64,000 bases of DNA from Mucilaginibacter frigoritolerans (lineage in GTDB: Bacteria > Bacteroidota > Bacteroidia > Sphingobacteriales > Sphingobacteriaceae), in assembly GCF_007830615.1 (NCBI RefSeq), contig NZ_VLLI01000012.1:124001-188000 (forward strand). The letters are read 5' to 3'. The notes under the pieces were generated by a model. That model had not been told where the DNA came from. It searched no databases and was given only the letters and a program-made list of their open reading frames with translations. Within the stretch, counting starts at the first letter, position 1; each line of letters begins with the position of its first letter. Positions 1 through 64,000 of the stretch are shown in pieces. The position numbers and the translations under genes are program-made.

Positions 1-270
1 GCAATCATTTACGCTTTTCGGATCAGGACCGGGATGTGGGATTTCTGTAACGGTAACTTTTGCACCCCGTTTTAAAATATACTCCAGAAATTTCATCATA
101 TGATTACGCTCCTCACTTGAATGACGGAACATAAAATTGGCAATACCCTCGTAACCTTTATCACTAGCCCAAGCTGCATAAGCCAAATAAATTTGGGCAT
201 TATGTGCTTCGTTAGTCATTTGCTGATTAAGTGCCTTAGCAAGGGTATCAGATAACCTGTTAGTGTCCAT
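1..270 (-). CDS. Ferritin, N-terminal 90 residues (gene leaves the window)
   Basis: Iron-storage protein of the non-haem ferritin family, which oxidises Fe(II) and stores it in a 24-mer cage in the cytosol. Only the first 90 codons are present; the reading frame is open to base 1. The start is the ATG whose complement ends at 270. Ferroxidase ligands fall at the family spacing: Glu21, Tyr28, Glu54 and His57 in the stretch SSEERNHMMKF. The remaining helices, including the second half of the centre, lie outside the window. Identification rests on these residues and the helix pattern; I consider it secure. Confidence 0.9.
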   Translation of the reverse strand, partial: MDTNRLSDTLAKALNQQMTNEAHNAQIYLAYAAWASDKGYEGIANFMFRHSSEERNHMMKFLEYILKRGAKVTVTEIPHPGPDPKSVNDC

Positions 271-344
271 AAATAAATGTTTATTGCTAAACCATCAGAA
301 CACAAAAAAGTTTGAAAAATTGAAGTAACGAATTATTACGGCGC

Positions 345-686
345 TTATTTATAAGCGGAGATATAAGTGGTTTTTATGGTAAGCACAAAAGTTTTACCTA
401 CACTTATTTTTACATTTTTATCCTGCAAAATAGCCTTTACAGCCTCATCAGATCTTAATACTTCAAAAAGGTCACGCGCTACGGGTGAACCACCTACACT
501 GTTTAACAACTTGCCATTTTCCATGGTTAAACTAAAGATATAGCCTGATTTACCACGGTCACCAGCAGATTCGAAATCCTGAATATTCAGCTTAAATTGT
601 TGTTCTTCATTTAAACTTTTCTTTAAGTGTAAACGGATAACGGGCAGGTACCTTTTCCAGGTAGTTAAGTATTGTCTTTCTTCCAT
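345..686 (-). CDS. Conserved hypothetical protein, 113 aa
   Basis: Small soluble protein with no signal peptide or membrane segment. I do not recognise the family. It begins METY-free with charged residues (MEERQYLTTWKRYLP) and contains a GDRGKSGY stretch near residue 43 and an alternating beta-like C-terminus ending TYISAYK. It lies 75 bases downstream of the ferritin start and on the same strand, but as ferritin is transcribed away from it, the two could be cotranscribed with this gene first. ATG start at 686. Length and codon use look like a real gene; function unknown. Confidence 0.6.
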   Translation of the reverse strand: MEERQYLTTWKRYLPVIRLHLKKSLNEEQQFKLNIQDFESAGDRGKSGYIFSLTMENGKLLNSVGGSPVARDLFEVLRSDEAVKAILQDKNVKISVGKTFVLTIKTTYISAYK

Positions 687-967
687 CTGAGCCTGTAAAA
701 GTAGGATAATAAAAGCATCTATTAGTAAAACGTTTACTAATAACAGTTAATTATTTAAAAATGAGTAAAATAACTTATTTCAAACTATAGGAAAATGAAA
801 GTTTTTACAAAATCGAGAACTTTTAATCAATTCAATTGTCGTAATATACCAGCAAGATTGGCTTAACTCCCCCTTTTATTGTGAGTTAAACCAAGGTAAA
901 TTAGTACATAAATAATGGATTGATTAATAACCAAATCCGGAATTAAGAATCAATAATATTTACTGAT

Positions 968-1351
968 ATGTTTAAAGACATCAAAGCAATTAGTGGTTTT
1001 TCGGTCAATGACCTGCAAAAAGCCAAAGAGTTTTATCACCATAAGCTTGGGATAGCGCTTTCTGAAGAAAAGATGGGTATTTTAAAATTACATTTTAATG
1101 GAGGGGGTACGGTTATTATTTATCCAAAGCCTAACCATGAGCCTGCCACTTTTACTATACTTAATTTCCCGGTACCTGATGTAGAGAAAGCAGTTGATGA
1201 GTTAACCACGCTAGGTATTACTTTCGAGCAGTACGGTGAACCCATAAAAACAAATGAAAAGGGAATATTGAAAGGGAATGAAAACGGGCCTGATATTGCC
1301 TGGTTTAAAGACCCGGCAGGTAATATTTTATCCGTATTACAAGAAAGCTGA
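968..1351 (+). CDS. VOC family protein (glyoxalase/bleomycin-resistance fold)
   Basis: 127-residue protein of the vicinal oxygen chelate superfamily. It starts with the typical first beta-strand and helix ([19 protein letters not shown]) and ends with the hallmark [14 protein letters not shown], in which the strand after DPAGN closes the paired beta-alpha-beta-beta-beta units. Such proteins include metal-dependent lyases, dioxygenases and antibiotic-binding proteins; substrate cannot be told from sequence. A second VOC gene follows convergently, only 9 bases away. ATG start at 968. Confidence 0.8.
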
Positions 1352-1360
1352 TTCAGATTT

Positions 1361-1714
1361 TTATTTTTTTATAGCCTGCCCTACAAACATCAATGTTTTA
1401 GTATGGGGGATAATGATATGCAATTCGCGCATACCGTATTCCCGGTCAAATGGCGCACGCACCTTCATATCATCCAGTTTATCTTTAATACTTTCCCATA
1501 ATTTATCAATTGCATCTACCTCCAGGTAAAACTCCATTTCGCCAATATCAGTACCAGCATTAAGGATGTGAATAGATAGATGATCCTTAAATAAAACGGC
1601 ATAATTATCAGTATTCAAAAAAGGAGTAAAACTAAAAAGCTCCACAAAGAAACGGGATGTTTCCGCAATATTGTACGATGGAATCATCGGGCTTAAATAA
1701 ACTGCTTTATACAT
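1361..1714 (-). CDS. VOC family protein, 117 aa
   Basis: Second vicinal-oxygen-chelate protein, convergent with the gene at 968. Residues 9-31 (MIPSYNIAETSRFFVELFSF) match the first VOC module and the C-terminus (REYGMRELHIIIPHTKTLMFVGQ) the second, with Glu in the ELHI strand in the position of the usual metal ligand. The two VOC proteins are not close duplicates of one another. The gene is divergent from the methyltransferase at 1840 and the gap between them carries an inverted repeat. Substrate unknown. Confidence 0.75.
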   Translation of the reverse strand: MYKAVYLSPMIPSYNIAETSRFFVELFSFTPFLNTDNYAVLFKDHLSIHILNAGTDIGEMEFYLEVDAIDKLWESIKDKLDDMKVRAPFDREYGMRELHIIIPHTKTLMFVGQAIKK

Positions 1715-1771
1715 AATTGCCTTATTTAAGATGATTATTTATTTTGCTTTTTTTATGTTTAACATCGTTTA

Positions 1772-1805
1772 ATTATAGAATGTTTACAATAAAATATTCT
1801 ATAAT
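1772..1805. promoter_or_regulatory. 10-bp inverted repeat in a divergent intergenic region
   Basis: ATTATAGAAT (1772-1781) and its exact complement ATTCTATAAT (1796-1805) are separated by 14 bases, in the gap between the minus-strand VOC gene and the plus-strand methyltransferase. The position between two divergent starts suits an operator controlling both, but no regulator gene is adjacent. A hairpin in an untranslated leader is the alternative. Confidence 0.4.
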
Positions 1806-1839
1806 CTGACGCTATTAAAAATACACAATCTGAATATAA

Positions 1840-2625
1840 ATGGAAGCTATTTATAATACCATTGGTAATGGATATAACTTCACGCGTAAAGCAGATCCGT
1901 ATTTAACCAGCAGGATAATACATTTTTTGCAACCGCAAACTAAAGCTACATATCTTGATATTGGATGCGGAACCGGGAATTACACTATCGCCTTATCAAA
2001 ACATGGCCTAAACATTACAGGTGTTGAACCTTCTGAAACAATGCTCGAGGTAGCCAAAGGTAGAAATAAGCAAGTAAACTGGCTGGCCGGAACAGCAGAA
2101 CAGATCCCGGCTAAAAATGAAGCTTTTAATGGTGCAATTGCCACATTGACTATTCATCATTGGACTGATATTAACCAGGCACTTAAAGAAATATACAGGG
2201 TTACTGATATGAATGGCAAATTTGTGCTGTTTACCGCAACTCCCCAACAAATGCAAGGCTACTGGCTAAACCATTATTTCCCTAATATGATGCAATCATC
2301 AATAAATCAAATGCCAGGTTTAGATATCATCCAAAATGGGTTGCTTAAAGCTGGCTTCAATCATATTATAAAAGAGAAATATTCTGTTCAGGATAACCTG
2401 GAGGATCATTTTTTATACTCAGGAAAACTCAAGCCCTCATTGTATCTTGATAAGGAAATCAGAAACGGAATTTCTTCATTTACAGCGTTAGCGAATGCCA
2501 AAGAAATTGCAGACGGGCTTTCGGAACTGGAAAAGGATATCAGCAACGGTAAATTTGAAGAGATAAAATCCAGATATGAAAATAATTCAGGAGATTATCT
2601 ATTTGTTGTTGCTGAGAAAATTTAG
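1840..2625 (+). CDS. Class I SAM-dependent methyltransferase
   Basis: 261-residue cytosolic methyltransferase. Motif I is YLDIGCGTGNYTIAL near residues 38-52, followed by the acidic loop (TGVEPSETML) that binds the ribose of SAM, and the post-II region NGAIATLTIHHW near 103-114, all typical of the Methyltransf_11 group that includes UbiE-like and small-molecule methylases. The substrate cannot be deduced. It ends 6 bases before the end of the convergent cutC gene. ATG start at 1840. Confidence 0.85.
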   Translation: MEAIYNTIGNGYNFTRKADPYLTSRIIHFLQPQTKATYLDIGCGTGNYTIALSKHGLNITGVEPSETMLEVAKGRNKQVNWLAGTAEQIPAKNEAFNGAIATLTIHHWTDINQALKEIYRVTDMNGKFVLFTATPQQMQGYWLNHYFPNMMQSSINQMPGLDIIQNGLLKAGFNHIIKEKYSVQDNLEDHFLYSGKLKPSLYLDKEIRNGISSFTALANAKEIADGLSELEKDISNGKFEEIKSRYENNSGDYLFVVAEKI

Positions 2626-2631
2626 AGATAA

Positions 2632-3384
2632 TCAGGAATTGGCCATCTTTAAAATTCCCTTAACCCGTTCGGTGTCTGTTACATCTATACTATACTCATC
2701 GGTATAATCACTGCCCATCATAATATGGGTATTTTTATAGCTCATTTTACTTTTTACACGCACGCGCGCTGAGCTATGTACCTCTGTAACGCCAGTGAAT
2801 TTAACCAGGTCGCTCACATTTTTTTCGGCAACGCCACTTCCCGGCATAATTTGTATCCGTCCGGCAGCTTTTTCAACCAGGTGAGCTATGGTATTTACGC
2901 CTTCCATTGCTGTACTTTTACCGCCTGATGTTAAAATGCGTTCGCATCCTAGTTCAATAATATCTTCCAGAGCCTGGTACATATCGGCACACATATCAAA
3001 TGCACGGTGAAAAGTGACCCCGACTCTCCACTGTTTGGCCAGGTTCACTAATTCGGCACATCTTGGTTTATCAACAGTTCCATCCGCATTTAACATACCA
3101 ATTACAATACCATCGCAGCCGGCTTCAATACAATGCCGTACATCGGCCAGCATCACTTCAAATTCTAAATCGGTATATAAAAAATCACCTCCCCGTGGCC
3201 TTATCAAAACATATAACTTGATATGAAGCAGTTTACGGGCCTGTAATATTTCTCCATACGAAGGTGTGGTTCCTCCTTCATACAAATTTTCACAAAGTTC
3301 AACCCGGGCAGCACCACCATCCTGAGCAGCTAAAGCAGAGGTAATGGAATTGGCACAAACTTCAAGCAATACAGTTGACTTCAT
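2632..3384 (-). CDS. cutC: Copper homeostasis protein CutC family
   Basis: CutC-family TIM-barrel protein, 250 residues with the ATG at 3384; a start 10 codons further upstream is possible but adds residues that do not fit the family. Family landmarks: LLEVCANS at the N-terminus, ARVELCENL, LIRPRGGDF near 80, GADGTVD-like GMLNADG, TFHRAFDM, ILTSGG and IMPGSGV. The family was linked to copper tolerance in E. coli, though a direct copper role is disputed. It converges with the methyltransferase upstream in coordinate and has no obvious partner here. Confidence 0.92.
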   Translation of the reverse strand: MKSTVLLEVCANSITSALAAQDGGAARVELCENLYEGGTTPSYGEILQARKLLHIKLYVLIRPRGGDFLYTDLEFEVMLADVRHCIEAGCDGIVIGMLNADGTVDKPRCAELVNLAKQWRVGVTFHRAFDMCADMYQALEDIIELGCERILTSGGKSTAMEGVNTIAHLVEKAAGRIQIMPGSGVAEKNVSDLVKFTGVTEVHSSARVRVKSKMSYKNTHIMMGSDYTDEYSIDVTDTERVKGILKMANS

Positions 3385-3547
3385 TTTCCAAATTAGAGTT
3401 GCAATGTATAACAATAAACCCCCAAACTCATTTGGGCGTAATTTACTGTCTCTTTTACGGTTATTTTATTTCAATAGTTTATAAACTTCTCAGGTCATTC
3501 ATCCTAAAATATCTATAAAACTGAATATCAACCACTTTAATTATTTA

Positions 3548-4555
3548 CTAATAAAAGCTTTTTCCGGGTATTAAAAGATCTTGCTTTGCCGCATTACAAA
3601 CAGCAAATGAAAAGCCTTTTTGAATAGCATATGCACCGTATTCGCCTTTTTTGTTAATGGCCAGGAAACCTACCTGGATATCTTTTGCGGTTTGCGGTTT
3701 CTTTTTAATAATTCGTCTTACTGCTTCTTTACAAGCATCTTCTGGCGAATATCCCTGGCGCATTAATTCAACCACCAAAAAACTGCCTACGTTCCGAATT
3801 ACCTCTTCGCCTACACCTGTTGATGTTGCCCCACCAACTTCATTATCAACATATAAACCGGCGCCAATAATAGGGCTATCGCCTACACGGCCATGCATTT
3901 TAAAGGCCATACCGCTGGTAGTACAAGCTCCGGAGATATTTCCTTTTGCATCCAGTGCCAGCATACCAATAGTATCATGGTTATATTGATTACCGGGAGC
4001 ATGCTGTTTATTCTCGATATTCATCACCGGCGAATATTTGGCAGTTTTAAGCCATTCTTTCCAGGCAGCTTCTGACTCCGGTGTAAGCAATTTTTCTCTT
4101 TTAAAGCCTTGTTCAACCGCAAACTGGGTTGCACCCTCACCTACCAGCATTACGTGCGGTGTTTTATCCATCACCAAACGGGCAACAGATATAGGGTGGG
4201 CTATATCTTCCATTCCGGCAACTGATCCGCAATTACCCAATTCATCCATAATACATGCATCCAGCGTAACGTGACCATCGCGATCAGGGTAACCGGCCCT
4301 ACCTACGGTGTGGTTGCTCATATCGGCTTCAGGTATTCTAACTCCGGCTTCTACTGCATCTACAGCACGCCCTCCTGATGAAAGTGTTTTCCAGGCCTCT
4401 TTATTGGCTACAATCCCAAAATCCCAGGTCGAAATGACTATTGGAAAACCATCTGCCTGGCCCAAAAAAGAAGCCTTTGCTAATGCTGATGATGACAGTG
4501 CTGCCAGTGACGCCCCGGCTGCTGATATTTTTATAAACTTACGGCGGTTATACAT
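3548..4555 (-). CDS. N4-(beta-N-acetylglucosaminyl)-L-asparaginase (glycosylasparaginase), exported
   Basis: Ntn-hydrolase that cleaves the Asn-GlcNAc bond of glycopeptides. The chosen ATG at 4555 gives 335 residues beginning MYNRRKFIKISAAGASLAAL, a twin-arginine signal peptide ending in an Ala-rich region; an ATG 23 codons earlier would bury it. The autoprocessing site is NHDTIGML near residue 185: cleavage before Thr frees the nucleophile, as in Flavobacterium glycosylasparaginase. The substrate-binding HGRVGDSPI and GATSTGVGE segments follow. Placement in the periplasm fits scavenging of glycopeptides by a soil saprophyte. Confidence 0.9.
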   Translation of the reverse strand: MYNRRKFIKISAAGASLAALSSSALAKASFLGQADGFPIVISTWDFGIVANKEAWKTLSSGGRAVDAVEAGVRIPEADMSNHTVGRAGYPDRDGHVTLDACIMDELGNCGSVAGMEDIAHPISVARLVMDKTPHVMLVGEGATQFAVEQGFKREKLLTPESEAAWKEWLKTAKYSPVMNIENKQHAPGNQYNHDTIGMLALDAKGNISGACTTSGMAFKMHGRVGDSPIIGAGLYVDNEVGGATSTGVGEEVIRNVGSFLVVELMRQGYSPEDACKEAVRRIIKKKPQTAKDIQVGFLAINKKGEYGAYAIQKGFSFAVCNAAKQDLLIPGKSFY

Positions 4556-4661
4556 TGGGCTAATATAGAAATTAGCTGCGCAAAACGGAATTTTTGTAAC
4601 TTTATTGATGCATATTTTATTCAAAATCGCCCTGGCAATTGTTACAATGCCAGTTATTTTG

Positions 4662-5048
4662 CTAATGCAATGGATTTACCAAATTAACAATCGAATTTAA
4701 AAAATCAGACCATTGCTCTTTGCTTTCGTCCTTGATAATATTACTTACGTTAGTTGAGGCACAATACGGGCAAACAACATAGGTATTTTCCTCATTAATG
4801 CCATAATGATCCTGTTCGTGTAAATCCCCTTCTGAGGCAAGGATATCTTTACATTTCTGCAGATCGCGTTCAAAAATCTTAAGTTTAACACCACCTACTG
4901 CCTGGTTATAAAGTGGGTTGGCGCCGATGGTATTTTCATCGGCAATAAAACACAGAATACCATTAGCCTCCAGCCGTGTACGCACAATATGCGCCAGCAT
5001 GGGATCATAATAAGATTCAAAAGTGATGATATTATCTTCAGTGTTCAT
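4662..5048 (-). CDS. DUF2007 domain protein with C-terminal zinc-ribbon half
   Basis: 128-residue cytosolic protein. Residues 8-70 match the DUF2007 (putative signal-transducing protein) fold: FESYYDPMLAHIVRTRLEANGI, then a substituted loop and VGGVKLKIFERDLQKCKDIL. A CPYCASTN motif near residue 94 provides two cysteines of a possible zinc site. Function unknown. It is divergent from the WYL regulator at 5108, and the two share a mirrored promoter region, so regulation by that neighbour is plausible. Confidence 0.75.
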   Translation of the reverse strand: MNTEDNIITFESYYDPMLAHIVRTRLEANGILCFIADENTIGANPLYNQAVGGVKLKIFERDLQKCKDILASEGDLHEQDHYGINEENTYVVCPYCASTNVSNIIKDESKEQWSDFLNSIVNLVNPLH

Positions 5049-5050
5049 TT

Positions 5051-5105
5051 AAAGCAAATTAAAAAAAATTAAACGAAAAACTTCATTTTTTATGTAATTT
5101 GCTTT
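5051..5105. promoter_or_regulatory. Mirrored divergent promoters (11-bp inverted repeat)
   Basis: AAAGCAAATTA (5051-5061) and TAATTTGCTTT (5095-5105) form a perfect inverted repeat. Each arm, read toward its gene, is TAATTTGCTTT followed by two bases and the ATG (5048 on minus, 5108 on plus). TAATTTGC resembles the Bacteroidota -7 element shortened by one base. The symmetry means both transcripts would start at or within a few bases of the start codon, or that one dimeric regulator sits on both starts. Confidence 0.5.
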
Positions 5106-5107
5106 GT

Positions 5108-6070
5108 ATGAATCGTATCGACAGAGTCTCCGCTATCTTAATTCAGCTGCAATCGCGCAGGGTTGTTAAAGCAAGTGATATTGCCGAACGTTTCAATATT
5201 AGCCTGCGTACGGTTTATCGTGATGTAAAAACATTGGAAGAAGCAGGCATACCGATTATTGGTGAAGCAGGTGTTGGTTACTCCATTATGGAGGGCTACC
5301 GTTTACCACCTGTAATGTTTACCCGTGAGGAAGCCACCGCATTTTTAACTGCCGAAAAGTTTGTTGAGCAGTGGACCGATGCCTCTACAATGGAGCATCA
5401 TAAATCAGCCATGTATAAGATAAGGGCCATATTAAAAACGGCCGAAAAGAATTTGCTGGAAGAAATTGACAGCAAAATAGAAGTATTAAAAAGCCACAAC
5501 CATATTGACACTGATAATAAAGATCATATCCAAACCCTGCTAAACAGTATTGTTCACAGAAACATTATCAATATTGATTATTTTGCCAATCATAGCCAGG
5601 AACATACAAAAAGGGATATTGAGCCGATAGGTATATTCTTTAAGCATGGCCACTGGCACCTGATTGCTTTTTGCCGCATGCGGAATGATTACCGCGACTT
5701 TAGGGTTGACAGAATAAACTGCATAAAGGTTACCGAAAAGATATTCGACAATAAACATCCTACCCTGAAAGCTTACATAGCTCAAACAGCCAAAGAGCAA
5801 GAGTTAGATCTGGTGGTAATCCGTGTAGAAAAATCGATTTACAGCTACCTGGAATATCAGAAATATTACAGCGGCTTTGTCTCCGAAAAAACAGTGGGCC
5901 ATCAAATTGAAATGACTTTTTTAACCATGTCGTTAGAAGGTTTTTCACGCTGGTTTATGATGTTTGGCGACAAGGCCGAAATTATCAGTCCGGATAGTTT
6001 AAAAGAGCGAGTAAGCAATATAGCCACTGCTATTTCTCAAAAAAATCTTCAATTATCAAATTCCTACTGA
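5108..6070 (+). CDS. YafY-type transcriptional regulator (HTH-11 plus WYL domain)
   Basis: 320-residue DNA-binding regulator. Residues 1-60 form the winged helix: RVVKASDIAERFNISLRTVYRDVKTLEEAGIPI, followed by the wing GEAGVGYSI. The WYL domain runs about residues 150-225 (HKRDIEPIGIFFKHGHWHLIAFCRMRNDYRDFRVDRI), and a WCX-like C-terminal extension ends the protein. WYL domains sense ligands, including nucleic-acid-derived ones, and many members guard stress or defence operons. The ATG at 5108 is preferred to an earlier TTG-like start because the promoter element ends just before it. Confidence 0.9.
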   Translation: MNRIDRVSAILIQLQSRRVVKASDIAERFNISLRTVYRDVKTLEEAGIPIIGEAGVGYSIMEGYRLPPVMFTREEATAFLTAEKFVEQWTDASTMEHHKSAMYKIRAILKTAEKNLLEEIDSKIEVLKSHNHIDTDNKDHIQTLLNSIVHRNIINIDYFANHSQEHTKRDIEPIGIFFKHGHWHLIAFCRMRNDYRDFRVDRINCIKVTEKIFDNKHPTLKAYIAQTAKEQELDLVVIRVEKSIYSYLEYQKYYSGFVSEKTVGHQIEMTFLTMSLEGFSRWFMMFGDKAEIISPDSLKERVSNIATAISQKNLQLSNSY

Positions 6071-6119
6071 CATAGGGCTGTCAATACCATGCGGTTAATT
6101 TGTATAAACAATTACCCGC

Positions 6120-6533
6120 ATGAAGTATTGGATAGTAGTAGTTTCAAAAGATCATATTGCCAACGGTGTTGCCGGAGGCTTTATGCAAGCTAATTATGGC
6201 AAACATGGTCCATTAAAAAGAACGACTGCTAATGATTGGGTGATTTGCTATTCGCCCAAACAAAGTTACGGCGGTGATGAAATATGTCAGTCTTTTACGG
6301 CAATTGGCCAGGTTGCTGATGATCATATTTATCAGCATAAAATGGCCGAAGATTTTATTCCTTACCGCGGAAATATCAATTATCACCCCTGCAAGGAAAC
6401 TCCGATTGCTCCCCTGATTGAACAATTAAACTTTATTACAAACAAAAGCTCATGGGGCTATCAATTCCGCTTTGGCTTTTTTGAAATTCCGGAACAAGAT
6501 TTCAATCTTATCAAATCAAAAATGATTAGTTGA
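6120..6533 (+). CDS. EVE domain protein
   Basis: 137-residue protein made almost entirely of one EVE domain (PUA-like fold that can bind modified bases). It opens with KYWIVVVSKDHIANGVAGGF, includes the WVICYSPK strand around residue 41 and TAIGQVADD near 63, and ends with FRFGFFEIPEQDF. This matches the UPF0310 group. EVE domains occur alone, as here, or fused to restriction enzymes; its role here is not known. It follows the WYL regulator on the same strand with a 49-base gap that itself holds an imperfect inverted repeat (6090-6119). Confidence 0.85.
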   Translation: MKYWIVVVSKDHIANGVAGGFMQANYGKHGPLKRTTANDWVICYSPKQSYGGDEICQSFTAIGQVADDHIYQHKMAEDFIPYRGNINYHPCKETPIAPLIEQLNFITNKSSWGYQFRFGFFEIPEQDFNLIKSKMIS

Positions 6534-6592
6534 GGTTAAAATCAGGAAGAAAAGAATAAACCAACATATACGCTCACTTAATTAACAAAAAA

Positions 6593-7024
6593 ATGGAAAC
6601 ACTCACCTTAAAAACAACCGTCACCTTTAATGAACCTATTGCAAAAGTTTGGCGGGGCATTACCGTTCCTGCCCTGGTAAAAAAATACTTTTTCGGAACT
6701 GATCTAAAATCAGACTTTAAAAAAGGCAGCCGGATAACATTCAATGGTGAATGGGAAGGAAAAACTTATGTTGATGGTGGTATCATACTGGAAATAAATG
6801 CGCCCCAATTATTAAAATACAATTACTGGAGCAGCATGGCCGGTACGGAGGACAAGCCCGAAAACTATGCCGATGTAACCTATCAATTAGCCGAATCAAA
6901 CGGTGTAACCACTTTAACCATTACCCAGGATAATGTCAAAAACCAGCAAGCTTTGGAACATTCGGAACAAAACTGGCACATGATTTTTGACGGATTAAAA
7001 GAACTGCTTAAAACCATATCATAA
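6593..7024 (+). CDS. SRPBCC (AHSA1-like) domain protein
   Basis: 143-residue START-like ligand-binding protein: TFNEPIAKVWRGITVPALVKKYFFG at the N-terminus, GSRITFNGEWEGKTYVDGGIILEINAP in the middle, then LTITQDNVKN and a long C-terminal helix HSEQNWHMIFDGLKELLKTI, the standard AHSA1 order. Such proteins bind hydrophobic ligands or act as Hsp90 cochaperone-like domains. It is immediately followed, with zero spacing, by a GyrI-like gene: the two are a translationally coupled pair. Confidence 0.85.
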   Translation: METLTLKTTVTFNEPIAKVWRGITVPALVKKYFFGTDLKSDFKKGSRITFNGEWEGKTYVDGGIILEINAPQLLKYNYWSSMAGTEDKPENYADVTYQLAESNGVTTLTITQDNVKNQQALEHSEQNWHMIFDGLKELLKTIS

Positions 7025-7492
7025 ATGATTACCAAAATTGAACTAACTAACCTTACCGGGTTTTATGTAACCGGTATTGCTGTTCGTACTACTAACCAAA
7101 ACAACCAATCACAAAAGGATATTGGCGATCTTTGGGCCAGATTTATGGCTGATGATGTAATGAGTCAGATTAACAGCCGTATTTCGGATGATATCTATAG
7201 CGTTTATACTGATTACGAAACTGACCATACTGGTTTTTACACCACCATATTAGGCTGCAAAGTAGTGGCAACTGATCATATTCCAGAAGGTTTTGCAAGT
7301 ATTTTTATTCCGGCGGATAATTACCATGTTTATTATTTAGAGGGCAAATTTCCCAATAAAATAGGTGAAGCCTGGCAGCACATATGGCAAAATGCAAACA
7401 ACCGTAAATACACTGCCGATTTTGACCTTTATACTTTTGATGCCGAAAGCTTTGAAGAAACGGAAGCAAAAATTTACCTGGCAGTAAATTGA
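7025..7492 (+). CDS. GyrI-like / AraC effector-binding domain protein
   Basis: 155-residue stand-alone effector-binding domain. The pattern LTGFYVTGIAVRTTNQN...IGDLWARFM...YTDYETDHTGFYTTILGCKVV and the closing DFDLYTFDAES match the GyrI/SbmC-like fold, which binds small molecules and in some cases protects gyrase or hydrolyses cyclopropanoids. The ATG at 7025 touches the TAA of the SRPBCC gene. No DNA-binding domain is present. Function in this pair is not known. Confidence 0.8.
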   Translation: MITKIELTNLTGFYVTGIAVRTTNQNNQSQKDIGDLWARFMADDVMSQINSRISDDIYSVYTDYETDHTGFYTTILGCKVVATDHIPEGFASIFIPADNYHVYYLEGKFPNKIGEAWQHIWQNANNRKYTADFDLYTFDAESFEETEAKIYLAVN

Positions 7493-7506
7493 CATGTCTT
7501 TCTTAT

Positions 7507-7552
7507 CATGCCTGATCGCAACAAAAAAGATGCTTCATTGCGATCAGGTATG
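7507..7552. terminator. Bidirectional hairpin terminator
   Basis: CCTGATCGCAA (7511-7521) pairs perfectly with TTGCGATCAGG (7538-7548), and four more pairs with one G-T extend it. A-rich DNA before and after would give U tracts in both directions. It lies between the convergent GyrI-like and AraC genes and serves both. Confidence 0.8.
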
Positions 7553-7569
7553 ACAAAAAAATATAAACA

Positions 7570-8490
7570 TCAGTTAAACCGCTGCCTGAATTCCAAAGGC
7601 GAAAGACTTGTTTTTGTCTTGAATAATTTACTGAACGACTGTGGGTGCTCAAAACCTAATTCATAAGCAATTTCGCTTACCGATAACCCGGTGGTAGATA
7701 ATTTCTCTTTTGCTTTATCAATCAACTTTTGATGGATGTGTTGCTGGGTATTAAGACCGGTAAGTGCTTTTAACAAACTACCTAAATAACTTGCAGAAAT
7801 ATTTAATGCCTGGGCAACATATGCTACGGTAGGTAAGCCGTTTTTCACCATTTCATCGCTGTTAAAATAGGAAGAAAGTAAACTTTCTAAACGTGCCAGA
7901 ATTTGATGATGGCTTATTTGCCGGGTAATAAATTGGCGGTCATAAAATCTTTCTGCATGTTTAAGCAGTAACTCTAACTGAGCTATAATAATTTGCTGAC
8001 TGAACTTGTCAATCCTCGACCGGTATTCCTGCTCTATACTTTGTATGAGGCCGACAATAGTTATTTCCTCCTTTTCCGAAAGAAACAACGCTTCATGTAC
8101 AGAGTAATCAAAAAACTCATATTGCTTTATCGTTTTAGCTAAAGATGTATTCCAAAGAAAATCGGGATGGACAAACAACAGCCATCCCGACCTGTTTAAT
8201 ATTGTTCCTTCTCCAACCTCAATCCCAAAAACCTGACCGGGCGAAATAAAAAACATTGTCCCTTCATCAAAATCATATTTTTGCTGACCATATTTCACCT
8301 TGGCATTGAAATTTCTTTTCAGAGAAATAGAATAAAAATCAAAAAACAAACTGGTTATTTCAGCACCACCCATAGTCGTAATAGATTCCATATTGATTAC
8401 ACTTATTAATGGATGCTCCGGTTTAGGGAGGCCCATCAACTGGTGATATTCGCTTATTGTTTTTATCCTATAGGGTTGTGCGCTTGCCAT
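7570..8490 (-). CDS. AraC-family transcriptional regulator
   Basis: 306-residue regulator with an N-terminal cupin-like sensor (KYGQQKYDFDEGTMFFISPGQVFGIEV near 62-88) and a C-terminal double HTH at about 215-305: AYVAQALNISASYLGSLLKAL and VSEIAYELGFEHPQSFSKLFK. It lies 15 bases downstream of the NmrA-type reductase and is probably cotranscribed with it, a common arrangement in which the regulator controls its own oxidoreductase. ATG at 8490. Confidence 0.9.
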   Translation of the reverse strand: MASAQPYRIKTISEYHQLMGLPKPEHPLISVINMESITTMGGAEITSLFFDFYSISLKRNFNAKVKYGQQKYDFDEGTMFFISPGQVFGIEVGEGTILNRSGWLLFVHPDFLWNTSLAKTIKQYEFFDYSVHEALFLSEKEEITIVGLIQSIEQEYRSRIDKFSQQIIIAQLELLLKHAERFYDRQFITRQISHHQILARLESLLSSYFNSDEMVKNGLPTVAYVAQALNISASYLGSLLKALTGLNTQQHIHQKLIDKAKEKLSTTGLSVSEIAYELGFEHPQSFSKLFKTKTSLSPLEFRQRFN

Positions 8491-8505
8491 ATTACAATAT
8501 AACCA

Positions 8506-9393
8506 TTATTGGTTAAAAGCAACTGCAAATTCCTTTGCAAAATCTTCAAGCTTAACTTTTCCAATTTTTTCTGGCCTGTGATGATCATAATCTTCGTGCA
8601 ATAAACCGCTATGGATAGCACCAAACATTTCAACCAGAGCCGATGCCGTATGTGCAGGAACACCGTTGGTTTCATAAGCCTTTTGCATTTCATCGTCAGA
8701 AATAGTTAACCATTTTAAGTCGGGTTTGCCAATAGCTTTGCCTAAAAGCCGGGCAATCTCATTACAGGTACGTTCATCACTAGCTACGTATCTAACCCTT
8801 TTGCCTGTTACTGTCGATTCTATTTCTTCAACCGCAGCGGCAGCAATATCTTCCGGCGATACCATTACTACCCTATCATCGCCACCATAATTTGCAGCAA
8901 TAAAGCCGGCATTTTTGATCATGCCAACAAGTTGGTATAAATTATAATAAATATAAGTGGCCCGGAGAAGCGTAAGTGATTCCAAACCCTGCAAATTAAG
9001 AAGAGCATTTTCAATATGATGGTGGCCTACAATTAAACCGGCACCTTTCTCTAACTCTGCACCGTAACTACTTACGTATACCACTCTCTTTACCCCCGAT
9101 GTCTCAATCGCTTTTGCCTGAATAGCACCTGCTTTACGGGCATGTTCTATCATGTCAGGTACAGCAAATGTTGGCGGTATCATGGCATGCACCACATCGG
9201 CACCGGTAAACGTAGCTGTTAAAAAATCAACATCATCTACCAAACCAATGGCTGCTGTAGCACCCAATGCTTCGATTTCTTTTTTCCGTTCCGGATTACT
9301 GCTGATTACGGTAACCTCATGTCCTTTTTGCACTAACGCTTGTGTTAATGGCTTACCAATGTTTCCTAATGAACCTATTACTATGATTTTCAT
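8506..9393 (-). CDS. NmrA-like NAD(P)-binding protein
   Basis: 295-residue Rossmann-fold protein of the NmrA/atypical SDR group. The nucleotide-binding loop VIGSLGNIGKPL is at residues 5-16, followed by the NADP-selecting SSNPERK loop. The chosen ATG at 9393 places that loop where the family has it; the earlier in-frame ATG adds 26 unlikely residues. Members act as quinone or aldehyde oxidoreductases or as redox sensors. The AraC gene directly downstream is the likely regulator. Confidence 0.85.
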   Translation of the reverse strand: MKIIVIGSLGNIGKPLTQALVQKGHEVTVISSNPERKKEIEALGATAAIGLVDDVDFLTATFTGADVVHAMIPPTFAVPDMIEHARKAGAIQAKAIETSGVKRVVYVSSYGAELEKGAGLIVGHHHIENALLNLQGLESLTLLRATYIYYNLYQLVGMIKNAGFIAANYGGDDRVVMVSPEDIAAAAVEEIESTVTGKRVRYVASDERTCNEIARLLGKAIGKPDLKWLTISDDEMQKAYETNGVPAHTASALVEMFGAIHSGLLHEDYDHHRPEKIGKVKLEDFAKEFAVAFNQ

Positions 9394-9583
9394 TTTGTAT
9401 TGTTTTAATATTCCAAAATTCCACAATAAAAAAGGGACAGGTATAACCAAATCCACTGTTGTTGTAGTCAAAATGATGGTATTTTATATGCTGCTTGTCG
9501 GGTAAAATTGGCTTGCCGTCTATAATCTGCCAGTCCTTATCGGTTTGTATTTTTATGGGTGATAAAAGCTTAGCCGGGTTGCC

Positions 9584-9591
9584 TATCTTTG
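9584..9591 (+). promoter_or_regulatory. Candidate promoter -7 element TATCTTTG
   Basis: TATCTTTG fits the Bacteroidota consensus TAnnTTTG and lies 89 bases before the ATG of the first YncE gene. No convincing -33 TTTG is seen at the usual distance. The rest of the 286-base gap between 9394 and 9679 shows nothing else. Confidence 0.45.
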
Positions 9592-9679
9592 TTTTAAAGA
9601 AAACTTATTGTTGCCAAAACAATACACCAAACTACCTGATTAAACCAATATCTAATTACTTCAATAAAGCTCCCATAGT

Positions 9680-10774
9680 ATGAAAAAAGCATCCGATAAT
9701 CAGTATTCTGCAATTGTCAATTTTATCAAACCATCAATAGCATCGCTTGCTGCTGTTCTTATCTTTATGGCATTGATTACTGTTAAAACCAATTGCAATG
9801 CTCAATCTGCACAGCAATATTACCTGCTTGCGCTTTCTAAGGCCGATCACACATTAGCCATTGTTGATCCTGTTACTTTTAAAGTTATTGCACGTGTGCC
9901 GGTAGGTCCTGATCCGCATGAAGTTATTGCTTCTGCAGATGGTAAAACGGCATATGTTTCAAACTATGCCGGTGGAAGTCTCCATGAGCTTGATATTATT
10001 GATCTAGTTGCGCAAAAACCATTACCAAGTGTAGATACAAAACCACTAATCGGCCTGCATGGTCTTGACTTTGCAAATGGCAAAGTGTGGTTTACTGCCG
10101 AAGGTTCAAAAACTATTGGCAGCTATGATCCGCAAAGTGGCCAGGTTGATTGGGCCATGGGTACCGGGCAGGGTCGAACCCATATGATATACGTTACACC
10201 TGATGCAAAAAGAATCTACACCACAAACGTAAGTTCAGGTACGGTAAGTATTTTGGTTGATTCACTGCTTCCGCCACCAACTTCGCCAACAGGGCAAACA
10301 TTTCCAGGCGCCAAACCACACTGGGATTGGATACATACCATTATACCGGTTTCTATAGGTTCGGAAGGTTTTGACGTATCGCCAGACGGAAAAGAATTAT
10401 GGACAGCTGCTGCACCTGACGGGGTTATCTCAATCATAGATCTGACCGAACTGAAGAAATCAGGCAAAATTGATTCAAAGGCACTGGGAGCTAACCGCCT
10501 TAAATTTACTCCTGATGGGAAACGCGTATTGGTTACCAGTTTAAGTAACGGCAACCTTTTTATTTATGACGCAGCAACACATAAAGAACTAAAACGGATA
10601 AATACAGGGCGCGGTGCAGCCGGCATCCTGGTATCTCCTGACGGATTGCGTGCTTTTATAGGTTGTACTGCCGATAATTATGTGGCTGTTGTTGATCTTA
10701 AAACATTGCAGATAACAGGCCATATTGACGTAGGCGGCGGCCCCGATGGTTTGGCCTGGGCGGTTAAGCCTTAA
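9680..10774 (+). CDS. YncE-type beta-propeller protein, membrane-anchored or exported
   Basis: 364 residues. An unusually long N-terminal region ends in a hydrophobic segment (IASLAAVLIFMALITV, about 20-36) followed by NCNAQSAQQ, probably a signal peptide. The rest is a seven-bladed propeller of repeats of the type ADHTLAIVDPVTFKVIARVPVG, PDGKRVLVTSLSNGNLFIYD and PDGLRAFIGCTADNYVAVVD. Family members are secreted and bind metals, DNA or other ligands, or carry enzymes; no catalytic residues can be assigned. A paralogue follows 71 bases downstream. Confidence 0.85.
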   Translation: MKKASDNQYSAIVNFIKPSIASLAAVLIFMALITVKTNCNAQSAQQYYLLALSKADHTLAIVDPVTFKVIARVPVGPDPHEVIASADGKTAYVSNYAGGSLHELDIIDLVAQKPLPSVDTKPLIGLHGLDFANGKVWFTAEGSKTIGSYDPQSGQVDWAMGTGQGRTHMIYVTPDAKRIYTTNVSSGTVSILVDSLLPPPTSPTGQTFPGAKPHWDWIHTIIPVSIGSEGFDVSPDGKELWTAAAPDGVISIIDLTELKKSGKIDSKALGANRLKFTPDGKRVLVTSLSNGNLFIYDAATHKELKRINTGRGAAGILVSPDGLRAFIGCTADNYVAVVDLKTLQITGHIDVGGGPDGLAWAVKP

Positions 10775-10845
10775 TATTATTCATTTACGGCTTTATACAG
10801 ATTTTTTACAGAAACGATTAATAGCTTAACGCCAAATTATAACAA

Positions 10846-11856
10846 ATGAAAAAGATTACGATACTAAGCTTTGTGATTTTATTAAGCACCTTGACTATTG
10901 TTAAGGCACAAAAAAATGCTGCTTACCATATTGTAAAAACTTTTCATATTAAAAGCAGTGGCGGCTATGATTATACAACGGTTGATACAGCCTCAAACCG
11001 GCTGTATGTATCACATGGCACCCAAGTTAATGTAATTGATAAAGTCACAGGTGATTCTATAGGGGTAATTAAATCTGAAAAGGATGTTCATGGTATAGCA
11101 TTGGTTCATGCCGTCGGCAAGGGTTATATTACTAACGGAGGAGCTAATAGTGTAATCGTATTCGACCTTAAAACATTCCAAATATTGGGGCATGTGCCTA
11201 CCGGCCAATTTGCTGATGGAATTATTTATGATGATTTTTCGAAGAAGGTAATTACCTGCAATGGAAAAAGTAAAAGCATGACAGTAATTGACCCGGTAAG
11301 CGATAAAGCCATTGCCACAGTACAACTAACCGGATGGCCCGAAACCGCCGCAAGCGATGGCCGAGGAAAAATTTATGTTAACAATGCAGAGAAAAGCGAG
11401 ATTGACGTTATTGACGCGACAACTTATAAAGTAATTAATAACTGGCCTATAGCACCAGGTAAAAGTGCTTCTGGACTGGCAATTGACCGTGTTAACATGC
11501 GTCTGTTTGCCGGTTGCGACAACAAACTGCTGGTAGTAATGAACGCCCTTAATGGCAAGATAGTTACCACCCTGCCTATTGGTGATGAATGCGATGCGGT
11601 TGGATTTGATAAAAAACTGCGCACCATCTATTCATCAAACGGGGAAGGTATGTTAACCATTATCAAAGAACTCAATGCAGACAAATTTATAGTGGCACAA
11701 AACCTGAAAACCAAAGAAGGAGCACGAACACATGCAGTTGATCAGCTTACACATATCATTTACCTGCCCACAGGCGAATTTGAACCAAAGAAAGCGGGAG
11801 ACTTCAGACCTAAAGTAAAGCCGGGAACATTCCAGATATTGGTTGTTAAACCTTAA
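10846..11856 (+). CDS. YncE-type beta-propeller protein, exported
   Basis: 336 residues with a clean signal peptide (MKKITILSFVILLSTLTIVKA, cleavage before QKN). Propeller blades repeat the motif seen in DTASNRLYVSHGTQVNVID and DGRGKIYVNNAEKSEIDVID. It is a diverged tandem relative of the preceding gene and probably in the same operon. Such pairs in Bacteroidota are common; their ligand is unknown. ATG at 10846. Confidence 0.85.
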   Translation: MKKITILSFVILLSTLTIVKAQKNAAYHIVKTFHIKSSGGYDYTTVDTASNRLYVSHGTQVNVIDKVTGDSIGVIKSEKDVHGIALVHAVGKGYITNGGANSVIVFDLKTFQILGHVPTGQFADGIIYDDFSKKVITCNGKSKSMTVIDPVSDKAIATVQLTGWPETAASDGRGKIYVNNAEKSEIDVIDATTYKVINNWPIAPGKSASGLAIDRVNMRLFAGCDNKLLVVMNALNGKIVTTLPIGDECDAVGFDKKLRTIYSSNGEGMLTIIKELNADKFIVAQNLKTKEGARTHAVDQLTHIIYLPTGEFEPKKAGDFRPKVKPGTFQILVVKP

Positions 11857-12074
11857 TCATATAAAGTTTACTGCGCAGATTAGTTTAATCCTTGAAACTT
11901 GCCTTTGAGTTTATTTTCGGGGCATCGTTATGCCATAGCTATAACAATTGTCAGCTGCAACAAACCTAATGAGGTCAGTGCGTACTCCTACTGATGTTGA
12001 TTTCTTACTCTACTTTAAAGCAAATTTATTTTTAACTATTTTAATATCTTTAAGCTTTTAAATATTTTGTGTTT

Positions 12075-12755
12075 ATGAGTATGGATGAATATATATCGTT
12101 CGAGCAAGTCCCCTTTGGTTCAGATGATTTTGCCAATAACCCGGAGTCAAGATGTCCGTGTATGTTATTGCTTGATACCTCTGGTTCGATGGGAGGAATG
12201 CCGATACAACAGTTAAATGAGGGAATACAAACTTTAAGAAATGAGCTGATTCAAGACTCTCTTGCTTCTAAAAGAGTGGAAGTAGCGATGATCACCTTTG
12301 GACCGGCAAAATTGGAATCAGATTTTTCAACTGTAGATCACTTCTTCCCTAAACCGCTGACTGCTGAAGGGGATACTCCGATTGGTGCAGCCATTACCAT
12401 GGGTATAGAGCTGATTAACCAGCGTAAGCAGGTTTATAAAGAAAATGGTGTAGGTTATTACAAGCCCTGGATCATTCTGATCACTGATGGCGCACCAACC
12501 GATAATTGGTCAAATGCAGCACAGCTTGTTCGTGAGGGAGAAGCTAAAAATTCTTTTGCATTTTTTGCAATAGGTGTGGAAGGCGCCAGTATGGATACCT
12601 TAAGCAAAATTGCAGTACGTTCTCCAATCAAACTTCGCGGTTTAATGTTCAGGGAGTTTTTCCTGTGGCTGTCTTCATCCATGAAAATGGTATCCAGCAA
12701 AAACCCGGGTACAACTACACAGCTGTTACCACCATCGGGCTGGGGCGAAGTATGA
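12075..12755 (+). CDS. vWA domain protein, TerY/YegL type
   Basis: 226 residues if translation begins at the ATG at 12075; GTG at 12069 and ATG at 12081 are alternatives. The metal-ion-dependent adhesion site is intact: Asp34-Thr-Ser-Gly-Ser38 (LLDTSGSMGG), a Thr in GDTPIGAA and Asp in LITDGAPTD. It is the first gene of a three-gene operon with a PP2C phosphatase and a kinase, the same set as E. coli yegL-yegK-yegI and the TerY-P triad of tellurite/stress systems. Its stop overlaps the next start as ATGA. It probably presents substrates or partners to the kinase and phosphatase. Confidence 0.88.
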   Translation: MSMDEYISFEQVPFGSDDFANNPESRCPCMLLLDTSGSMGGMPIQQLNEGIQTLRNELIQDSLASKRVEVAMITFGPAKLESDFSTVDHFFPKPLTAEGDTPIGAAITMGIELINQRKQVYKENGVGYYKPWIILITDGAPTDNWSNAAQLVREGEAKNSFAFFAIGVEGASMDTLSKIAVRSPIKLRGLMFREFFLWLSSSMKMVSSKNPGTTTQLLPPSGWGEV

Positions 12756-13516
12756 TCTGGAAAGTAATTGGTCAAAGTATTATCGGTTCGTCTCATGTAC
12801 AGTCCGGAAAAACTTGTGAAGATGCTTTTCAATTTCAGTTAGTTGATCTACCTGAAGAAGAGCAGGCCTTGATTTGTTTTGTGAGCGATGGCGCCGGGAG
12901 CGCCGTTTGTGCTGCCGAGGCTTCACAACTTGCCGTAAGCAGTAGTGTTGCAACACTTTCTGACTGGATAAGTACCGGCAGAATAGTTGATGATGCTGCA
13001 TTAATGGAGCTGGCAGAAATTGTTTATGATTCATTAAAGGCTGCAGCCGAAGAAAAGGAATTACCACTGAATGAATTTTCATGCACTTTACTGGGTGCTA
13101 TGATCCTGCCGGATAAGGCTTGCTTTTTGCAGATAGGTGATGGCGCAATAGTAAGAAATGATGGTAAGGATTATTTCACACATATTTGGTGGCCACACAA
13201 TGGCGAGTATCAGAACACAACCACCTTTGTGATTGATGACCCGAATTTGCCCAATCTTAAAACCAAAATAGTTGAGGAGCAAATTACTGAAGTAGCCATT
13301 TTTTCGGATGGATTACAAATGTTGGCGCTTAATAACGAAACAGAAAGCGTTCATCAGCCATTTTTTAATGATCTGTTTAAAGTTTTACGTATGGCAGGCA
13401 ACCAGAATCACATAGATATTTTGAATAAAAGGCTGTCTGATTATCTCTCTGGCGATGCAATTAACAGCCGAACAGATGATGACAAAACACTGGTACTGGC
13501 AACGAGGTTAAGGTAA
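12752..13516 (+). CDS. PP2C-type protein phosphatase, YegK type
   Basis: 254 residues from the ATG at 12752, which overlaps the vWA stop (ATGA); a longer frame start inside the vWA gene is rejected for this reason. PP2C metal-binding acidic residues are visible: CEDAF near residue 24, SDGAGSA near 45-50 and FSDGL near 190, with a final RTDDDKTLVL in the place of the family's DN/DD motif. It should remove phosphates put on by the kinase encoded next. Member of the vWA/PP2C/kinase triad. It ends in TAATG overlap with that kinase. Confidence 0.88.
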   Translation: MIWKVIGQSIIGSSHVQSGKTCEDAFQFQLVDLPEEEQALICFVSDGAGSAVCAAEASQLAVSSSVATLSDWISTGRIVDDAALMELAEIVYDSLKAAAEEKELPLNEFSCTLLGAMILPDKACFLQIGDGAIVRNDGKDYFTHIWWPHNGEYQNTTTFVIDDPNLPNLKTKIVEEQITEVAIFSDGLQMLALNNETESVHQPFFNDLFKVLRMAGNQNHIDILNKRLSDYLSGDAINSRTDDDKTLVLATRLR

Positions 13517-15465
13517 TGGCGGGATTGATTTATAACGGACTAAAAGGCGACCGCTATGTAACCGGGCGGCGGATTGGAGAAGGTGGTGAAGGCATCATTT
13601 ATGAAGTGCAGGGAAGCACGGAATTCGTTATAAAGGTTTATAAAGAAAAAACGGACCGGGATAAGGAAGATAAGCTGATTTTTATGGCTTCAATGGCTAT
13701 GCCAGAGCTGTTAAAGTTTGCTGCGTGGCCCGTTGATGTAATTAGAGATGCTGCCGGACAGGTTGCCGGTTTTGTGATGAAGAAACTCGTTTCCTTTGTC
13801 CCATTACATATGCTGTTCAATCCGATGGACAGGAAAAGGATTTTCCCGGATAAGGGGTATAACTTTTTGATCCATGTAGCCAGAAACCTTGCCATTGCTT
13901 TTCATCAGATCCATCAGCAGGGTATTGTTGTTGGCGATGTTAATGAGGCCAATATATTGGTGAGTAATACCGGTATGGTGGTACTGATTGATTGTGATTC
14001 GTTCCAGGTAAAAAACGGGAGCCGTTATCATTTCTGTGAAGTAGGAATTCCACGTTATACCCCACCGGAACTGTTGGAAAAAGGCTCATTTGAACAGGTC
14101 GTTCGTACCATTAATACCGATTCTTTTTCATTAGCTACGCTGATTTTTCAATTGATCTTTTTAGGGCGAGCTCCTTTTACCGGTATTAACTTAAGTAAAG
14201 AAGATTTTGAAGAGGATAAAGCAATCAGGCTGGGAGAATTTGCTTACTCATTGAGGAGGTCAAACAAAAAACTTAGTCCAGCAAAATATAGTCTTGATTT
14301 AAATACCTTCACCCCTGGGGTGATTAATGATTTCCACGAGGCATTTGAAAACAGGGTAGCCCGACCAACACCAATTCAATGGATCAATGACCTGGAAAAC
14401 CTGAGTAAAGAAATCAGGGTATGTGATCGTTCCGGCCTTCATTTTTATCCTAGGGGATTATCCAAATGCCCGTGGTGCACCTTTAAAGAGCAGGCCGGGA
14501 TCATTTACTTTTTTGATGATACCTATTTACACATACTGCCCGAATTAAAGGATATTGAACAGTTTGTTAACGGATACAGGCTCGAAAAAATTGAGATTAA
14601 AAGACTGCCGGATACTTTTGTTTCCGGTTCTCTTGCACCTACCCCTATTCCACAGCAGTTTTTCAAATCATATTATATTAAAATTGCGGTATTAATTTGT
14701 TTGTTGCTATTAATAATTGGGCTTTGTTTCACTCCTTTTTGGTATTGCACCCCAATACTTTTTTCCCATCTAATTTTTAAAAAAAGGCTCCCTTATCATG
14801 TTAATTTGGATACAGAACTAACACAGCGGGAAATAACTTACGAACGTTTAAATGCGGCTTTTTTGTCCTTGGTTAATAAACATAATTCCCCAGCCGAGCT
14901 GAAACGCTATAATCAATCAGCCAGTAAGCTTTCAGATGCCATCACTCAGCTCAGAAGATTACCAGAGGATTTAATTATTCGGAAAAAGAAAATTGAAGAA
15001 AAATATTATCATGCTAAATACCAGGTACATTTGCAACAATTTGATATCGGGCATTACCCTATCCCCTCTTTCGGGCTGGCAAAAAAACAACTGATCCAAA
15101 AAAACGGGATCAAAACAGCGGCTGATCTATTTAAGTTAAAATCTGTCAAAATAAGCGGCATCGGCCCAAAAAATATCCAGATTCTTTTTGACTGGCAAAG
15201 GCATATAGGCACCGGCTTTGTTTACATCCCTGATACCGCCGCCATTGACCGTGAAATGGCCATAGCTGCCAATCAGATTTTCGTAGAAAAATTAAAATTA
15301 CAAAACATAGTCAAAAAAGAATACCAGGAAATAGTTAAGCTAAAAGACAGTATCATAACTACCAATGATCAGCTCGAAAAGCAATACATAACCACAGGCA
15401 AAAAACTGTACCAGGCTCAACTGGATTTAAATGCATTTAAAAAGCTGGCTAACAAGTGGTTTTAA
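13516..15465 (+). CDS. Protein kinase with zinc-ribbon, membrane hairpin and HHH domain, YegI type
   Basis: 649 residues, close to E. coli YegI in length and order of parts. Kinase domain about 14-310: glycine loop IGEGGEG (20-26), Lys40 in FVIKVYK, catalytic loop VVGDVNEANILV with Asp141 and Asn146, and LIDCDSF with Asp161 in place of DFG. Then a CDRSGLHFYPRG...CPWC zinc knuckle near 313-333, two hydrophobic helices about 380-420, a coiled coil, a helix-hairpin-helix (VKISGIGPKNIQILFDW near 550-570) and another coiled coil. HHH suggests nucleic-acid binding. Start ATG overlaps the PP2C stop (TAATG), so all three proteins are coupled. Confidence 0.88.
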   Translation: MAGLIYNGLKGDRYVTGRRIGEGGEGIIYEVQGSTEFVIKVYKEKTDRDKEDKLIFMASMAMPELLKFAAWPVDVIRDAAGQVAGFVMKKLVSFVPLHMLFNPMDRKRIFPDKGYNFLIHVARNLAIAFHQIHQQGIVVGDVNEANILVSNTGMVVLIDCDSFQVKNGSRYHFCEVGIPRYTPPELLEKGSFEQVVRTINTDSFSLATLIFQLIFLGRAPFTGINLSKEDFEEDKAIRLGEFAYSLRRSNKKLSPAKYSLDLNTFTPGVINDFHEAFENRVARPTPIQWINDLENLSKEIRVCDRSGLHFYPRGLSKCPWCTFKEQAGIIYFFDDTYLHILPELKDIEQFVNGYRLEKIEIKRLPDTFVSGSLAPTPIPQQFFKSYYIKIAVLICLLLLIIGLCFTPFWYCTPILFSHLIFKKRLPYHVNLDTELTQREITYERLNAAFLSLVNKHNSPAELKRYNQSASKLSDAITQLRRLPEDLIIRKKKIEEKYYHAKYQVHLQQFDIGHYPIPSFGLAKKQLIQKNGIKTAADLFKLKSVKISGIGPKNIQILFDWQRHIGTGFVYIPDTAAIDREMAIAANQIFVEKLKLQNIVKKEYQEIVKLKDSIITTNDQLEKQYITTGKKLYQAQLDLNAFKKLANKWF

Positions 15466-15471
15466 TAATAA

Positions 15472-16275
15472 TTATTTAGGAGTCAGTTTGGGAGCTATCC
15501 TAAAGAAAATACCCGGAGCCAACCGCATCAGCCAAAGCGCTATCCTCTCACCGCCAAACCTACCGATGTAAGGCTCAAAAGATCCTTTTCTAATAGCTTT
15601 CAAAATCTGCCTGGCAGCTATTTCAGGTGCAAGCCCATTGCTTATATCTTCTGAATGCTTACCCAATCCGTAAGGATTTTTCGTAATGGCATATAAAGAA
15701 ATATTAGTTCTGATATAACCCGGCGTAAGCACTGTTACTTTAATATTATCGGGAGCCACCTCAGCACGCAGGCAATCAAAAAATCCGTGTAGGGCATGTT
15801 TGGCAGCAGCATAAGCGGCCCGCATAGGTGTGCCTATTTTACCCATAACACTGCTGGTTACTACAAAATGCCCGGTTTTTCGTTCTTTAAAGTGGGGCAG
15901 CAAATCTTTGGTGAGCGCTACATAACTAAAATAATCTAGCTCCATAACTTGCCGATGCGCATTCAATTCTGTTTCTATCACGAGCGACCGTTGGGTTACG
16001 CCGCCATTATGCACCATGATATCTATCCGGCCAAAATAACCGATAGCCTGATCAGTTTTCCCTTGCAAAGAAGGGATATCTGATAGATCAAGGGGAAAAA
16101 CCACAACCTGTTCAGGAATACTGCAGGCCTGTTTAACCCGCTGTAATTCTTTTTCTCTCCGGCTGGATAAAATCAGTTTAGCTCCTTGGGCCGATAGAGC
16201 ATATGCCAGAAATTCTCCTATCCCGGAAGATGCTCCGGTTATCCAAACAACCTTGTTGTTAAAATAGTTGCTCAT
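15472..16275 (-). CDS. SDR family oxidoreductase
   Basis: 267-residue classical short-chain dehydrogenase. Cofactor loop TGASSGIGEFLA near 13-24, NGG near 90 in HNGGVTQ, catalytic Ser in VVTSSVMGK, and YAAAKHA (Tyr158, Lys162 approximately). The Arg-rich loop SSRREKEL indicates NADPH preference. The C-terminus is hydrophobic (IALWLMRLAPGIFFRIAPK), as in DHRS7-like membrane-associated SDRs. It converges with the kinase with only 6 bases between stops. Confidence 0.88.
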   Translation of the reverse strand: MSNYFNNKVVWITGASSGIGEFLAYALSAQGAKLILSSRREKELQRVKQACSIPEQVVVFPLDLSDIPSLQGKTDQAIGYFGRIDIMVHNGGVTQRSLVIETELNAHRQVMELDYFSYVALTKDLLPHFKERKTGHFVVTSSVMGKIGTPMRAAYAAAKHALHGFFDCLRAEVAPDNIKVTVLTPGYIRTNISLYAITKNPYGLGKHSEDISNGLAPEIAARQILKAIRKGSFEPYIGRFGGERIALWLMRLAPGIFFRIAPKLTPK

Positions 16276-16390
16276 TTAAATGCTTTTTTAATTTTAGTAA
16301 AAAAAAAACATTAATCATTATCTCTCTTATGAAAATGAAGTCACCATGTCACAATTAACAGTAGTAAAATAAATGCATGGCGGTAATTTT

Positions 16391-16398
16391 TACCTTTG
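16391..16398 (+). promoter_or_regulatory. Promoter -7 element TACCTTTG, leaderless start
   Basis: TACCTTTG matches TAnnTTTG exactly and is followed by CGCCA and the ATG at 16404. In Bacteroidota transcription starts about 5-8 bases after this element, so the mRNA would begin at or next to the start codon. This also decides against the in-frame ATG at 16377, which lies upstream of the element. Confidence 0.7.
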
Positions 16399-16403
16399 CG
16401 CCA

Positions 16404-18308
16404 ATGCACTATTTTAAAAATTTACAGGATCTTTTAAAAACTGAACGTACTGAAGACCGTGATGCCTATTTAAAACTCGCCGAAAGCACTTCTGTTATTG
16501 ACAGGCGAGCGGCTGGCATTGCCTGGTATCCCATTGCTATTACCGGCACTGAACCTAGCCGTGGTGATTATCTGAATGTAGAAGTTGAACGCAAAACACA
16601 TCTTGATGTAATCAGCCAGATAAGGTTTGGCAGCCCGGCGGTATTATTTTCCAATCATGATCCTAAAAACAACCGGGTTGAAGGTGTAATTTCTTATACA
16701 GGTGGTAACCGTTTAAAAATAAACTTGTTTACCGAAGAACTTCCGGATTGGTGCTCGGAAGGTAAGCTGGGCATTGATCTGTTGTTTGATAATAACAGTT
16801 ACGATGAAATGTTTAGCGCCCTTAACCAGGCAGCAAAGCTTTTGGACGATCCTAAAGAAGGACGTTTAGTACAGGTTTTAACCGGCCAAAAACAGCCGTC
16901 TTTCCAGCCACAAAAAATCAACTCGTCTTTAACTGGGTTAAATGAATCGCAGCAAGCTGCCGTAGAAAAAGTAGTTACTGCGCAAGACCTTGCCATTATT
17001 CACGGGCCGCCGGGGACGGGTAAAACCACTACACTTGTACAGGCTATCAGGATATTGGTTACTGAATTCAGTGAAAAAGTACTGGTAGTTGCACCCAGCA
17101 ATACAGCTGTTGATTTGTTAAGCGAGCAATTGTCATTAGTAGGATTAAAAGTTTTACGTATTGGTAATCCGGCTAAAATTTCAGACAGACTAATTGACCT
17201 GACGCTGGATAAACAAATGGTTGATCACCCTTACTCAAAAGAAGCCAAACGTTTAAAAAAGCAGGCGGCCGAATTTAAAAATATGGGGCATAAATATAAG
17301 CGCAACTTTGGCAAAGCAGAACGCGATCAGCGCAAGGCACTATTTAATGAGGCCCATAAAATAATGAAAGAGGTTGGCAAAACGGAGCAGTTTATTATTG
17401 ATGATCTGACAGCCAAAGCACAGGTAATTACGGCAACGCTAGTTGGTTCAAACAATTACGCTATCAAAAGTTTGAGTTATGATACGGTAGTTATTGACGA
17501 GGCCGGCCAGGCTTTGGAACCCGCCTGCTGGATCCCCGTGTTAAAAGCAAAGAAAACTATTTTTGCAGGTGACCATTTGCAGCTCTCTCCAACCATTAAA
17601 TCGGCAACTGCTGCAAAAAATGGGTTAAGCCAAACGCTGATGGAAAAATGCATTGCATTGCACCCGGAAAGTGTAACCATGCTAAACATTCAATACCGAA
17701 TGAATGAAGCGATAATGGCATTTTCTGCACAGCAATTTTATGATAGCCATTTAAACGCGCACCCTTCGGTAGCGCAACGCACACTTTTTGACGGGGATAT
17801 GCCTTTTACTTTTATTGATACTACCGGATGCGGATTTGAGGAAAAGCCCGAAGGCACCAGCGTTGTAAACCCGGAAGAAGCTTCTTTTTTATTTAAATAC
17901 CTTAACCATTTTATTGAGAAGTTGGTGCCTCATTATTCAAAAGCCGATTTTCCATCGGTGGCGGTTATATCGCCTTATAGTCAGCAGATCCGCTTGCTTA
18001 AAGAGCAGCTGATTAATACGCCAGAGCTTAGTGTATATCAGCAAAACATCGCTGTAAACACTATAGACAGCTTTCAGGGCCAGGAGCGTGATATGGTGGT
18101 TATTAGCATGACCAGGAGTAATACCGAGGCATCTATAGGATTTTTGTCAGATATCCGCCGGATGAATGTAGCGATGACACGGGCCAAAAAGAAGCTGGTT
18201 ATTATTGGCGACAGCGGCACATTATCTATCCTGCCATTTTATGCTGATCTGATTAAATATGCAGAAAAAATAAACAGCTATCAAAGCGCCTGGGAATACC
18301 TGTCGTAA
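16404..18308 (+). CDS. SF1B helicase, IGHMBP2/UPF1-like
   Basis: 634-residue superfamily 1 DNA/RNA helicase. Motifs in order: GPPGTGKTTTL (Walker A, near 208), VIDEAGQALEP (Walker B), GDHLQLSP (motif III), QYRMNEAIM (IV), TIDSFQGQERDMVVIS (V) and NVAMTRAKKKLVIIGD (VI). An N-terminal OB-like segment precedes the motor. Bacterial members of this group are poorly characterised; RNA or DNA may be the substrate. The gene stands alone and ends in a strong terminator. Start chosen from the promoter element just upstream. Confidence 0.9.
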   Translation: MHYFKNLQDLLKTERTEDRDAYLKLAESTSVIDRRAAGIAWYPIAITGTEPSRGDYLNVEVERKTHLDVISQIRFGSPAVLFSNHDPKNNRVEGVISYTGGNRLKINLFTEELPDWCSEGKLGIDLLFDNNSYDEMFSALNQAAKLLDDPKEGRLVQVLTGQKQPSFQPQKINSSLTGLNESQQAAVEKVVTAQDLAIIHGPPGTGKTTTLVQAIRILVTEFSEKVLVVAPSNTAVDLLSEQLSLVGLKVLRIGNPAKISDRLIDLTLDKQMVDHPYSKEAKRLKKQAAEFKNMGHKYKRNFGKAERDQRKALFNEAHKIMKEVGKTEQFIIDDLTAKAQVITATLVGSNNYAIKSLSYDTVVIDEAGQALEPACWIPVLKAKKTIFAGDHLQLSPTIKSATAAKNGLSQTLMEKCIALHPESVTMLNIQYRMNEAIMAFSAQQFYDSHLNAHPSVAQRTLFDGDMPFTFIDTTGCGFEEKPEGTSVVNPEEASFLFKYLNHFIEKLVPHYSKADFPSVAVISPYSQQIRLLKEQLINTPELSVYQQNIAVNTIDSFQGQERDMVVISMTRSNTEASIGFLSDIRRMNVAMTRAKKKLVIIGDSGTLSILPFYADLIKYAEKINSYQSAWEYLS

Positions 18309-18383
18309 GAAAAATTTCGATCTGGCTCAATCACCTTTCCATCGCCATAAATGTAAACTGGCATAGGTGCGCGGAAAAGATTT

Positions 18384-18414
18384 AAGCGAAGACATAAATA
18401 ATTAGTCTTCGCTT
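18384..18414 (+). terminator. Rho-independent terminator of the SF1 helicase gene
   Basis: AAGCGAAGAC (18384-18393) pairs with GTCTTCGCTT (18405-18414) around an 11-base loop and is followed by TTTGTTTT. It sits 76 bases after the helicase stop. Confidence 0.85.
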
Positions 18415-18451
18415 TTTGTTTTAAGTATGATATAAACTCATCATCAAGCTA

Positions 18452-19849
18452 TTACATCACTACCTTAACCTTAATTTGTCCGGTAGATAAGGTGCGGATA
18501 ATCAGTTTTTCGCTGGTTGGGTAAATGGCCTGAATGTCTAGGTCCTGGATAGTTACATAAGAGTGAACGCCTTTATCATAGTCGCGGCTGAGTTCTTTTT
18601 GCAACCTGGTTTTGCTATCGGCAATAAACGAAGTAAAGTTATAGGTAGCCCGCTGACGAATCATGCTGGTTATCTTTTCATTAAACATCCATTTAGCCAC
18701 CTTTAGCATCCAGGCTTTGGTTTGTAAGTCAAAACTCAAATCAGGGAACGATAGTTCATGTTTTTCAGCATTATAAACAGGTGTGCCTACCAGGTAAATC
18801 GTCCCGGTGTTTGACCCGCTAAAATCTATCTTCATCGCTATTTTAGTACCTATTCCGTAAACCCGGGTACTATCAACAATAAACTCCTTACCGGCAATGT
18901 CCATTTTTTGGCCCACTACCTGTTGGTTTACAACATTGGTAAGGTGTTTGTAATTCTCTAACAGATCAAGGTATATATTAAACCCATTTGCAGGTACATA
19001 AGTACTTAAGTTTGGTAAGGGCTTTATTGGTTGAGGATTACTTACCGTAGTTACATATGGTTTTGCAGATATCCCAACTGAAAAATTAAGCAAAGAGCCA
19101 TTTAAGTTAAAGCTGCTTAAACGCACCGATTGCGGATTAATATAAACGAAGCCCACATCGCCAACTTTATATTCTACGGCCAGGCTTTTCCATAATTGTT
19201 CAAGCATGGGTTTGGTATTGTAGGCTGCAACCTTAGCGTCAACCTGTTTACCAAGGTCATTAAGGGGTTGATTTAAATAGTCAATCAAACGGTCAGTTAC
19301 ATCAATATTACCCATAAACACATTACAGCGATCCAATGCTTTTGGAGCCGGATACAATATTGTTTTGGACTTTAAATGATAATCAGGCATTACATTGATG
19401 GTTGATTGGTAGGATATTTCCATCCTGCGTAATGGTTCACCAACCCCGCATTGTGCAGAAATAGTAGGTACAATACACTGAGGCCCCGAGCCCAAAAGAG
19501 ATGAGCACTTAGCACAATATGATGCCGTGAAACCATAGCTACCCGTAAATTTCAGGTTAACTACATTATTACTGCCCGTTATAGCAAATGGTGTCCGTAA
19601 AAAAGTATAGCTATAGCTCAAGCCCTGGCAAGGTTGCTGACTATCTGCATATTTGGTTGGTACCGAATTTTCGGCTTGTACAAAATAGGTTTTCAGGTCA
19701 ACGGTTACGGGTACTTCAATGTTAGATAACGGCTGAACAATACCGGGGATTTCGGCACCTGTATTTACAGGGGCCACCGGTTTTAATGTTTTACATGAAT
19801 ACAAAAAAAATGGAAGTGCAAAGGCTAAAAGTAGATGTTTAAATTTCAT
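18452..19849 (-). CDS. DUF4403 family lipoprotein
   Basis: 465 residues from the ATG at 19849, which begins a lipoprotein signal MKFKHLLLAFALPFFLYSC with the lipobox cysteine at residue 19; the longer frame start 29 codons upstream would hide it. The DUF4403 features are the repeated all-beta halves, LSNIEVPVTVDLKTYF near the start of the mature chain and the C-terminal RDYDKGVHSYVTIQDLDIQ. The fold is related to lipid-binding tubular (BPI/SMP-like) proteins by family annotation. Likely anchored in the outer membrane facing the periplasm. No operon partner. Confidence 0.85.
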   Translation of the reverse strand: MKFKHLLLAFALPFFLYSCKTLKPVAPVNTGAEIPGIVQPLSNIEVPVTVDLKTYFVQAENSVPTKYADSQQPCQGLSYSYTFLRTPFAITGSNNVVNLKFTGSYGFTASYCAKCSSLLGSGPQCIVPTISAQCGVGEPLRRMEISYQSTINVMPDYHLKSKTILYPAPKALDRCNVFMGNIDVTDRLIDYLNQPLNDLGKQVDAKVAAYNTKPMLEQLWKSLAVEYKVGDVGFVYINPQSVRLSSFNLNGSLLNFSVGISAKPYVTTVSNPQPIKPLPNLSTYVPANGFNIYLDLLENYKHLTNVVNQQVVGQKMDIAGKEFIVDSTRVYGIGTKIAMKIDFSGSNTGTIYLVGTPVYNAEKHELSFPDLSFDLQTKAWMLKVAKWMFNEKITSMIRQRATYNFTSFIADSKTRLQKELSRDYDKGVHSYVTIQDLDIQAIYPTSEKLIIRTLSTGQIKVKVVM

Positions 19850-20267
19850 GCTTAGGGGATGATTTTCAATGGAGTTTAATTGATATACTATTTTTAATGA
19901 TGATAAATTTAATAAAGCTCCAGGGGTTTCCGTCAAATGTTTTTACTTCTCCCTGGCTGCATCTCTTAACTGTTTAAGTTATTCTTTAGTATCAATGTTT
20001 AATTTTTCTAAGTGGCTGACATATTTCAACAAGTAATTTCAATCGCAAAAATAAAATATTGCCCCGGCTATGAGCCTATTAAAAGCAGGATATTATTCTT
20101 TTTCTGTTTGACCAGTTGTATCCCTGGTAAATAAGTGTGAAATTATTTGGTCAGCTTGCCAAATCTTCTCCTTATATGAGCCTTACACTAAAGTAAATTG
20201 AGCTGCACACTAAAGTTAACATCACATTTAGTATTGAAATTTGTTATATAAAACAAACCCATAAAAA
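19850..20267. other. 418-base intergenic region with a 10-base direct repeat
   Basis: No gene, RNA or terminator seen between the DUF4403 start and the SDR start. The right part holds the direct repeat described separately and an inverted TTTGTT/AACAAA (20240-20257) close to the SDR ATG. Confidence 0.5.
20185..20216 (+). promoter_or_regulatory. Direct repeat ACACTAAAGT, 22-bp period, possible AraC operator
   Basis: ACACTAAAGT occurs at 20185-20194 and 20207-20216, two helical turns apart, 52 bases before the SDR gene that is followed by an AraC-family regulator. AraC proteins bind direct repeats at about 21-bp spacing, so this is the natural candidate site. No experimental or comparative support. 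Confidence 0.4.
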
Positions 20268-21080
20268 ATGAAAAAAGTAGTATTAATAACCGGGGCTTCT
20301 GCGGGTATCGGTAAAGCAACAGCAATTTTTTTAGCGGCTAACGGCTATACGGTTTATGGCGCTGCCCGCCGGGTTGATCGCCTGAATGATCTGATCCCAC
20401 TTGAGATAAAAGTTATACCAATGGATGTTACCGATGAAGATTCAATGGTAAACGGTGTAAATCAAATCATCAATGAAGAAGGTAAGATAGATATTTTGAT
20501 CAATAATGCAGGCTATGGATCATACGGAGCTATTGAGGATGTACCTATTGCTGATGCTAAGCAACAGCTGGAAGTAAACCTGTTTGGTTTGGCCCGCTTA
20601 ATTGAATTGGTATTACCTAAAATGCGTGAGCATCACTACGGTAAAATAGTGAATATCTCTTCAATAGGTGGTAAAATGGCTACTCCATTTGGAGGCTGGT
20701 ATCACGCCAGTAAATTTGCAATAGAGGGTTTGAGTGATAGTCTTCGTAATGAAGTAAAGCAGTTTGGTATTGATGTTATTGTGATTGAACCAGGCGGCAT
20801 AAAATCTGAGTGGGGCCAAATAGCGATGGATAGTTTGATCAAAACATCAGGCAATACGGCTTATAAAACATTGGCCGGAAAGTTTTCAAAAGCTTTTGAA
20901 CAAACCGTAGATAAAAATCCGGAGCCTGTTATTATTGCCGAATTAATTAAAAAGGGAATTGAAGCTAAAAAGCCAAAAGCACGCTACTCCGCAGGTTATA
21001 TGGCAGCACCCGCTCTTTTTATGGCCTGGTTTCTTCCTGACAGATTAAAAGATAAAGTGATAATGAGTCAGGTAAAATAA
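20268..21080 (+). CDS. SDR family oxidoreductase
   Basis: 270-residue classical SDR. TGASAGIGKATA (8-19), NADP-type loop AARRVDRL, NNAGYGSYG near 88-96, catalytic Ser in NISSIGGK and YHASKFA with Tyr and Lys. It closely resembles the group annotated as oxidoreductases acting on retinol or steroid-like substrates, but substrate is unknown. An AraC regulator follows 37 bases downstream on the same strand and they are likely one unit. Confidence 0.9.
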   Translation: MKKVVLITGASAGIGKATAIFLAANGYTVYGAARRVDRLNDLIPLEIKVIPMDVTDEDSMVNGVNQIINEEGKIDILINNAGYGSYGAIEDVPIADAKQQLEVNLFGLARLIELVLPKMREHHYGKIVNISSIGGKMATPFGGWYHASKFAIEGLSDSLRNEVKQFGIDVIVIEPGGIKSEWGQIAMDSLIKTSGNTAYKTLAGKFSKAFEQTVDKNPEPVIIAELIKKGIEAKKPKARYSAGYMAAPALFMAWFLPDRLKDKVIMSQVK

Positions 21081-21117
21081 TAATACAGGCTGTTTTAATA
21101 TATTTACTGGAGCATTT

Positions 21118-21939
21118 ATGAGTAATAAAGACCCTCAATACACTATACAGGAAATATTTTTCTCCTGCACCGAAAAAAGATACCTATCCAAAGAGAGCTT
21201 GGTTCCTGAGCATGGGATATCACACATCTACTCCGGGGAAGTTACGGTTATTGAAGAAAACAAGAGGAAAACTTTCTGCGCCGGGGATACCATATTTTTC
21301 CGGCGCAATTACCTCGCTAATTCTTTAAAACAACCTGCTCCTGATGCTCCTTTCAAATCAATAAGTATATTTTTCACGCAACCCTTTCTTAAAAATTATT
21401 ATTCTTTTCACCCTGTAAAAGAGCCTAAGGGAAAAAGCACAGAAGGATATTCAATTAACACTGCAAGGTTTTGGAAAAATGCCTTGTTCGATAGCTTTTT
21501 TAACTCGTTGTGGCCTTACTCTGATTTTTCGGGCCCACTTTCGGACGATCTGATCAATATAAAACTGGCAGAAGCCATCACTATTCTGCGTACTGTTGAC
21601 CCAGGGATAGATGTCATTTTATCAGAATTTTCAGAACCGGGTAAAATTGATCTGGAAGATTTTATGCTGAAGAATTACTATTATAATGTACCCATTGAGC
21701 GTTTAAGCTATTTAACCGGGCGAAGTCTGGCTACCTTTAAAAGAGATTTTAAAAAGCTGTTTGATTTGCCGCCTCAAAAATGGTTAATACAAAAACGATT
21801 AAAGCAGGCACATTTCCTTATCACCGAACAAAAACAAAAACCTTCAGAAGTATACGTTCAGGTAGGTTTTGAAAGTCTTTCGCACTTTTCAGTTGCTTTT
21901 AAGCAGCAATTCGGGTATAATCCATCTACCTTATATTAA
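21118..21939 (+). CDS. AraC-family transcriptional regulator
   Basis: 273 residues. N-terminal cupin-like sensor of about 150 residues (ISHIYSGEVTVIEENKRKTFCAGDTIFFRRN), C-terminal AraC HTH pair near 180-270: VPIERLSYLTGRSLATFKRDFKK and PSEVYVQVGFESLSHFSVAFK. It belongs with the SDR gene upstream, probably as its activator. ATG at 21118. Confidence 0.9.
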   Translation: MSNKDPQYTIQEIFFSCTEKRYLSKESLVPEHGISHIYSGEVTVIEENKRKTFCAGDTIFFRRNYLANSLKQPAPDAPFKSISIFFTQPFLKNYYSFHPVKEPKGKSTEGYSINTARFWKNALFDSFFNSLWPYSDFSGPLSDDLINIKLAEAITILRTVDPGIDVILSEFSEPGKIDLEDFMLKNYYYNVPIERLSYLTGRSLATFKRDFKKLFDLPPQKWLIQKRLKQAHFLITEQKQKPSEVYVQVGFESLSHFSVAFKQQFGYNPSTLY

Positions 21940-22039
21940 TGGGGATTCAAAATCAGCTCACTGATTTTGAAAATTTCGCAGAATTTTATGTAAATTTCCA
22001 TTCATTAAATCAGGTACTTACAGCTTAACTATCACAATC

Positions 22040-22555
22040 ATGCCTAATCACCTTTCAATACTTGGAATTATTCATACAGCCATCAGTATACTGGCTATTT
22101 TTAGTGCATTTTATGCTTTATCGCTTGAAGGTAAAATCAACCCGGCTGATAAGCTCGGTAAAATATATATCATATTAACTATCATAACCTGCTTAACCGG
22201 CTTACCAATCATGAAAACCGGGCACCCAACTGCAGGGCACTACCTTGCCATTTTAATATTGGTGTTATTGCCTATTGCTATGTTTATACGTTCATTACGC
22301 ATATTTGGTAAACTGGCCAATTACGTTCAGGTAATATTGATGTCAGCAACCTTGTTTTTTTCAATGATCCCCGCCGTAGTCGAAACACTTACCCGGCTGC
22401 CTATCAGTGCACCATTAGCCAGCGGCCCCGATTCGCCTATTGTTCAAAAAGGGTTAAGCTGCCTGGTAATTCTTTTTGTTGTTGGTGTTTGTTATCAACT
22501 GGTAAAACTACGAAGCGAAAGAAAATCAAGCTCAAAACAAGCTGCATCGGCATAA
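22040..22555 (+). CDS. Integral membrane protein, 171 aa
   Basis: Four or five hydrophobic helices: about 7-28 (ILGIIHTAISILAIFSAFYA), 42-60, 66-84 (YLAILILVLLPIAMFI), 96-118 and 138-158. The C-terminus is short and basic (RSERKSSSKQ), consistent with a cytosolic tail. I do not recognise a characterised family; similar small membrane proteins are common in Bacteroidota. Ends 1 base before the convergent gene at 22557. Confidence 0.7.
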   Translation: MPNHLSILGIIHTAISILAIFSAFYALSLEGKINPADKLGKIYIILTIITCLTGLPIMKTGHPTAGHYLAILILVLLPIAMFIRSLRIFGKLANYVQVILMSATLFFSMIPAVVETLTRLPISAPLASGPDSPIVQKGLSCLVILFVVGVCYQLVKLRSERKSSSKQAASA

Positions 22556-22556
22556 A

Positions 22557-23321
22557 TTAGCCGGCAGTAATTTTTTGCAGGTCCTGTTTTAATGATGCAA
22601 GGTTAAAGCCGTTGGGTGCAGTATTATTTGAAGCAAAATCGGCGCTGATAATAGCATACGATTCATCGCAGTAGGCATTCCAAAAATCCCAGGTCATGGT
22701 TTTTGTTATACCCCAGGTAACTAGGGTTAAGCCATTCGCATCGTATCCAATTACGGGAACAACGTGCCCCCCCCATGATCCTTTTGTGCTACTAGCCTGC
22801 GTTCCGGCAGGTGGTATGGCCCATACAGTTTGGGTCTGAGCTGATAAGGGTAAAGATAGGCCAACATAACAGCCTCCAAACAAATAAACCGATTGCATAA
22901 TATGCTGATGATTTTGTGGTGCAAGAGCGGCATATGCCAATATATTATGCCCTGCTATACCGGTTTTACGCCAATAGTTTAGAGCATCCAGAGTACCCGC
23001 ACCGCCATCGCCTGTACCTGTAAGCGGGTTATAACCGCTAATGGCTGCATATGCTTTAATAATATCCTGGTCTGCGGGGGTAAACATTGCACCATTGGCA
23101 TTTGTCCATTCCATAATTAAATGCCCGGCAGCAGCACAGGTGCATATATTTATTTTATCGTTACCCATCATTCCCCATGCACTAATATTACCATCATAGT
23201 TATATTGAGCAGGTGCAGCCGGAAGTGCATTTTGATCTATATAATCAGCAAGTTGCAGGGTTTTAGGATCATCAACCGGAGTTGATTTTCCTAGCTTCAT
23301 TTTTGAGTGATCTGTTTCCAA
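22557..23321 (-). CDS. Papain-like (C1/C39-type) cysteine-protease-fold protein
   Basis: 254 residues, no signal peptide. A Cys-rich segment ICTCAAAGHLI at 59-69 resembles the nucleophile helix of papain-fold enzymes, with Cys62 the likelier nucleophile. GSWGGHVVPVIGYDANGLTLVTWG near 185-208 looks like the His-containing strand pair followed by the Trp region. The middle is Ala/Gly-rich. Substrate unknown; an inactive or transferase member is possible because the third catalytic residue cannot be placed with certainty. Convergent with the membrane protein gene. Confidence 0.6.
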   Translation of the reverse strand: METDHSKMKLGKSTPVDDPKTLQLADYIDQNALPAAPAQYNYDGNISAWGMMGNDKINICTCAAAGHLIMEWTNANGAMFTPADQDIIKAYAAISGYNPLTGTGDGGAGTLDALNYWRKTGIAGHNILAYAALAPQNHQHIMQSVYLFGGCYVGLSLPLSAQTQTVWAIPPAGTQASSTKGSWGGHVVPVIGYDANGLTLVTWGITKTMTWDFWNAYCDESYAIISADFASNNTAPNGFNLASLKQDLQKITAG

Positions 23322-23541
23322 AGGTCTGGTTGTTTGTTCTTTATTTAAAACGGGTTAAATCTATAAATAAAAACATCAAAAAGCAGTGCTATTTAAGGTA
23401 TTCTTTACATATGCTAAACCATTCAAAATCTGCATAGAAAGCACCTAAACACACTTATGCATTAAAAAATTTAATATGTTTTGTAGCGTATTTACATCCT
23501 ATTCCGTAAAGGCAATTAATTACATATAAAATACCTTTATT

Positions 23542-24261
23542 ATGAAAATTTATAAAAATGCCCCTAAAAATTTATTTGCAAAGATCGGTGCGGCCTGTTT
23601 AATATCCATAGCGCTTTCATCTTGCTTAAAAGACAATAACACCTACTACAATCCGCCTGTTGCGCTAGTTACGGTTGTACAGGCTTCACCTGATGAGCCT
23701 AACCTTGATTTCTTCCTCGAAAGTACCAAAGTAAACCAGAATCCCATTACCTACAATAGTGGTGTTGATTATTTTAAAGCTTACACCGGAAAAAGAACCT
23801 TAAATTTTTACACCACCGGCACTACCACTAAAATATTTTCAGACACTGCTACATTCAAACAAAATTACATCTACTCTGTATTTCTGGCTAATAAAGCTAC
23901 CAGCCCAGAATTAGTAATACTAAGAGACTCTATCAGCCAGCCTTCAGGTAATAATGCAAGTATCAGATTTATAAATTTAAGTCCAGATGCGCCTTCGGTA
24001 GATTTTGCTGTTAAAGGGGGATCCTCCGTTATTACGGCTAACAAAGCCTATAAAGGATTTTCATCATTTGCACCAATTGCCGGAAACAACAGTTACACTT
24101 TTCAGGTATTACAAACCGGCACAAATACTGTTTTGGCTAGTTTGCCTTCAACAACGCTTCAAGCCGGTTCCGTTTATACCTTTTGGTTTACAGGCTTAGC
24201 GACGCCAACCAATACTACTGATGGTTTATCACTTAATATTATGTCAAACGCTACTTATTAA
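23542..24261 (+). CDS. DUF4397 domain lipoprotein
   Basis: 239 residues. Signal peptide ending ISIALSSC with lipobox cysteine at about residue 29, then a DUF4397 domain: VTVVQASPDEPNLDFFLE and a second unit SIRFINLSPDAPSVDFAVKGG, the two motif-bearing beta modules of the family. It is a surface or periplasmic lipoprotein of unknown function. The TACCTTTA just before the ATG resembles the promoter -7 element with its last base changed. Confidence 0.85.
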   Translation: MKIYKNAPKNLFAKIGAACLISIALSSCLKDNNTYYNPPVALVTVVQASPDEPNLDFFLESTKVNQNPITYNSGVDYFKAYTGKRTLNFYTTGTTTKIFSDTATFKQNYIYSVFLANKATSPELVILRDSISQPSGNNASIRFINLSPDAPSVDFAVKGGSSVITANKAYKGFSSFAPIAGNNSYTFQVLQTGTNTVLASLPSTTLQAGSVYTFWFTGLATPTNTTDGLSLNIMSNATY

Positions 24262-24300
24262 TAAAATCGGAAACAGAAAATAAGATATGCCTCGCCTTGC

Positions 24301-24356
24301 CCTCTCAAAAAAAGAATTTAAAGTTTACACTTTTAATGCACTTGCCTCTTGAGAGG
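24301..24356. repeat. Inverted repeat CCTCTCAA/TTGAGAGG with long spacer
   Basis: CCTCTCAA (24301-24308) and TTGAGAGG (24349-24356) are separated by 40 bases downstream of the DUF4397 gene. The flanks (GCCTCGCCTTGCC and GATTGGGTGGGG) resemble the short palindromic REP-like sequences scattered in Sphingobacteriales genomes. The spacing is too long for a good terminator. Confidence 0.35.
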
Positions 24357-24372
24357 ATTGGGTGGGGCTAAC

Positions 24373-25212
24373 TTATTTAAGTATCAAAACCGGATGTAAG
24401 GCATTTAAGGCTAAAGCATCTGTAATGCTTTTGTGCGTAAAACTATAAAAGAAGCTGTATTTGCCAGGGAGAGCTATAATTAGCTGCACTGCATGCTTTT
24501 GGGCGAAATCCAATATCCCCTTAACAGTATTGTCATATTCGGAACAATATACTTTGTATTCATAGTGCTGCAATAACTCCTTTAGCGCAGTGGTATGGTT
24601 ATCATTTTCTGTAAGATGTTTTTGATGAGTGGCTACATTTAACACTAATAACTGAGGATGGATCCACTTTTTGGAGCCGGGGATATTCTTCAGCATATCT
24701 AACCGGGCTATTGCTGCAAAATCACAGGGCACTAAAGCTTTTTCTACTTTTTTATATTTTACTTTTGATGGTATAATTAGCACAGGTATAGCACTTGTTT
24801 TAGAAATAGCTACCACCTGCCCGCCAATATAGCTATCATCCAAAAAAGAGCTCCCACCGCTGCCAACTATTATCAAATCAGGCTTTTGTTCTTCTACCAC
24901 CTGATGAATGGAGCGTAATAAGGGTAATTCGCTAATCGCTGTTTCAACTTTCAGTGCTCGGTTACACTTATCTACAAACTGGCTGCCTATTTCTCTTAAC
25001 TGATCCTGAGCCTTTTGCCTGGCTGCATCGATGTCATTGGCGCTCAGCTGTACAAAATCTGCCGAGGGCATTAATTGTGCGTACATGGATAGATAAACAC
25101 TTTTCAGTAAAATGATACGATCCGCATCAATATCCTTACTGAAATCTGCAGCATATTTTAATGCATTAGCAGATGTTTCTGAAAAGTCAACAGGTACCAG
25201 TATTGTTTTCAT
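24373..25212 (-). CDS. Universal stress protein, two UspA domains
   Basis: 279-residue tandem UspA protein. First domain: ILVPVDFSETSANALKYAADFSK at the N-terminus and the ATP-binding-type loop IVGSGGSSFLDDSYIGG near 137-153, so it probably binds ATP. The second domain starts KALVPCDFAAI and lacks a clean G-x-x-G loop. It is directly downstream of a MarR gene (58-base gap) and near a second Usp gene and the PiT transporter. Confidence 0.88.
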   Translation of the reverse strand: MKTILVPVDFSETSANALKYAADFSKDIDADRIILLKSVYLSMYAQLMPSADFVQLSANDIDAARQKAQDQLREIGSQFVDKCNRALKVETAISELPLLRSIHQVVEEQKPDLIIVGSGGSSFLDDSYIGGQVVAISKTSAIPVLIIPSKVKYKKVEKALVPCDFAAIARLDMLKNIPGSKKWIHPQLLVLNVATHQKHLTENDNHTTALKELLQHYEYKVYCSEYDNTVKGILDFAQKHAVQLIIALPGKYSFFYSFTHKSITDALALNALHPVLILK

Positions 25213-25270
25213 CTTAGTAATTTACAAAATCAAATCCAATAACCCACATCAACCATCAAAAACGTAACAG

Positions 25271-25729
25271 CTACATCTTTAAATTGTTGAGCATTTTATT
25301 AACCATCATGACACCATCCTCCAAAGCCCTCATATCAACATCAACAGTAGCCATTTGGTAAACTTCTGCAACCCAAGGCATCAATGTTGCACGAAGCTTA
25401 TTGCCTTCATCTGTCAGGAAAATCAGTTTATTACGCCGGTCAACCTCATCTTCTACCCTTTTTACCATTTGTCTTTTTACCAGGTTATCAATCAGGTAAG
25501 TCATGCTTGATTTATCTCGCAAGGTAATGTCGGCTATCTCCTGCTGGTTTATTCCATCTTTTTTCCAAAGACACGCCATTACCTCCAGCATTTCAAAAGT
25601 TATATTGATATTATGTTCCTTTATTTTAACCTGAATATACTGACGAATAAAGCTTTTCATTTCGGTCATTGACCGCCCAAACTCCAACGCCAGTTCTTCT
25701 TTACTTTTAGGTTTTATTTTAGGTTCCAT
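25271..25729 (-). CDS. MarR-family transcriptional regulator
   Basis: 152 residues. The winged helix is clear: NQQEIADITLRDKSSMTYLIDNLVKRQMVKRVEDEVDRRNKLIFLTDEG, about 63-112, flanked by the dimerisation helices. It is upstream of the Usp gene on the same strand and likely cotranscribed. An inverted TTAATC/GATTAA lies 12 bases upstream of its start and could be an autoregulatory site. Confidence 0.9.
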   Translation of the reverse strand: MEPKIKPKSKEELALEFGRSMTEMKSFIRQYIQVKIKEHNINITFEMLEVMACLWKKDGINQQEIADITLRDKSSMTYLIDNLVKRQMVKRVEDEVDRRNKLIFLTDEGNKLRATLMPWVAEVYQMATVDVDMRALEDGVMMVNKMLNNLKM

Positions 25730-25741
25730 TGGTAAACAAAT

Positions 25742-25768
25742 TTAATCAAAGTATTCCATAAAGATTAA
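25742..25768. promoter_or_regulatory. Inverted repeat TTAATC/GATTAA upstream of marR-type gene
   Basis: TTAATC (25742-25747) and GATTAA (25763-25768), 15 bases apart, just upstream of the MarR start codon. The short arms and A+T-rich setting make this weak. Confidence 0.3.
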
Positions 25769-25815
25769 TGTACTGAACCTTCAAGACTCATCTTAATTTA
25801 GCTGCTTTTGGGAAC

Positions 25816-25844
25816 AAAAAAACCCGCGCCAAAAGCGCAGGTTT
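25816..25844 (-). terminator. Rho-independent terminator of the downstream Usp/PiT unit
   Basis: AAACC-C-GCGC (25820-25829) pairs with GCGC-A-GGTTT (25835-25844), one mismatch, loop CAAAA. Read on the minus strand it ends in seven T. It lies 27 bases after the stop of the Usp gene at 25871. Confidence 0.85.
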
Positions 25845-25870
25845 AACAAGGTATAGGTCTAAAGTATTTT

Positions 25871-26695
25871 CTATTCGTGCAGAACAAGTATGGCTTTAAC
25901 CAATTTCTTCATTACCTGGTTTACTGTGCTTCTGTTAAACAAGCGGTAAACAATATTATGATGGTGCTTTACCAGGCAAAGAATATCAGTTTCATTTTTT
26001 TCGATAAACTCCATTATGCCATTTAAAGGGCGGCTTTCATTAATATAATTAAATTCGAGCTCGGTATCTTTTATCAGCTCTTTCAGCCTGTTCTCGTTAG
26101 TTTGCAGATTTTTTGCTTCTGATTTTTCGGCTACATAAAGAACCTGCATTTTTGGCGATCCGAAAGCTTTCACCATTTCATTTAAGGCGTTTACATCATC
26201 GGCAGATAAACGGGTCTCATAATCAGTTGCCAGTGTAATTATAGGCGATGAACTTGAAAACTTAGTTTCCAAAGGCACAATCAACGTTGGAATTTTCACT
26301 ACCGACACCATCATACTGGCATTGCTACCTACAATTCCGGCAATTCCGGTTGAGCCGGTAATACCCATTACCAATAACTCAACATGGTGCTCATCAATAT
26401 AACGGGTAATAACGTTTTTTAAAAATCCAACCCCGCAAATGGTGTTTACCTCCACGTCCTTAAACTCATCTTTACTGGTATAGGTAGCTGCCCACTCTTT
26501 CAGAGCTTCTTTTTTATTGTTATAATAATCATCAATAAATATGGCATTGTAGGTATTATTATTGATGCCTTCGGTAGGATGTATAGCATGTAAAACGCAC
26601 ACCTCCATGTTTAATATTTTGGCTAAATGTAAAGCATATTCCATGGCATTACCTGCACTATTGGAGAAATCGCTTGCTACAAGTATTTGTTTCAT
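25871..26695 (-). CDS. Universal stress protein, two UspA domains
   Basis: 274 residues. N-terminal domain ILVASDFSNSAGNAMEYALHLAK and MGITGSTGIAGIVGSNASMM near 113-132, an intact G-x(2)-G-x(9)-G-type loop. The second domain (ITLATDYETRLSADD) is degenerate. It is 46 bases downstream of the PiT phosphate transporter on the same strand, so probably in one operon with it, perhaps linking phosphate uptake to stress. Confidence 0.88.
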   Translation of the reverse strand: MKQILVASDFSNSAGNAMEYALHLAKILNMEVCVLHAIHPTEGINNNTYNAIFIDDYYNNKKEALKEWAATYTSKDEFKDVEVNTICGVGFLKNVITRYIDEHHVELLVMGITGSTGIAGIVGSNASMMVSVVKIPTLIVPLETKFSSSSPIITLATDYETRLSADDVNALNEMVKAFGSPKMQVLYVAEKSEAKNLQTNENRLKELIKDTELEFNYINESRPLNGIMEFIEKNETDILCLVKHHHNIVYRLFNRSTVNQVMKKLVKAILVLHE

Positions 26696-26741
26696 TTTTT
26701 TAGAACTTTAAGTTACATTAAATGCGTTAAAAAATTACTAC

Positions 26742-28163
26742 TTAAATAAATAAGTGAAAGAACATAAAAAGCAAAAACGCTAAAATTATAGCTACCGGCA
26801 GAGTTAATATCCAGGCCATAGCAATACTTTTTAATGTTCCATTATTTAAGTTACTGGTACCACCTGAGGCAACCATTGATCCGGCAATACCGCTCGATAG
26901 TACGTGTGTTGTACTAACCGGTAAGCCCGCCCAGGTACTTAAACCTATGGTAGACGCAGCAACAATTTCGGCGGTTGCTCCCTGTGCATAGTTTAAATGC
27001 TCATTCCCAATCTTTTCACCAATGGTTACTACTATTCTTTTCCAGCCTACCATTGTACCAATACCTAAAGAAATGGATATGGTTGCAATAACCCATATTG
27101 GTGCAAAATCTGTAATTCCGGTTAAATCTTTATTAGCTATAGTTAAAACAGCTTTATCTTCATTAGCAAGTATAATTTTTTTGCTGCTCATTACTTCTGT
27201 AATTCCTTTGGTAACGCTTTTTATCTCCTTACGGAACAAATATGTTTTAGCAGTATCTTTAGGATTATTACTGGCCAGCATCGTTTTTGTTTTGATGATG
27301 GATGAATCCAATTTAAGCAATATCCCTTTGGCTACCGGATCTGTAGCTGAATTCTTGCTGATCACCTGTTCTGTTTTATTTAACGACAGTAAGATCTTAT
27401 CGTTTGATATAGAGTGATTAACTGCAAACTTTGCAGGCAAAAATGCTATAAGGATAAGCATTAACAAGCCCACACCTTTTTGTCCGTCATTGCTTCCGTG
27501 AAAAAAACTCACCAGCGTACAGGTAGTGATCAATAATAAACGTACTAGAATGGGTGGTTTATCATTCTCACCTTGTGGTATATGAAATAAAGCTTTTGCC
27601 TTTAACACATTTTTAATAAACCACATCAGCCCCGCCGCTGCACCAAAACCAATAAGTGGCGAAATAATTAGTGATGTACCTATTTCGCCTGCTTTTGACC
27701 AGTTTACGCCAATGCCACCATAATATAAAGTAAATGCTAAGCTTGCTCCTATCATTGCCCCTATTAAGGTGTGCGAACTTGAACAAGGTATACCCAAATA
27801 CCAGGTACCTAAATTCCACACTATTGAGGCTAACAAAACAGCCAGCACCATGCAGGCACCAACATTTACGGGAAGCTTCATCAAATCATCAAGAGGTAAT
27901 AGTTTTAATATACCCATTGCAACACCTACCCCACCAAGAAAAACGCCCAGGAAATTAAAAAAACCCGACCAGGGTATAGCAACAACGGGCTTCAGTGCCT
28001 TGGTATAAATCACCGTTGCAACGGCGTTTGCAGTATCGTGAAAGCCATTTACAAACTCAAAGCCTACAACGGCCAATAAGCATATAAAAAAAACGATCAG
28101 AATTGAACCGCCCAAATTAACCTCGCCTAAAAAAGGGAGGACGATTGCGTTTAATAAGTGCAT
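26742..28163 (-). CDS. PiT-family inorganic phosphate transporter
   Basis: 473-residue inner-membrane symporter for phosphate. The two PHO4 halves are visible: FVNGFHDTANAVATVIYTKAL near 38-58 and ATAEIVAASTIGLSTWAGLPVSTTHVLSSG near 394-423, each with the GxDxxNA-type signature (HDTANA and the STTH counterpart). A soluble loop of about 100 residues between the halves is longer than in E. coli PitA and predicted cytosolic. Its neighbour downstream is a Usp gene. Confidence 0.9.
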   Translation of the reverse strand: MHLLNAIVLPFLGEVNLGGSILIVFFICLLAVVGFEFVNGFHDTANAVATVIYTKALKPVVAIPWSGFFNFLGVFLGGVGVAMGILKLLPLDDLMKLPVNVGACMVLAVLLASIVWNLGTWYLGIPCSSSHTLIGAMIGASLAFTLYYGGIGVNWSKAGEIGTSLIISPLIGFGAAAGLMWFIKNVLKAKALFHIPQGENDKPPILVRLLLITTCTLVSFFHGSNDGQKGVGLLMLILIAFLPAKFAVNHSISNDKILLSLNKTEQVISKNSATDPVAKGILLKLDSSIIKTKTMLASNNPKDTAKTYLFRKEIKSVTKGITEVMSSKKIILANEDKAVLTIANKDLTGITDFAPIWVIATISISLGIGTMVGWKRIVVTIGEKIGNEHLNYAQGATAEIVAASTIGLSTWAGLPVSTTHVLSSGIAGSMVASGGTSNLNNGTLKSIAMAWILTLPVAIILAFLLFMFFHLFI

Positions 28164-28335
28164 AATTTTTCAGCTTTTTTTTGAGAGATATGAATCAGGT
28201 TATACTAAAAATTAATTTATCACTCAAAGAAATAGATAAGAGTTGTATTTGCTGAAAAATTCTGATTACCAAATTATTATGTTATTATTCAATTAGTGTT
28301 ACTGTTATATTTCCACTATCAAAAAAACTATTAAA

Positions 28336-28369
28336 CAAAAACAGCAGCCCAATTTGGACCGCTGTTTTT
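28336..28369. terminator. Hairpin terminator AAAACAGC/GCTGTTTT
   Basis: AAAACAGC ending at 28345 pairs with GCTGTTTT starting at 28361 around a 15-base loop that itself can pair (CCAA/TTGG). T runs flank both sides. It lies 27 bases after the stop of the minus-strand reductase gene and terminates it. Confidence 0.75.
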
Positions 28370-28395
28370 ATGCGTTTCTGAACTTAAAAAATGCT

Positions 28396-28968
28396 TTATT
28401 TATCTTCTTTAATAATTTTCAATCCTTTTGCATAACGCGCCAACTGATTAAACATAATTTTTGAAGCAGCAGTAAGTTTTTCGTCACCTACAAACACTCC
28501 TTCTTCTGTAAGATATTGGTTATATAATGGAATATTCACCATTTCAGAAAGAGATACTGTTTTTAGTGAAAGCAAATCTGACTTAAGGCTCATAACAGCT
28601 CTGACACCGGCAAATGGACCGGCAGAATAACTTACAATACCGGCAGGTTTATACGCCCACTCATGTACCAGGTATTCCAAAGCATTTTTTAATGATGCGG
28701 GATAGCTATAATCATATTCGGCGGTTACAAAAACAAAGGCATCAGCCTCTTCAATTTTGGCACTCCACTGTTTGGTATGCTCATGTTCATATTGCTTCAT
28801 TACAGGGTGAATAGCCTCGTTCATTAACGGCAGGTTTATTTCACCCAAATCCAGAAATTCTACTTCAAAACCACCGTGTTTGGCAGCTTCGTCAACTATC
28901 CACTTGGCTATAACCGGTCCTTTTCTACCCGGACGTACGGTTGATGATATAACTTTTAATTTAAACAT
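28396..28968 (-). CDS. NADPH-dependent FMN reductase family protein
   Basis: 190-residue flavodoxin-like protein. SSTVRPGRKGPVIAKWIVDEA near 8-28 is the FMN phosphate loop, VFVTAEYDYSYPASLKNALEYL near 78-99 the substrate/FMN loop, and VSYSAGPFAGVRAV near 115-128 the second loop. Members reduce quinones, chromate or azo dyes and can supply FMNH2. Single gene with its own terminator. Confidence 0.9.
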   Translation of the reverse strand: MFKLKVISSTVRPGRKGPVIAKWIVDEAAKHGGFEVEFLDLGEINLPLMNEAIHPVMKQYEHEHTKQWSAKIEEADAFVFVTAEYDYSYPASLKNALEYLVHEWAYKPAGIVSYSAGPFAGVRAVMSLKSDLLSLKTVSLSEMVNIPLYNQYLTEEGVFVGDEKLTAASKIMFNQLARYAKGLKIIKEDK

Positions 28969-29137
28969 TATTTGTATCTAATTTTCTGACTCTTTTTCTG
29001 AAATATTCAGCGAGAACAAAAGTATCAGAATACCATCTAAAAAATTAAGCTATTCCATAAGTTTACAATGCACAAACATGTGTGTTGCAACATTAATTAT
29101 TAAAAAGAAGCAGTAACTTGAAAATTTGGTCATAAAA

Positions 29138-29171
29138 AAAAGCGTAAAACATATATATGTTTTACGCTTTT
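29138..29171. terminator. Perfect 34-base palindrome, terminator of the 66-aa gene
   Basis: AAAAGCGTAAAACATA and its complement form a 17-bp stem without loop bases to spare (centre at 29154/29155). A and T runs at both ends. It lies 20 bases after the stop of the minus-strand small gene and also stops transcription from the other side. Confidence 0.8.
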
Positions 29172-29191
29172 AAATGTTTTATATAAATACT

Positions 29192-29392
29192 TTAAACAGC
29201 GAATGCATTATTTTTAATATTAGCCGCTATAATTTTAGCTGTAATACTGATATTGTTTGCTGCCTGTTTTAATTCTTCGGCAGTAACACCGTATTTTTTT
29301 GCCCAATACTCGTCGTTGTAATTGTCAAGTATCTGGTTATATTCCTTTTTCTGCTCTTCTGTTTTAATTGTAGTTTCCATGTGTTGATGCAT
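29192..29392 (-). CDS. Small protein, DUF3606-like, 66 aa
   Basis: Charged helical protein. DNYNDEYWAKKYGVTAEELKQAANN near 23-47 resembles the DUF3606 core (W-x-K-K-x-G-V-T-x-E-x-L). An internal ATG at 29380 could be the true start, giving 62 residues. Its own strong palindromic terminator supports a real gene. Small proteins of this type are often stress-induced in Bacteroidota, but function is unknown. Confidence 0.7.
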   Translation of the reverse strand: MHQHMETTIKTEEQKKEYNQILDNYNDEYWAKKYGVTAEELKQAANNISITAKIIAANIKNNAFAV

Positions 29393-29633
29393 TTAAGTGT
29401 GAAACAATTATGTATCCGGAAGTTTTATTTTACAAATTGAGTTTCCTCAATAATTTATCTTGTTGTGTTGATTAATAATAACTTAACAAAAGTAAGCCTG
29501 GTAGATTAACTAACTATGCTTTTAATGTTAATTTAATGTTAACACTGTCATATTTAAATGACAATCATACGCCTAAAGGCATCTTTTTTTATTATATCAA
29601 AGTTAATAGCTATCCACCAATATTTATAAAAAA

Positions 29634-29659
29634 GGCCTCCGGAGTATTCTCCGAAGGCC
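29634..29659 (-). terminator. Terminator of the RND efflux operon
   Basis: GGCCTCCGGAG (29634-29644) pairs with CTCCGAAGGCC (29649-29659), one mismatch, loop TATT. On the minus strand it is followed by TTTTTT. It lies 22 bases after the outer-membrane channel gene, the last gene of the efflux operon. Confidence 0.88.
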
Positions 29660-29681
29660 CGTCAAAAAAATCACTCACACG

Positions 29682-31091
29682 TTATCTCCATCCACCGCCT
29701 AAAGAGCGGTAAAGATCTGAAACTGCATTCAGCTCATCTCTTTTGACAGAAGCCAGATCCAGTTCGCTCTGTAACACATTACTTTGAGCGGTAATTACTT
29801 CAAGATAGGTGGCCATACCATTTTTAAACAACAGATTTGCATTTGATGTAGCATGCTGTAGAGTACTTACCCTGTTGGCAGCTATATCCTGCTGTACTTT
29901 CAGTTTTTCAATTTTCACCAGCGCATCTGATACCTCACCCACCGCATTTAAAACTGATTGCCTAAACTGCAATACCGCTTTATCTCTTTGCACTTCTGCT
30001 ACTTCGTACTGGGTTTTTAATTGTTTATGCTCCAACAATGGCTGTGCAATGCTGCCTGCAACAATTCCGAATATGGATGCCGGAATATTAAACCAACTGC
30101 TGGCCTTAAAAGATTCCAAGCCACCGCTGGCTGTGATCCGCAGATCCGGGTACATGGCAGCTTTGTTAATACCTACATTGTTGTTGGCTATAACCAGTTG
30201 CAATTCGGCGCTTTTTACATCGGGCCTGCGGCTTACCAAAGCTATCGGCAATCCTGTTGATATATTTGCAGGAATGGTCATTTCGTCTAGTTTTACCGTA
30301 CGGGCAATTTTATCAGGCAGGCTGCCAGTTAAAATTCTCAGCGCATTTTCCTGGATGGCAATATTCTGCTCAAACTGCGGCACTAATTCGGCAGCCGACT
30401 GTAATTGAGCCTCCTGCTGTTGCACAGCTAGCAAAGTAACCTGTCCGGCATCATATTGTAAGCGGATAATACGTAAAGTACTGTCGTTAAGTCTTACATT
30501 ACTATGTGCAATATCCAGCTGGGCATCCAGCATCAATAGGTTATAATACCCCTGTGATACATTGGCCACCAACGTAGTTTGTATAGCATTTTTAGCCTCT
30601 TCGGTTTGCAGATAAGTAGCAAAAGCAGCTTTTTTCTGATCGCGGATCTTACCCCATATATCAGCTTCCCATGATACATCAAGGCCAACCAAATAATCTT
30701 CAACATGGTTTGGAAGCCCATATTGCGCTAAACTCAATCCGTTCAACGTATTTAATGAAGAACGGGTGGTATTTGCTGTAACGCTAAGATCGGCAGTAGG
30801 TACATTATTCCATTTTGTTTGCTTAAACAGCAATTGCGAAGCTTCAATATTTTTAACCGCTATCTGCATATCGTAATTTCTCACAATCGCGCTGTCAATC
30901 AATTTTTGAAGGGTAGCATCAGCAAAAAAGCTTTTCCATTGTATATCAGCAATGCTGCTGGTATCTTTTGCTGCAGCCGCATTCCTGAACGTATCCGGCA
31001 GGTCGGGCTTGGGCGTTTTTACATCTTTCGAAACTTTGCAGGCGCTTAGTACTACCAGTAATAAAGCAAACCCGCTAATATATTTTTTCAT
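29682..31091 (-). CDS. RND efflux outer-membrane channel (NodT/OprM-like lipoprotein)
   Basis: 469 residues. Signal peptide with lipobox cysteine (ALLLVVLSAC, Cys18) then the two OEP repeats of the TolC fold; typical segments are VSWEADIWGKIRDQKKAA near 148-165 and LPIALVSRRPDVKSAELQL near 280-298. Third gene of the adaptor-pump-channel operon, 104 bases after the pump gene. Exports drugs, bile-like or other amphiphiles across the outer membrane. Confidence 0.93.
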   Translation of the reverse strand: MKKYISGFALLLVVLSACKVSKDVKTPKPDLPDTFRNAAAAKDTSSIADIQWKSFFADATLQKLIDSAIVRNYDMQIAVKNIEASQLLFKQTKWNNVPTADLSVTANTTRSSLNTLNGLSLAQYGLPNHVEDYLVGLDVSWEADIWGKIRDQKKAAFATYLQTEEAKNAIQTTLVANVSQGYYNLLMLDAQLDIAHSNVRLNDSTLRIIRLQYDAGQVTLLAVQQQEAQLQSAAELVPQFEQNIAIQENALRILTGSLPDKIARTVKLDEMTIPANISTGLPIALVSRRPDVKSAELQLVIANNNVGINKAAMYPDLRITASGGLESFKASSWFNIPASIFGIVAGSIAQPLLEHKQLKTQYEVAEVQRDKAVLQFRQSVLNAVGEVSDALVKIEKLKVQQDIAANRVSTLQHATSNANLLFKNGMATYLEVITAQSNVLQSELDLASVKRDELNAVSDLYRSLGGGWR

Positions 31092-31195
31092 TGTGTTTTA
31101 ATTCTTTAATTGTGCATTCAAACTGTTCAGTAAATCGCAAAGCTTACTCACCCTGGCAATCACATCGATTGACCGGGTGAGTTATTAGCGATCAC

Positions 31196-34100
31196 TTATG
31201 CTGTTACTTCATCTTTCAACTCCGCAACTGAATGTCCGTTCATATGATCATGTGCATAGCTATTATTCAATACTGCCAATGGCACCCCTGTTATGCGTTC
31301 CTGCAACGACTGGAAGATTACGAACAATACCGGGATAATAAATAAGCCCAATAATACGCCCGAAACCATCCCTCCTGCTGCACCGATACTAATAGAGTGG
31401 TTACCCTGTGCTGAAGGGCCTGTAGCAATACTCATCGGGAACAAACCGAACACAAAGGCCATTGAAGTCATAATAATTGGACGGAGTCTTAACCGCGCTG
31501 CCTCAATAGCTGCTGCAACCAATGGCTGCCCGGCCTTACGGCGCTGTACAGCAAACTCCACAATCAAGATGGCATTTTTAGCCAGCAAACCGATGAGCAT
31601 AATCAAAGCTACCTGTACGTAGATGTTATTTTCGATACCAGTTAAACCTAATACCACAAACACACCCAAAATACCTGTTGGAATTGAAAGTATTACAGCT
31701 AATGGCAATATATAACTTTCATACTGAGCTGATAATAAGAAATATACAAAAATCAAACACAGCATAAATATAATAGCCGACTGACCACCTGACGAAATTT
31801 CTTCGCGGGTTTGACCAGAGAACTCATATGAATATCCTGAAGGCAATTGCTCTTTGGCTGTTTCCTCAATGGCTTTAATAGCATCACCTGAGCTATAACC
31901 AGGTTTGGGGATAGCATTAATTTCGATGGAATTAAACAGGTTAAAACGTGAAGCTGTTTCAGAACCGTAAACGCGGGTTAGTTTAACCAGCGTATTGATA
32001 GGTACGCTCTCGCCCTTATTATTCTTAACAAATACCCGGTTAATTGTTGACGGATCGGTCCTGTCCGCAATATCTGCCTGAACAATTACACGGTAATATT
32101 TACCAAAACGGTTAAAATCTGATGCCTGTGCAGTACCAAAGTATGCCTGCATAGTTGAAAGGATATCTCTAACACTTACACCCAACTGATTAGCCTTTTC
32201 ATCATCAACCTCTAACTGTAACTGAGGATAATCGGCTTTATAAGAAGTGAAAGCATAGGCGATTGCCGGTTTAGCCATCAGTTTGCCGATAAAGTTGTTA
32301 GCAACACCGCTAAATTTATCCAGCCTGCCATTTGTTTTATCCTGCAGCACCACGTCCATCGCTTCTACGTTACTAAACCCTGGCACAGTTGGAAAACTGA
32401 ACACAAAGAACGTACCGCCTGGTATGCCAGCTAATTTACCTCTAACTATATTTTGTATATCATCAATATTCTTTACTGCGCCTCTTTCATCAGTCGGTTT
32501 TAACAATAAGAAAATTACACCAGCAGACGGACTGCTTGATTGTGTTAAAAAGTTAAAACCAGATAACGCCGTAACAAATCTTGACGATGGTAAAGTTTTA
32601 AGCTGATCTTCAGCCTGTTTGAAAATTTTGTTAGTACCACTTAAAGAAGTTCCTGATGGTGTACTAACAGCTATAGCCACAAAACCCTGATCCTCGGTAG
32701 GAATAAAGCCCGTTTTTGTTCTGTTTACCAGGTAAACAGTAAGTGCTATAACCAACACTAATCCGCCTATGCTCAGCCATTTTTTATTGATCAGGAATTT
32801 TAAGCCCCCTACATATCTGTTGGTCACATAATTAAAACCACCATTAAAGCCGGCATAAAATTTTTCTACAAAACCTTTTTTAGGTGCATCATGACCATCT
32901 GCGCTATGTTTGTTCTTTAAAAACAAGGCAGCCAAAGCCGGACTTAAAGTTAAAGCGTTAACAGCTGATATAACAATAGCTATAGCCATGGTTAATGCAA
33001 ACTGCCGGTAAAATATACCTGTTGAACCCGTCATGAAACTAACCGGTAAAAACACGGCTGCCATAACCAATGTAATAGATATAATGGCACCCGTAATTTC
33101 GTGCATTGCCCCGGTAGTTGCCGCTTTCGGGGTAAGCCCCGGGTTGTGCTCCATTTTGGCGTGAACGGCCTCTACCACCACAATGGCATCATCCACCACA
33201 ATACCTATTGCCAGCACCAGTGCAAACAGGGTTAAAAGGTTAACAGAGAAGCCAAACAGGTTCATGAAGAAGAAGGTACCGATAATGGCCACAGGAACTG
33301 CTATAGCCGGGATCAATGTAGACCTGAAATCCTGAAGGAAAAGAAATACTACCAAAAACACCAATATAAAGGCTTCTATCAAAGTATGTTCAACCTGGTT
33401 GATTGATTCATCAAGATCGGTTTTGGTACGATAAAACTGGTTGTATTTGATGCCAACAGGAAAATCCTTTGACAATTTCACCATCAGCTTATCAATATTA
33501 ATCTGAATTTCGTTGGCGTTTGATCCTGACAGTTGTATGATACCGATGATGATACCGTCGTGTCCGTTCAGGTTACTTACGCTGTTATAAGAATACGCAC
33601 CCAGTTCAACACGGGCTACATCTTTTAAACGCAATACAGAACCATCAGCATTTGCCCGGATAGCAATGTTCTGATATTCTTCTGGTTGGGTAAGTTTACC
33701 TTTATATTTAATTACGTATTCAAAAGCCTCATCACTGCGCTCGCCAAATTTACCAGGAGCGGCTTCGAGGTTTTTGTCCTGTATCGCAGCCGTCACTTCG
33801 GCAGGCGTAACATTGTGGGCAGCCATTTGACTTGGATTAAGCCAAACACGCATAGAATAATCCTTAACACCACCAAATATACTGGCAGAACCTACACCCG
33901 GGATACGTTTCATTTCGGGGATGATGTTGATCTGCGCATAGTTGGCTACAAAGGTTTGATCGTATTTTTTGGGATCATCGGAGTAGATAGCCATAGCGCC
34001 AATGAAGCTATTTTGCTGCTTTGTAGTGGTTATACCATATTGTACAACCTCTGCAGGTAACTGGCTTGTAGCCTGTGACACACGATTTTGAACATTTACT

Positions 34101-34411
34101 GCCGCCTGATCGGGATCGGTGCCTTGTTTAAAATAAACAGTGATACCCAATGAACCGTCGTTACTGGCAGTGGAAGTCATATAGGTCATATTTTCCACAC
34201 CGTTAATAGCTTCTTCTAACGAAGGCGTTACGGAACGTAAAATGGTCTCGGCATTGGCACCCGGATAAACGGCAGACACCAGTACTGCCGGAGGGGCAAT
34301 ATTCGGAAACCGCTCTAAAGGCAATTTCGTTAGACCTAATATCCCAACTATCACCAAAAGGATGGAGATAACTGTTGAGAGCACCGGTCTTTCTATAAAT
34401 TTCTGAAACAT
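31196..34411 (-). CDS. RND efflux pump, HAE1/AcrB type
   Basis: 1071-residue inner-membrane proton-driven pump of normal length. Twelve helices and two periplasmic porter domains; VLAIGIVVDDAIVVVEAV near 397-414 carries the paired Asp residues of the proton relay, and the matching LLAKNAILIVEFA supplies Lys in the second half. Homotrimer that docks with the adaptor and channel encoded in the same operon. The C-terminus is His-containing and variable. Confidence 0.95.
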   Translation of the reverse strand: MFQKFIERPVLSTVISILLVIVGILGLTKLPLERFPNIAPPAVLVSAVYPGANAETILRSVTPSLEEAINGVENMTYMTSTASNDGSLGITVYFKQGTDPDQAAVNVQNRVSQATSQLPAEVVQYGITTTKQQNSFIGAMAIYSDDPKKYDQTFVANYAQINIIPEMKRIPGVGSASIFGGVKDYSMRVWLNPSQMAAHNVTPAEVTAAIQDKNLEAAPGKFGERSDEAFEYVIKYKGKLTQPEEYQNIAIRANADGSVLRLKDVARVELGAYSYNSVSNLNGHDGIIIGIIQLSGSNANEIQINIDKLMVKLSKDFPVGIKYNQFYRTKTDLDESINQVEHTLIEAFILVFLVVFLFLQDFRSTLIPAIAVPVAIIGTFFFMNLFGFSVNLLTLFALVLAIGIVVDDAIVVVEAVHAKMEHNPGLTPKAATTGAMHEITGAIISITLVMAAVFLPVSFMTGSTGIFYRQFALTMAIAIVISAVNALTLSPALAALFLKNKHSADGHDAPKKGFVEKFYAGFNGGFNYVTNRYVGGLKFLINKKWLSIGGLVLVIALTVYLVNRTKTGFIPTEDQGFVAIAVSTPSGTSLSGTNKIFKQAEDQLKTLPSSRFVTALSGFNFLTQSSSPSAGVIFLLLKPTDERGAVKNIDDIQNIVRGKLAGIPGGTFFVFSFPTVPGFSNVEAMDVVLQDKTNGRLDKFSGVANNFIGKLMAKPAIAYAFTSYKADYPQLQLEVDDEKANQLGVSVRDILSTMQAYFGTAQASDFNRFGKYYRVIVQADIADRTDPSTINRVFVKNNKGESVPINTLVKLTRVYGSETASRFNLFNSIEINAIPKPGYSSGDAIKAIEETAKEQLPSGYSYEFSGQTREEISSGGQSAIIFMLCLIFVYFLLSAQYESYILPLAVILSIPTGILGVFVVLGLTGIENNIYVQVALIMLIGLLAKNAILIVEFAVQRRKAGQPLVAAAIEAARLRLRPIIMTSMAFVFGLFPMSIATGPSAQGNHSISIGAAGGMVSGVLLGLFIIPVLFVIFQSLQERITGVPLAVLNNSYAHDHMNGHSVAELKDEVTA

Positions 34412-34490
34412 AACGTTTGTTTTAGTATAAGTTTAATTTGCCTTACGCTGTATCCTGCAAAACCAGGTAATTTACATAAGGCAATACATA

Positions 34491-35627
34491 TTAATTTTTA
34501 GAAACAGCTGCAACTTTATCAGTAGCCTTTACAGGTTGTATAACCTGTCCTTCCTGTAAATGGTCAAAGCCGCTTAATACAATCTGGTCACCGACTTTTA
34601 CACCATCTTTAACCAAATAATTGCCGCCGCTTTTACCTACAATAACAATAGGCTGTTTTTTAACTTTATTGCTGTCAGCAACGGTAAACACAAAGACCTT
34701 GTCCTGCATTTCAACAGTGGCCGATTGAGGAACAATCAATGCATCATTATGCAATTGGCTCAACCTAACTTTTCCGGTATTGCCAGAGCGTAAAAGGCCC
34801 TGTGCATTAGGGAAGCTTGCCCTTAAAGTGATAGCGCCGGTAGTTTTATCAAACTGACCGTCAATCATATCAATTTTGCCGGTACTGCCATATGAAGTAT
34901 TATCAGCCAGTAATAAAGTTACTGATGGCAGGTGTTTTAATTTATCATTTAAAGTTTCACCCGGATATTGTTCTTTAAAGTTTACAAAATCCTTTTCGCT
35001 CAATGAAAAATATACGTGAACGTTGTGCACATCTGATAAAAGGGTTAATGCATCAACATCAGCCGGGGCAACTAAACTTCCTTGTTTCTTTGCTAATCTG
35101 CCTATGTAACCATTTACAGGTGCTTTTATTAAGGTATAACCTAAATTGATCTCGGCAGTTGAAACAGTTGCTTTTGCCTGTTCCATATTTGATTTAGCCA
35201 CCTGGTAGGTCGCTTTTGCAGTTTTTAACTGGTAGTCAGATACCACTTTGTTTTGAACCAGCGGTGTTAACTTGTCAATTTCTAACTGGGCATTTGCCAC
35301 AGCAGCTTCTGTAGCATGTAAGTTGGCTTCGGCATTGTTATATGCAGCGCGGTAAGGCAAATCATTTATTTTAAATAATGGTTCACCTTCGCTTACTTTA
35401 GCGCCTTCGTCAACAAATACTTTATCTAAAGTACCGCTTACCTGCGGGCGTATTTCAACGTTAACAGTACCTTCTACCGATGCAGGGTATTCCTGGTAAG
35501 TAGTATCGGTTCCGGTAACTATGCTTGATACCGGCAATGCCGGTGGTGGTGGCGCAACAGGCGCCGTTTGTTTTGATGAGCAACTGTATAGTGCAAGCAC
35601 AATGAGTGCTAAAGAGAGACTTTTCAT
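34491..35627 (-). CDS. RND efflux periplasmic adaptor (membrane fusion protein)
   Basis: 378 residues. Lipoprotein signal MKSLSLALIVLALYSC with Cys16, then lipoyl half (VNVEIRPQVSGTLDKVFVDEGAKV), alpha-hairpin near 95-140, second lipoyl half (LIKAPVNGYIGRLAKKQGSLV) and the beta-barrel and membrane-proximal domains. First gene of the efflux operon. Two palindromes that also occur before the TetR gene lie about 100 bases upstream, so expression is probably repressed by that TetR. Confidence 0.93.
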   Translation of the reverse strand: MKSLSLALIVLALYSCSSKQTAPVAPPPPALPVSSIVTGTDTTYQEYPASVEGTVNVEIRPQVSGTLDKVFVDEGAKVSEGEPLFKINDLPYRAAYNNAEANLHATEAAVANAQLEIDKLTPLVQNKVVSDYQLKTAKATYQVAKSNMEQAKATVSTAEINLGYTLIKAPVNGYIGRLAKKQGSLVAPADVDALTLLSDVHNVHVYFSLSEKDFVNFKEQYPGETLNDKLKHLPSVTLLLADNTSYGSTGKIDMIDGQFDKTTGAITLRASFPNAQGLLRSGNTGKVRLSQLHNDALIVPQSATVEMQDKVFVFTVADSNKVKKQPIVIVGKSGGNYLVKDGVKVGDQIVLSGFDHLQEGQVIQPVKATDKVAAVSKN

Positions 35628-35965
35628 GTTTGATTAATTAAAATTTGTTGTTGTTTTGATATATGATTTGGTATTAAGTTCATTAGCAACACACTGCACA
35701 GCAGGCAGTAGTATTGATTGATTTAACAGTGTTAAATTGTTTAACATTGTTAATTAAGTGGGCGTGGGTTTGAGTTGTTGTTTCCATAGTTTTCTGTATT
35801 TAGTTCAAAATATTTTATGGTTGGCGGCGCCAGTATTTCACGCCGTCGTTTGTTATTTAAAGCAAATATTGATCATTTATAAGGGTATTAAAACCCGTTT
35901 CTTGCTTATTTCAGATGATTAAATTATCAGGGTGATATTAATTTACACTTGCTTTTTATTAAAAT
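35628..35965 (-). promoter_or_regulatory. 338-base intergenic region with two TetR-type operators (35723-35735, 35741-35753)
   Basis: TTAACAGTGTTAA and TTAACATTGTTAA are each perfect 6-1-6 palindromes, starts 18 bp apart, upstream of the adaptor gene. A third copy of the same pattern precedes the TetR gene. An imperfect GGCGGCG/CGCCGTC hairpin (about 35823-35849) between the TetR stop and these operators may slow or stop readthrough from tetR. No clear TAnnTTTG element was found on the minus strand. Confidence 0.75.
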
Positions 35966-36565
35966 TTATTCTTTTATTGACCGGATTATCCCGCTGATAG
36001 CTGTTTTTAATACTTCGTGAGTAATATCATCAGAAATATTTCTGCGTACCATATTTATCGAAATCAATCCATGCACAACCGACCAAAAAGTATAATACTT
36101 AGTACATATCTCATCTTCAGATGGTTTATGCGGCGCCATCAATTGTTCTATTGCATCATTTACCAGCAGGGATGGCTCTTCGGCTTCTGGTAAAATTTCA
36201 CACATCAGGCAACAATTCACATCCACCCCAAACATCACCTGGTATAATTCCTTTTCGGCGAAGGCAAAATTCCAATAAGCCAGCCACATGGCTTCCAATT
36301 GTTTTTCAGGCAGGCGGTGTTTTTCCTTAGCTGCCCTCATATCCTTGCTTAATATTATAAACCCTTTGCGGGTAAGTTCCAGCAATATGGCATCCTTGTT
36401 CGAAAAGTATTCATAAATAATCGGCGCTGTATATTCAATTGCATCAGCAATTTTGCGCATACTTAAGGCTTGCCATCCCTCTACTTTCACAATGTTAAGG
36501 GCAGCCTCCAGAATGTTAATCCTGGTTTCTTCCTTTAAACGTAATATCCTGTCTTTACTCGCCAC
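35966..36565 (-). CDS. TetR/AcrR-family repressor
   Basis: 199 residues with a GTG start at 36565. HTH near 12-58: TRINILEAALNIVKVEGWQALSMRKIADAIEYTAPIIYEYFSNKDAIL. The C-terminal domain has a Cys pair and a further Cys (VNCCLMCEIL near 118), unusual enough to consider metal or thiol sensing. It lies directly upstream of the RND operon on the same strand and shares its operator sequence, so it should repress both itself and the pump. Confidence 0.9.
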   Translation of the reverse strand: MASKDRILRLKEETRINILEAALNIVKVEGWQALSMRKIADAIEYTAPIIYEYFSNKDAILLELTRKGFIILSKDMRAAKEKHRLPEKQLEAMWLAYWNFAFAEKELYQVMFGVDVNCCLMCEILPEAEEPSLLVNDAIEQLMAPHKPSEDEICTKYYTFWSVVHGLISINMVRRNISDDITHEVLKTAISGIIRSIKE

Positions 36566-36589
36566 TTTGTTTATACGTTATTAAATTAT

Positions 36590-36602
36590 TTAACAGCGTT
36601 AA
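36590..36602 (-). promoter_or_regulatory. TetR operator TTAACAGCGTTAA upstream of tetR-type gene
   Basis: Palindrome TTAAC-nnn-GTTAA, 25 bases upstream of the TetR start codon and matching the two operators before the efflux adaptor (TTAACAnnGTTAA). Autoregulation is the natural reading. Confidence 0.7.
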
Positions 36603-37029
36603 GCAAATGTACAGAGTTAAATAATATCATGTATTCATCCAATTGTCAAATTCCGGAGAAACAAATGGCAGTCATTTAATTATTTTTTCTGTGGAGGGCC
36701 AGGCAATAAATAAACTATAAAAATAGTTTTAAGATAATTAAACCTTGAACCAAAATGAAGTTCAAACATCCATTTACAAATAATATTGAAAATGATGTGT
36801 ACAGATAATTAGCATCTATTAGAAAAGAGCATTTTAACGAAAATTTCACTTTTTTTCACATCAAATTTTATCTAATGGTTAACCATGCATTTTAAGTCAA
36901 TAATAATATTTTGTCATAGAAATCACTGTTTTTAATACTTTAATAACCTTATTAGCATTAGTTCCGTATAACAACCCATCGGAATACTTTTAGTAATGGT
37001 TAATAAAACATTCCTGAAGGAGGTAAAAA
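36603..37029. other. Intergenic region before the histidine kinase
   Basis: A+T-rich, no gene, hairpin terminator or -7 element recognised. At its right end GAAGGAGG (37016-37023), 6 bases before the ATG, is a full Shine-Dalgarno sequence, unusual in this window where most genes have none. Confidence 0.5.
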
Positions 37030-38406
37030 ATGAAAAGGGTTATTATTACTTTATCTGTTGTAGTATTGATTGCCACCATTATTATCGGTGTAACTAACTA
37101 CTATTCAGTAAAAATACTTTCTGCTACCAGGGCGTACTCAAATTTTGAATCACAATATTCAAAAGGTGAAAAGGATGCGTCGCGGCATTTAATGAGTTAT
37201 ATTTATTCTAAAGATGATTTGGATTATCTTTTTTTTAAAGATGACATCAATATACCCTTAAGTGCGGGTGTTGCCCGGAATGCCCTGGAAACCGGGAAAG
37301 ACATTGAAATAGTCCGCATTTGTTTTTTAATGGCCGGCAATCATTCTGATGACCTGCAACAACTTATCTGGTTTTTTCAACATTTTAAAAAAGTACCGCT
37401 TTTTAAAGGAGCTGTTATGAAATGGCAGCAAGCCGATGTAATGGTTAATAAATTAAATGCCATTGGCGTAAATGCACATAAAGGAATAAGTAAAGGGCAA
37501 CCTATTGATAAAGAAGGTTTGGTATTACAGATTAACACCATTTCTGATAATTTAAATATCATACAGCAAAATTTCTCCACCGAACTAGGGATAACCGCCC
37601 GTATGGTTAATTATTATGTTTTTGTTATTAATATCACCATTCTAATAGTCATTTTGGGCTGTACCGCCATATTGATGGGTATTATGCTTACTAGGCTTTA
37701 CTCATCTAAAAAAGTGATTGCCGACCAAAACCAGGCTTTGGTAAGCATGAACGGGCGTATCAATAAATTAGTTTATAATGTAACTCATGATCTGCGTGCG
37801 CCACTTTCTTCTTTAACGGGACTTATCTCTGTACTTGAACGTGAAAAAGATATTGCCAAGCTTCCGGATTATACTGAAATGATGAGGGCAAGTATTGAGC
37901 AGCAGGACAAATTTATTCAGGATGTTTTGTATGCTATAAAGAATGGAACGGAATACAGATCAGAAGTTTGCAACTTAACGGAGATAGTGAATGATGTAAT
38001 TAGTCAGAATAATTTTTCGGCCGAGGGCAAACAGGTAACATTTGTAAACGAACTGGAAGTTTCTGAATTGAAGTGCAATATTATGGGGCTTAAAGTGATA
38101 TTTAATAACTTAATATCAAATGCTATTAAATATGCTGATTTCAGTAAACCTGAGCAATGGGTTAAATTTAAATCATACCGCACTCCAAAACATTGTGTTA
38201 TTGAGATAGAAGACAACGGGTTAGGTATAAAACCCGAACAAAAGAACCGCATTTTTAATAAATTCTTTAAATCAGGCTTCAATAAAAAAAGTATGGGGCT
38301 TGGGCTTTATTTTACCAAACAGGCAATTGAAGAAATGAACGGCACCATTACTGTAAAATCATTCCCAGGCAGCGGCACCTCTTTTATTGTATCGTTGCCG
38401 CTGTGA
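37030..38406 (+). CDS. Membrane sensor histidine kinase, orphan
   Basis: 458 residues. Helix 1 at about 4-27, an extracytoplasmic four-helix-type sensor (about 30-195), helix 2 near 199-222 (VFVINITILIVILGCTAIL), then HisKA with the phospho-acceptor His253 in NVTHDLRAPLSSL, N box NNLISNAIKYAD, G1 IEDNGLGI and G2 KSMGLGLYFTKQ. No response regulator gene is next to it. Preceded by a strong Shine-Dalgarno sequence. Convergent with the CDF gene. Confidence 0.92.
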   Translation: MKRVIITLSVVVLIATIIIGVTNYYSVKILSATRAYSNFESQYSKGEKDASRHLMSYIYSKDDLDYLFFKDDINIPLSAGVARNALETGKDIEIVRICFLMAGNHSDDLQQLIWFFQHFKKVPLFKGAVMKWQQADVMVNKLNAIGVNAHKGISKGQPIDKEGLVLQINTISDNLNIIQQNFSTELGITARMVNYYVFVINITILIVILGCTAILMGIMLTRLYSSKKVIADQNQALVSMNGRINKLVYNVTHDLRAPLSSLTGLISVLEREKDIAKLPDYTEMMRASIEQQDKFIQDVLYAIKNGTEYRSEVCNLTEIVNDVISQNNFSAEGKQVTFVNELEVSELKCNIMGLKVIFNNLISNAIKYADFSKPEQWVKFKSYRTPKHCVIEIEDNGLGIKPEQKNRIFNKFFKSGFNKKSMGLGLYFTKQAIEEMNGTITVKSFPGSGTSFIVSLPL

Positions 38407-38412
38407 TTTAAA

Positions 38413-39309
38413 TTACTTTGCAACAGGCTCAATAAAAATCTGTTTAATACGCGGAAATTCAGTTTGTATAGATTTAGTTATACGTTCAATAGCATCTGTT
38501 ATTTGTTTGGTGGTAAGATTATCCTCAAAAACAGTGTTAATATGCAAAAGCACTTCCTCAGGCCCCATATACATACTAAAATGTTTTTTAACCTTTATTA
38601 CCGCAGTATCAGCTTCGGTAAGCAATACTATTTTGTGCAAATTTTTACGCCCTATAGTCTCACCCATTAACAAGCTTTTACTTTCGCGAAGCAATAAACC
38701 CGCTATAATGAGTAATACCGTTCCAATAAGCATAGAGGCTATACCATCAAAATAATTATTATGAAATAGCCTGCCTAAAAATATACCCAGAAAAGCGATA
38801 ACCAAGCCAACCAGATCACCAACATCACCCAGCATTACAATAAAAGTTGATGGATCTTTACTGCGTATAATAGCATTCCAGAAAAATGAACGGCCACGTT
38901 CTTTATTAAAAGCCTTTAATGCCGATACTAATGAAATGGTATTGAAAATAAAAGCGAGTAACAGAATAGCATAGTTCCACACGGGGTTACCAATCATATC
39001 GGGGTGCTCAAAGCGCAAAAAGCCTTCATAAAAAGAAATACAGCCCCCAACAACAAAAATTACCAGCGATACAATAAAAGACCAGAAATATAATTCCTTG
39101 CCATATCCAAACGGCCGGGTTTTATCAGGTTGCCTGGTGCTTGCTTTTACGCCCCAAATAAGTAATAACTGGCTTACAGCATCAATTACTGAATGTATTC
39201 CTTCTGAAAGCATGGATGAACTGCCTGTAAAAGCTGCGGCAATAAATTTTAAAATTGCTATGCTAATATCAACCCCCAAAGAAATATAAAGGAATACTCT
39301 TGATTTCAT
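38413..39309 (-). CDS. Cation diffusion facilitator transporter
   Basis: 298-residue CDF (ZnT/FieF) antiporter for Zn, Fe, Co or Mn. Six helices; the metal-site motif SEGIHSVIDAVSQ near 34-46 has His and Asp in the HxxxD spacing, and the second site DPSTFIVMLGDVGDL near 151-165. C-terminal cytosolic domain with MYMGPEEVLLHI, the family's dimer and regulatory domain. Metal specificity cannot be read reliably. Confidence 0.9.
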   Translation of the reverse strand: MKSRVFLYISLGVDISIAILKFIAAAFTGSSSMLSEGIHSVIDAVSQLLLIWGVKASTRQPDKTRPFGYGKELYFWSFIVSLVIFVVGGCISFYEGFLRFEHPDMIGNPVWNYAILLLAFIFNTISLVSALKAFNKERGRSFFWNAIIRSKDPSTFIVMLGDVGDLVGLVIAFLGIFLGRLFHNNYFDGIASMLIGTVLLIIAGLLLRESKSLLMGETIGRKNLHKIVLLTEADTAVIKVKKHFSMYMGPEEVLLHINTVFEDNLTTKQITDAIERITKSIQTEFPRIKQIFIEPVAK

Positions 39310-39346
39310 TCAACGCGATATATACAGAACACCTGGTAAAAGCTAA

Positions 39347-39838
39347 TTATCTGTTAAGAATAAAAATATTGAAATTAAGGAGGCTGGCAAAAGCAACCCA
39401 TAACAGGTAAGGTGCTAATAACCAAGCAGCTGCTTTGCTCATTCTTTTAAAAACCACAATATTTATCATAATGCTAATAAATAGTAACCCAATAATTATT
39501 AGCGCCTGTAATATCTGATGCAGCCCAAAAAACACTATCGACCATGAAAAATTAAGCAAAAGCTGTATAAAATAAATTGTTCGTGCATGAAAGAAGAGAG
39601 CCCGGTTATTCCGTTTTTCCCAAATCAAATATGCTGCAATAGCAATCAAAATATACAAAACAGTCCAAACAGGTCCAAAAATCCAATCGGGGAGATTAAA
39701 GGAAGGTTTATTCAAATTAGCGTACCAATTACTAATTTGTGGAGTAGTAACAAAGCCAGTCACTGTTCCAATACTCAATGTAATTAATAAACTGATAACA
39801 AAAGGCCAAACTTTAAACCGTTTTTTCGACTCACCCAT
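39347..39838 (-). CDS. TspO/MBR family protein
   Basis: 163 residues, five helices. Family landmarks: FVTTPQISNWYANLNKPSFNLPDWIFGPVWTVLYILIAIAAYLIWEK near 29-75 and the WxxxFF helix (NFSWSIVFFGLHQ). Binds porphyrins and sterol-like ligands and takes part in tetrapyrrole or stress control. Not in an obvious operon. Confidence 0.92.
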   Translation of the reverse strand: MGESKKRFKVWPFVISLLITLSIGTVTGFVTTPQISNWYANLNKPSFNLPDWIFGPVWTVLYILIAIAAYLIWEKRNNRALFFHARTIYFIQLLLNFSWSIVFFGLHQILQALIIIGLLFISIMINIVVFKRMSKAAAWLLAPYLLWVAFASLLNFNIFILNR

Positions 39839-39902
39839 AATTGCTAAACAACTGTGTTAAGTTCAAAATTGTTTCATCAATTAAATAGCAGCAATTCAAT
39901 AA

Positions 39903-41324
39903 TTAATCATCTGCTCCAGCCACAAAAAATTTGTCATTAAAATTCACCAGGAAAAGCTCATTGGTGGCACGGGTGCAGGCGGTATAAAACCAGCGTAGAA
40001 AGTCGGTATTCACCATCTCTTCCGTCAGATAACCCTGATCAACAAAAACAGCATCCCACTGTCCGCCCTGGGCCTTGTGACAGGTAATGGCATAAGCAAA
40101 TTTAATTTGCAGGGCATTATAATAAGGATTTTGTTTGAGCTCTTCCCAACGGGCACGTTTATTAGGGATATGCTCATAATCTTTCATTACCTCCTGGTAA
40201 AACTTTTTCTGGTCATCGCTGGGCAAAGCCGGTGCCTCGGTATAAAGAGTATCAAGCAATATTTTACAGTCAAGCGTAGGGTCTTCGGTATAGTCAATAA
40301 ACTCCAGCTGTACATCGGCAAACCTAAACCCATACATATCTTCAAACCGGCGCACTTTTTTAATACGGGCAATATCGCCATTGGCAATAAAACCGGTGCT
40401 GCCTTCTTCCTGTGCATTAAGCCAGAAATAATTGTTCTTTACAATCATTATCTGGTCGCCGCCGGTCAGTTCTTCCTCCCGGTATAATATCCGCCCGCGA
40501 ATTTGCCGGTTGTAAGCATTTGCATTTTTATTGGAGCGGCAAATAATCAGCGTATTATCATTACCATATTTATTATAAGCGTAATTTAGTCCTTCTTCCA
40601 GCATATCGCCGCGCATACGGTACATATCTGTATAACCCTTGGTAACAATCTGCGGCATTTTTTCTTTTTTGCGGCGGATAATATCTCTAACCTTAGTTAC
40701 ATTATATAATATGCCCGAATCTTTTTGCTGTCTTAATACATCGGTAAGCTCAAAACTAAAAACATTCAACCCAAATTTATCTTTCATTAAGGCAATATCC
40801 AATGCAGGGCTATCGATCGATCCAACAGGTGGCAGCTGTGCGGTATCGCCTACCAGCATTAGTTTACAGTTTTTGGTGTTGTAAACATAATTGATCAGAT
40901 CATACAATAAAGATGCCCGGTGATTCATCCCAATCTCGTCCGATATCATGGAAGCCTCATCAACAATAAACAAGGTATTCTCTGCCAGATTATCGCCCAA
41001 TAAAAACCCTTCATCAACATTTAATGCCGATTTTTTACGGTAGATGCGTTTGTGAATGGTAAAAGCCTTACGGCCCGAGTAAGAAGTAATCACCTTGGCT
41101 GCCCGGCCTGTAGGTGCCAGTAAAACATATTTAAAGTTGTAGTTGCGCAAAGCCTTTACCAGTGCACCCAAAACGGTGGTTTTTCCGGTACCGGCATAAC
41201 CTTTTAAAATAAAACATTCATCGCCATCATCGCTTGTTAAAAAACCGTCCAACTTGCCAAACAATTGCAGTTGTTGCGGAGTTGGCTCATGAGGAAAGGC
41301 TTTTTGAATATGATCTGCAGGCAC
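39903..41324 (-). CDS. RecD/Dda-like SF1 DNA helicase
   Basis: 473 residues from a GTG start at 41324. Motifs: GYAGTGKTTVLGAL (Walker A, about 42-55), LFIVDEASMISD (Walker B), LMLVGDTAQLPPVGSID (III), and in the C-terminal half AYAITCHKAQGGQWDAVFVD (V) and WFYTACTRATNELFLVN (VI). This is the 5'-3' SF1B Dda/RecD2 type without the RecB or RecC partners nearby. Likely recombination or replication-restart helicase. Confidence 0.9.
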   Translation of the reverse strand: MPADHIQKAFPHEPTPQQLQLFGKLDGFLTSDDGDECFILKGYAGTGKTTVLGALVKALRNYNFKYVLLAPTGRAAKVITSYSGRKAFTIHKRIYRKKSALNVDEGFLLGDNLAENTLFIVDEASMISDEIGMNHRASLLYDLINYVYNTKNCKLMLVGDTAQLPPVGSIDSPALDIALMKDKFGLNVFSFELTDVLRQQKDSGILYNVTKVRDIIRRKKEKMPQIVTKGYTDMYRMRGDMLEEGLNYAYNKYGNDNTLIICRSNKNANAYNRQIRGRILYREEELTGGDQIMIVKNNYFWLNAQEEGSTGFIANGDIARIKKVRRFEDMYGFRFADVQLEFIDYTEDPTLDCKILLDTLYTEAPALPSDDQKKFYQEVMKDYEHIPNKRARWEELKQNPYYNALQIKFAYAITCHKAQGGQWDAVFVDQGYLTEEMVNTDFLRWFYTACTRATNELFLVNFNDKFFVAGADD

Positions 41325-41414
41325 TTTTTATTTTTTGTTGATGGAGTAAATTTATGAATTAATTAACATCCATAAGATGATATGGCAATATCACCATTAA
41401 TTAAGCCAAGCTAA

Positions 41415-41930
41415 TCAGTTAAGATTTTGCACGGCGTGCTTTTGCTTAAACAGGATAAATGTTTGACTGGTATAACTAAACACAATTACAATTATGGTAG
41501 TTACAATTTTTGAAATGGTGGGATACCAGTGCAGGTAATCGACAAATAGTTTCAGGAAAACAAAATTCAAAAATATGCTAACTGCTACTACCAAAATATA
41601 ACGGGACAACTGGCTTCTTTTTCTTAAGCCGGATTGTTGAAAAACAACATACCTGTTTAAGTAAAAACCCACAGGCAATGAAATACTCATAGCCATAAAC
41701 AAAGATGCTATGTGCGGACTTAAGGTAAATGGCGCCAGATGAAGGTTGTGCTTCTTTAAAATAAGGTTATAGCTAATAGCAAACAAAGCAATATCCAAAA
41801 AAGTATTTACCCCGCCACTGGCTGCATACCTGAAAGTTTGTAGTGACATGAGCTTTTTGAAAAGAGGATACAACTGATCAATAAACCACAAAATGGTATG
41901 CCTTATTTTTTCATGTATCTTTTTCATCAA
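41415..41930 (-). CDS. GtrA family membrane protein
   Basis: 171 residues with four helices, first at about 29-50 (FRYAASGGVNTFLDIALFAIS), the hallmark of GtrA/DPMS proteins that flip or present undecaprenyl- or polyprenyl-linked sugars. Charged basic ends. No glycosyltransferase is adjacent. Divergent from the DUF3822 gene at 42076. Confidence 0.85.
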   Translation of the reverse strand: MMKKIHEKIRHTILWFIDQLYPLFKKLMSLQTFRYAASGGVNTFLDIALFAISYNLILKKHNLHLAPFTLSPHIASLFMAMSISLPVGFYLNRYVVFQQSGLRKRSQLSRYILVVAVSIFLNFVFLKLFVDYLHWYPTISKIVTTIIVIVFSYTSQTFILFKQKHAVQNLN

Positions 41931-42058
41931 ACAGAATTAAATGCCAGGGGTTATTATAGTGGCTGAAGATAATACTTTTTAAAAACAGTTTCTTTTCGAT
42001 ATTAATTTCCGTATAAATTGAACTAATTGATACCATGATTTTTTATACCAAAAAATAT

Positions 42059-42066
42059 TACTTTTG
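42059..42066 (+). promoter_or_regulatory. Promoter -7 element TACTTTTG before DUF3822-rsmD
   Basis: TACTTTTG is an exact TAnnTTTG match followed by CGTAACCGC and the ATG at 42076, so a transcript would begin within a few bases of the start codon. It also decides against the earlier in-frame start at 42064, which lies inside the element. Confidence 0.65.
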
Positions 42067-42075
42067 CGTAACCGC

Positions 42076-42888
42076 ATGAGCGAAAATTATAACAATAACA
42101 CCGATAGTAGCTTTAACCTGTACCAGGCTTATAGTTATACCCTATTGATACAGGTTGAACCAACCTCTTTTAGTTATGCCGTTGTTCATGACAACCGTTT
42201 ACTAACATTTAATCTTAATTGCGATCTTGATGAGCTTGCTCACCCTAAATTGTTAACAGATCTGTTATCGGCAACTTATAATAAGGTAGTTATTGGCTTG
42301 CCTGCAACAGGTTTAACCCTGGTACCTAAAAGCCTGTTTAGCGAAGAACATGTTGGTGACTTTGCCCGCTTTCTGGATGTAAAAGAAACCGAAAAGGTTT
42401 TTGCTCAAACACTGGATGAAGAAAATGTAATTATTTACAAAACCGATGAACAATTGGTTTCAGCAGTTAAAAAATTCGGCCTGCAAAATACGGTACATGC
42501 CGCCAAAGGCTGGATAAAAGCTATTGCAAAGAGCAGCCCGCCAGATAGTAACCTATATTTAAATGTAGGTAAGGATTATGTCCAATTTCTTTACTTTTCA
42601 TCATACAAACTGCGTTTCTACAATACGTTTGAGTTTAAAAACCCTGATGAACTGGTTTATTTTACTGCGTTTGTTGCCGAAGAACTTAATTTACGCTCAT
42701 CGGCCACTACACTTGTAGTAAGTGGTGATATTGTTTATGGCGATGCTTACCTGACGCGCTTAACCGACTTTTATCCCAAAATTGAAATAAACGGATTAAA
42801 AGTAGCTGAACTTACCGGACAAACTGCTTCACATAAACTTTTGGCACTTGTTGCTTTATCATTATGCGAATCATCGGAGGCTCTTTAA
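42076..42888 (+). CDS. DUF3822 family protein
   Basis: 270 residues, soluble. DUF3822 proteins are restricted to Bacteroidota and are nearly always found next to rsmD; the fold is actin-like/hexokinase-type by family annotation. Visible strands: LIQVEPTSFSYAVVHDNRLL, VIGLPATGLTLVPKSLF and NLYLNVGKDYVQFLYF. The last 25 bases overlap the rsmD start, so the two are coupled. Role unknown; conserved linkage suggests something tied to 16S rRNA methylation or coenzyme A genes. Confidence 0.85.
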   Translation: MSENYNNNTDSSFNLYQAYSYTLLIQVEPTSFSYAVVHDNRLLTFNLNCDLDELAHPKLLTDLLSATYNKVVIGLPATGLTLVPKSLFSEEHVGDFARFLDVKETEKVFAQTLDEENVIIYKTDEQLVSAVKKFGLQNTVHAAKGWIKAIAKSSPPDSNLYLNVGKDYVQFLYFSSYKLRFYNTFEFKNPDELVYFTAFVAEELNLRSSATTLVVSGDIVYGDAYLTRLTDFYPKIEINGLKVAELTGQTASHKLLALVALSLCESSEAL

Positions 42889-43418
42889 AAGGATTAAGGC
42901 TTAACCCGCCAAAAAACTTGCCTGTACGCCCCACAACTGATTTGGCGAAGGAAGCGTTGTTTAATATTCTGCAAAATCAAATAGAATTTGAAGGTATCCG
43001 TGTGCTTGATCTTTTTAGCGGCACAGGAAATATATCAATGGAATTTGCTTCACGGGGAGCTGAACAAGTGGTTTCTGTTGATCGCAGCATCCACTGTGTA
43101 CACTACCTTAAGGATACAGCCCGTCAGCATGGCCTAACGCAGATAAAAGTTTTTAAGGATGATATTTTCAAATATCTTCAATTGGAAACAGATCAGTTTG
43201 ACCTCATATTTGCTGATCCGCCCTATGATTTGAATAGGATACCGGAAATACCCGGCATTATTTTCGATAAAAACTTATTGCTTCCAGGAGGTTTACTGAT
43301 AGTAGAACATCAGTCCATGCAAAACTTAAGCAAACACCCCACATTTGTTGAACAACGCCAATACGGCTATTCGGCATTTTCCTTTTTTAAAGCACCGGAT
43401 GTTACTGACCAACAGTAA
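42864..43418 (+). CDS. rsmD: 16S rRNA (guanine(966)-N2)-methyltransferase
   Basis: 184 residues. N-terminal RIIGGSLKGLRLNPPKN and RPTTDLAKEALFNIL, motif I VLDLFSGTGNISMEFASRGAEQVVSVD and motif IV LIFADPPYDL: the DPPY signature of N2-guanine methylases. Methylates G966 of 16S rRNA in the assembled 30S subunit. Starts inside the DUF3822 gene and its 3' end overlaps the convergent DeoR gene by 17 bases. Confidence 0.95.
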   Translation: MRIIGGSLKGLRLNPPKNLPVRPTTDLAKEALFNILQNQIEFEGIRVLDLFSGTGNISMEFASRGAEQVVSVDRSIHCVHYLKDTARQHGLTQIKVFKDDIFKYLQLETDQFDLIFADPPYDLNRIPEIPGIIFDKNLLLPGGLLIVEHQSMQNLSKHPTFVEQRQYGYSAFSFFKAPDVTDQQ

Positions 43419-44154
43419 TAACAACCACACCCTGCTCTTTAAAGCCATCTAATTTACTTTCTTCTGCATCTGTAATAATACAATTAACCAAACTGAGATC
43501 TGCAAATTTCAAGTACGTCTCCCTTCCAACTTTACTGTTATCACATAGCAAATAGGTATAATTACTTTGTTTGGCAAGTGCAGTTGTAATAGCAGCCTCC
43601 ATTTCACTATTGGCAAAAAGTCCATTCTCCGAAATGCCATCAACCCCCAAAAAAGCTTTACCTGCCCTGTACCGGGCAATATGCTCATTCGCTATACTGC
43701 CATGAACTGCCTGCCTTTCAATATCCAATTCACCCCCTATTATATTTAATGATACGGCACAGTTTTGAAGCTCATAAATAACCGGCAGGGAATTGGTAAT
43801 TACTTTAATTTTTTTATTCTTTATAAACTGACACAAGCGAAAAATGGTACTCCCGCAGTCCATAAAAATAATATCACCATCACTTATCTGCTCTGCTGCC
43901 TTACGACAGATATTATCTTTTGCTGCCACATTTTGAGCAGTTTTATTAACAAAGCCTACAGGCTTTTCTAATGGATTAACCTTCATTGCTCCTCCGTGGG
44001 TGCGATACAGCAAACCATCTACAGCTAATTGATTTAAATCGCGGCGGGCAGTAATTTCAGAAATCTGCAAATCAATAGCCAGTTGCTTTACATCTACTTC
44101 TCCTGATTTATCCAGTTGACTTAATATTTTTTGCTTTCTTTTTTGAAAGTTCAT
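43402..44154 (-). CDS. DeoR-family transcriptional regulator
   Basis: 250 residues from the ATG at 44154. N-terminal HTH with the DeoR signature (AIDLQISEITARRDLNQLAVDGLLYRTHGGA, about 24-56) and a C-terminal ribose-5-phosphate-isomerase-like sugar-phosphate sensor: IFMDCGSTIFRL near 97-108 and GVDGISENGLF near 160-170. It is divergent from the Nudix gene at 44214; the 59-base gap holds four in-phase ATCAA repeats, the likely operator. It therefore probably represses the Nudix gene in response to a phosphorylated sugar or nucleotide. Confidence 0.92.
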   Translation of the reverse strand: MNFQKRKQKILSQLDKSGEVDVKQLAIDLQISEITARRDLNQLAVDGLLYRTHGGAMKVNPLEKPVGFVNKTAQNVAAKDNICRKAAEQISDGDIIFMDCGSTIFRLCQFIKNKKIKVITNSLPVIYELQNCAVSLNIIGGELDIERQAVHGSIANEHIARYRAGKAFLGVDGISENGLFANSEMEAAITTALAKQSNYTYLLCDNSKVGRETYLKFADLSLVNCIITDAEESKLDGFKEQGVVVITVGQ

Positions 44155-44168
44155 TATTAAAAGCTTTA

Positions 44169-44209
44169 ATTTGATCAAATATAATCAATATCGATCAAAT
44201 TAAATCAAA
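44169..44209. promoter_or_regulatory. DeoR operator: four ATCAA repeats exactly 10 bp apart
   Basis: ATCAA occurs at 44174, 44184, 44194 and 44204, on one face of the helix. The first copy is part of a perfect palindrome ATTTGATCAAAT (44169-44180). It fills the gap between the divergent DeoR gene and Nudix gene. DeoR-family repressors (GlpR, LacR, DeoR types) bind arrays of short direct repeats near 10-bp spacing, so this fits as their operator. Confidence 0.7.
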
Positions 44210-44213
44210 ATAA

Positions 44214-44792
44214 ATGAAAATCAATATTATTAACACCGAAATACTTTCAAACAATTGGTACACCCTGAAAAAAGTAACCTTTGAAAGCCACCAACCAGAT
44301 GGGTCAAGTTTAATACAGCACCGTGAAGCTTACGACAGGGGAAACGGTGCCACCATATTATTATATAATAAACAGCAGGGAACGGTTATTTTAACGAGGC
44401 AATTCAGACTGCCAACTTATATAAATGGCAACCCAACGGGACTTTTAATTGAATGTTGCGCTGGATTATTAGACAAAGACAACCCCGAAGATTGCATCCG
44501 TCGTGAAACAGAGGAAGAAACCGGTTACAAAATAACGGATGTAAAAAAAGTATTCGAAGCGTACATGTCGCCCGGTTCCGTGACTGAACTTTTATATTTT
44601 TTTGTGGCCGAATACAGCAAAACGATGAAAGTTAGCGAAGGCGGTGGGGTACACGAAGAAAATGAAAACATTGAAGTAATGGAATTACCCTTTGCCAAGG
44701 CTTTGCAAATGATAACAACTGGTGAAATAAAGGATGGAAAAACTATTGTGCTTTTGCAATATGCGGCTATTAATAAATTGATGGAATTTTAA
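44214..44792 (+). CDS. Nudix hydrolase, NudK/GDP-mannose-pyrophosphatase-like
   Basis: 192 residues. Nudix box about 85-107: [22 protein letters not shown], with REtEEeTG intact. The N-terminal strand pattern [18 protein letters not shown] and the [15 protein letters not shown] loop are like NudK, which hydrolyses GDP-mannose and related nucleotide sugars to sugar-1-P and GMP. Controlled presumably by the divergent DeoR regulator. Convergent with the SDR gene at 44794, one base apart. Confidence 0.88.
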
Positions 44793-44793
44793 T

Positions 44794-45522
44794 TCACTTC
44801 ATCTTTTTAAATTGAAACTCTGGAATGCATTTCACCATCAGCATTATATATTTCCAAAACCATTTAACGTAAACCACATCTTTCTTTTGCTGATAGCTGC
44901 AATAAAGGATCTGTGAAAATTCTGTTGGAGTGGCTGCAAGTATTTTGGGCAATTTAAAACTGGTAGTCATCCGGGTTTTAACAAATCCTGGTTTTACTGT
45001 CATAACATGTACGTTTTCCTTAAAGCACTTATTACGCAAGCCGGACAGGTAAGTATTTAAAGCTGCCTTTGAACTACCATAAACCAGTGTGCTTGCTTTC
45101 CCCCTATCGCCTGCTATAGAACTTATACCTATTATAGTGCCTTTTTTTTGCCCGATATAATGTTTTGATACAATGTTAAGTATGGATACTACACCTGTAT
45201 AATTGGTATTAATCATGCGCTGAGCAATGTCCCAATCATTAAATGCCTCATATTCATTTTCTGTTGCTCCAAAAATCGATATTACTACATCGGGTTTCGG
45301 TATCAGATTTCCAAAAAATTCATGATGGGTATAATATTGAATGGCATCAAATGCATGTATAGTACAGTTTACTTTGTAACTGATCTTTATTTCTGCCTGT
45401 AATAATTTAAGCTGAGCAGGCTTCCGGGCGGCTAACTGGATATTATATTGTTGTTCAGCAAACTTTTTGGCTAAAGCTACAGCAATATCAGACGTGGCAC
45501 CCAGAATAAGTACAGTTTTCAT
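44794..45522 (-). CDS. SDR family oxidoreductase, DprE2-like
   Basis: 242 residues from the ATG at 45522. VLILGATSDIAVALAKKF at 4-21 replaces the usual TGxxxGxG with GATSDIA, as in the decaprenylphosphoryl-ribose (DprE2) group. Ser in IGISSIAGD and YGSSKAAL (Tyr, Lys) complete the catalytic set. A hydrophobic C-terminal stretch (WFWKYIMLMVKCIPEF) suggests membrane association with a lipid-linked sugar substrate. No DprE1-type oxidase is next to it, so the lipid role is inference. Confidence 0.8.
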   Translation of the reverse strand: MKTVLILGATSDIAVALAKKFAEQQYNIQLAARKPAQLKLLQAEIKISYKVNCTIHAFDAIQYYTHHEFFGNLIPKPDVVISIFGATENEYEAFNDWDIAQRMINTNYTGVVSILNIVSKHYIGQKKGTIIGISSIAGDRGKASTLVYGSSKAALNTYLSGLRNKCFKENVHVMTVKPGFVKTRMTTSFKLPKILAATPTEFSQILYCSYQQKKDVVYVKWFWKYIMLMVKCIPEFQFKKMK

Positions 45523-45788
45523 TTGTATTTTGTTACACAGCACGTAAAGCACCAATCAAACTGCACAGATCTGACCTTGCTATCCGGGTTATATTTATAG
45601 TTTTTAATTAACTTAATCGGGGTTTGTATCCTGCAGCACCTTATATGGTTATCCTCTTAGGGCATCTTCCATATCCTTGTAACCATTTGCAAAATCAACC
45701 GTTAATACGATACTTTACGGATAAGGTTGCAGATTCGCTACTACTTTATAACTATAATTTTAATTGAAGAATATTGAATAATGATTTA

Positions 45789-45796
45789 TAAATTTG
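45789..45796 (+). promoter_or_regulatory. Promoter -7 element TAAATTTG before coaD
   Basis: TAAATTTG fits TAnnTTTG and is 25 bases upstream of the coaD ATG at 45822. The rest of the gap 45523-45821 shows only a weak 7-bp inverted repeat (ATGGTTA/TAACCAT) near 45650-45690. Confidence 0.55.
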
Positions 45797-45821
45797 TGAA
45801 CATAAATCATCCTGCAAGCTA

Positions 45822-46283
45822 ATGAAAATAGCACTTTTCCCTGGTTCATTTGATCCGGTTACCAAAGCACATGTTGATATTGTTAAAAGGTCAGTAGGCT
45901 TGTTTGATAAGGTTTATATTGGTATTGGCGTAAATAGCTCAAAAGCCGGTTTATTAAGCATTGAAAAGAGAGAACAGATACTGCGTGCTGTTTTTGAATC
46001 GGATCCGCGTATTCATATTATAGCTTACGAGGGGTTAACCGTTAATTTTTGCCAGAGCATCGGTGCAAGCTATATGATCAGAGGTATCCGTACAGTATCT
46101 GATTTTGAATACGAAAAAGCCATTGCGCAGATGAACCATTCTCTTGCACCCGAAATTGAAAGCATATTTATTGTGAGCAAACCTGGTTATTCATCTATAA
46201 GTTCAAGCATTGTTCGCGAAATTATGCGCTACAATGGGGATGTAACCCAATTTATCCCTAAAGAAGCACTGGCGTTCCTGTAA
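45822..46283 (+). CDS. coaD: Phosphopantetheine adenylyltransferase
   Basis: 153 residues, normal length. N-terminal ALFPGSFDPVTKAHVDIVKRS with the class I nucleotidyltransferase HxGH equivalent (KAHVD), SYMIRGIRTVSDFEYE and the closing PGYSSISSSIVRE ISxxx motif. Converts 4'-phosphopantetheine and ATP to dephospho-CoA. The 3' end overlaps the convergent Nudix gene by 26 bases. DUF3822-rsmD lies 2.4 kb upstream, split from coaD by the DeoR, Nudix and SDR genes. Confidence 0.97.
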   Translation: MKIALFPGSFDPVTKAHVDIVKRSVGLFDKVYIGIGVNSSKAGLLSIEKREQILRAVFESDPRIHIIAYEGLTVNFCQSIGASYMIRGIRTVSDFEYEKAIAQMNHSLAPEIESIFIVSKPGYSSISSSIVREIMRYNGDVTQFIPKEALAFL

Positions 46284-46890
46284 TCAGCTTTTCTTTTACC
46301 AGCACATCAATAATTGAGGGGAATGTATTTTTTAAAATAGGCTCAATATGCTCTTTATTGAACCATCGCACATCAGTTATCCCCTCTTCTTTTTGAGGTT
46401 TTAGTTTATACTGCCCTTTACACCGCATCATAAACCAGTGTGTTTTCTTTAATACTACATCGCCTTTAAAAATGTAAACATGATAGGTTTTACATATTTT
46501 TTCTTCAAGCTTATTTACTTTTATGCCGCATTCTTCTTCCACCTCGCGCACGGCAGCCTCTTTTACTTTTTCGCCTTTTTCAATTTTACCTTTTGGCAAA
46601 TCCCATTTATTATTGCGGTAGATAAATAAGAAAGTGTTGTTTTCGCTTTTTACCAGGCCGCCTGCTGCTTCAATAAGGGTAACACTTTTAGCTACCGTTT
46701 TTATAAAAGACTTGGCATCTTTACATAAAACATAAAAGAATTTCCTTTTATGATTGAGTACCCAGGTGTAAATAACTTTCAGATCAAATACATCTGCATC
46801 GATCTTTTCGTAGTCTTCAACCATTTTAGGTGTTGATTCTGTTAAAAGGACCACTTTTTCGTTGATATAAATTCTGTATTTTTGAGCCAT
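46258..46890 (-). CDS. Nudix hydrolase with N-terminal extension
   Basis: 210 residues from the ATG at 46890, whose complement overlaps the pyrE ATG. N-terminal region AQKYRIYINEKVVLLTE is a small beta domain, then a Nudix domain near 90-200: LPKGKIEKGEKVKEAAVREVEEECGIKV carries GKxEKGE...REVEEECG, intact. Common in Bacteroidota and next to pyrE in several genomes. Substrate unknown. Longer in-frame starts inside pyrE were rejected. Confidence 0.85.
   Translation of the reverse strand: MAQKYRIYINEKVVLLTESTPKMVEDYEKIDADVFDLKVIYTWVLNHKRKFFYVLCKDAKSFIKTVAKSVTLIEAAGGLVKSENNTFLFIYRNNKWDLPKGKIEKGEKVKEAAVREVEEECGIKVNKLEEKICKTYHVYIFKGDVVLKKTHWFMMRCKGQYKLKPQKEEGITDVRWFNKEHIEPILKNTFPSIIDVLVKEKLITGTPVLL
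46877..46884 (+). promoter_or_regulatory. Promoter -7 element TATTTTTG, leaderless pyrE
   Basis: TATTTTTG fits TAnnTTTG, lies within the first codons of the antisense Nudix gene and is followed by AGCC and the pyrE ATG at 46889. Transcription from it would give a leaderless or near-leaderless pyrE mRNA. It decides the pyrE start. Confidence 0.65.
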
Positions 46891-47530
46891 GATAAATAAT
46901 ACTGAGACAGAGCAACAGGTAGCTGAATTTCTGCTGCAAATTAAAGCAATAAAATTACAACCTAACAATCCTTTTACATGGGCCTCTGGTTGGAAATCTC
47001 CAATTTATTGTGATAACCGCATCACCCTATCTCATCCTACTATCCGTACTTACATCAGGCAGCAGTTAGCCAGTTTAGTTCAGGATATATTTGGCCCGGT
47101 TGGTTGTATTGCAGGCGTAGCCACAGCAGGTATCCCACAAGGTGTATTAATAGCGCAGGAATTAGGTTTACCATTCATTTATGTACGCTCAAAACCAAAG
47201 GATCACGGTACAGGTAATTTAATTGAGGGCGAAGTATTAAGCGGCAAACGGGTAATTGTTGTGGAAGACCTTATTTCAACCGGAAAAAGCAGTTTACAAG
47301 CTGTTGATGCTTTACGCGCAGCTGATTATGACGTTGCGGGACTTGTAGCTATTTTTAGTTATGGATTTGATATTGCTACTGAAAACTTCAAGCAAGCAAA
47401 TTGTCCTTTCTATACTCTATCAAACTATAGCGCTTTAATAAAATACGCCAGCGAAAATCAATACATTTCAAAACAGGATGTGCAGTTATTAGAACAATGG
47501 CGAGAAGATCCGGCTGCATGGGGCAAATAA
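46889..47530 (+). CDS. pyrE: Orotate phosphoribosyltransferase
   Basis: 213 residues. AIKLQPNNPFTWASGWKSPIYCDNRITLSHP near the N-terminus and the PRPP loop VIVVEDLISTGKSSLQAVDALR near 120-141 identify OMP synthesis from orotate and PRPP. The start codon ATG at 46889 overlaps, in CATG, the start codon of the divergent Nudix gene, leaving no intergenic space. A -7 element sits 5 bases upstream. Confidence 0.95.
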   Translation: MINNTETEQQVAEFLLQIKAIKLQPNNPFTWASGWKSPIYCDNRITLSHPTIRTYIRQQLASLVQDIFGPVGCIAGVATAGIPQGVLIAQELGLPFIYVRSKPKDHGTGNLIEGEVLSGKRVIVVEDLISTGKSSLQAVDALRAADYDVAGLVAIFSYGFDIATENFKQANCPFYTLSNYSALIKYASENQYISKQDVQLLEQWREDPAAWGK

Positions 47531-47585
47531 TTAATTTCCTTTCGCCCAGCAACACAACTCTATAAATAGCTAAATAATTAACCGG

Positions 47586-47981
47586 ATGACTACATTTGAA
47601 AGTAAAGCAACTATCAATCTTCCTGCAAATACCATCTATAATTTTTTGTCTGATTTTAACAATCATCAGCAATTAATGCCCGAAAATATTCAGAACTGGA
47701 CATCAACTTTTAATACAGCTGCCTTTGCTATTCAAAACATGGGCAGTATCAGCCTTAAAATAAATAGCCGAACAGAAAATAGCCAAATAGTTATCATCCC
47801 TGATCAAAAGCCACCTTTTGACATGGAATTAAAATGGGAGCTGGCTACAAATGGTGCAGACACGCTGGTTACGTTCACCATTTCAGCAGAGCTGAACATG
47901 ATGCTAAAAATGCTAGCTTCGGGTCCATTACAAAAGTTGGCGGACCACGAGACCACAGCACTTGTTTCTGTGATTAAATAA
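47586..47981 (+). CDS. SRPBCC family protein, 131 aa
   Basis: START-like fold: KATINLPANTIYNFLSDFNNHQQLMPENIQNW at the N-terminus, the central beta strands (FAIQNMGSISLKINSR, PPFDMELKWELA) and a C-terminal helix with MMLKMLASGPLQKLADHE. Probably binds a hydrophobic ligand. It is 55 bases downstream of pyrE on the same strand and perhaps cotranscribed. Confidence 0.8.
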   Translation: MTTFESKATINLPANTIYNFLSDFNNHQQLMPENIQNWTSTFNTAAFAIQNMGSISLKINSRTENSQIVIIPDQKPPFDMELKWELATNGADTLVTFTISAELNMMLKMLASGPLQKLADHETTALVSVIK

Positions 47982-48017
47982 AAATGCGGGCTTATAAAAG
48001 CAATTAATTAGGGGCAG

Positions 48018-48098
48018 TTAATATTCTTTCCTCTTCTCTAATTGTCTAATAAAAACCAGCACATTCGTTACAATCAGCAGTGCGATTAATAATGCCAT
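48018..48098 (-). CDS. Possible 26-aa single-helix membrane peptide
   Basis: ATG at 48098, TAA at 48018-48020. Translation begins MALLIALLIVTNVLVFIRQL and ends EKRKEY: a single hydrophobic helix followed by a basic tail, the pattern of small inner-membrane proteins. No RBS, and no -7 element seen nearby. It lies in the gap between the SRPBCC gene and the ABC-F gene. Chance cannot be excluded. Confidence 0.3.
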   Translation of the reverse strand: MALLIALLIVTNVLVFIRQLEKRKEY

Positions 48099-48266
48099 AA
48101 CGGTTTATAAACTATTGGTTAATGCAAATATAGATATATAACGTAAATATATTGATGCATAGTTTATTATCTTTCAAAAACTTATTAACTTATCAACAAT
48201 GTCAACAATATCAACCTTTAATTACCTATAAGAATTATTTATAAACCCTTGGTTATGGTTAAAACA

Positions 48267-48312
48267 AAAATGGTGCCTGTTGGTACTATTAAAGTGTGCA
48301 GGCGCCATTTTT
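48267..48312. terminator. Hairpin AAAATGGTGCCTG/CAGGCGCCATTTT
   Basis: 13-bp stem with one G-T, arms 48267-48279 and 48299-48311, loop 19 bases, followed by TTTTT. It sits between the SRPBCC gene and the ABC-F promoter. It could end transcription from the pyrE side or act as a leader structure, but the U tract is short. Confidence 0.5.
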
Positions 48313-48325
48313 GAAGGATTTAACG

Positions 48326-48333
48326 TACTTTTG
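48326..48333 (+). promoter_or_regulatory. Promoter -7 element TACTTTTG before the ABC-F gene
   Basis: Exact TAnnTTTG match, 23 bases before the ATG at 48357, giving a leader of about 17 bases (CACTTTAAAGTACAGG region contains a small AAAGT/ACTTT palindrome). Confidence 0.6.
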
Positions 48334-48341
48334 CACTTTAA

Positions 48342-49985
<1,644 letters not shown>

Positions 49986-49986
49986 T

Positions 49987-50080
49987 GTCGGATTTCGGAT
50001 GTGCAATTTCGGATTTTGAGCGTTAAGAATGATTCAACTCTCTTTTTTAACACTAAATTCCAAAATCAAAAATCCGACGT
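49987..50080. repeat. Degenerate TCGGATTT repeat region with inverted copy
   Basis: TCGGATTT-type units occur at about 49988, 49994 and 50009 and the reverse AAATCCGA at 50068-50075, forming a long imperfect stem (TTCGGATTTTGA against TCAAAAATCCGA). Such dispersed non-coding repeats are frequent in Sphingobacteriales. It may also terminate the ABC-F transcript. Confidence 0.4.
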
Positions 50081-50126
50081 TCGAAATAAGAAAATATTTC
50101 GCATATTTGCATCCCGGTAAAAAAAT

Positions 50127-50199
50127 GACTTGGTAGCTCAGCCGGTAGAGCAACTGACTCTTAATCAGTGGGTCGAGAGTTCGATCCTCTCCCAGGTCA
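50127..50199 (+). tRNA. tRNA-Lys(CTT)
   Basis: 73-base tRNA. Acceptor GACTTGG/CCAGGTC, D arm AGCTC...GAGC, anticodon stem ACTGA/TCAGT with loop CTCTTAA (anticodon CTT at 50160-50162), T arm GAGAG-TTCGATC-CTCTC, discriminator A and CC encoded. It is intact. Its 3' half is also read antisense as the end of the recombinase ORF, making it the probable attachment site of the element to its right. Confidence 0.95.
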
Positions 50200-51712
50200 C
50201 CTTTGACCGCAAATCAGATTTAACACCTGTTTTGCGGTCTTTTTTTTGCTCAAAAACGGCCTTTACGGTATCAAAAACGCAGATTGCCTCATTCATTCGG
50301 AGAGTTCGATGTTCCTCTCCGTCAAAAGTCAATTTTTCAGGGAACATCGAACTCACTATATACCTTTTACCCTCTAAATCAGCACCTTGATACAATTCTG
50401 GCAATTTTGCAATATTTCTTAATGCCCTTTCTAAAAGGGGTGCAATACTCTCCGTTTTCCCAGACAAATCAAACAGCTTTCCTTCTAAAATTGAGACCTG
50501 TCTTTCACAATCATTTTTAATTTTTTTGTAGTCAGCTCCATCCAGATCTCCACTTAGTAATAAGTCCCGTGCCTTATTGATTTTATCGTGATATTCCGAA
50601 AGCTGTTTTTTATAGGAGATTAATTCGCTTTTTCCCTGACCTACCTCCTGCTCATAAGCTTCAATAATTAACGCTTTATACAAATCGCATACAGCTGGAT
50701 TAAGTGCATGTTTTTTAAGGAGGTCTATAAACTTATCGTTAACAGTCTTCGCATTAAACCTGACGCCACATTTTGAGTTGCAATGATAATAGTGGAAATA
50801 TTTGGTTTTACCCTTGGAAGCACTTCCACTCAACATCAGCCCACATTTTGGACAAATCAAATATCCCCGCAATGGAAGCTCATCCATAGAACGGATTTTT
50901 ACCTTATTATTTTTTCGTCTGCCATCGAGTACTTCTAAAACTTCATTAAAAAGACTTTCCGAAATTAGAGCCTCATGCTGCCCTGACACTAAATAGGCTT
51001 CTTCATCTTTAAACTTCGGAATTACAATTTTACCACAATAAACAGGGTTTCGGATTACCTTCCAAAAATTCTTCCGTCCCATTTCAAGTCCTTTCAACCG
51101 TGCCTCACGCCAAATTTGATCTATGTAAAAATCACCGGTTGCAAGTTGTTCAAACACCCATTTCATAATTGTGGCGTTAGGTTCTTTCGGAGAAATAAAT
51201 TTATTTCCTCGTTCATCGACTCTATTCTCATAACCGATTAACGCTTGTCCCATCCAGCGCCCTTCTTTTCGTGCCCGGCGCATCCCATAAAACGTATTGA
51301 GGGCTCTCCGGTCATTATCAACCTCGGGTTGAGCAAGATAGATAGCCAACATTAATTTACTTTCCGGTACAAACATATCAAGCGGTTGCTCTATTGCCTG
51401 TGGTTCTACAAAATACCCCTTAAGTATATTGATCATTTGGTAAGCATCACCAGCATTTCGGCTGAAACGGTCCCACTTGGTGAACAAAACTAAGTCAGTA
51501 TGGCCTTTCTTTTTTTTTAATGTGGTCAAAAGCTTTTGCCATTCAGGTCTTTTAAATGTTTTAGCTGAGTAATCTTCGTAAATTATACTTCTAATTTTTA
51601 TATCCTTAACACTACAATACCTGGTTAAAACTTCTTCCTGGCTCCGCTGGGAATATCCTTTCTCAGCCTGCTCATCGGTACTTACCCTAATATATAAATC
51701 GGCAACTTTCAT
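50165..51712 (-). CDS. Large serine recombinase (integrase)
   Basis: 515 residues. Resolvase-type catalytic domain with nucleophile Ser11 (LYIRVSTDEQ) and the KWDRFSRN active-site helix near 100; then the recombinase domain with GYENRVDERGNKFI, a zinc ribbon (CPKCGLMLSG...CNSKCG, about 283-311) and a coiled coil. Site-specific integration and excision. Its final ten codons (TWERIELSTH) are antisense to the tRNA-Lys and the stop lies in the anticodon stem, so the native end of the protein may lie earlier. ATG overlaps the preceding small ORF (ATGA). Confidence 0.92.
   Translation of the reverse strand: MKVADLYIRVSTDEQAEKGYSQRSQEEVLTRYCSVKDIKIRSIIYEDYSAKTFKRPEWQKLLTTLKKKKGHTDLVLFTKWDRFSRNAGDAYQMINILKGYFVEPQAIEQPLDMFVPESKLMLAIYLAQPEVDNDRRALNTFYGMRRARKEGRWMGQALIGYENRVDERGNKFISPKEPNATIMKWVFEQLATGDFYIDQIWREARLKGLEMGRKNFWKVIRNPVYCGKIVIPKFKDEEAYLVSGQHEALISESLFNEVLEVLDGRRKNNKVKIRSMDELPLRGYLICPKCGLMLSGSASKGKTKYFHYYHCNSKCGVRFNAKTVNDKFIDLLKKHALNPAVCDLYKALIIEAYEQEVGQGKSELISYKKQLSEYHDKINKARDLLLSGDLDGADYKKIKNDCERQVSILEGKLFDLSGKTESIAPLLERALRNIAKLPELYQGADLEGKRYIVSSMFPEKLTFDGEEHRTLRMNEAICVFDTVKAVFEQKKDRKTGVKSDLRSKVTWERIELSTH
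50205..50247 (+). terminator. Terminator after tRNA-Lys
   Basis: GACCGCAAA (50205-50213) pairs with TTTGCGGTC (50231-50239), followed by eight T. It stops transcription of the tRNA and is embedded, antisense, in the last coding part of the recombinase gene. Confidence 0.88.
50302..50354. repeat. Perfect 14-bp inverted repeat in the recombinase 3' end, T-arm mimic
   Basis: GAGTTCGATGTTCC (50302-50315) and GGAACATCGAACTC (50341-50354) are exact complements within the coding sequence. The left arm also continues the T-arm-like stretch GGAGAGTTCGAT...CCTCTCC (50299-50320), sharing GAGAGTTCGAT with the tRNA T arm (50176-50186). Confidence 0.6.
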
Positions 51713-51870
51713 TTTTTTAAATATAGCTTCACCTCTAATTTAGCTAAAATAGTTAGTAAGTACAAAATATTTTTCGCCTCTTCTATTGTAACAATCATGC
51801 CTCCCGATTTCAGTATTTCTACCGCTTTTTCAGGAGTAATCTTACTTTTTTTCGATAATCCAGCATTCAT
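51709..51870 (-). CDS. 53-aa helical protein coupled to the recombinase
   Basis: ATG at 51870, stop TGA overlapping the recombinase ATG as ATGA. MNAGLSKKSKITPEKAVEIL at the N-terminus, then IVTIEEAKNILYLLTILAKL: two amphipathic helices joined by a Gly-Gly-Met turn. Small proteins of this form precede serine recombinases in other Bacteroidota elements, likely as recombination directionality or regulatory partners; the function here is inference. Confidence 0.75.
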   Translation of the reverse strand: MNAGLSKKSKITPEKAVEILKSGGMIVTIEEAKNILYLLTILAKLEVKLYLKK

Positions 51871-51974
51871 TTTGATAGGGTAAATATCATATCAACCACT
51901 TCCCCGGCCTCTTCATCTGTTAAGGGCAGTTCCACTTGCCGCTGCAAATCTGGTATACAGTGCCAGTCTAACTT
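51867..51974 (-). CDS. Short open frame without ATG, possible 26-36-aa peptide
   Basis: An open frame from a TGA at 51975 to a TGA that overlaps the next gene's ATG (ATGA at 51867-51870). It codes LDWHCIPDLQRQVELPLTDEE and ends MIFTLSK. No ATG until six residues before the end; TTG at 51947 or GTG at 51935 could start it. The ATGA coupling suggests translation. It could instead be the tail of a decayed gene. Confidence 0.4.
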   Translation of the reverse strand, partial: KLDWHCIPDLQRQVELPLTDEEAGEVVDMIFTLSK

Positions 51975-51978
51975 TCAG

Positions 51979-52926
51979 TTACCGCTCCAGATTGAATCCG
52001 TATTTCTTCAAGTCATCCATCCCTGTTCTTCGTGCAAGGTCCAAGATTCGTACTTCAATTTCACGTACCTGAGCTTCGTCTAATATTTCCATTGCCTGTA
52101 CTTTTTTAATTTCTTCCTCCAATTCATTCATTTCATTTTCAATTGAAATCTGCTTTTGGCTACCTTTTTTTAGTGTTAATGCCGGGGCATCTTGTAATTC
52201 TATTTGCTCTGATCTGTTGAACGCTTTTTCAGGCTTTTTCTCTCTGATTTCACTCATATCGCGCAGGGCCTCTATTTCTTTATTCTTCAGCCCACTGTCG
52301 CGTACTACATGTGATGATAAATCCTTTTTGCTATGTTCAGCCTGTTCCCATGTCTTGGCTTCTTCATAATCATCGAACTGAATGCCTGCCCGTTCTTCCA
52401 TTTCCATAATGTATTCAAATTCTCGGCGCATCCGTTCTTCATCTTCGCCTATATCCTCTTCCCTCAGCTCGCTTTCGTACGCTTCGTTCTCCTCGATGTT
52501 GTATTCCTCACAATTGGTTCGTGCCCATTCCATTGCTTCGTCTAGATCGTCGAATACGCAATCTGCCCGCTCTTCCAATTCCTTGATGTATCGCAATTGC
52601 TCCTCTTCGGTGAGATGGTGCGGGTCTTGCTCCCACTCCCATGCTTCTTCATAATCATTGAATTGAATGCCCGACCGTTCTTCCATCTCCAAGATGTATT
52701 CCACCTGCTTAACAGTATGTTCATTGTTGAGAAATGCGATTATGTGGTCTGCCGCTTCGGGTAGTTCTAATCCTTCTTCGGGTTCGACAGGTTCAGGCTC
52801 TAAGGGGATGAACCCCATGATTTTCATTTCTTCATACGGCTCGTCAGATACCCATAGGCTATCCGCTTCCTGTGTATCCTCTTTTAATGGGTCTTTGTCT
52901 TTTTCTTGTGGTGCGTGCTTTTCCAT
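51979..52926 (-). CDS. Acidic repeat protein of the mobilization module, 315 aa
   Basis: Very Glu/Asp-rich, no signal peptide. Three copies of a 24-residue unit of the type (EYILEMEERSGIQFNDYEEA) at about 76-99, 113-136 and 171-194, then a coiled coil ending ...KKYGFNLER. The ATG at 52926 is 12 bases after the MobC stop; an in-frame ATG at 52992 would overlap MobC and is rejected. Function unknown; position suggests relaxosome or DNA-mimic role. Confidence 0.75.
   Translation of the reverse strand: MEKHAPQEKDKDPLKEDTQEADSLWVSDEPYEEMKIMGFIPLEPEPVEPEEGLELPEAADHIIAFLNNEHTVKQVEYILEMEERSGIQFNDYEEAWEWEQDPHHLTEEEQLRYIKELEERADCVFDDLDEAMEWARTNCEEYNIEENEAYESELREEDIGEDEERMRREFEYIMEMEERAGIQFDDYEEAKTWEQAEHSKKDLSSHVVRDSGLKNKEIEALRDMSEIREKKPEKAFNRSEQIELQDAPALTLKKGSQKQISIENEMNELEEEIKKVQAMEILDEAQVREIEVRILDLARRTGMDDLKKYGFNLER
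52345..52701 (-). repeat. Three coding repeats in the acidic protein
   Basis: Units at 52630-52701, 52519-52590 and 52345-52416 encode Y-I-x-E-(M/L)-E-E-R-(S/A)-(G/D)-x-x-F-(N/D)-D-(Y/L)-(E/D)-E-A. The first and third are closer to each other than to the second, so they arose by internal duplication. Confidence 0.75.
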
Positions 52927-52937
52927 GATTTTATTTA

Positions 52938-53360
52938 TTAAGTTGTGTGTTTGAGATATTGCATGAGCATCGTTTCCGCCTGTTCCAGCCATTCGGACAG
53001 CCGGGACAGTTGAGCGTTATTTTTAGCCGCTGCAATTGCAGCCATGCTAACCAATTGCAGTATTTCCAGCAGTTGTTCCTTATGCGGAATGAATTTCTCC
53101 GATCCCGTTGCCGCAAGGATAATATTGCGTGCGTATGCGGTGCGTGATAGGTCAGCTTCCAGAGCATTGCGATTGATGGCTGCAAATTGTTTCAAGGTGA
53201 CGTCAATCCGTAGCTCCTTGCGGGGGCGTTTTTGCTGCTTCCATTGCTTTTTGTATTGTGTCCGGTATTGGTGCTTTGCACTGGCTATCTCTTCCGGTGT
53301 GCCGTTCAGCACACCGGCTTCTTTGAGATAGTCATACAAGGCTTTGCTCCGGATTTTCAT
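52938..53360 (-). CDS. MobC-like ribbon-helix-helix relaxosome protein
   Basis: 140 residues. RKELRIDVTLKQFAAINRNALEADLSRTAYARNIIL near 47-82 is the ribbon-helix-helix unit of plasmid MobC proteins, followed by an Ala-rich helical tail. MobC melts and marks oriT for the relaxase. It lies 11 bases upstream of the acidic protein start and is immediately preceded (1 base) by the coupling protein gene. Confidence 0.85.
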   Translation of the reverse strand: MKIRSKALYDYLKEAGVLNGTPEEIASAKHQYRTQYKKQWKQQKRPRKELRIDVTLKQFAAINRNALEADLSRTAYARNIILAATGSEKFIPHKEQLLEILQLVSMAAIAAAKNNAQLSRLSEWLEQAETMLMQYLKHTT

Positions 53361-54785
53361 TTATATTAAGAATGGGATGTCAGTATCAACGGCAGTGCTT
53401 GTTAATGAAATAGGGGGAATACTGGCGTAACGCCTGAAATTTAAATTACGCCAGTACGGAGACAGATACCCTTTGATTATTGGCACATTTAAAGCAATAA
53501 TGAGCGATCTGTTCTTAGGCAATAATCGGGCTTCGCTGGCCGTGACGAGATGTTTTGTTTTTTCGCGACCCTTTTCGTCAACATAAGTGCAGGTACCGCT
53601 CAGGGCCTCGATATCACGCAAAACGTCTAAGGAGGTATTTCCCGGAAGAAAAATCTTCACTGCGCAATTTGCCGTAATATTTTCAGCTTCGTCCCCGTAC
53701 CGGGATTTTAATTGGGTGACGCTTTGCAGGCAGGCAAGCGTCGATAAAAAATGCTTTCTTCCGTTGCTCAACGCCAGCGGTAAAATCTTGATATAGTAGG
53801 CAGCGCATTCCTCTAAAATTACATGTATCGGCAGTTCTTTCTTAGTCGGTATCCGGGATAAAGCATGCGCGTAGAATTGCTGAAAGAACATCCCCGTCAA
53901 AACTGCTGTGTAGTCCGCCGTCCCGACGGTTCCCAAAAGATAGATTGCCGTTGGCACCGTTCTTAATTGATTAAAATCAATTTTGGCGGTTGTTGCCGTG
54001 GCTTTTGCAATATGGGAATCTGAGAAGATAACCAGGGCTGCTTTGGCGGATGCCAAAATATTCTGCATGGTTTTTTCGGAGTTTCCGATAAAAGAAAGGT
54101 ATTCGGTGATGAGTTTTTTATCACCCGTCTGCGCTACCAGCTCGTCCACTTTTTTTGACAATGTAGGGGAAGACAGGCAATGGATGAGGTGCAGGATATT
54201 GGCAAAATTGCGGTGCTCTTCGGGTTGATATAGTGTCAACTTAGCCATTAATACTAAAATCGTTTTCACCGACAGCGACCAGAACTTGTCGCCTTTTGAA
54301 CCGGCATCCAGCGTTGAAGCAACCAAGATGTCAATAATCTTATGCACATCATTAGGGTCTTCTGTATTTATTATCGGATTATACCCGTTGCCGATTGACG
54401 GGTTGGACAGATGTATCGGCAGTATTTTAAAATGCTTTGATTGATAGCCGGACGCACCACGCAGCAGTTCTCCGCTGACATCCGTTATAAGCATGCTGCA
54501 CTTCTTTAAACTGAATAAATTTGGAAAAATCAAGGTACTGGTTTTACCGCTACCCGAGGGTCCGTATATGACTGCATTGGCCATCGACTGCCTGCGTGAT
54601 AGCCTTCGATTTTTTCCAATCCACAGGCCTTTTCCAAATGGACTAGCTATAGAAAGGGTGCTGCTAAACGATGCGTTTTCACCGCCCGGTTTGTTTAGTA
54701 GCATCACTAATGCCTGAAAGAACTCTACAATCAGCATCGCAAGACCTTGCATGCAAAATAATATGATGGAATTTACTGTTTTCAT
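53361..54785 (-). CDS. VirD4/TraG-type coupling ATPase
   Basis: 474 residues. N-terminal hydrophobic segment (ILFCMQGLAMLIVEFFQALVMLL, 8-30) and one P-loop domain: Walker A GPSGSGKTST at 75-84, DVSGEL near 104 in place of the usual DPKGE, and VILEECAAYY near 325 as Walker B. Shorter than full T4CPs. Brings the relaxase-DNA complex to a secretion channel supplied in trans. It overlaps nothing but is 8 bases after the 38-aa ORF. Confidence 0.92.
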   Translation of the reverse strand: MKTVNSIILFCMQGLAMLIVEFFQALVMLLNKPGGENASFSSTLSIASPFGKGLWIGKNRRLSRRQSMANAVIYGPSGSGKTSTLIFPNLFSLKKCSMLITDVSGELLRGASGYQSKHFKILPIHLSNPSIGNGYNPIINTEDPNDVHKIIDILVASTLDAGSKGDKFWSLSVKTILVLMAKLTLYQPEEHRNFANILHLIHCLSSPTLSKKVDELVAQTGDKKLITEYLSFIGNSEKTMQNILASAKAALVIFSDSHIAKATATTAKIDFNQLRTVPTAIYLLGTVGTADYTAVLTGMFFQQFYAHALSRIPTKKELPIHVILEECAAYYIKILPLALSNGRKHFLSTLACLQSVTQLKSRYGDEAENITANCAVKIFLPGNTSLDVLRDIEALSGTCTYVDEKGREKTKHLVTASEARLLPKNRSLIIALNVPIIKGYLSPYWRNLNFRRYASIPPISLTSTAVDTDIPFLI

Positions 54786-54793
54786 GAGAATTT

Positions 54794-54910
54794 TTATTGA
54801 AATGCTTTTTTTGCTTGTAAAACAATATCCAATGCCATTTTTAATAGAAACTCTGCCACAGCAAGGATGCTAAAGCAAAGAAATTTGAGAATTTGCAGAA
54901 TGACTTTCAT
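54794..54910 (-). CDS. 38-aa membrane-associated peptide between lipoprotein and coupling protein
   Basis: ATG at 54910 overlaps the lipoprotein stop as ATGA; TAA at 54794. MKVILQILKFLCFSILAVAE then FLLKMALDIVLQAKKAFQ: one hydrophobic helix followed by an amphipathic basic helix. The coupled position argues for real translation. It may help the coupling protein in the membrane. Too short for family recognition. Confidence 0.65.
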   Translation of the reverse strand: MKVILQILKFLCFSILAVAEFLLKMALDIVLQAKKAFQ

Positions 54911-55617
54911 AGCGGCATAAATTGAGTTTCGATATGCACAGTGGTGTTATGAGCCCTATAGATGTTCTCGTAAAAATGTGCAACCCGCATGTATGCGTAA
55001 TTTTGCCGATAACTGTAGGGTGCATATAGGAACCAGACTTGCTCCCCGGCCAGGTCAGGCAACGGGGCAGTTGATTCCAATTGCTTTTCAATCAAGCTCG
55101 GGCTTTTTTCCAAGAGCACCAGCGTTTGAGGATTGTAAAATCTAACCTCACTATTTTCCATCAGATTACTGAAAATGAGTAGAATGCGGCGTTGAACGTC
55201 TCGTTTAGATAGCAAGGTTGCTTGTTCGGCTATGTTTCTGAATATAATGGAATGTTGAAAGGTTCTGATGCTATCAAGGGAAGACAAATGCTTTTGCAAC
55301 TCCTCTTTGAACTGTTCAATGCGTGCATGCCTGATGATAGGATTACCCTGCCAGACATCTTCTTTGGGAAGCGAAACAGTTTCGGTCTTGTTTACATCCT
55401 TGTCGCTTATTGCGCATAATTTAATTTCTATTCCTTGAGCAGGGTTTTGGTCAAGGTTGAATGGTGCGAGAAGCATATCAACTGTTGGATATACCGGGAG
55501 TCTGTCCGTTTGATCTACCAATACCGTCATGGTTGTATCATAGACTGCTTTAGGCTTGTTACAAGCGCTGAGTGTTATGCTCATTGCCAATACTGCATAT
55601 TTGATTGTTGAGTTCAT
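54907..55617 (-). CDS. Lipoprotein of the mobilization operon, 236 aa
   Basis: Signal peptide MNSTIKYAVLAMSITLSAC with lipobox Cys19. The mature part opens TTMTVLVDQTDRLPVYPTVDMLL and later has QRRILLIFSNLMENS, a strand-helix pattern like a vWA/Rossmann domain with Asp-x-Thr-Asp in the MIDAS position, incomplete. Likely periplasmic/outer-membrane partner of the transfer genes; homologous genes are seen in Bacteroidota elements but the role is unknown. Confidence 0.75.
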   Translation of the reverse strand: MNSTIKYAVLAMSITLSACNKPKAVYDTTMTVLVDQTDRLPVYPTVDMLLAPFNLDQNPAQGIEIKLCAISDKDVNKTETVSLPKEDVWQGNPIIRHARIEQFKEELQKHLSSLDSIRTFQHSIIFRNIAEQATLLSKRDVQRRILLIFSNLMENSEVRFYNPQTLVLLEKSPSLIEKQLESTAPLPDLAGEQVWFLYAPYSYRQNYAYMRVAHFYENIYRAHNTTVHIETQFMPL

Positions 55618-55618
55618 T

Positions 55619-56704
55619 TTAAAAAAGATTTAAGGATTTAAAATTTGTTATGAAGCCAAACGGGTATTCGTCTGAATTGAATCCTATTGGCCTGGCATTA
55701 TCCTGGCGCCGCATCAGGTTCGTTTTTCGCCAGAGAGCCCATCCCCGAAAGGCGGAAGCAATGACTATTTCCTCTGCCTTGCATCCGTATTCGACAATGG
55801 AACCGTTTACATGGCGCAAGTCAGCATTGGATTGCTTGACTGTCTCAATCTCTTGCTCCAGGCGACTTATTTCCGCCTTATTGTCTGCCGCCGCTTTTTT
55901 CTGTTGCTCGTACCTGAGCATTTCCATGCGTTGTTCCTGTTTTGGATACAGAAATTTGTTGATGGCAACACTTATTACAAAAAACAGTAATGATAATATC
56001 GCGAATGGCAAAGGACTGAAATACAAGGTTGCACCATGATTGTATGTTGAGATCGCTTGTGCAAGATATTGTACCCGCGCGCTTGCCATGTAGTAAAAGA
56101 TGATAGCAAGGCCAATCAATATACCGCTTGCAATTACTCTTCGCTGCCAGAGGTTTTTCCCAAAAGCGACAAGTCGTTCAAAGAAGTGGGCCAATAAGGT
56201 GAGCGAGCAAGCAAATAGCAAGCTTATTGCTGCAGCCTCCAAGTAAGTGTATCCATAGCTTTCAAACGCTCCCATCGAGAACAGGCCATCAGCCAATAAC
56301 GGAACGCTTATAAGTAGCCACACCATGACAATGCGCTTCGTACTAAAGGTCGGTGGCTGTTTTGTTTGTAATTCACGTTCTATCGCTACTTGCTTTTCTT
56401 TGGCAGACACCACCTTGTTTTGAAGAGCATGCACCTGCCGTTCTGTTAATTGGTCATTTTCAATCACCTCAGATATCAAAGTCTTTACCTGAAGCTGTAT
56501 GCCGATCTCGCCGATAAGTTCCTGGTATTTGAGGTGGTCTTCCTGATAGTAGGAACTGATATTTTGCTCCGCCAAAGAGGGCTTGTTTCGTACGGCGTAG
56601 CTTTCCGCATTGATAATAACATGTTGTCCGATCTCTTTAAGTTTTTCTGCCAGAAAAGTGTCGAGTTCAGGTCTGTGATACAGCTTTTTTTCAATTGTTT
56701 TCAT
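55619..56704 (-). CDS. Four-helix membrane protein with coiled coils, 361 aa
   Basis: Cytosolic N-terminal helical region (about 1-120), four membrane helices near 128-145, 153-172, 190-208 and 228-248, then a coiled coil (YEQQKKAAADNKAEISRLEQEIETVKQ) and a C-terminal globular part. Starts 1 base before the lipoprotein ATG and probably in the same operon. No recognised family; a transfer or entry-exclusion function is possible. Confidence 0.75.
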   Translation of the reverse strand: MKTIEKKLYHRPELDTFLAEKLKEIGQHVIINAESYAVRNKPSLAEQNISSYYQEDHLKYQELIGEIGIQLQVKTLISEVIENDQLTERQVHALQNKVVSAKEKQVAIERELQTKQPPTFSTKRIVMVWLLISVPLLADGLFSMGAFESYGYTYLEAAAISLLFACSLTLLAHFFERLVAFGKNLWQRRVIASGILIGLAIIFYYMASARVQYLAQAISTYNHGATLYFSPLPFAILSLLFFVISVAINKFLYPKQEQRMEMLRYEQQKKAAADNKAEISRLEQEIETVKQSNADLRHVNGSIVEYGCKAEEIVIASAFRGWALWRKTNLMRRQDNARPIGFNSDEYPFGFITNFKSLNLF

Positions 56705-56862
56705 TATTGTTGAGTTTTAAATATTTGCGTATTTTATTCATTAATGGGCATAGCAATTCCATGAAAGCCTTGTCAGCTTTTTAAAAAGTTGTTAGAAATT
56801 GGTTATTAAACTGCCGGATACCGTAAGGCATCCGTTGTAAGTGATGATTTAGTAACAGCTTA

Positions 56863-57156
56863 CTACTTTCTGTTACCTATTTGATAATCTGTGGCGATGG
56901 GTGTTTTTTGTTCCAGTTCGTAAAAGTGGAATCGTTCAATCAAGCTGTTTTTTACTACATCGTATGATGAACTACGAAATACCATCCTATTTTTTTCAAA
57001 TAGCAAGAACTCCTCATTTATCCTAATGATTTTGAAGTGCCGCCACTCCGGATACCATATTGTTTGTGTGTTGATAATTTTATTGAGAATATCAGGGTAT
57101 TCTATTAGTGCATTGATAACCTTGTTATCAATCGAGGTTATTTTTACTTTTTCCAT
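56863..57156 (-). CDS. Hypothetical protein of the element, 97 aa
   Basis: Soluble alpha/beta protein, MEKVKITSIDNKVINALIEY at the start and FLLFEKNRMVFRSSSYDVVK in the middle. No family recognised. Its 5' end overlaps the stop of the next minus-strand ORF by 29 bases, and a 158-base gap with a CGGAT/ATCCG hairpin (56815-56834) separates it from the membrane protein gene. Confidence 0.6.
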   Translation of the reverse strand: MEKVKITSIDNKVINALIEYPDILNKIINTQTIWYPEWRHFKIIRINEEFLLFEKNRMVFRSSSYDVVKNSLIERFHFYELEQKTPIATDYQIGNRK

Positions 57157-57328
57157 CTTTATTGTTTTTAGTATGCGTTATTGGATTGATCTCGGTAGAA
57201 GGATCTTGCGGGGCTACAAAAGCCTTTTTCATCAATTCGTTTAAATTGAGGTGACGGTTGTCGGTAGAAAAACAAAAGCGAATAGATTTGCTATCTATCT
57301 GGTTTTTAGTTATTTTTATTGGCTTCAT
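57128..57328 (-). CDS. Small basic protein, 66 aa, first gene of the mobilization operon
   Basis: MKPIKITKNQIDSKSIRFCF at the N-terminus and a polar, Asn/Lys-rich C-terminus. ATG at 57328; an upstream ATG 9 codons earlier lies inside the oppositely oriented NTPase gene and is rejected. Its start codon overlaps that of the NTPase gene on the other strand (CATG). Unknown function; might be a DNA-binding leader protein. Confidence 0.5.
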   Translation of the reverse strand: MKPIKITKNQIDSKSIRFCFSTDNRHLNLNELMKKAFVAPQDPSTEINPITHTKNNKDGKSKNNLD

Positions 57329-60116
57329 GATTGTTTTTTTAAGTCCATGTTGCAATTTTATCTATTATTTGAATAGCTACCATTTAGCCATTTTTTATTT
57401 TTTTAGCCTTTTTTTTAGCCTTATCATGTCGAAAATTAAAGTCCCTAATATTTTAGAGTATTTTATTCCTAATGATCAGTTTGATTCGACTCTGTATTCT
57501 GAGAAAATACATGTGTTATTTTTCACATTAGTTCAGGAGTACTTTAGAAAGGATGTCACTAACGTAACAAACAGATTAAAACCAAGGCTATTCAATTCGA
57601 TACCTAATAATTACATAAGTCTAGCTTCAGCTATAAAAAGAACCTATCAGATAGATATACATGAAAACTTCTTGAGTACATTATGTTTTCCAGGTAAGAA
57701 TCGCAAAAATAAAAAATGGACCAAAGGCATAGATAAAGAGAAGTTAGTAACTATTTACCAATTCCTTATTAACCATCCATTTTTAGCAAGTAAAAAAGAA
57801 GAAGATTGGATACATGAAATAAGGACCACCTCAATAGTTCTCCCGGTTGATGACAATGAACTCATCACCTATATTTTGGAGAATACAAATTTTAGCAGAA
57901 TTGGTTCAACTTATAGACGCAGTCATAATGCTAATAGATTTTATGACGGTTTTCCAGTGCGCTATGAAGATCTGGCAGCTGATTTCGATTTCCCAAGAGC
58001 CATTTATTTTAATAAAAACGGAATTGCAGATGTCCTCAAAAGACACGAAGAGCAAACCGAAAGCTCTTTTATTATAATAAGTAGCCCCGGAGGAACTGGA
58101 AAATCTATTTTAATAAATAGAATTGGATTTAATTTGGCTGGCAAAGGCAAACAGGTTTTTACATTAAATAGCGACTGGATTGAAGATCACCGTAGCCATA
58201 ATTTACAAACACAAATTAAATTATTTATAAAACATGTGGATGATTGTATAATCATAATAGATGGTGTAGCTGAGTGTATTTTTAGAGAAGAAATTAACTT
58301 AAAAAGTATAACGGAAAGTTTCTTAGATAAAAAAGTCTTATGGCTATTTTGTGAACAATCCAACAGATGGAACCAAGTCAAAAATAAAATAAGAGCGATA
58401 ACATCTAACCGTAATTTCTTTTATTTTCAGCTCACAACACTGACCGACATTGAGTGTAACACGATTGTTGATAAGATGATTGATTTAGAAGAGCATGGTG
58501 ACCTAACCGTAAAAAATGCATCATTATCAAGACATGAACGATTAGAGATTTGCCAAAATTCCTCCGGTCGGCATTTATTGATAGCTATGCTCCAGACACG
58601 GTATGGGAAGAACTTCTACGATATTATTCTCGAAGAGTATGAAAATATTCCTTCAAAAATTGGGAAAGAGGCATATTTAAACATATGCTTCTGGCATAAA
58701 TGGTACATTAAGATTCCCGAATCTTTATTTATGTCATCAATGTCTTTCGAGACAGCATTAGATCTATCAGATTATAAAACGACTACGGAAGACCTGATTA
58801 TTAATGATAACATTGGGTTAGCTTCGAGGCACGTCATAATTGCAGACATACTTTATCGAACTTTTATAATAGATAAATTTCAATGTTACTATTATGTAAA
58901 GAAAATATTCACTGTAATCGGAGATGATGTTGTCGGAGCGCGCCGTTTTTTAAATCGTTTTTCCGACGAGGAATTCCCTCAGTTGTTTATAACAATTCTA
59001 AAAAGAGACAAAGATTTAATTAATGAAATTATTTTGATCATAAATAGCCATGCCACCTTTTTTGACAAAGAATTATTCTTAAATTTTTTGACATTCAAGG
59101 CTATGGTGGCAAGAATTATAGGTAATGATGATGAAGCTATTAGCATATATAAACATATCCTTAATGAAATCGATTCAGAATATTCATTTGCTCTTCGGCA
59201 AATTGCCTGGATTGAACATGATCGAAAAAACTTTGATATAGCTGCAAAATATGCAATTGATTCTTTTCATTGCTCGAGAGGTGTTGCCGATCATATCATC
59301 CAAATAGCCAGGATTTTGTCACAAAATACTATTGAAAATTTCAAAAAAGCTGACTTTTATTACAAAGAGGCTATTAGTGCAAGTAGTTCGAATAAGAAAT
59401 ACAAGGAAGAGTACACCAATTATCTTAATGCATTGAATAGCTTTTCATACCTAAAAAGTTTAAGCGAAAAGCAATTATTACCTGAAAAAATTGTCCGGCT
59501 ACTTAAACCAAATTTAAAATTTCTAAAAACCTATTTCGGTATAAATTCAGATTTATATAAAGAAGAGTTGTTAAATACATTGCATTCTATAGGGGGTAAT
59601 AGTGAGGGGAGTTTAGCCAGCCTGGATGAGATTTTCCAAGGCTTCAATCTTGATAACGACCCAATTATGAAAAGTAAATATTATAGCAATATGGCAAGGC
59701 TAATGTTTCTCGATTGGAAAGAAAATTATGGTATTACGGATAGCAAAGAAATATATGATATGTTTAATATGAGTATAGATTTAAATTTTGATGATCCCTT
59801 TGCACATTGTTGGCTTGGTACCTGTTTTAAAGAAATAGACGCAAATTCTATTATGGCGGAAAAGGAATATAGACTAGCATTCATTTTATCCTCAGACGCA
59901 AAACATGAATTTGATAAAAACCATCCTATTTTTTCACATAACCTAGCTCTTTTCATAATGGATGAAGTAATTTTAGGTAACAAGCCCAAGAGTGACCTTG
60001 TTGAAGCTGAAGAGCTATTCATTTTCTCTATTAAAATGAATGAGCAAAAAAAGTTAAAATTTACGTGGGCACAAAAGAGTCTTAACAAATGTAGGACGCT
60101 TATGGGCAATTTATAA
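57327..60116 (+). CDS. Membrane-anchored STAND-like P-loop NTPase with C-terminal TPR-like repeats
   Basis: About 929 residues from the ATG at 57327; other possible starts are TTG 57258/57288 or ATG 57426. N-terminal hydrophobic segment, then an unassigned domain (about 60-230), then a P-loop domain: Walker A IISSPGGTGKSILIN near 250-264, Walker B CIIIIDGVAE near 306-315, then helical repeats (about 590-925) of TPR type: FKKADFYYKEAISASSSN, DDEAISIYKHILNEI, DFAHC-like DDPFAHCWLGTCFKEI. More A+T-rich than the transfer genes. Architecture fits a STAND sensor, many of which guard against phage; this role is inference. Confidence 0.75.
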   Translation: MIVFLSPCCNFIYYLNSYHLAIFYFFSLFFSLIMSKIKVPNILEYFIPNDQFDSTLYSEKIHVLFFTLVQEYFRKDVTNVTNRLKPRLFNSIPNNYISLASAIKRTYQIDIHENFLSTLCFPGKNRKNKKWTKGIDKEKLVTIYQFLINHPFLASKKEEDWIHEIRTTSIVLPVDDNELITYILENTNFSRIGSTYRRSHNANRFYDGFPVRYEDLAADFDFPRAIYFNKNGIADVLKRHEEQTESSFIIISSPGGTGKSILINRIGFNLAGKGKQVFTLNSDWIEDHRSHNLQTQIKLFIKHVDDCIIIIDGVAECIFREEINLKSITESFLDKKVLWLFCEQSNRWNQVKNKIRAITSNRNFFYFQLTTLTDIECNTIVDKMIDLEEHGDLTVKNASLSRHERLEICQNSSGRHLLIAMLQTRYGKNFYDIILEEYENIPSKIGKEAYLNICFWHKWYIKIPESLFMSSMSFETALDLSDYKTTTEDLIINDNIGLASRHVIIADILYRTFIIDKFQCYYYVKKIFTVIGDDVVGARRFLNRFSDEEFPQLFITILKRDKDLINEIILIINSHATFFDKELFLNFLTFKAMVARIIGNDDEAISIYKHILNEIDSEYSFALRQIAWIEHDRKNFDIAAKYAIDSFHCSRGVADHIIQIARILSQNTIENFKKADFYYKEAISASSSNKKYKEEYTNYLNALNSFSYLKSLSEKQLLPEKIVRLLKPNLKFLKTYFGINSDLYKEELLNTLHSIGGNSEGSLASLDEIFQGFNLDNDPIMKSKYYSNMARLMFLDWKENYGITDSKEIYDMFNMSIDLNFDDPFAHCWLGTCFKEIDANSIMAEKEYRLAFILSSDAKHEFDKNHPIFSHNLALFIMDEVILGNKPKSDLVEAEELFIFSIKMNEQKKLKFTWAQKSLNKCRTLMGNL

Positions 60117-60210
60117 GTCGTTTGTTAACATCATACTAATAGTAAGTATATCTTGCCAGAAACTTTATAATATGCTATAATCAGCACCAGGTAAAAGCTC
60201 TTTAAATCAA

Positions 60211-60277
60211 GGTCGTTTAGTGTCCGGAGATTTTTAGGGCTATTTTAATAAATGGCATTTCGGGTCACTAAATAACC
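60211..60277. repeat. Imperfect inverted repeat GGTCGTTTAGTG/CACTAAATAACC
   Basis: Arms 60211-60222 and 60266-60277, 10 of 12 paired, between the NTPase and the 196-aa gene. It may be the promoter/operator region of the latter or a terminator-like structure for the former. Confidence 0.4.
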
Positions 60278-60282
60278 GAAAT

Positions 60283-60873
60283 ATGCCAATGTTAACTCTA
60301 ACAGTACAAAATGCAGCAATCCTAAAAAAGGCGCAAAACAAAATCTATAATCAAAAGTGTTTAACTTCCAAGGAACGTGATGTTTTAGGTAACTTTCTGA
60401 CCAGCCTCCCCTCGTGCGAAACTCTCCTAAATGAAAAGTTCCCCCTTAGCGAAGAATTCGAAATAAAAATTTTTGACATTGAAGCTATATGGCCCCAGTT
60501 GCAAAAATGGATTGCTTTATTTAAAAATCTCCCCAAAAATGGTAATACACACTATCCGAATGCGGGATGGATTGATGCAGAAGAAGATAAGGACTTCTGG
60601 AGGAGAAATGTCATCATCAAAGTAGCCTTCGTCCCCTCGTTTCAATATAGCAAGAAGGATGAAGATGAGAACAAAATTATCGGCCTTAATTTGAAAACTG
60701 ACGGCACCGCACAGTTTGAGTTTTGGATGATAGAAGATGCTGAAAACTTTCCTGATCTCTATAACTTTAATGGCTCATGGAAAGAAGCATATCTGCTTAC
60801 CGTCAAAACCCTACAACAGGGCTGGCCGCAAACCAAATTTCCCAAGGAATTTGAACAGTTCTTGAAAAAATAA
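60283..60873 (+). CDS. Unknown 196-aa protein
   Basis: Soluble protein with no membrane segment. N-terminal helical part with KCLTSKERDVLGNFLTSLP, then IDAEEDKDFWRRNVIIKVAFVPSF and a beta-rich C-terminus. I do not recognise a family. It follows the NTPase by 166 bases on the same strand and has its own strong terminator; it may be part of the cargo with that gene, though the inverted repeat in the gap suggests its own promoter. Confidence 0.6.
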   Translation: MPMLTLTVQNAAILKKAQNKIYNQKCLTSKERDVLGNFLTSLPSCETLLNEKFPLSEEFEIKIFDIEAIWPQLQKWIALFKNLPKNGNTHYPNAGWIDAEEDKDFWRRNVIIKVAFVPSFQYSKKDEDENKIIGLNLKTDGTAQFEFWMIEDAENFPDLYNFNGSWKEAYLLTVKTLQQGWPQTKFPKEFEQFLKK

Positions 60874-60888
60874 ATTGAAAACAAATCC

Positions 60889-60910
60889 AACCAACGCACA
60901 CGCGTTGGTT
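60889..60910 (+). terminator. Terminator AACCAACGC/GCGTTGGTT before the relaxase
   Basis: 9-bp stem with loop ACAC and T run, 16 bases after the 196-aa gene and 34 bases before the relaxase ATG. It ends the cargo transcript; oriT-like hairpins have the same form, so a second role near the relaxase is conceivable. Confidence 0.8.
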
Positions 60911-60943
60911 TTTTTATACGCCGGCCACTGCATATCTTTATTT

Positions 60944-61783
60944 ATGGCAATCGTCAAAATCCTTTCGCGGCACACTCCATCGTATAGAAGCCTTATTCAG
61001 TACATTCTAGATGAAGCAAAATTGGGCAAGGCAGAGGTTTACACGCACAACCTGCGTTCTGATACGGTAGATGGTTATGTGCAGGAATTTATCGAAAATG
61101 AAGCCATAAGGAAGCAATCTCGTTCTGATCAGATATATCTCTTTCATGAAATCCTTTCTTTTTCTGCTTATGAAGATAGTGCAGTTATTACAAAGGAAAT
61201 GATTGATGACTTTGTACACGAATATATCAGGCTGCGAGGCGAAACGGGCATTATGATCGGTGCCGTTCATCGGGATAAAGAGCATGTCCATGTGCATTTC
61301 TGCACATCAGGGCTACATTTTAGAACAGGCAAGTCTTTTGGCATGTCCAAAGTAAAATTGCATGAATTAAAAGTATCCTTTCAGGAATATCATAAACATA
61401 AGTATCCCGAACTTACCGAGAGCCTGCCAGAGCATGGCAAGGGAGAGCGGTACAAAAGTCATGTACAATGGCATGCCGCCCAACGCGAACGGATCATTGA
61501 TACAGTAAATAAGTGTTTTGCCCAAGCAACAAGTCAGCAGGAGTTTTTAGCCCTTTTGCGTGACAGGGAACTCCATCATTATGAGCGCAACAGCAAGCCG
61601 ACAGGTATAGAATACGAAGGATTAAAGTTTCGCTTTTCCCGACTTTTGTCAGATAAGCAATTTGAAAGCTTACCAATTGAACGAAGCGACGAAGATCAGG
61701 CATTAGCAGAAATACAGGCGGTGCGAGAGTGGCAGCAAGACAGAGATGAAAGAAATATGGCATTAGAAGGTAAATCTAGATAG
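60944..61783 (+). CDS. Relaxase, MobP/Relaxase-family
   Basis: 279 residues from the ATG at 60944; a longer frame beginning at 60875 would translate through the terminator and is rejected. Tyr14 in RHTPSYRSLIQY is the likely nicking residue, and EHVHVHF (His114, 116, 118) the metal-binding triad. His68 in YLFHEIL may contribute. Shorter than typical relaxases, so the C-terminal helicase or other extension is absent. It covalently nicks oriT and pilots DNA. Distant from MobC here, with cargo between. Confidence 0.88.
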   Translation: MAIVKILSRHTPSYRSLIQYILDEAKLGKAEVYTHNLRSDTVDGYVQEFIENEAIRKQSRSDQIYLFHEILSFSAYEDSAVITKEMIDDFVHEYIRLRGETGIMIGAVHRDKEHVHVHFCTSGLHFRTGKSFGMSKVKLHELKVSFQEYHKHKYPELTESLPEHGKGERYKSHVQWHAAQRERIIDTVNKCFAQATSQQEFLALLRDRELHHYERNSKPTGIEYEGLKFRFSRLLSDKQFESLPIERSDEDQALAEIQAVREWQQDRDERNMALEGKSR

Positions 61784-61799
61784 TGATTAATTTTTACTA

Positions 61800-61815
61800 A
61801 TATTATTAATAATAT
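61800..61815. repeat. 16-base palindrome ATATTATTAATAATAT
   Basis: Perfect palindrome 17 bases after the relaxase stop in a very A+T-rich stretch. It could be a weak terminator or oriT-linked element; no further evidence. Confidence 0.3.
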
Positions 61816-62018
61816 CTAAATACAAGTTGTAGGTTTATGATAATTAATTGATTTAATAACATTTACACCAACCTTGTCATGTTTTTTAAAAGAGTATAAA
61901 TATCCAGACTCGTTTTGATATTGATATCTTTTCATTCATCAAATATTTGTGCATTATTTTTTTGACTAACAAATTGAAATTAACCTAACCTAAACTAAAT
62001 ATTAAAATTCTTTGTACT

Positions 62019-62663
62019 ATGAAACCCACTATTTTATTTATTTCAATTGCAATGCTGGCTTTTTTAAACGCAAAAGATCAGCCAAAAATAAAATTGTCGC
62101 TATTACACGATAATAATTATAAAAATAATGCACACAAAATTGAATCAGAACAAGCGTTTGAATTGGCGTCCCAAATTTTTAATTCGACGGAATTTTATAA
62201 TGCAATAAAAGATTTATCATTTGTATATCCAAACCACTGTTTAACTTGTGAAACGCTAGATTATTCAAGAAAAACTCGCATCCCAGGTAAAGAAGTATTG
62301 CAACGACTTTTTAAAAATCCTAGTGCATTATTATCTTTCAATTTAGAGGAGGGTGAATGTCGTGGCCCTCTTGGTCATACTTGTCCAGAGTGGGAAAACA
62401 AAGAACATGAAACTACGACATATTACCTTGCTGATTCTTGCAATATGCATGAGTTAGAAACGAAATATAGATTAGCGGTAAATATTTGTCATGAGTACAT
62501 GCATTTTATAGGATATTGCCATCCTGCAAAAATGGGTATTGAACCCCAAAATGGCGACATACCCAATGCAATAAATTACAGAGATGACATTGCATATAGG
62601 GTTGGATGGATTGCCTATTATATTTGCGTTGAATGGCAAAAGAAGAGCCACTCATTGAAATAG
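62019..62663 (+). CDS. Exported protein with metzincin-type zinc motif
   Basis: 214 residues. Signal peptide MKPTILFISIAMLAFLNA, mature protein with a perfect HExxHxxGxxH zinc motif, HEYMHFIGYCH at residues 158-168 (ligands His158, His162, His168, catalytic Glu159). Six or more Cys (CLTC, ECRG, TCPE, DSC, NIC, GYCH) could form disulfides outside the cytosol. No Met-turn was identified. Predicted periplasmic or secreted protease, location outside the transfer genes but inside the element or the chromosome next to it. Confidence 0.65.
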   Translation: MKPTILFISIAMLAFLNAKDQPKIKLSLLHDNNYKNNAHKIESEQAFELASQIFNSTEFYNAIKDLSFVYPNHCLTCETLDYSRKTRIPGKEVLQRLFKNPSALLSFNLEEGECRGPLGHTCPEWENKEHETTTYYLADSCNMHELETKYRLAVNICHEYMHFIGYCHPAKMGIEPQNGDIPNAINYRDDIAYRVGWIAYYICVEWQKKSHSLK

Positions 62664-62668
62664 AAAAG

Positions 62669-62687
62669 AAATTACAAGCTGTAATTT
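62669..62687 (+). terminator. Short hairpin AAATTACA/TGTAATTT
   Basis: 8-bp stem, loop AGC, just after the metzincin-motif gene. A+T-rich and with a weak T tract, so only a possible terminator. Confidence 0.4.
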
Positions 62688-62740
62688 AAAGAATATTTTG
62701 TCTTAAAGATTTGCGTCAAATGATTTAATTGTCATCTATA

Positions 62741-64000
62741 CTATACTTTTTTTGTCTGATGTTTTTTTTTAGGCTTATTTTGAGTGTTAATATTAGGCGG
62801 GTTGATATTGGGTGGGTGGGTTGGCCTCACGTTTCTTTTCAAATCTAACCTAATCCATTGTTGGCCTATAAATACCTTAGTAACTATCACTTCTAAAACC
62901 TGTCCTATTACAAGATTAGCCATATAGTTCGCATATTCGTAACCTGCTTTGGTAAAAGATGAACCAGGTATCCTACCAACCAGACCATTTTCAAGCGACA
63001 CTTTTACAAAATTTTCGTCAATTTGCAATACCTTCCCGTTAAAATTTGTACCAATAACAAGCGCTTCGTGTATTTTAGGCCATGGGTCTTCAATCAGTGC
63101 CCTTGGACTACTTACAATAGTTTTATTTTCGTCATCCACACTTAAAACCTTACAATTAATGGTTTTTCCAATTGCAATTAAATTAGTGTCGTAATCTTCT
63201 CCGTTCCATGATAATTCTTTTATTGGTGCAATTACTTCAATAGTATTTCTATACAAGCATTTTAAATTTACGCTATCTAAAAAAACAATTTCCAAATCAA
63301 TAATATCATTTACCAAGGGGTGTTGAATTACGGACCATGGATGAGGTTGAGCAGCCTTTAAGCTAAGAGTAATGTTACAATTATCGAGATCAATGTTTTT
63401 TATAGTAAACGGATAGTTTTTGCCAACCGAAAGTATATCAGTACAGGTATGAAAACTTAACCATGAGCAATCGGATTGAACTATAGTCGCATCAACTCCA
63501 AGGAACGTAACCAGCGCTATTTCAGTTGAACAATCAAACACACTGCCATCCACGTTCATTCCAGCTACCATATTGCTTGCTTGTACTTTTTTCAAAAACG
63601 TTTCATTGGAATAAAGCTTGTTTCTTCTTAAGCAACATATACTTACGTTAGACTTGGAAAGAATTTTATCTTTTGAACGATCGATTCTGTCAATTGAAAC
63701 TCTTTGATTGCCGTCAAGAACTTTAACAAATTTGCCCAAAAAATCAAAGGCAGGGGGATATGCAACCACATAAATACTATCAGAACCTTTTTCAAGATTA
63801 ATATTTAAACGTTTTAAATATGGATATAGCCCTTTTCTTGACGACATTATCGCTCTGGCAAGCAAAATAATACTTACTTTGAATGTTTCAGAAAAATGTT
63901 CTAATTGATTATCCTCGCCTATTTCACGCTCTGCGATATGTGTTAAAAACTCAACAAACTTTATTAAAGCACCTGTCCTATCATTAGTATCAGCATCACC
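62741..64000 (-). CDS. S1-repeat RNA-binding-like protein, N-terminus beyond window
   Basis: The frame is open to the window edge; 419 codons are seen. Translated from the edge, it begins GDADTNDRTGALIKFVEFL, then a helical region and four S1/OB-like units, e.g. SIYVVAYPPAFDFLGKFV, GVDATIVQSDCSWLSFHTC, GKVLQIDENFVKVSLENGLVGRIP and LVIGQVLEVIVTKVFIGQQWIRLDL. The tail is proline, asparagine and lysine rich (basic). It is probably an RNA-binding protein; a TTG-initiated shorter form at 63865 is an artefact of truncation. Confidence 0.65.
   Translation of the reverse strand, partial: GDADTNDRTGALIKFVEFLTHIAEREIGEDNQLEHFSETFKVSIILLARAIMSSRKGLYPYLKRLNINLEKGSDSIYVVAYPPAFDFLGKFVKVLDGNQRVSIDRIDRSKDKILSKSNVSICCLRRNKLYSNETFLKKVQASNMVAGMNVDGSVFDCSTEIALVTFLGVDATIVQSDCSWLSFHTCTDILSVGKNYPFTIKNIDLDNCNITLSLKAAQPHPWSVIQHPLVNDIIDLEIVFLDSVNLKCLYRNTIEVIAPIKELSWNGEDYDTNLIAIGKTINCKVLSVDDENKTIVSSPRALIEDPWPKIHEALVIGTNFNGKVLQIDENFVKVSLENGLVGRIPGSSFTKAGYEYANYMANLVIGQVLEVIVTKVFIGQQWIRLDLKRNVRPTHPPNINPPNINTQNKPKKKHQTKKV

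Follow-up and report, generated by a model that had tools for sequence, protein, structure and literature searches.

What do two adjacent genes do that stand between the mobilization genes and the relaxase gene of a mobile element, and are they passengers there or part of the machine? The question arises in a 64,000-nucleotide stretch of Mucilaginibacter frigoritolerans DNA (contig NZ_VLLI01000012.1, positions 124,001 to 188,000), hereafter the window. The original prediction, made from the nucleotide letters and their translations, had described the pair as cargo: a membrane-anchored NTPase with the layout of a STAND sensor and a possible new N-terminal effector, followed by a 196-aa protein. 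In the analysis below, the pair proved to be a fixed core slot of one element family, not casual cargo. Functionally, it is read here, at roughly even odds, as a putative STAND-type conflict (immunity-like) module in which the small protein would supply or recruit the effector.

A fixed slot in an integrative and mobilizable element

Open reading frames and Pfam matches of the window confirmed the predicted position of the pair: the frames at 57258-60116 and 60283-60873 are flanked by the transfer genes on one side and the relaxase gene on the other (Table 1). From the tRNA-Lys gene rightwards, the minus strand encodes the serine recombinase, a 337-aa protein, the NikA-like protein, the coupling protein and the 236-aa, 361-aa and 97-aa proteins. 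Divergent from this block, the genes of the large ATPase, the 196-aa protein and the MobA/VirD2-like relaxase follow one another on the plus strand. The tRNA neighbourhood was compared in eleven genomes, and in ten of them homology ended at about 50200, the 3' end of tRNA-Lys, indicating that this is the insertion site; the left end of the element lies there, at 50200. Since genes for an integrase, a relaxase and a coupling protein occur together at this site, the locus classifies as an integrative and mobilizable element. Its right end was looked for and not found, and a search for direct repeats at the element ends returned none of note.

Table 1. Features of the element within the window (window positions).
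Feature	Position	Strand	Basis
tRNA-Lys (ctt), insertion site of the element	50127..50201	+	tRNA call; homology to most other genomes ends at 50200
Large serine recombinase	50165..51712	-	PF00239, E 1.6e-21; 3' end overlaps tRNA-Lys
140-aa mobilization accessory protein, weakly NikA-like	52938..53360	-	PF21983, E 0.007, below cut-off; conserved in 7/7 elements
VirD4/TraG-like coupling protein	53361..54785	-	Pfam PF02534, E 1.9e-31
236-aa lipoprotein-like core gene	54907..55617	-	N-terminal hydrophobic stretch and conserved Cys; alignment of seven relatives
361-aa element core gene, hydrophobic segments	55619..56704	-	Present in the same 7/150 genomes as the 196-aa gene
97-aa protein	56863..57156	-	Relative in G407, 43% over 65 aa
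Bacteroidota-type promoter-like site (TTG, 22 bases, TAGATTTG)	57258..57290	+	Consensus match
nSTAND5 ATPase gene, probable true extent, 896 aa from ATG	57426..60116	+	PF25199; start from G444 and upstream comparison; model resembles SAMD9 and Avs5
N-terminal region of about 170 residues, helical	57426..57935	+	Without family match; low-confidence model
nSTAND5 ATPase domain, residues 171-321 of 896	57936..58388	+	Pfam coordinates shifted by 56 residues
Walker A, SSPGGTGKS, residues 219-227	58080..58106	+	Sequence; G223, G225 and K226 invariant in alignment A5
Walker B segment, CIIIIDG (D279)	58245..58265	+	Sequence
TPR-like helical repeat tail, putative sensor	58989..60113	+	AlphaFold model and TPR superhelix matches, model residues 522-896
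196-aa partner, only in this element family, without known family	60283..60873	+	Genome, database and structure searches
MobA/VirD2-like relaxase, 279 aa from ATG, 3' of the pair	60944..61783	+	Pfam PF03432, E 2.6e-12

Several further observations concern the surroundings. In G413 (L104 15407-16954), a recombinase related to that of the window occupies the same tRNA-Lys site, with other genes behind it. More mobile genes, among them a second recombinase-like gene and one for an XRE-type regulator, lie to the right of the window (L099, own contig, 1-20000), where a nested or tandem arrangement of elements is possible. The frame at 62019-62663 encodes a secreted-looking protein of 214 aa whose motif NICHEYMHFIGYCH is zinc-metallopeptidase-like; it gave no Pfam match and was not seen beside the relaxase in other elements. 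In the 236-aa core protein, possibly of vWA type, a D-x-T/S-D/G near the N-terminus is conserved.

Of the 150 genomes searched in the genus, seven encode the 196-aa protein, and just these seven also have the 361-aa gene. In every one of these elements, an nSTAND5 gene and then the 196-aa gene occupy the slot that separates the transfer genes from the relaxase gene, and across the 150 genomes the pair was neither missing from this element family nor seen outside it. The nSTAND5 profile scored above its cut-off in six of the ATPases (own, G444, G406, G407, G424 and G416), and that of G546 was assigned by homology. Two types of ATPase, 14-19% identical to each other, fill the slot: type one (own and G444) has about 900 aa and a TPR-like tail, and type two (G406, G407, G424, G416 and G546) has 513-657 aa. 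A tRNA gene (Lys, Glu, Met, Glu, Met, Glu) lies beside the recombinase gene in six elements. In G416, the recombinase and ATPase genes (L055 1210-2823, 7473-9129) are split by apparent frameshifts, from decay or sequencing error. The idea that the 196-aa gene alone belongs to the backbone, with variable cargo upstream, was dropped because every slot proved to contain an nSTAND5 gene.

The large gene had been described as richer in A+T than its neighbours, and this holds for the pair: the ATPase gene has 32.1% and the 196-aa gene 38.6% G+C, against 42-49% for the transfer genes of the own element. The pair is lower in G+C than the other core genes in all seven elements (ATPase 32-39%, 196-aa 36-43%, other core genes 41-68%), with the largest contrast in G546 (37 and 43% vs 57-68%). 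The original label of cargo has to be qualified, as the presence of the pair in 7/7 elements speaks for a fixed slot rather than a casual load.

Being constant in the element family and confined to it, the pair could also serve the element in a core function. The main rival to the conflict-module reading is a regulator of transfer, in which the pair would sense a signal from the donor, the recipient or a helper element and control excision or relaxase action, its immune look being inherited. It would account for a pair that occurs in 7/7 elements, on the same strand, directly upstream of the relaxase and nowhere else, and it gains plausibility from an immune-like CARD-NLR operon reported to control the release of a gene transfer agent (PMC13236601). 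Against it count the filling of the slot by two dissimilar ATPase types, a composition foreign to the backbone even in the G+C-rich G546 element, and the split ATPase frame in G416. We consider transfer control possible but improbable on balance.

Start codon, domains and model of the large ATPase

The reading frame of the large ATPase is open for 952 aa from a TTG at 57258 to the stop at 60116, and its first residues include the hydrophobic segment from which a membrane anchor had been predicted. The nearest full-length homologue, in G444 (44% identity over 903 columns), begins at own residue 57; upstream of its start the frame stays open for only 19 codons, and for only 3-21 in the ATPase genes of the other five elements. 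The Bacteroidota-type promoter match, a perfect TAnnTTTG with its upstream TTG, falls inside the claimed membrane segment. Because of the G444 homology, the short upstream frames and the promoter match, translation probably starts at ATG 57426, giving 896 aa, and the supposed membrane anchor is therefore probably an artefact of translating the leader on paper. Further observations agree: the DNA just 5' of the own and G444 starts is alike (AGCC, CTTAT, start codon), positions 57258-57425 lack the first-position purine bias seen in the gene body, and 8% of stop-free shuffles of the T-rich leader were equally hydrophobic. The segment is missing from the 44% homologue and from the proteins of the other five elements, and is thus not a feature of the family. 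The membrane anchor was accordingly rejected.

The prediction of a Walker A/B NTPase held up, with SSPGGTGKS and CIIIIDG in the sequence and a match to nSTAND_NTPase5 (PF25199) at E 9.7e-11 and 42.1 bits against a cut-off of 34. With its TPR-like tail, the protein also has the predicted layout of a STAND sensor; the profile match and the Walker motifs are present in the sequence, and the C-terminal repeats are seen by prediction only. No housekeeping or transposition ATPase proved homologous along the full chain: the best NCBIfam match was the IS21 helper ATPase, with 16 bits against a cut-off of 200. A short peptide pattern search of viral and genome contigs found no direct homologues of the ATPase.

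The long repeat tail that had been predicted is well supported by structure modelling as a TPR-like superhelix. The AlphaFold model (mean pLDDT 68, pTM 0.41) shows an ATPase core together with a long tail of helical repeats, for which the Pfam TPR_8 match lay below the cut-off; the TPR-like reading follows from the model and its structural matches to TPR proteins. In Foldseek searches of the PDB, the model was closest to human SAMD9 (E 2.3e-9) and the EfAvs5 filament (E 8.4e-9), followed by many TPR proteins and Avs3. VIA, the second aligner, put TPR proteins at the top; it aligned 9jap with model residues 146-679 at Z 15.2, with an rmsd of 19.5 over 469 residues that is large because of the multi-domain superposition. 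Judged from the model, what the whole chain shares with Avs5 is its layout.

The suggestion that the N-terminal domain may be a new effector found no support. Its roughly 170 residues gave no family match beyond chance hits even at E 10, Pfam and PADLOC searches found no enzymatic effector in them, and the model of the region is helical and of low confidence. The N-terminal regions of the two ATPase types are similar neither to each other nor to the 196-aa protein. A helix-turn-helix-like domain in this region, guessed from the pattern alone, was also discarded, as no tool agreed with it.

The 196-aa partner and the role of the pair

The 196-aa protein had no useful match among plasmids, viral contigs, Pfam, NCBIfam, PHROGs and solved structures. 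Its model has a mean pLDDT of 67 and no Foldseek match under E 1; with the second aligner, UBC/RWD-type folds made up many of the rows, but at Z 3-5, a score too low for an assignment. No conserved cysteine and no conserved catalytic set was present in its alignment. That the protein has no known fold at useful confidence, and that PADLOC matched neither it nor the ATPase of the window, counts against the conflict-module reading.

The divergence of the two proteins was compared across the seven elements. Pairwise identities of the 196-aa protein correlated with those of the ATPase (r 0.84, Mantel p 0.017), a value that leans on the own-G444 pair and falls to r 0.10 in the five type-two elements alone. 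The correlation with the adjacent relaxase was r -0.30 for the 196-aa protein and r -0.15 for the ATPase. Single comparisons illustrate the pattern: own and G444, which share the ATPase type, have 196-aa proteins of 63% identity; own and G424, which differ in ATPase type, have relaxases of 80% identity and 196-aa proteins of only 36%. These figures bear on the view that sensing and effector action both reside in the ATPase, the 196-aa protein being a relaxosome accessory that belongs to the backbone. In its favour, the 196-aa gene always adjoins the relaxase gene and is known only from these elements; the divergence of the 196-aa protein, however, follows the ATPase and not the relaxase, and no effector domain is recognizable in an ATPase that would have to act alone. 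This view appears unlikely.

Two adjacent genes in an order fixed in all elements would also suit a toxin-antitoxin or addiction pair, in which a toxic ATPase is held in check by the 196-aa protein, to the benefit of the element's stability. Usual toxin-antitoxin pairs are unlike this one in gene sizes and order, the pair has no family match, and other readings would predict a split ATPase next to an intact 196-aa gene, as in G416, just as well; we regard an addiction pair as very unlikely.

For the preferred conflict module, the following course is conceivable. The tail would bind a foreign protein, from either a phage or a rival element, and ligand binding would drive ATP-dependent oligomerization through the ATPase. 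The oligomer would then activate or recruit the 196-aa protein, which would supply or adapt the effector role that SIR2 or nuclease-like domains have in free-standing relatives, with arrest or damage of the infected cell as the outcome. The short helical N-terminal region might serve as the docking part, comparable to an effector-associated adaptor domain. The effector role is proposed for the 196-aa protein because both ATPase types of the elements lack a recognizable effector and the partner is constant; the small partner may have taken over the executing part. More tentatively, and with the chances rather against it, two STAND lineages, with SIR2-type and nuclease-type relatives, could each have been recruited without an enzymatic effector to one slot, sharing one new small partner, so that an immune-type sensor is now core to a transfer machine, excluding rivals or timing transfer. 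If these readings are true, two STAND types with one small partner would show how effectors move in trans, the pair would give a testable new effector or adaptor family, and it could be asked whether mobilizable elements use immune-type sensors against rivals or to time their own transfer.

Relation to known STAND systems

The closest relatives of the own ATPase type outside the element are SIR2-nSTAND5-TPR proteins of Bacteroidota and plasmids (G138, G316 and G430; also Acinetobacter WP_283269499.1). They have the ATPase family and the TPR tail in common with it, with local similarity of about 24-29% that runs through the ATPase into the following region. A SIR2 domain is fused to these proteins, whereas the own ATPase lacks SIR2 and is followed by the 196-aa gene. 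For type two, a relative in G473 has 1165 aa and an N-terminus that reads as PD-(D/E)XK nuclease-like (QYGIDI...YYVIQSK), a reading by motif only, for which Pfam gave no match; no 196-aa homologue was found in the G473 genome. The free-standing relatives with a fused SIR2 or nuclease-like domain are thus without the 196-aa gene, a contrast that makes the 196-aa protein the candidate for the functional half which the element ATPases lack.

Two further arrangements were observed. In G277 (L042 4166-12682), which belongs to another family of the class, a type-two nSTAND5 gene stands beside genes for JAB-domain, ThiF (E1-like) and VirD4-like coupling proteins, possibly reflecting a wider habit of pairing nSTAND5 ATPases with mobile elements. 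In G225 (L043 4535-8017) and G473 (L115 4090-7587), nSTAND5 proteins with nuclease-like N-termini have strings of near-identical tail repeats, as if the sensor array changed by recombination. Within the one literature collection searched, no paper used the name nSTAND5 or joined a STAND NTPase, a relaxase and mobilizable elements.

Avs5 (AVAST type 5, SIR2-STAND) is alike in overall layout, and its EfAvs5 filament matched the own model; it is reported to have an N-terminal SIR2 domain, nSTAND3 and TPR-type repeats (PMC12931631). By Pfam and PADLOC, the SIR2 domain is missing from the own ATPase, which has only about 170 residues before the ATPase domain, and the nSTAND3 profile (PF20720) reached 17.3 bits against a cut-off of 27.2. 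Human SAMD9, implicated in innate immunity (PMC12931631), was the best Foldseek match, but at about 12% identity and a TM of about 0.3 the likeness is one of layout, not of membership. Nearest to the proposed division of labour are the putative STAND systems with an effector-associated domain (EAD), a non-enzymatic adaptor on the STAND protein for which recruitment of a separate effector has been proposed (PMC10907252). In the own pair no known EAD was matched, nor was any peptidase family in the 196-aa protein. Avs5 and other STAND defence proteins of its kind have the effector on the same chain, and both nSTAND5 proteins and STAND defence are already known kinds; what is new here is the fixed slot, filled by two ATPase types with a constant partner that has no known family.
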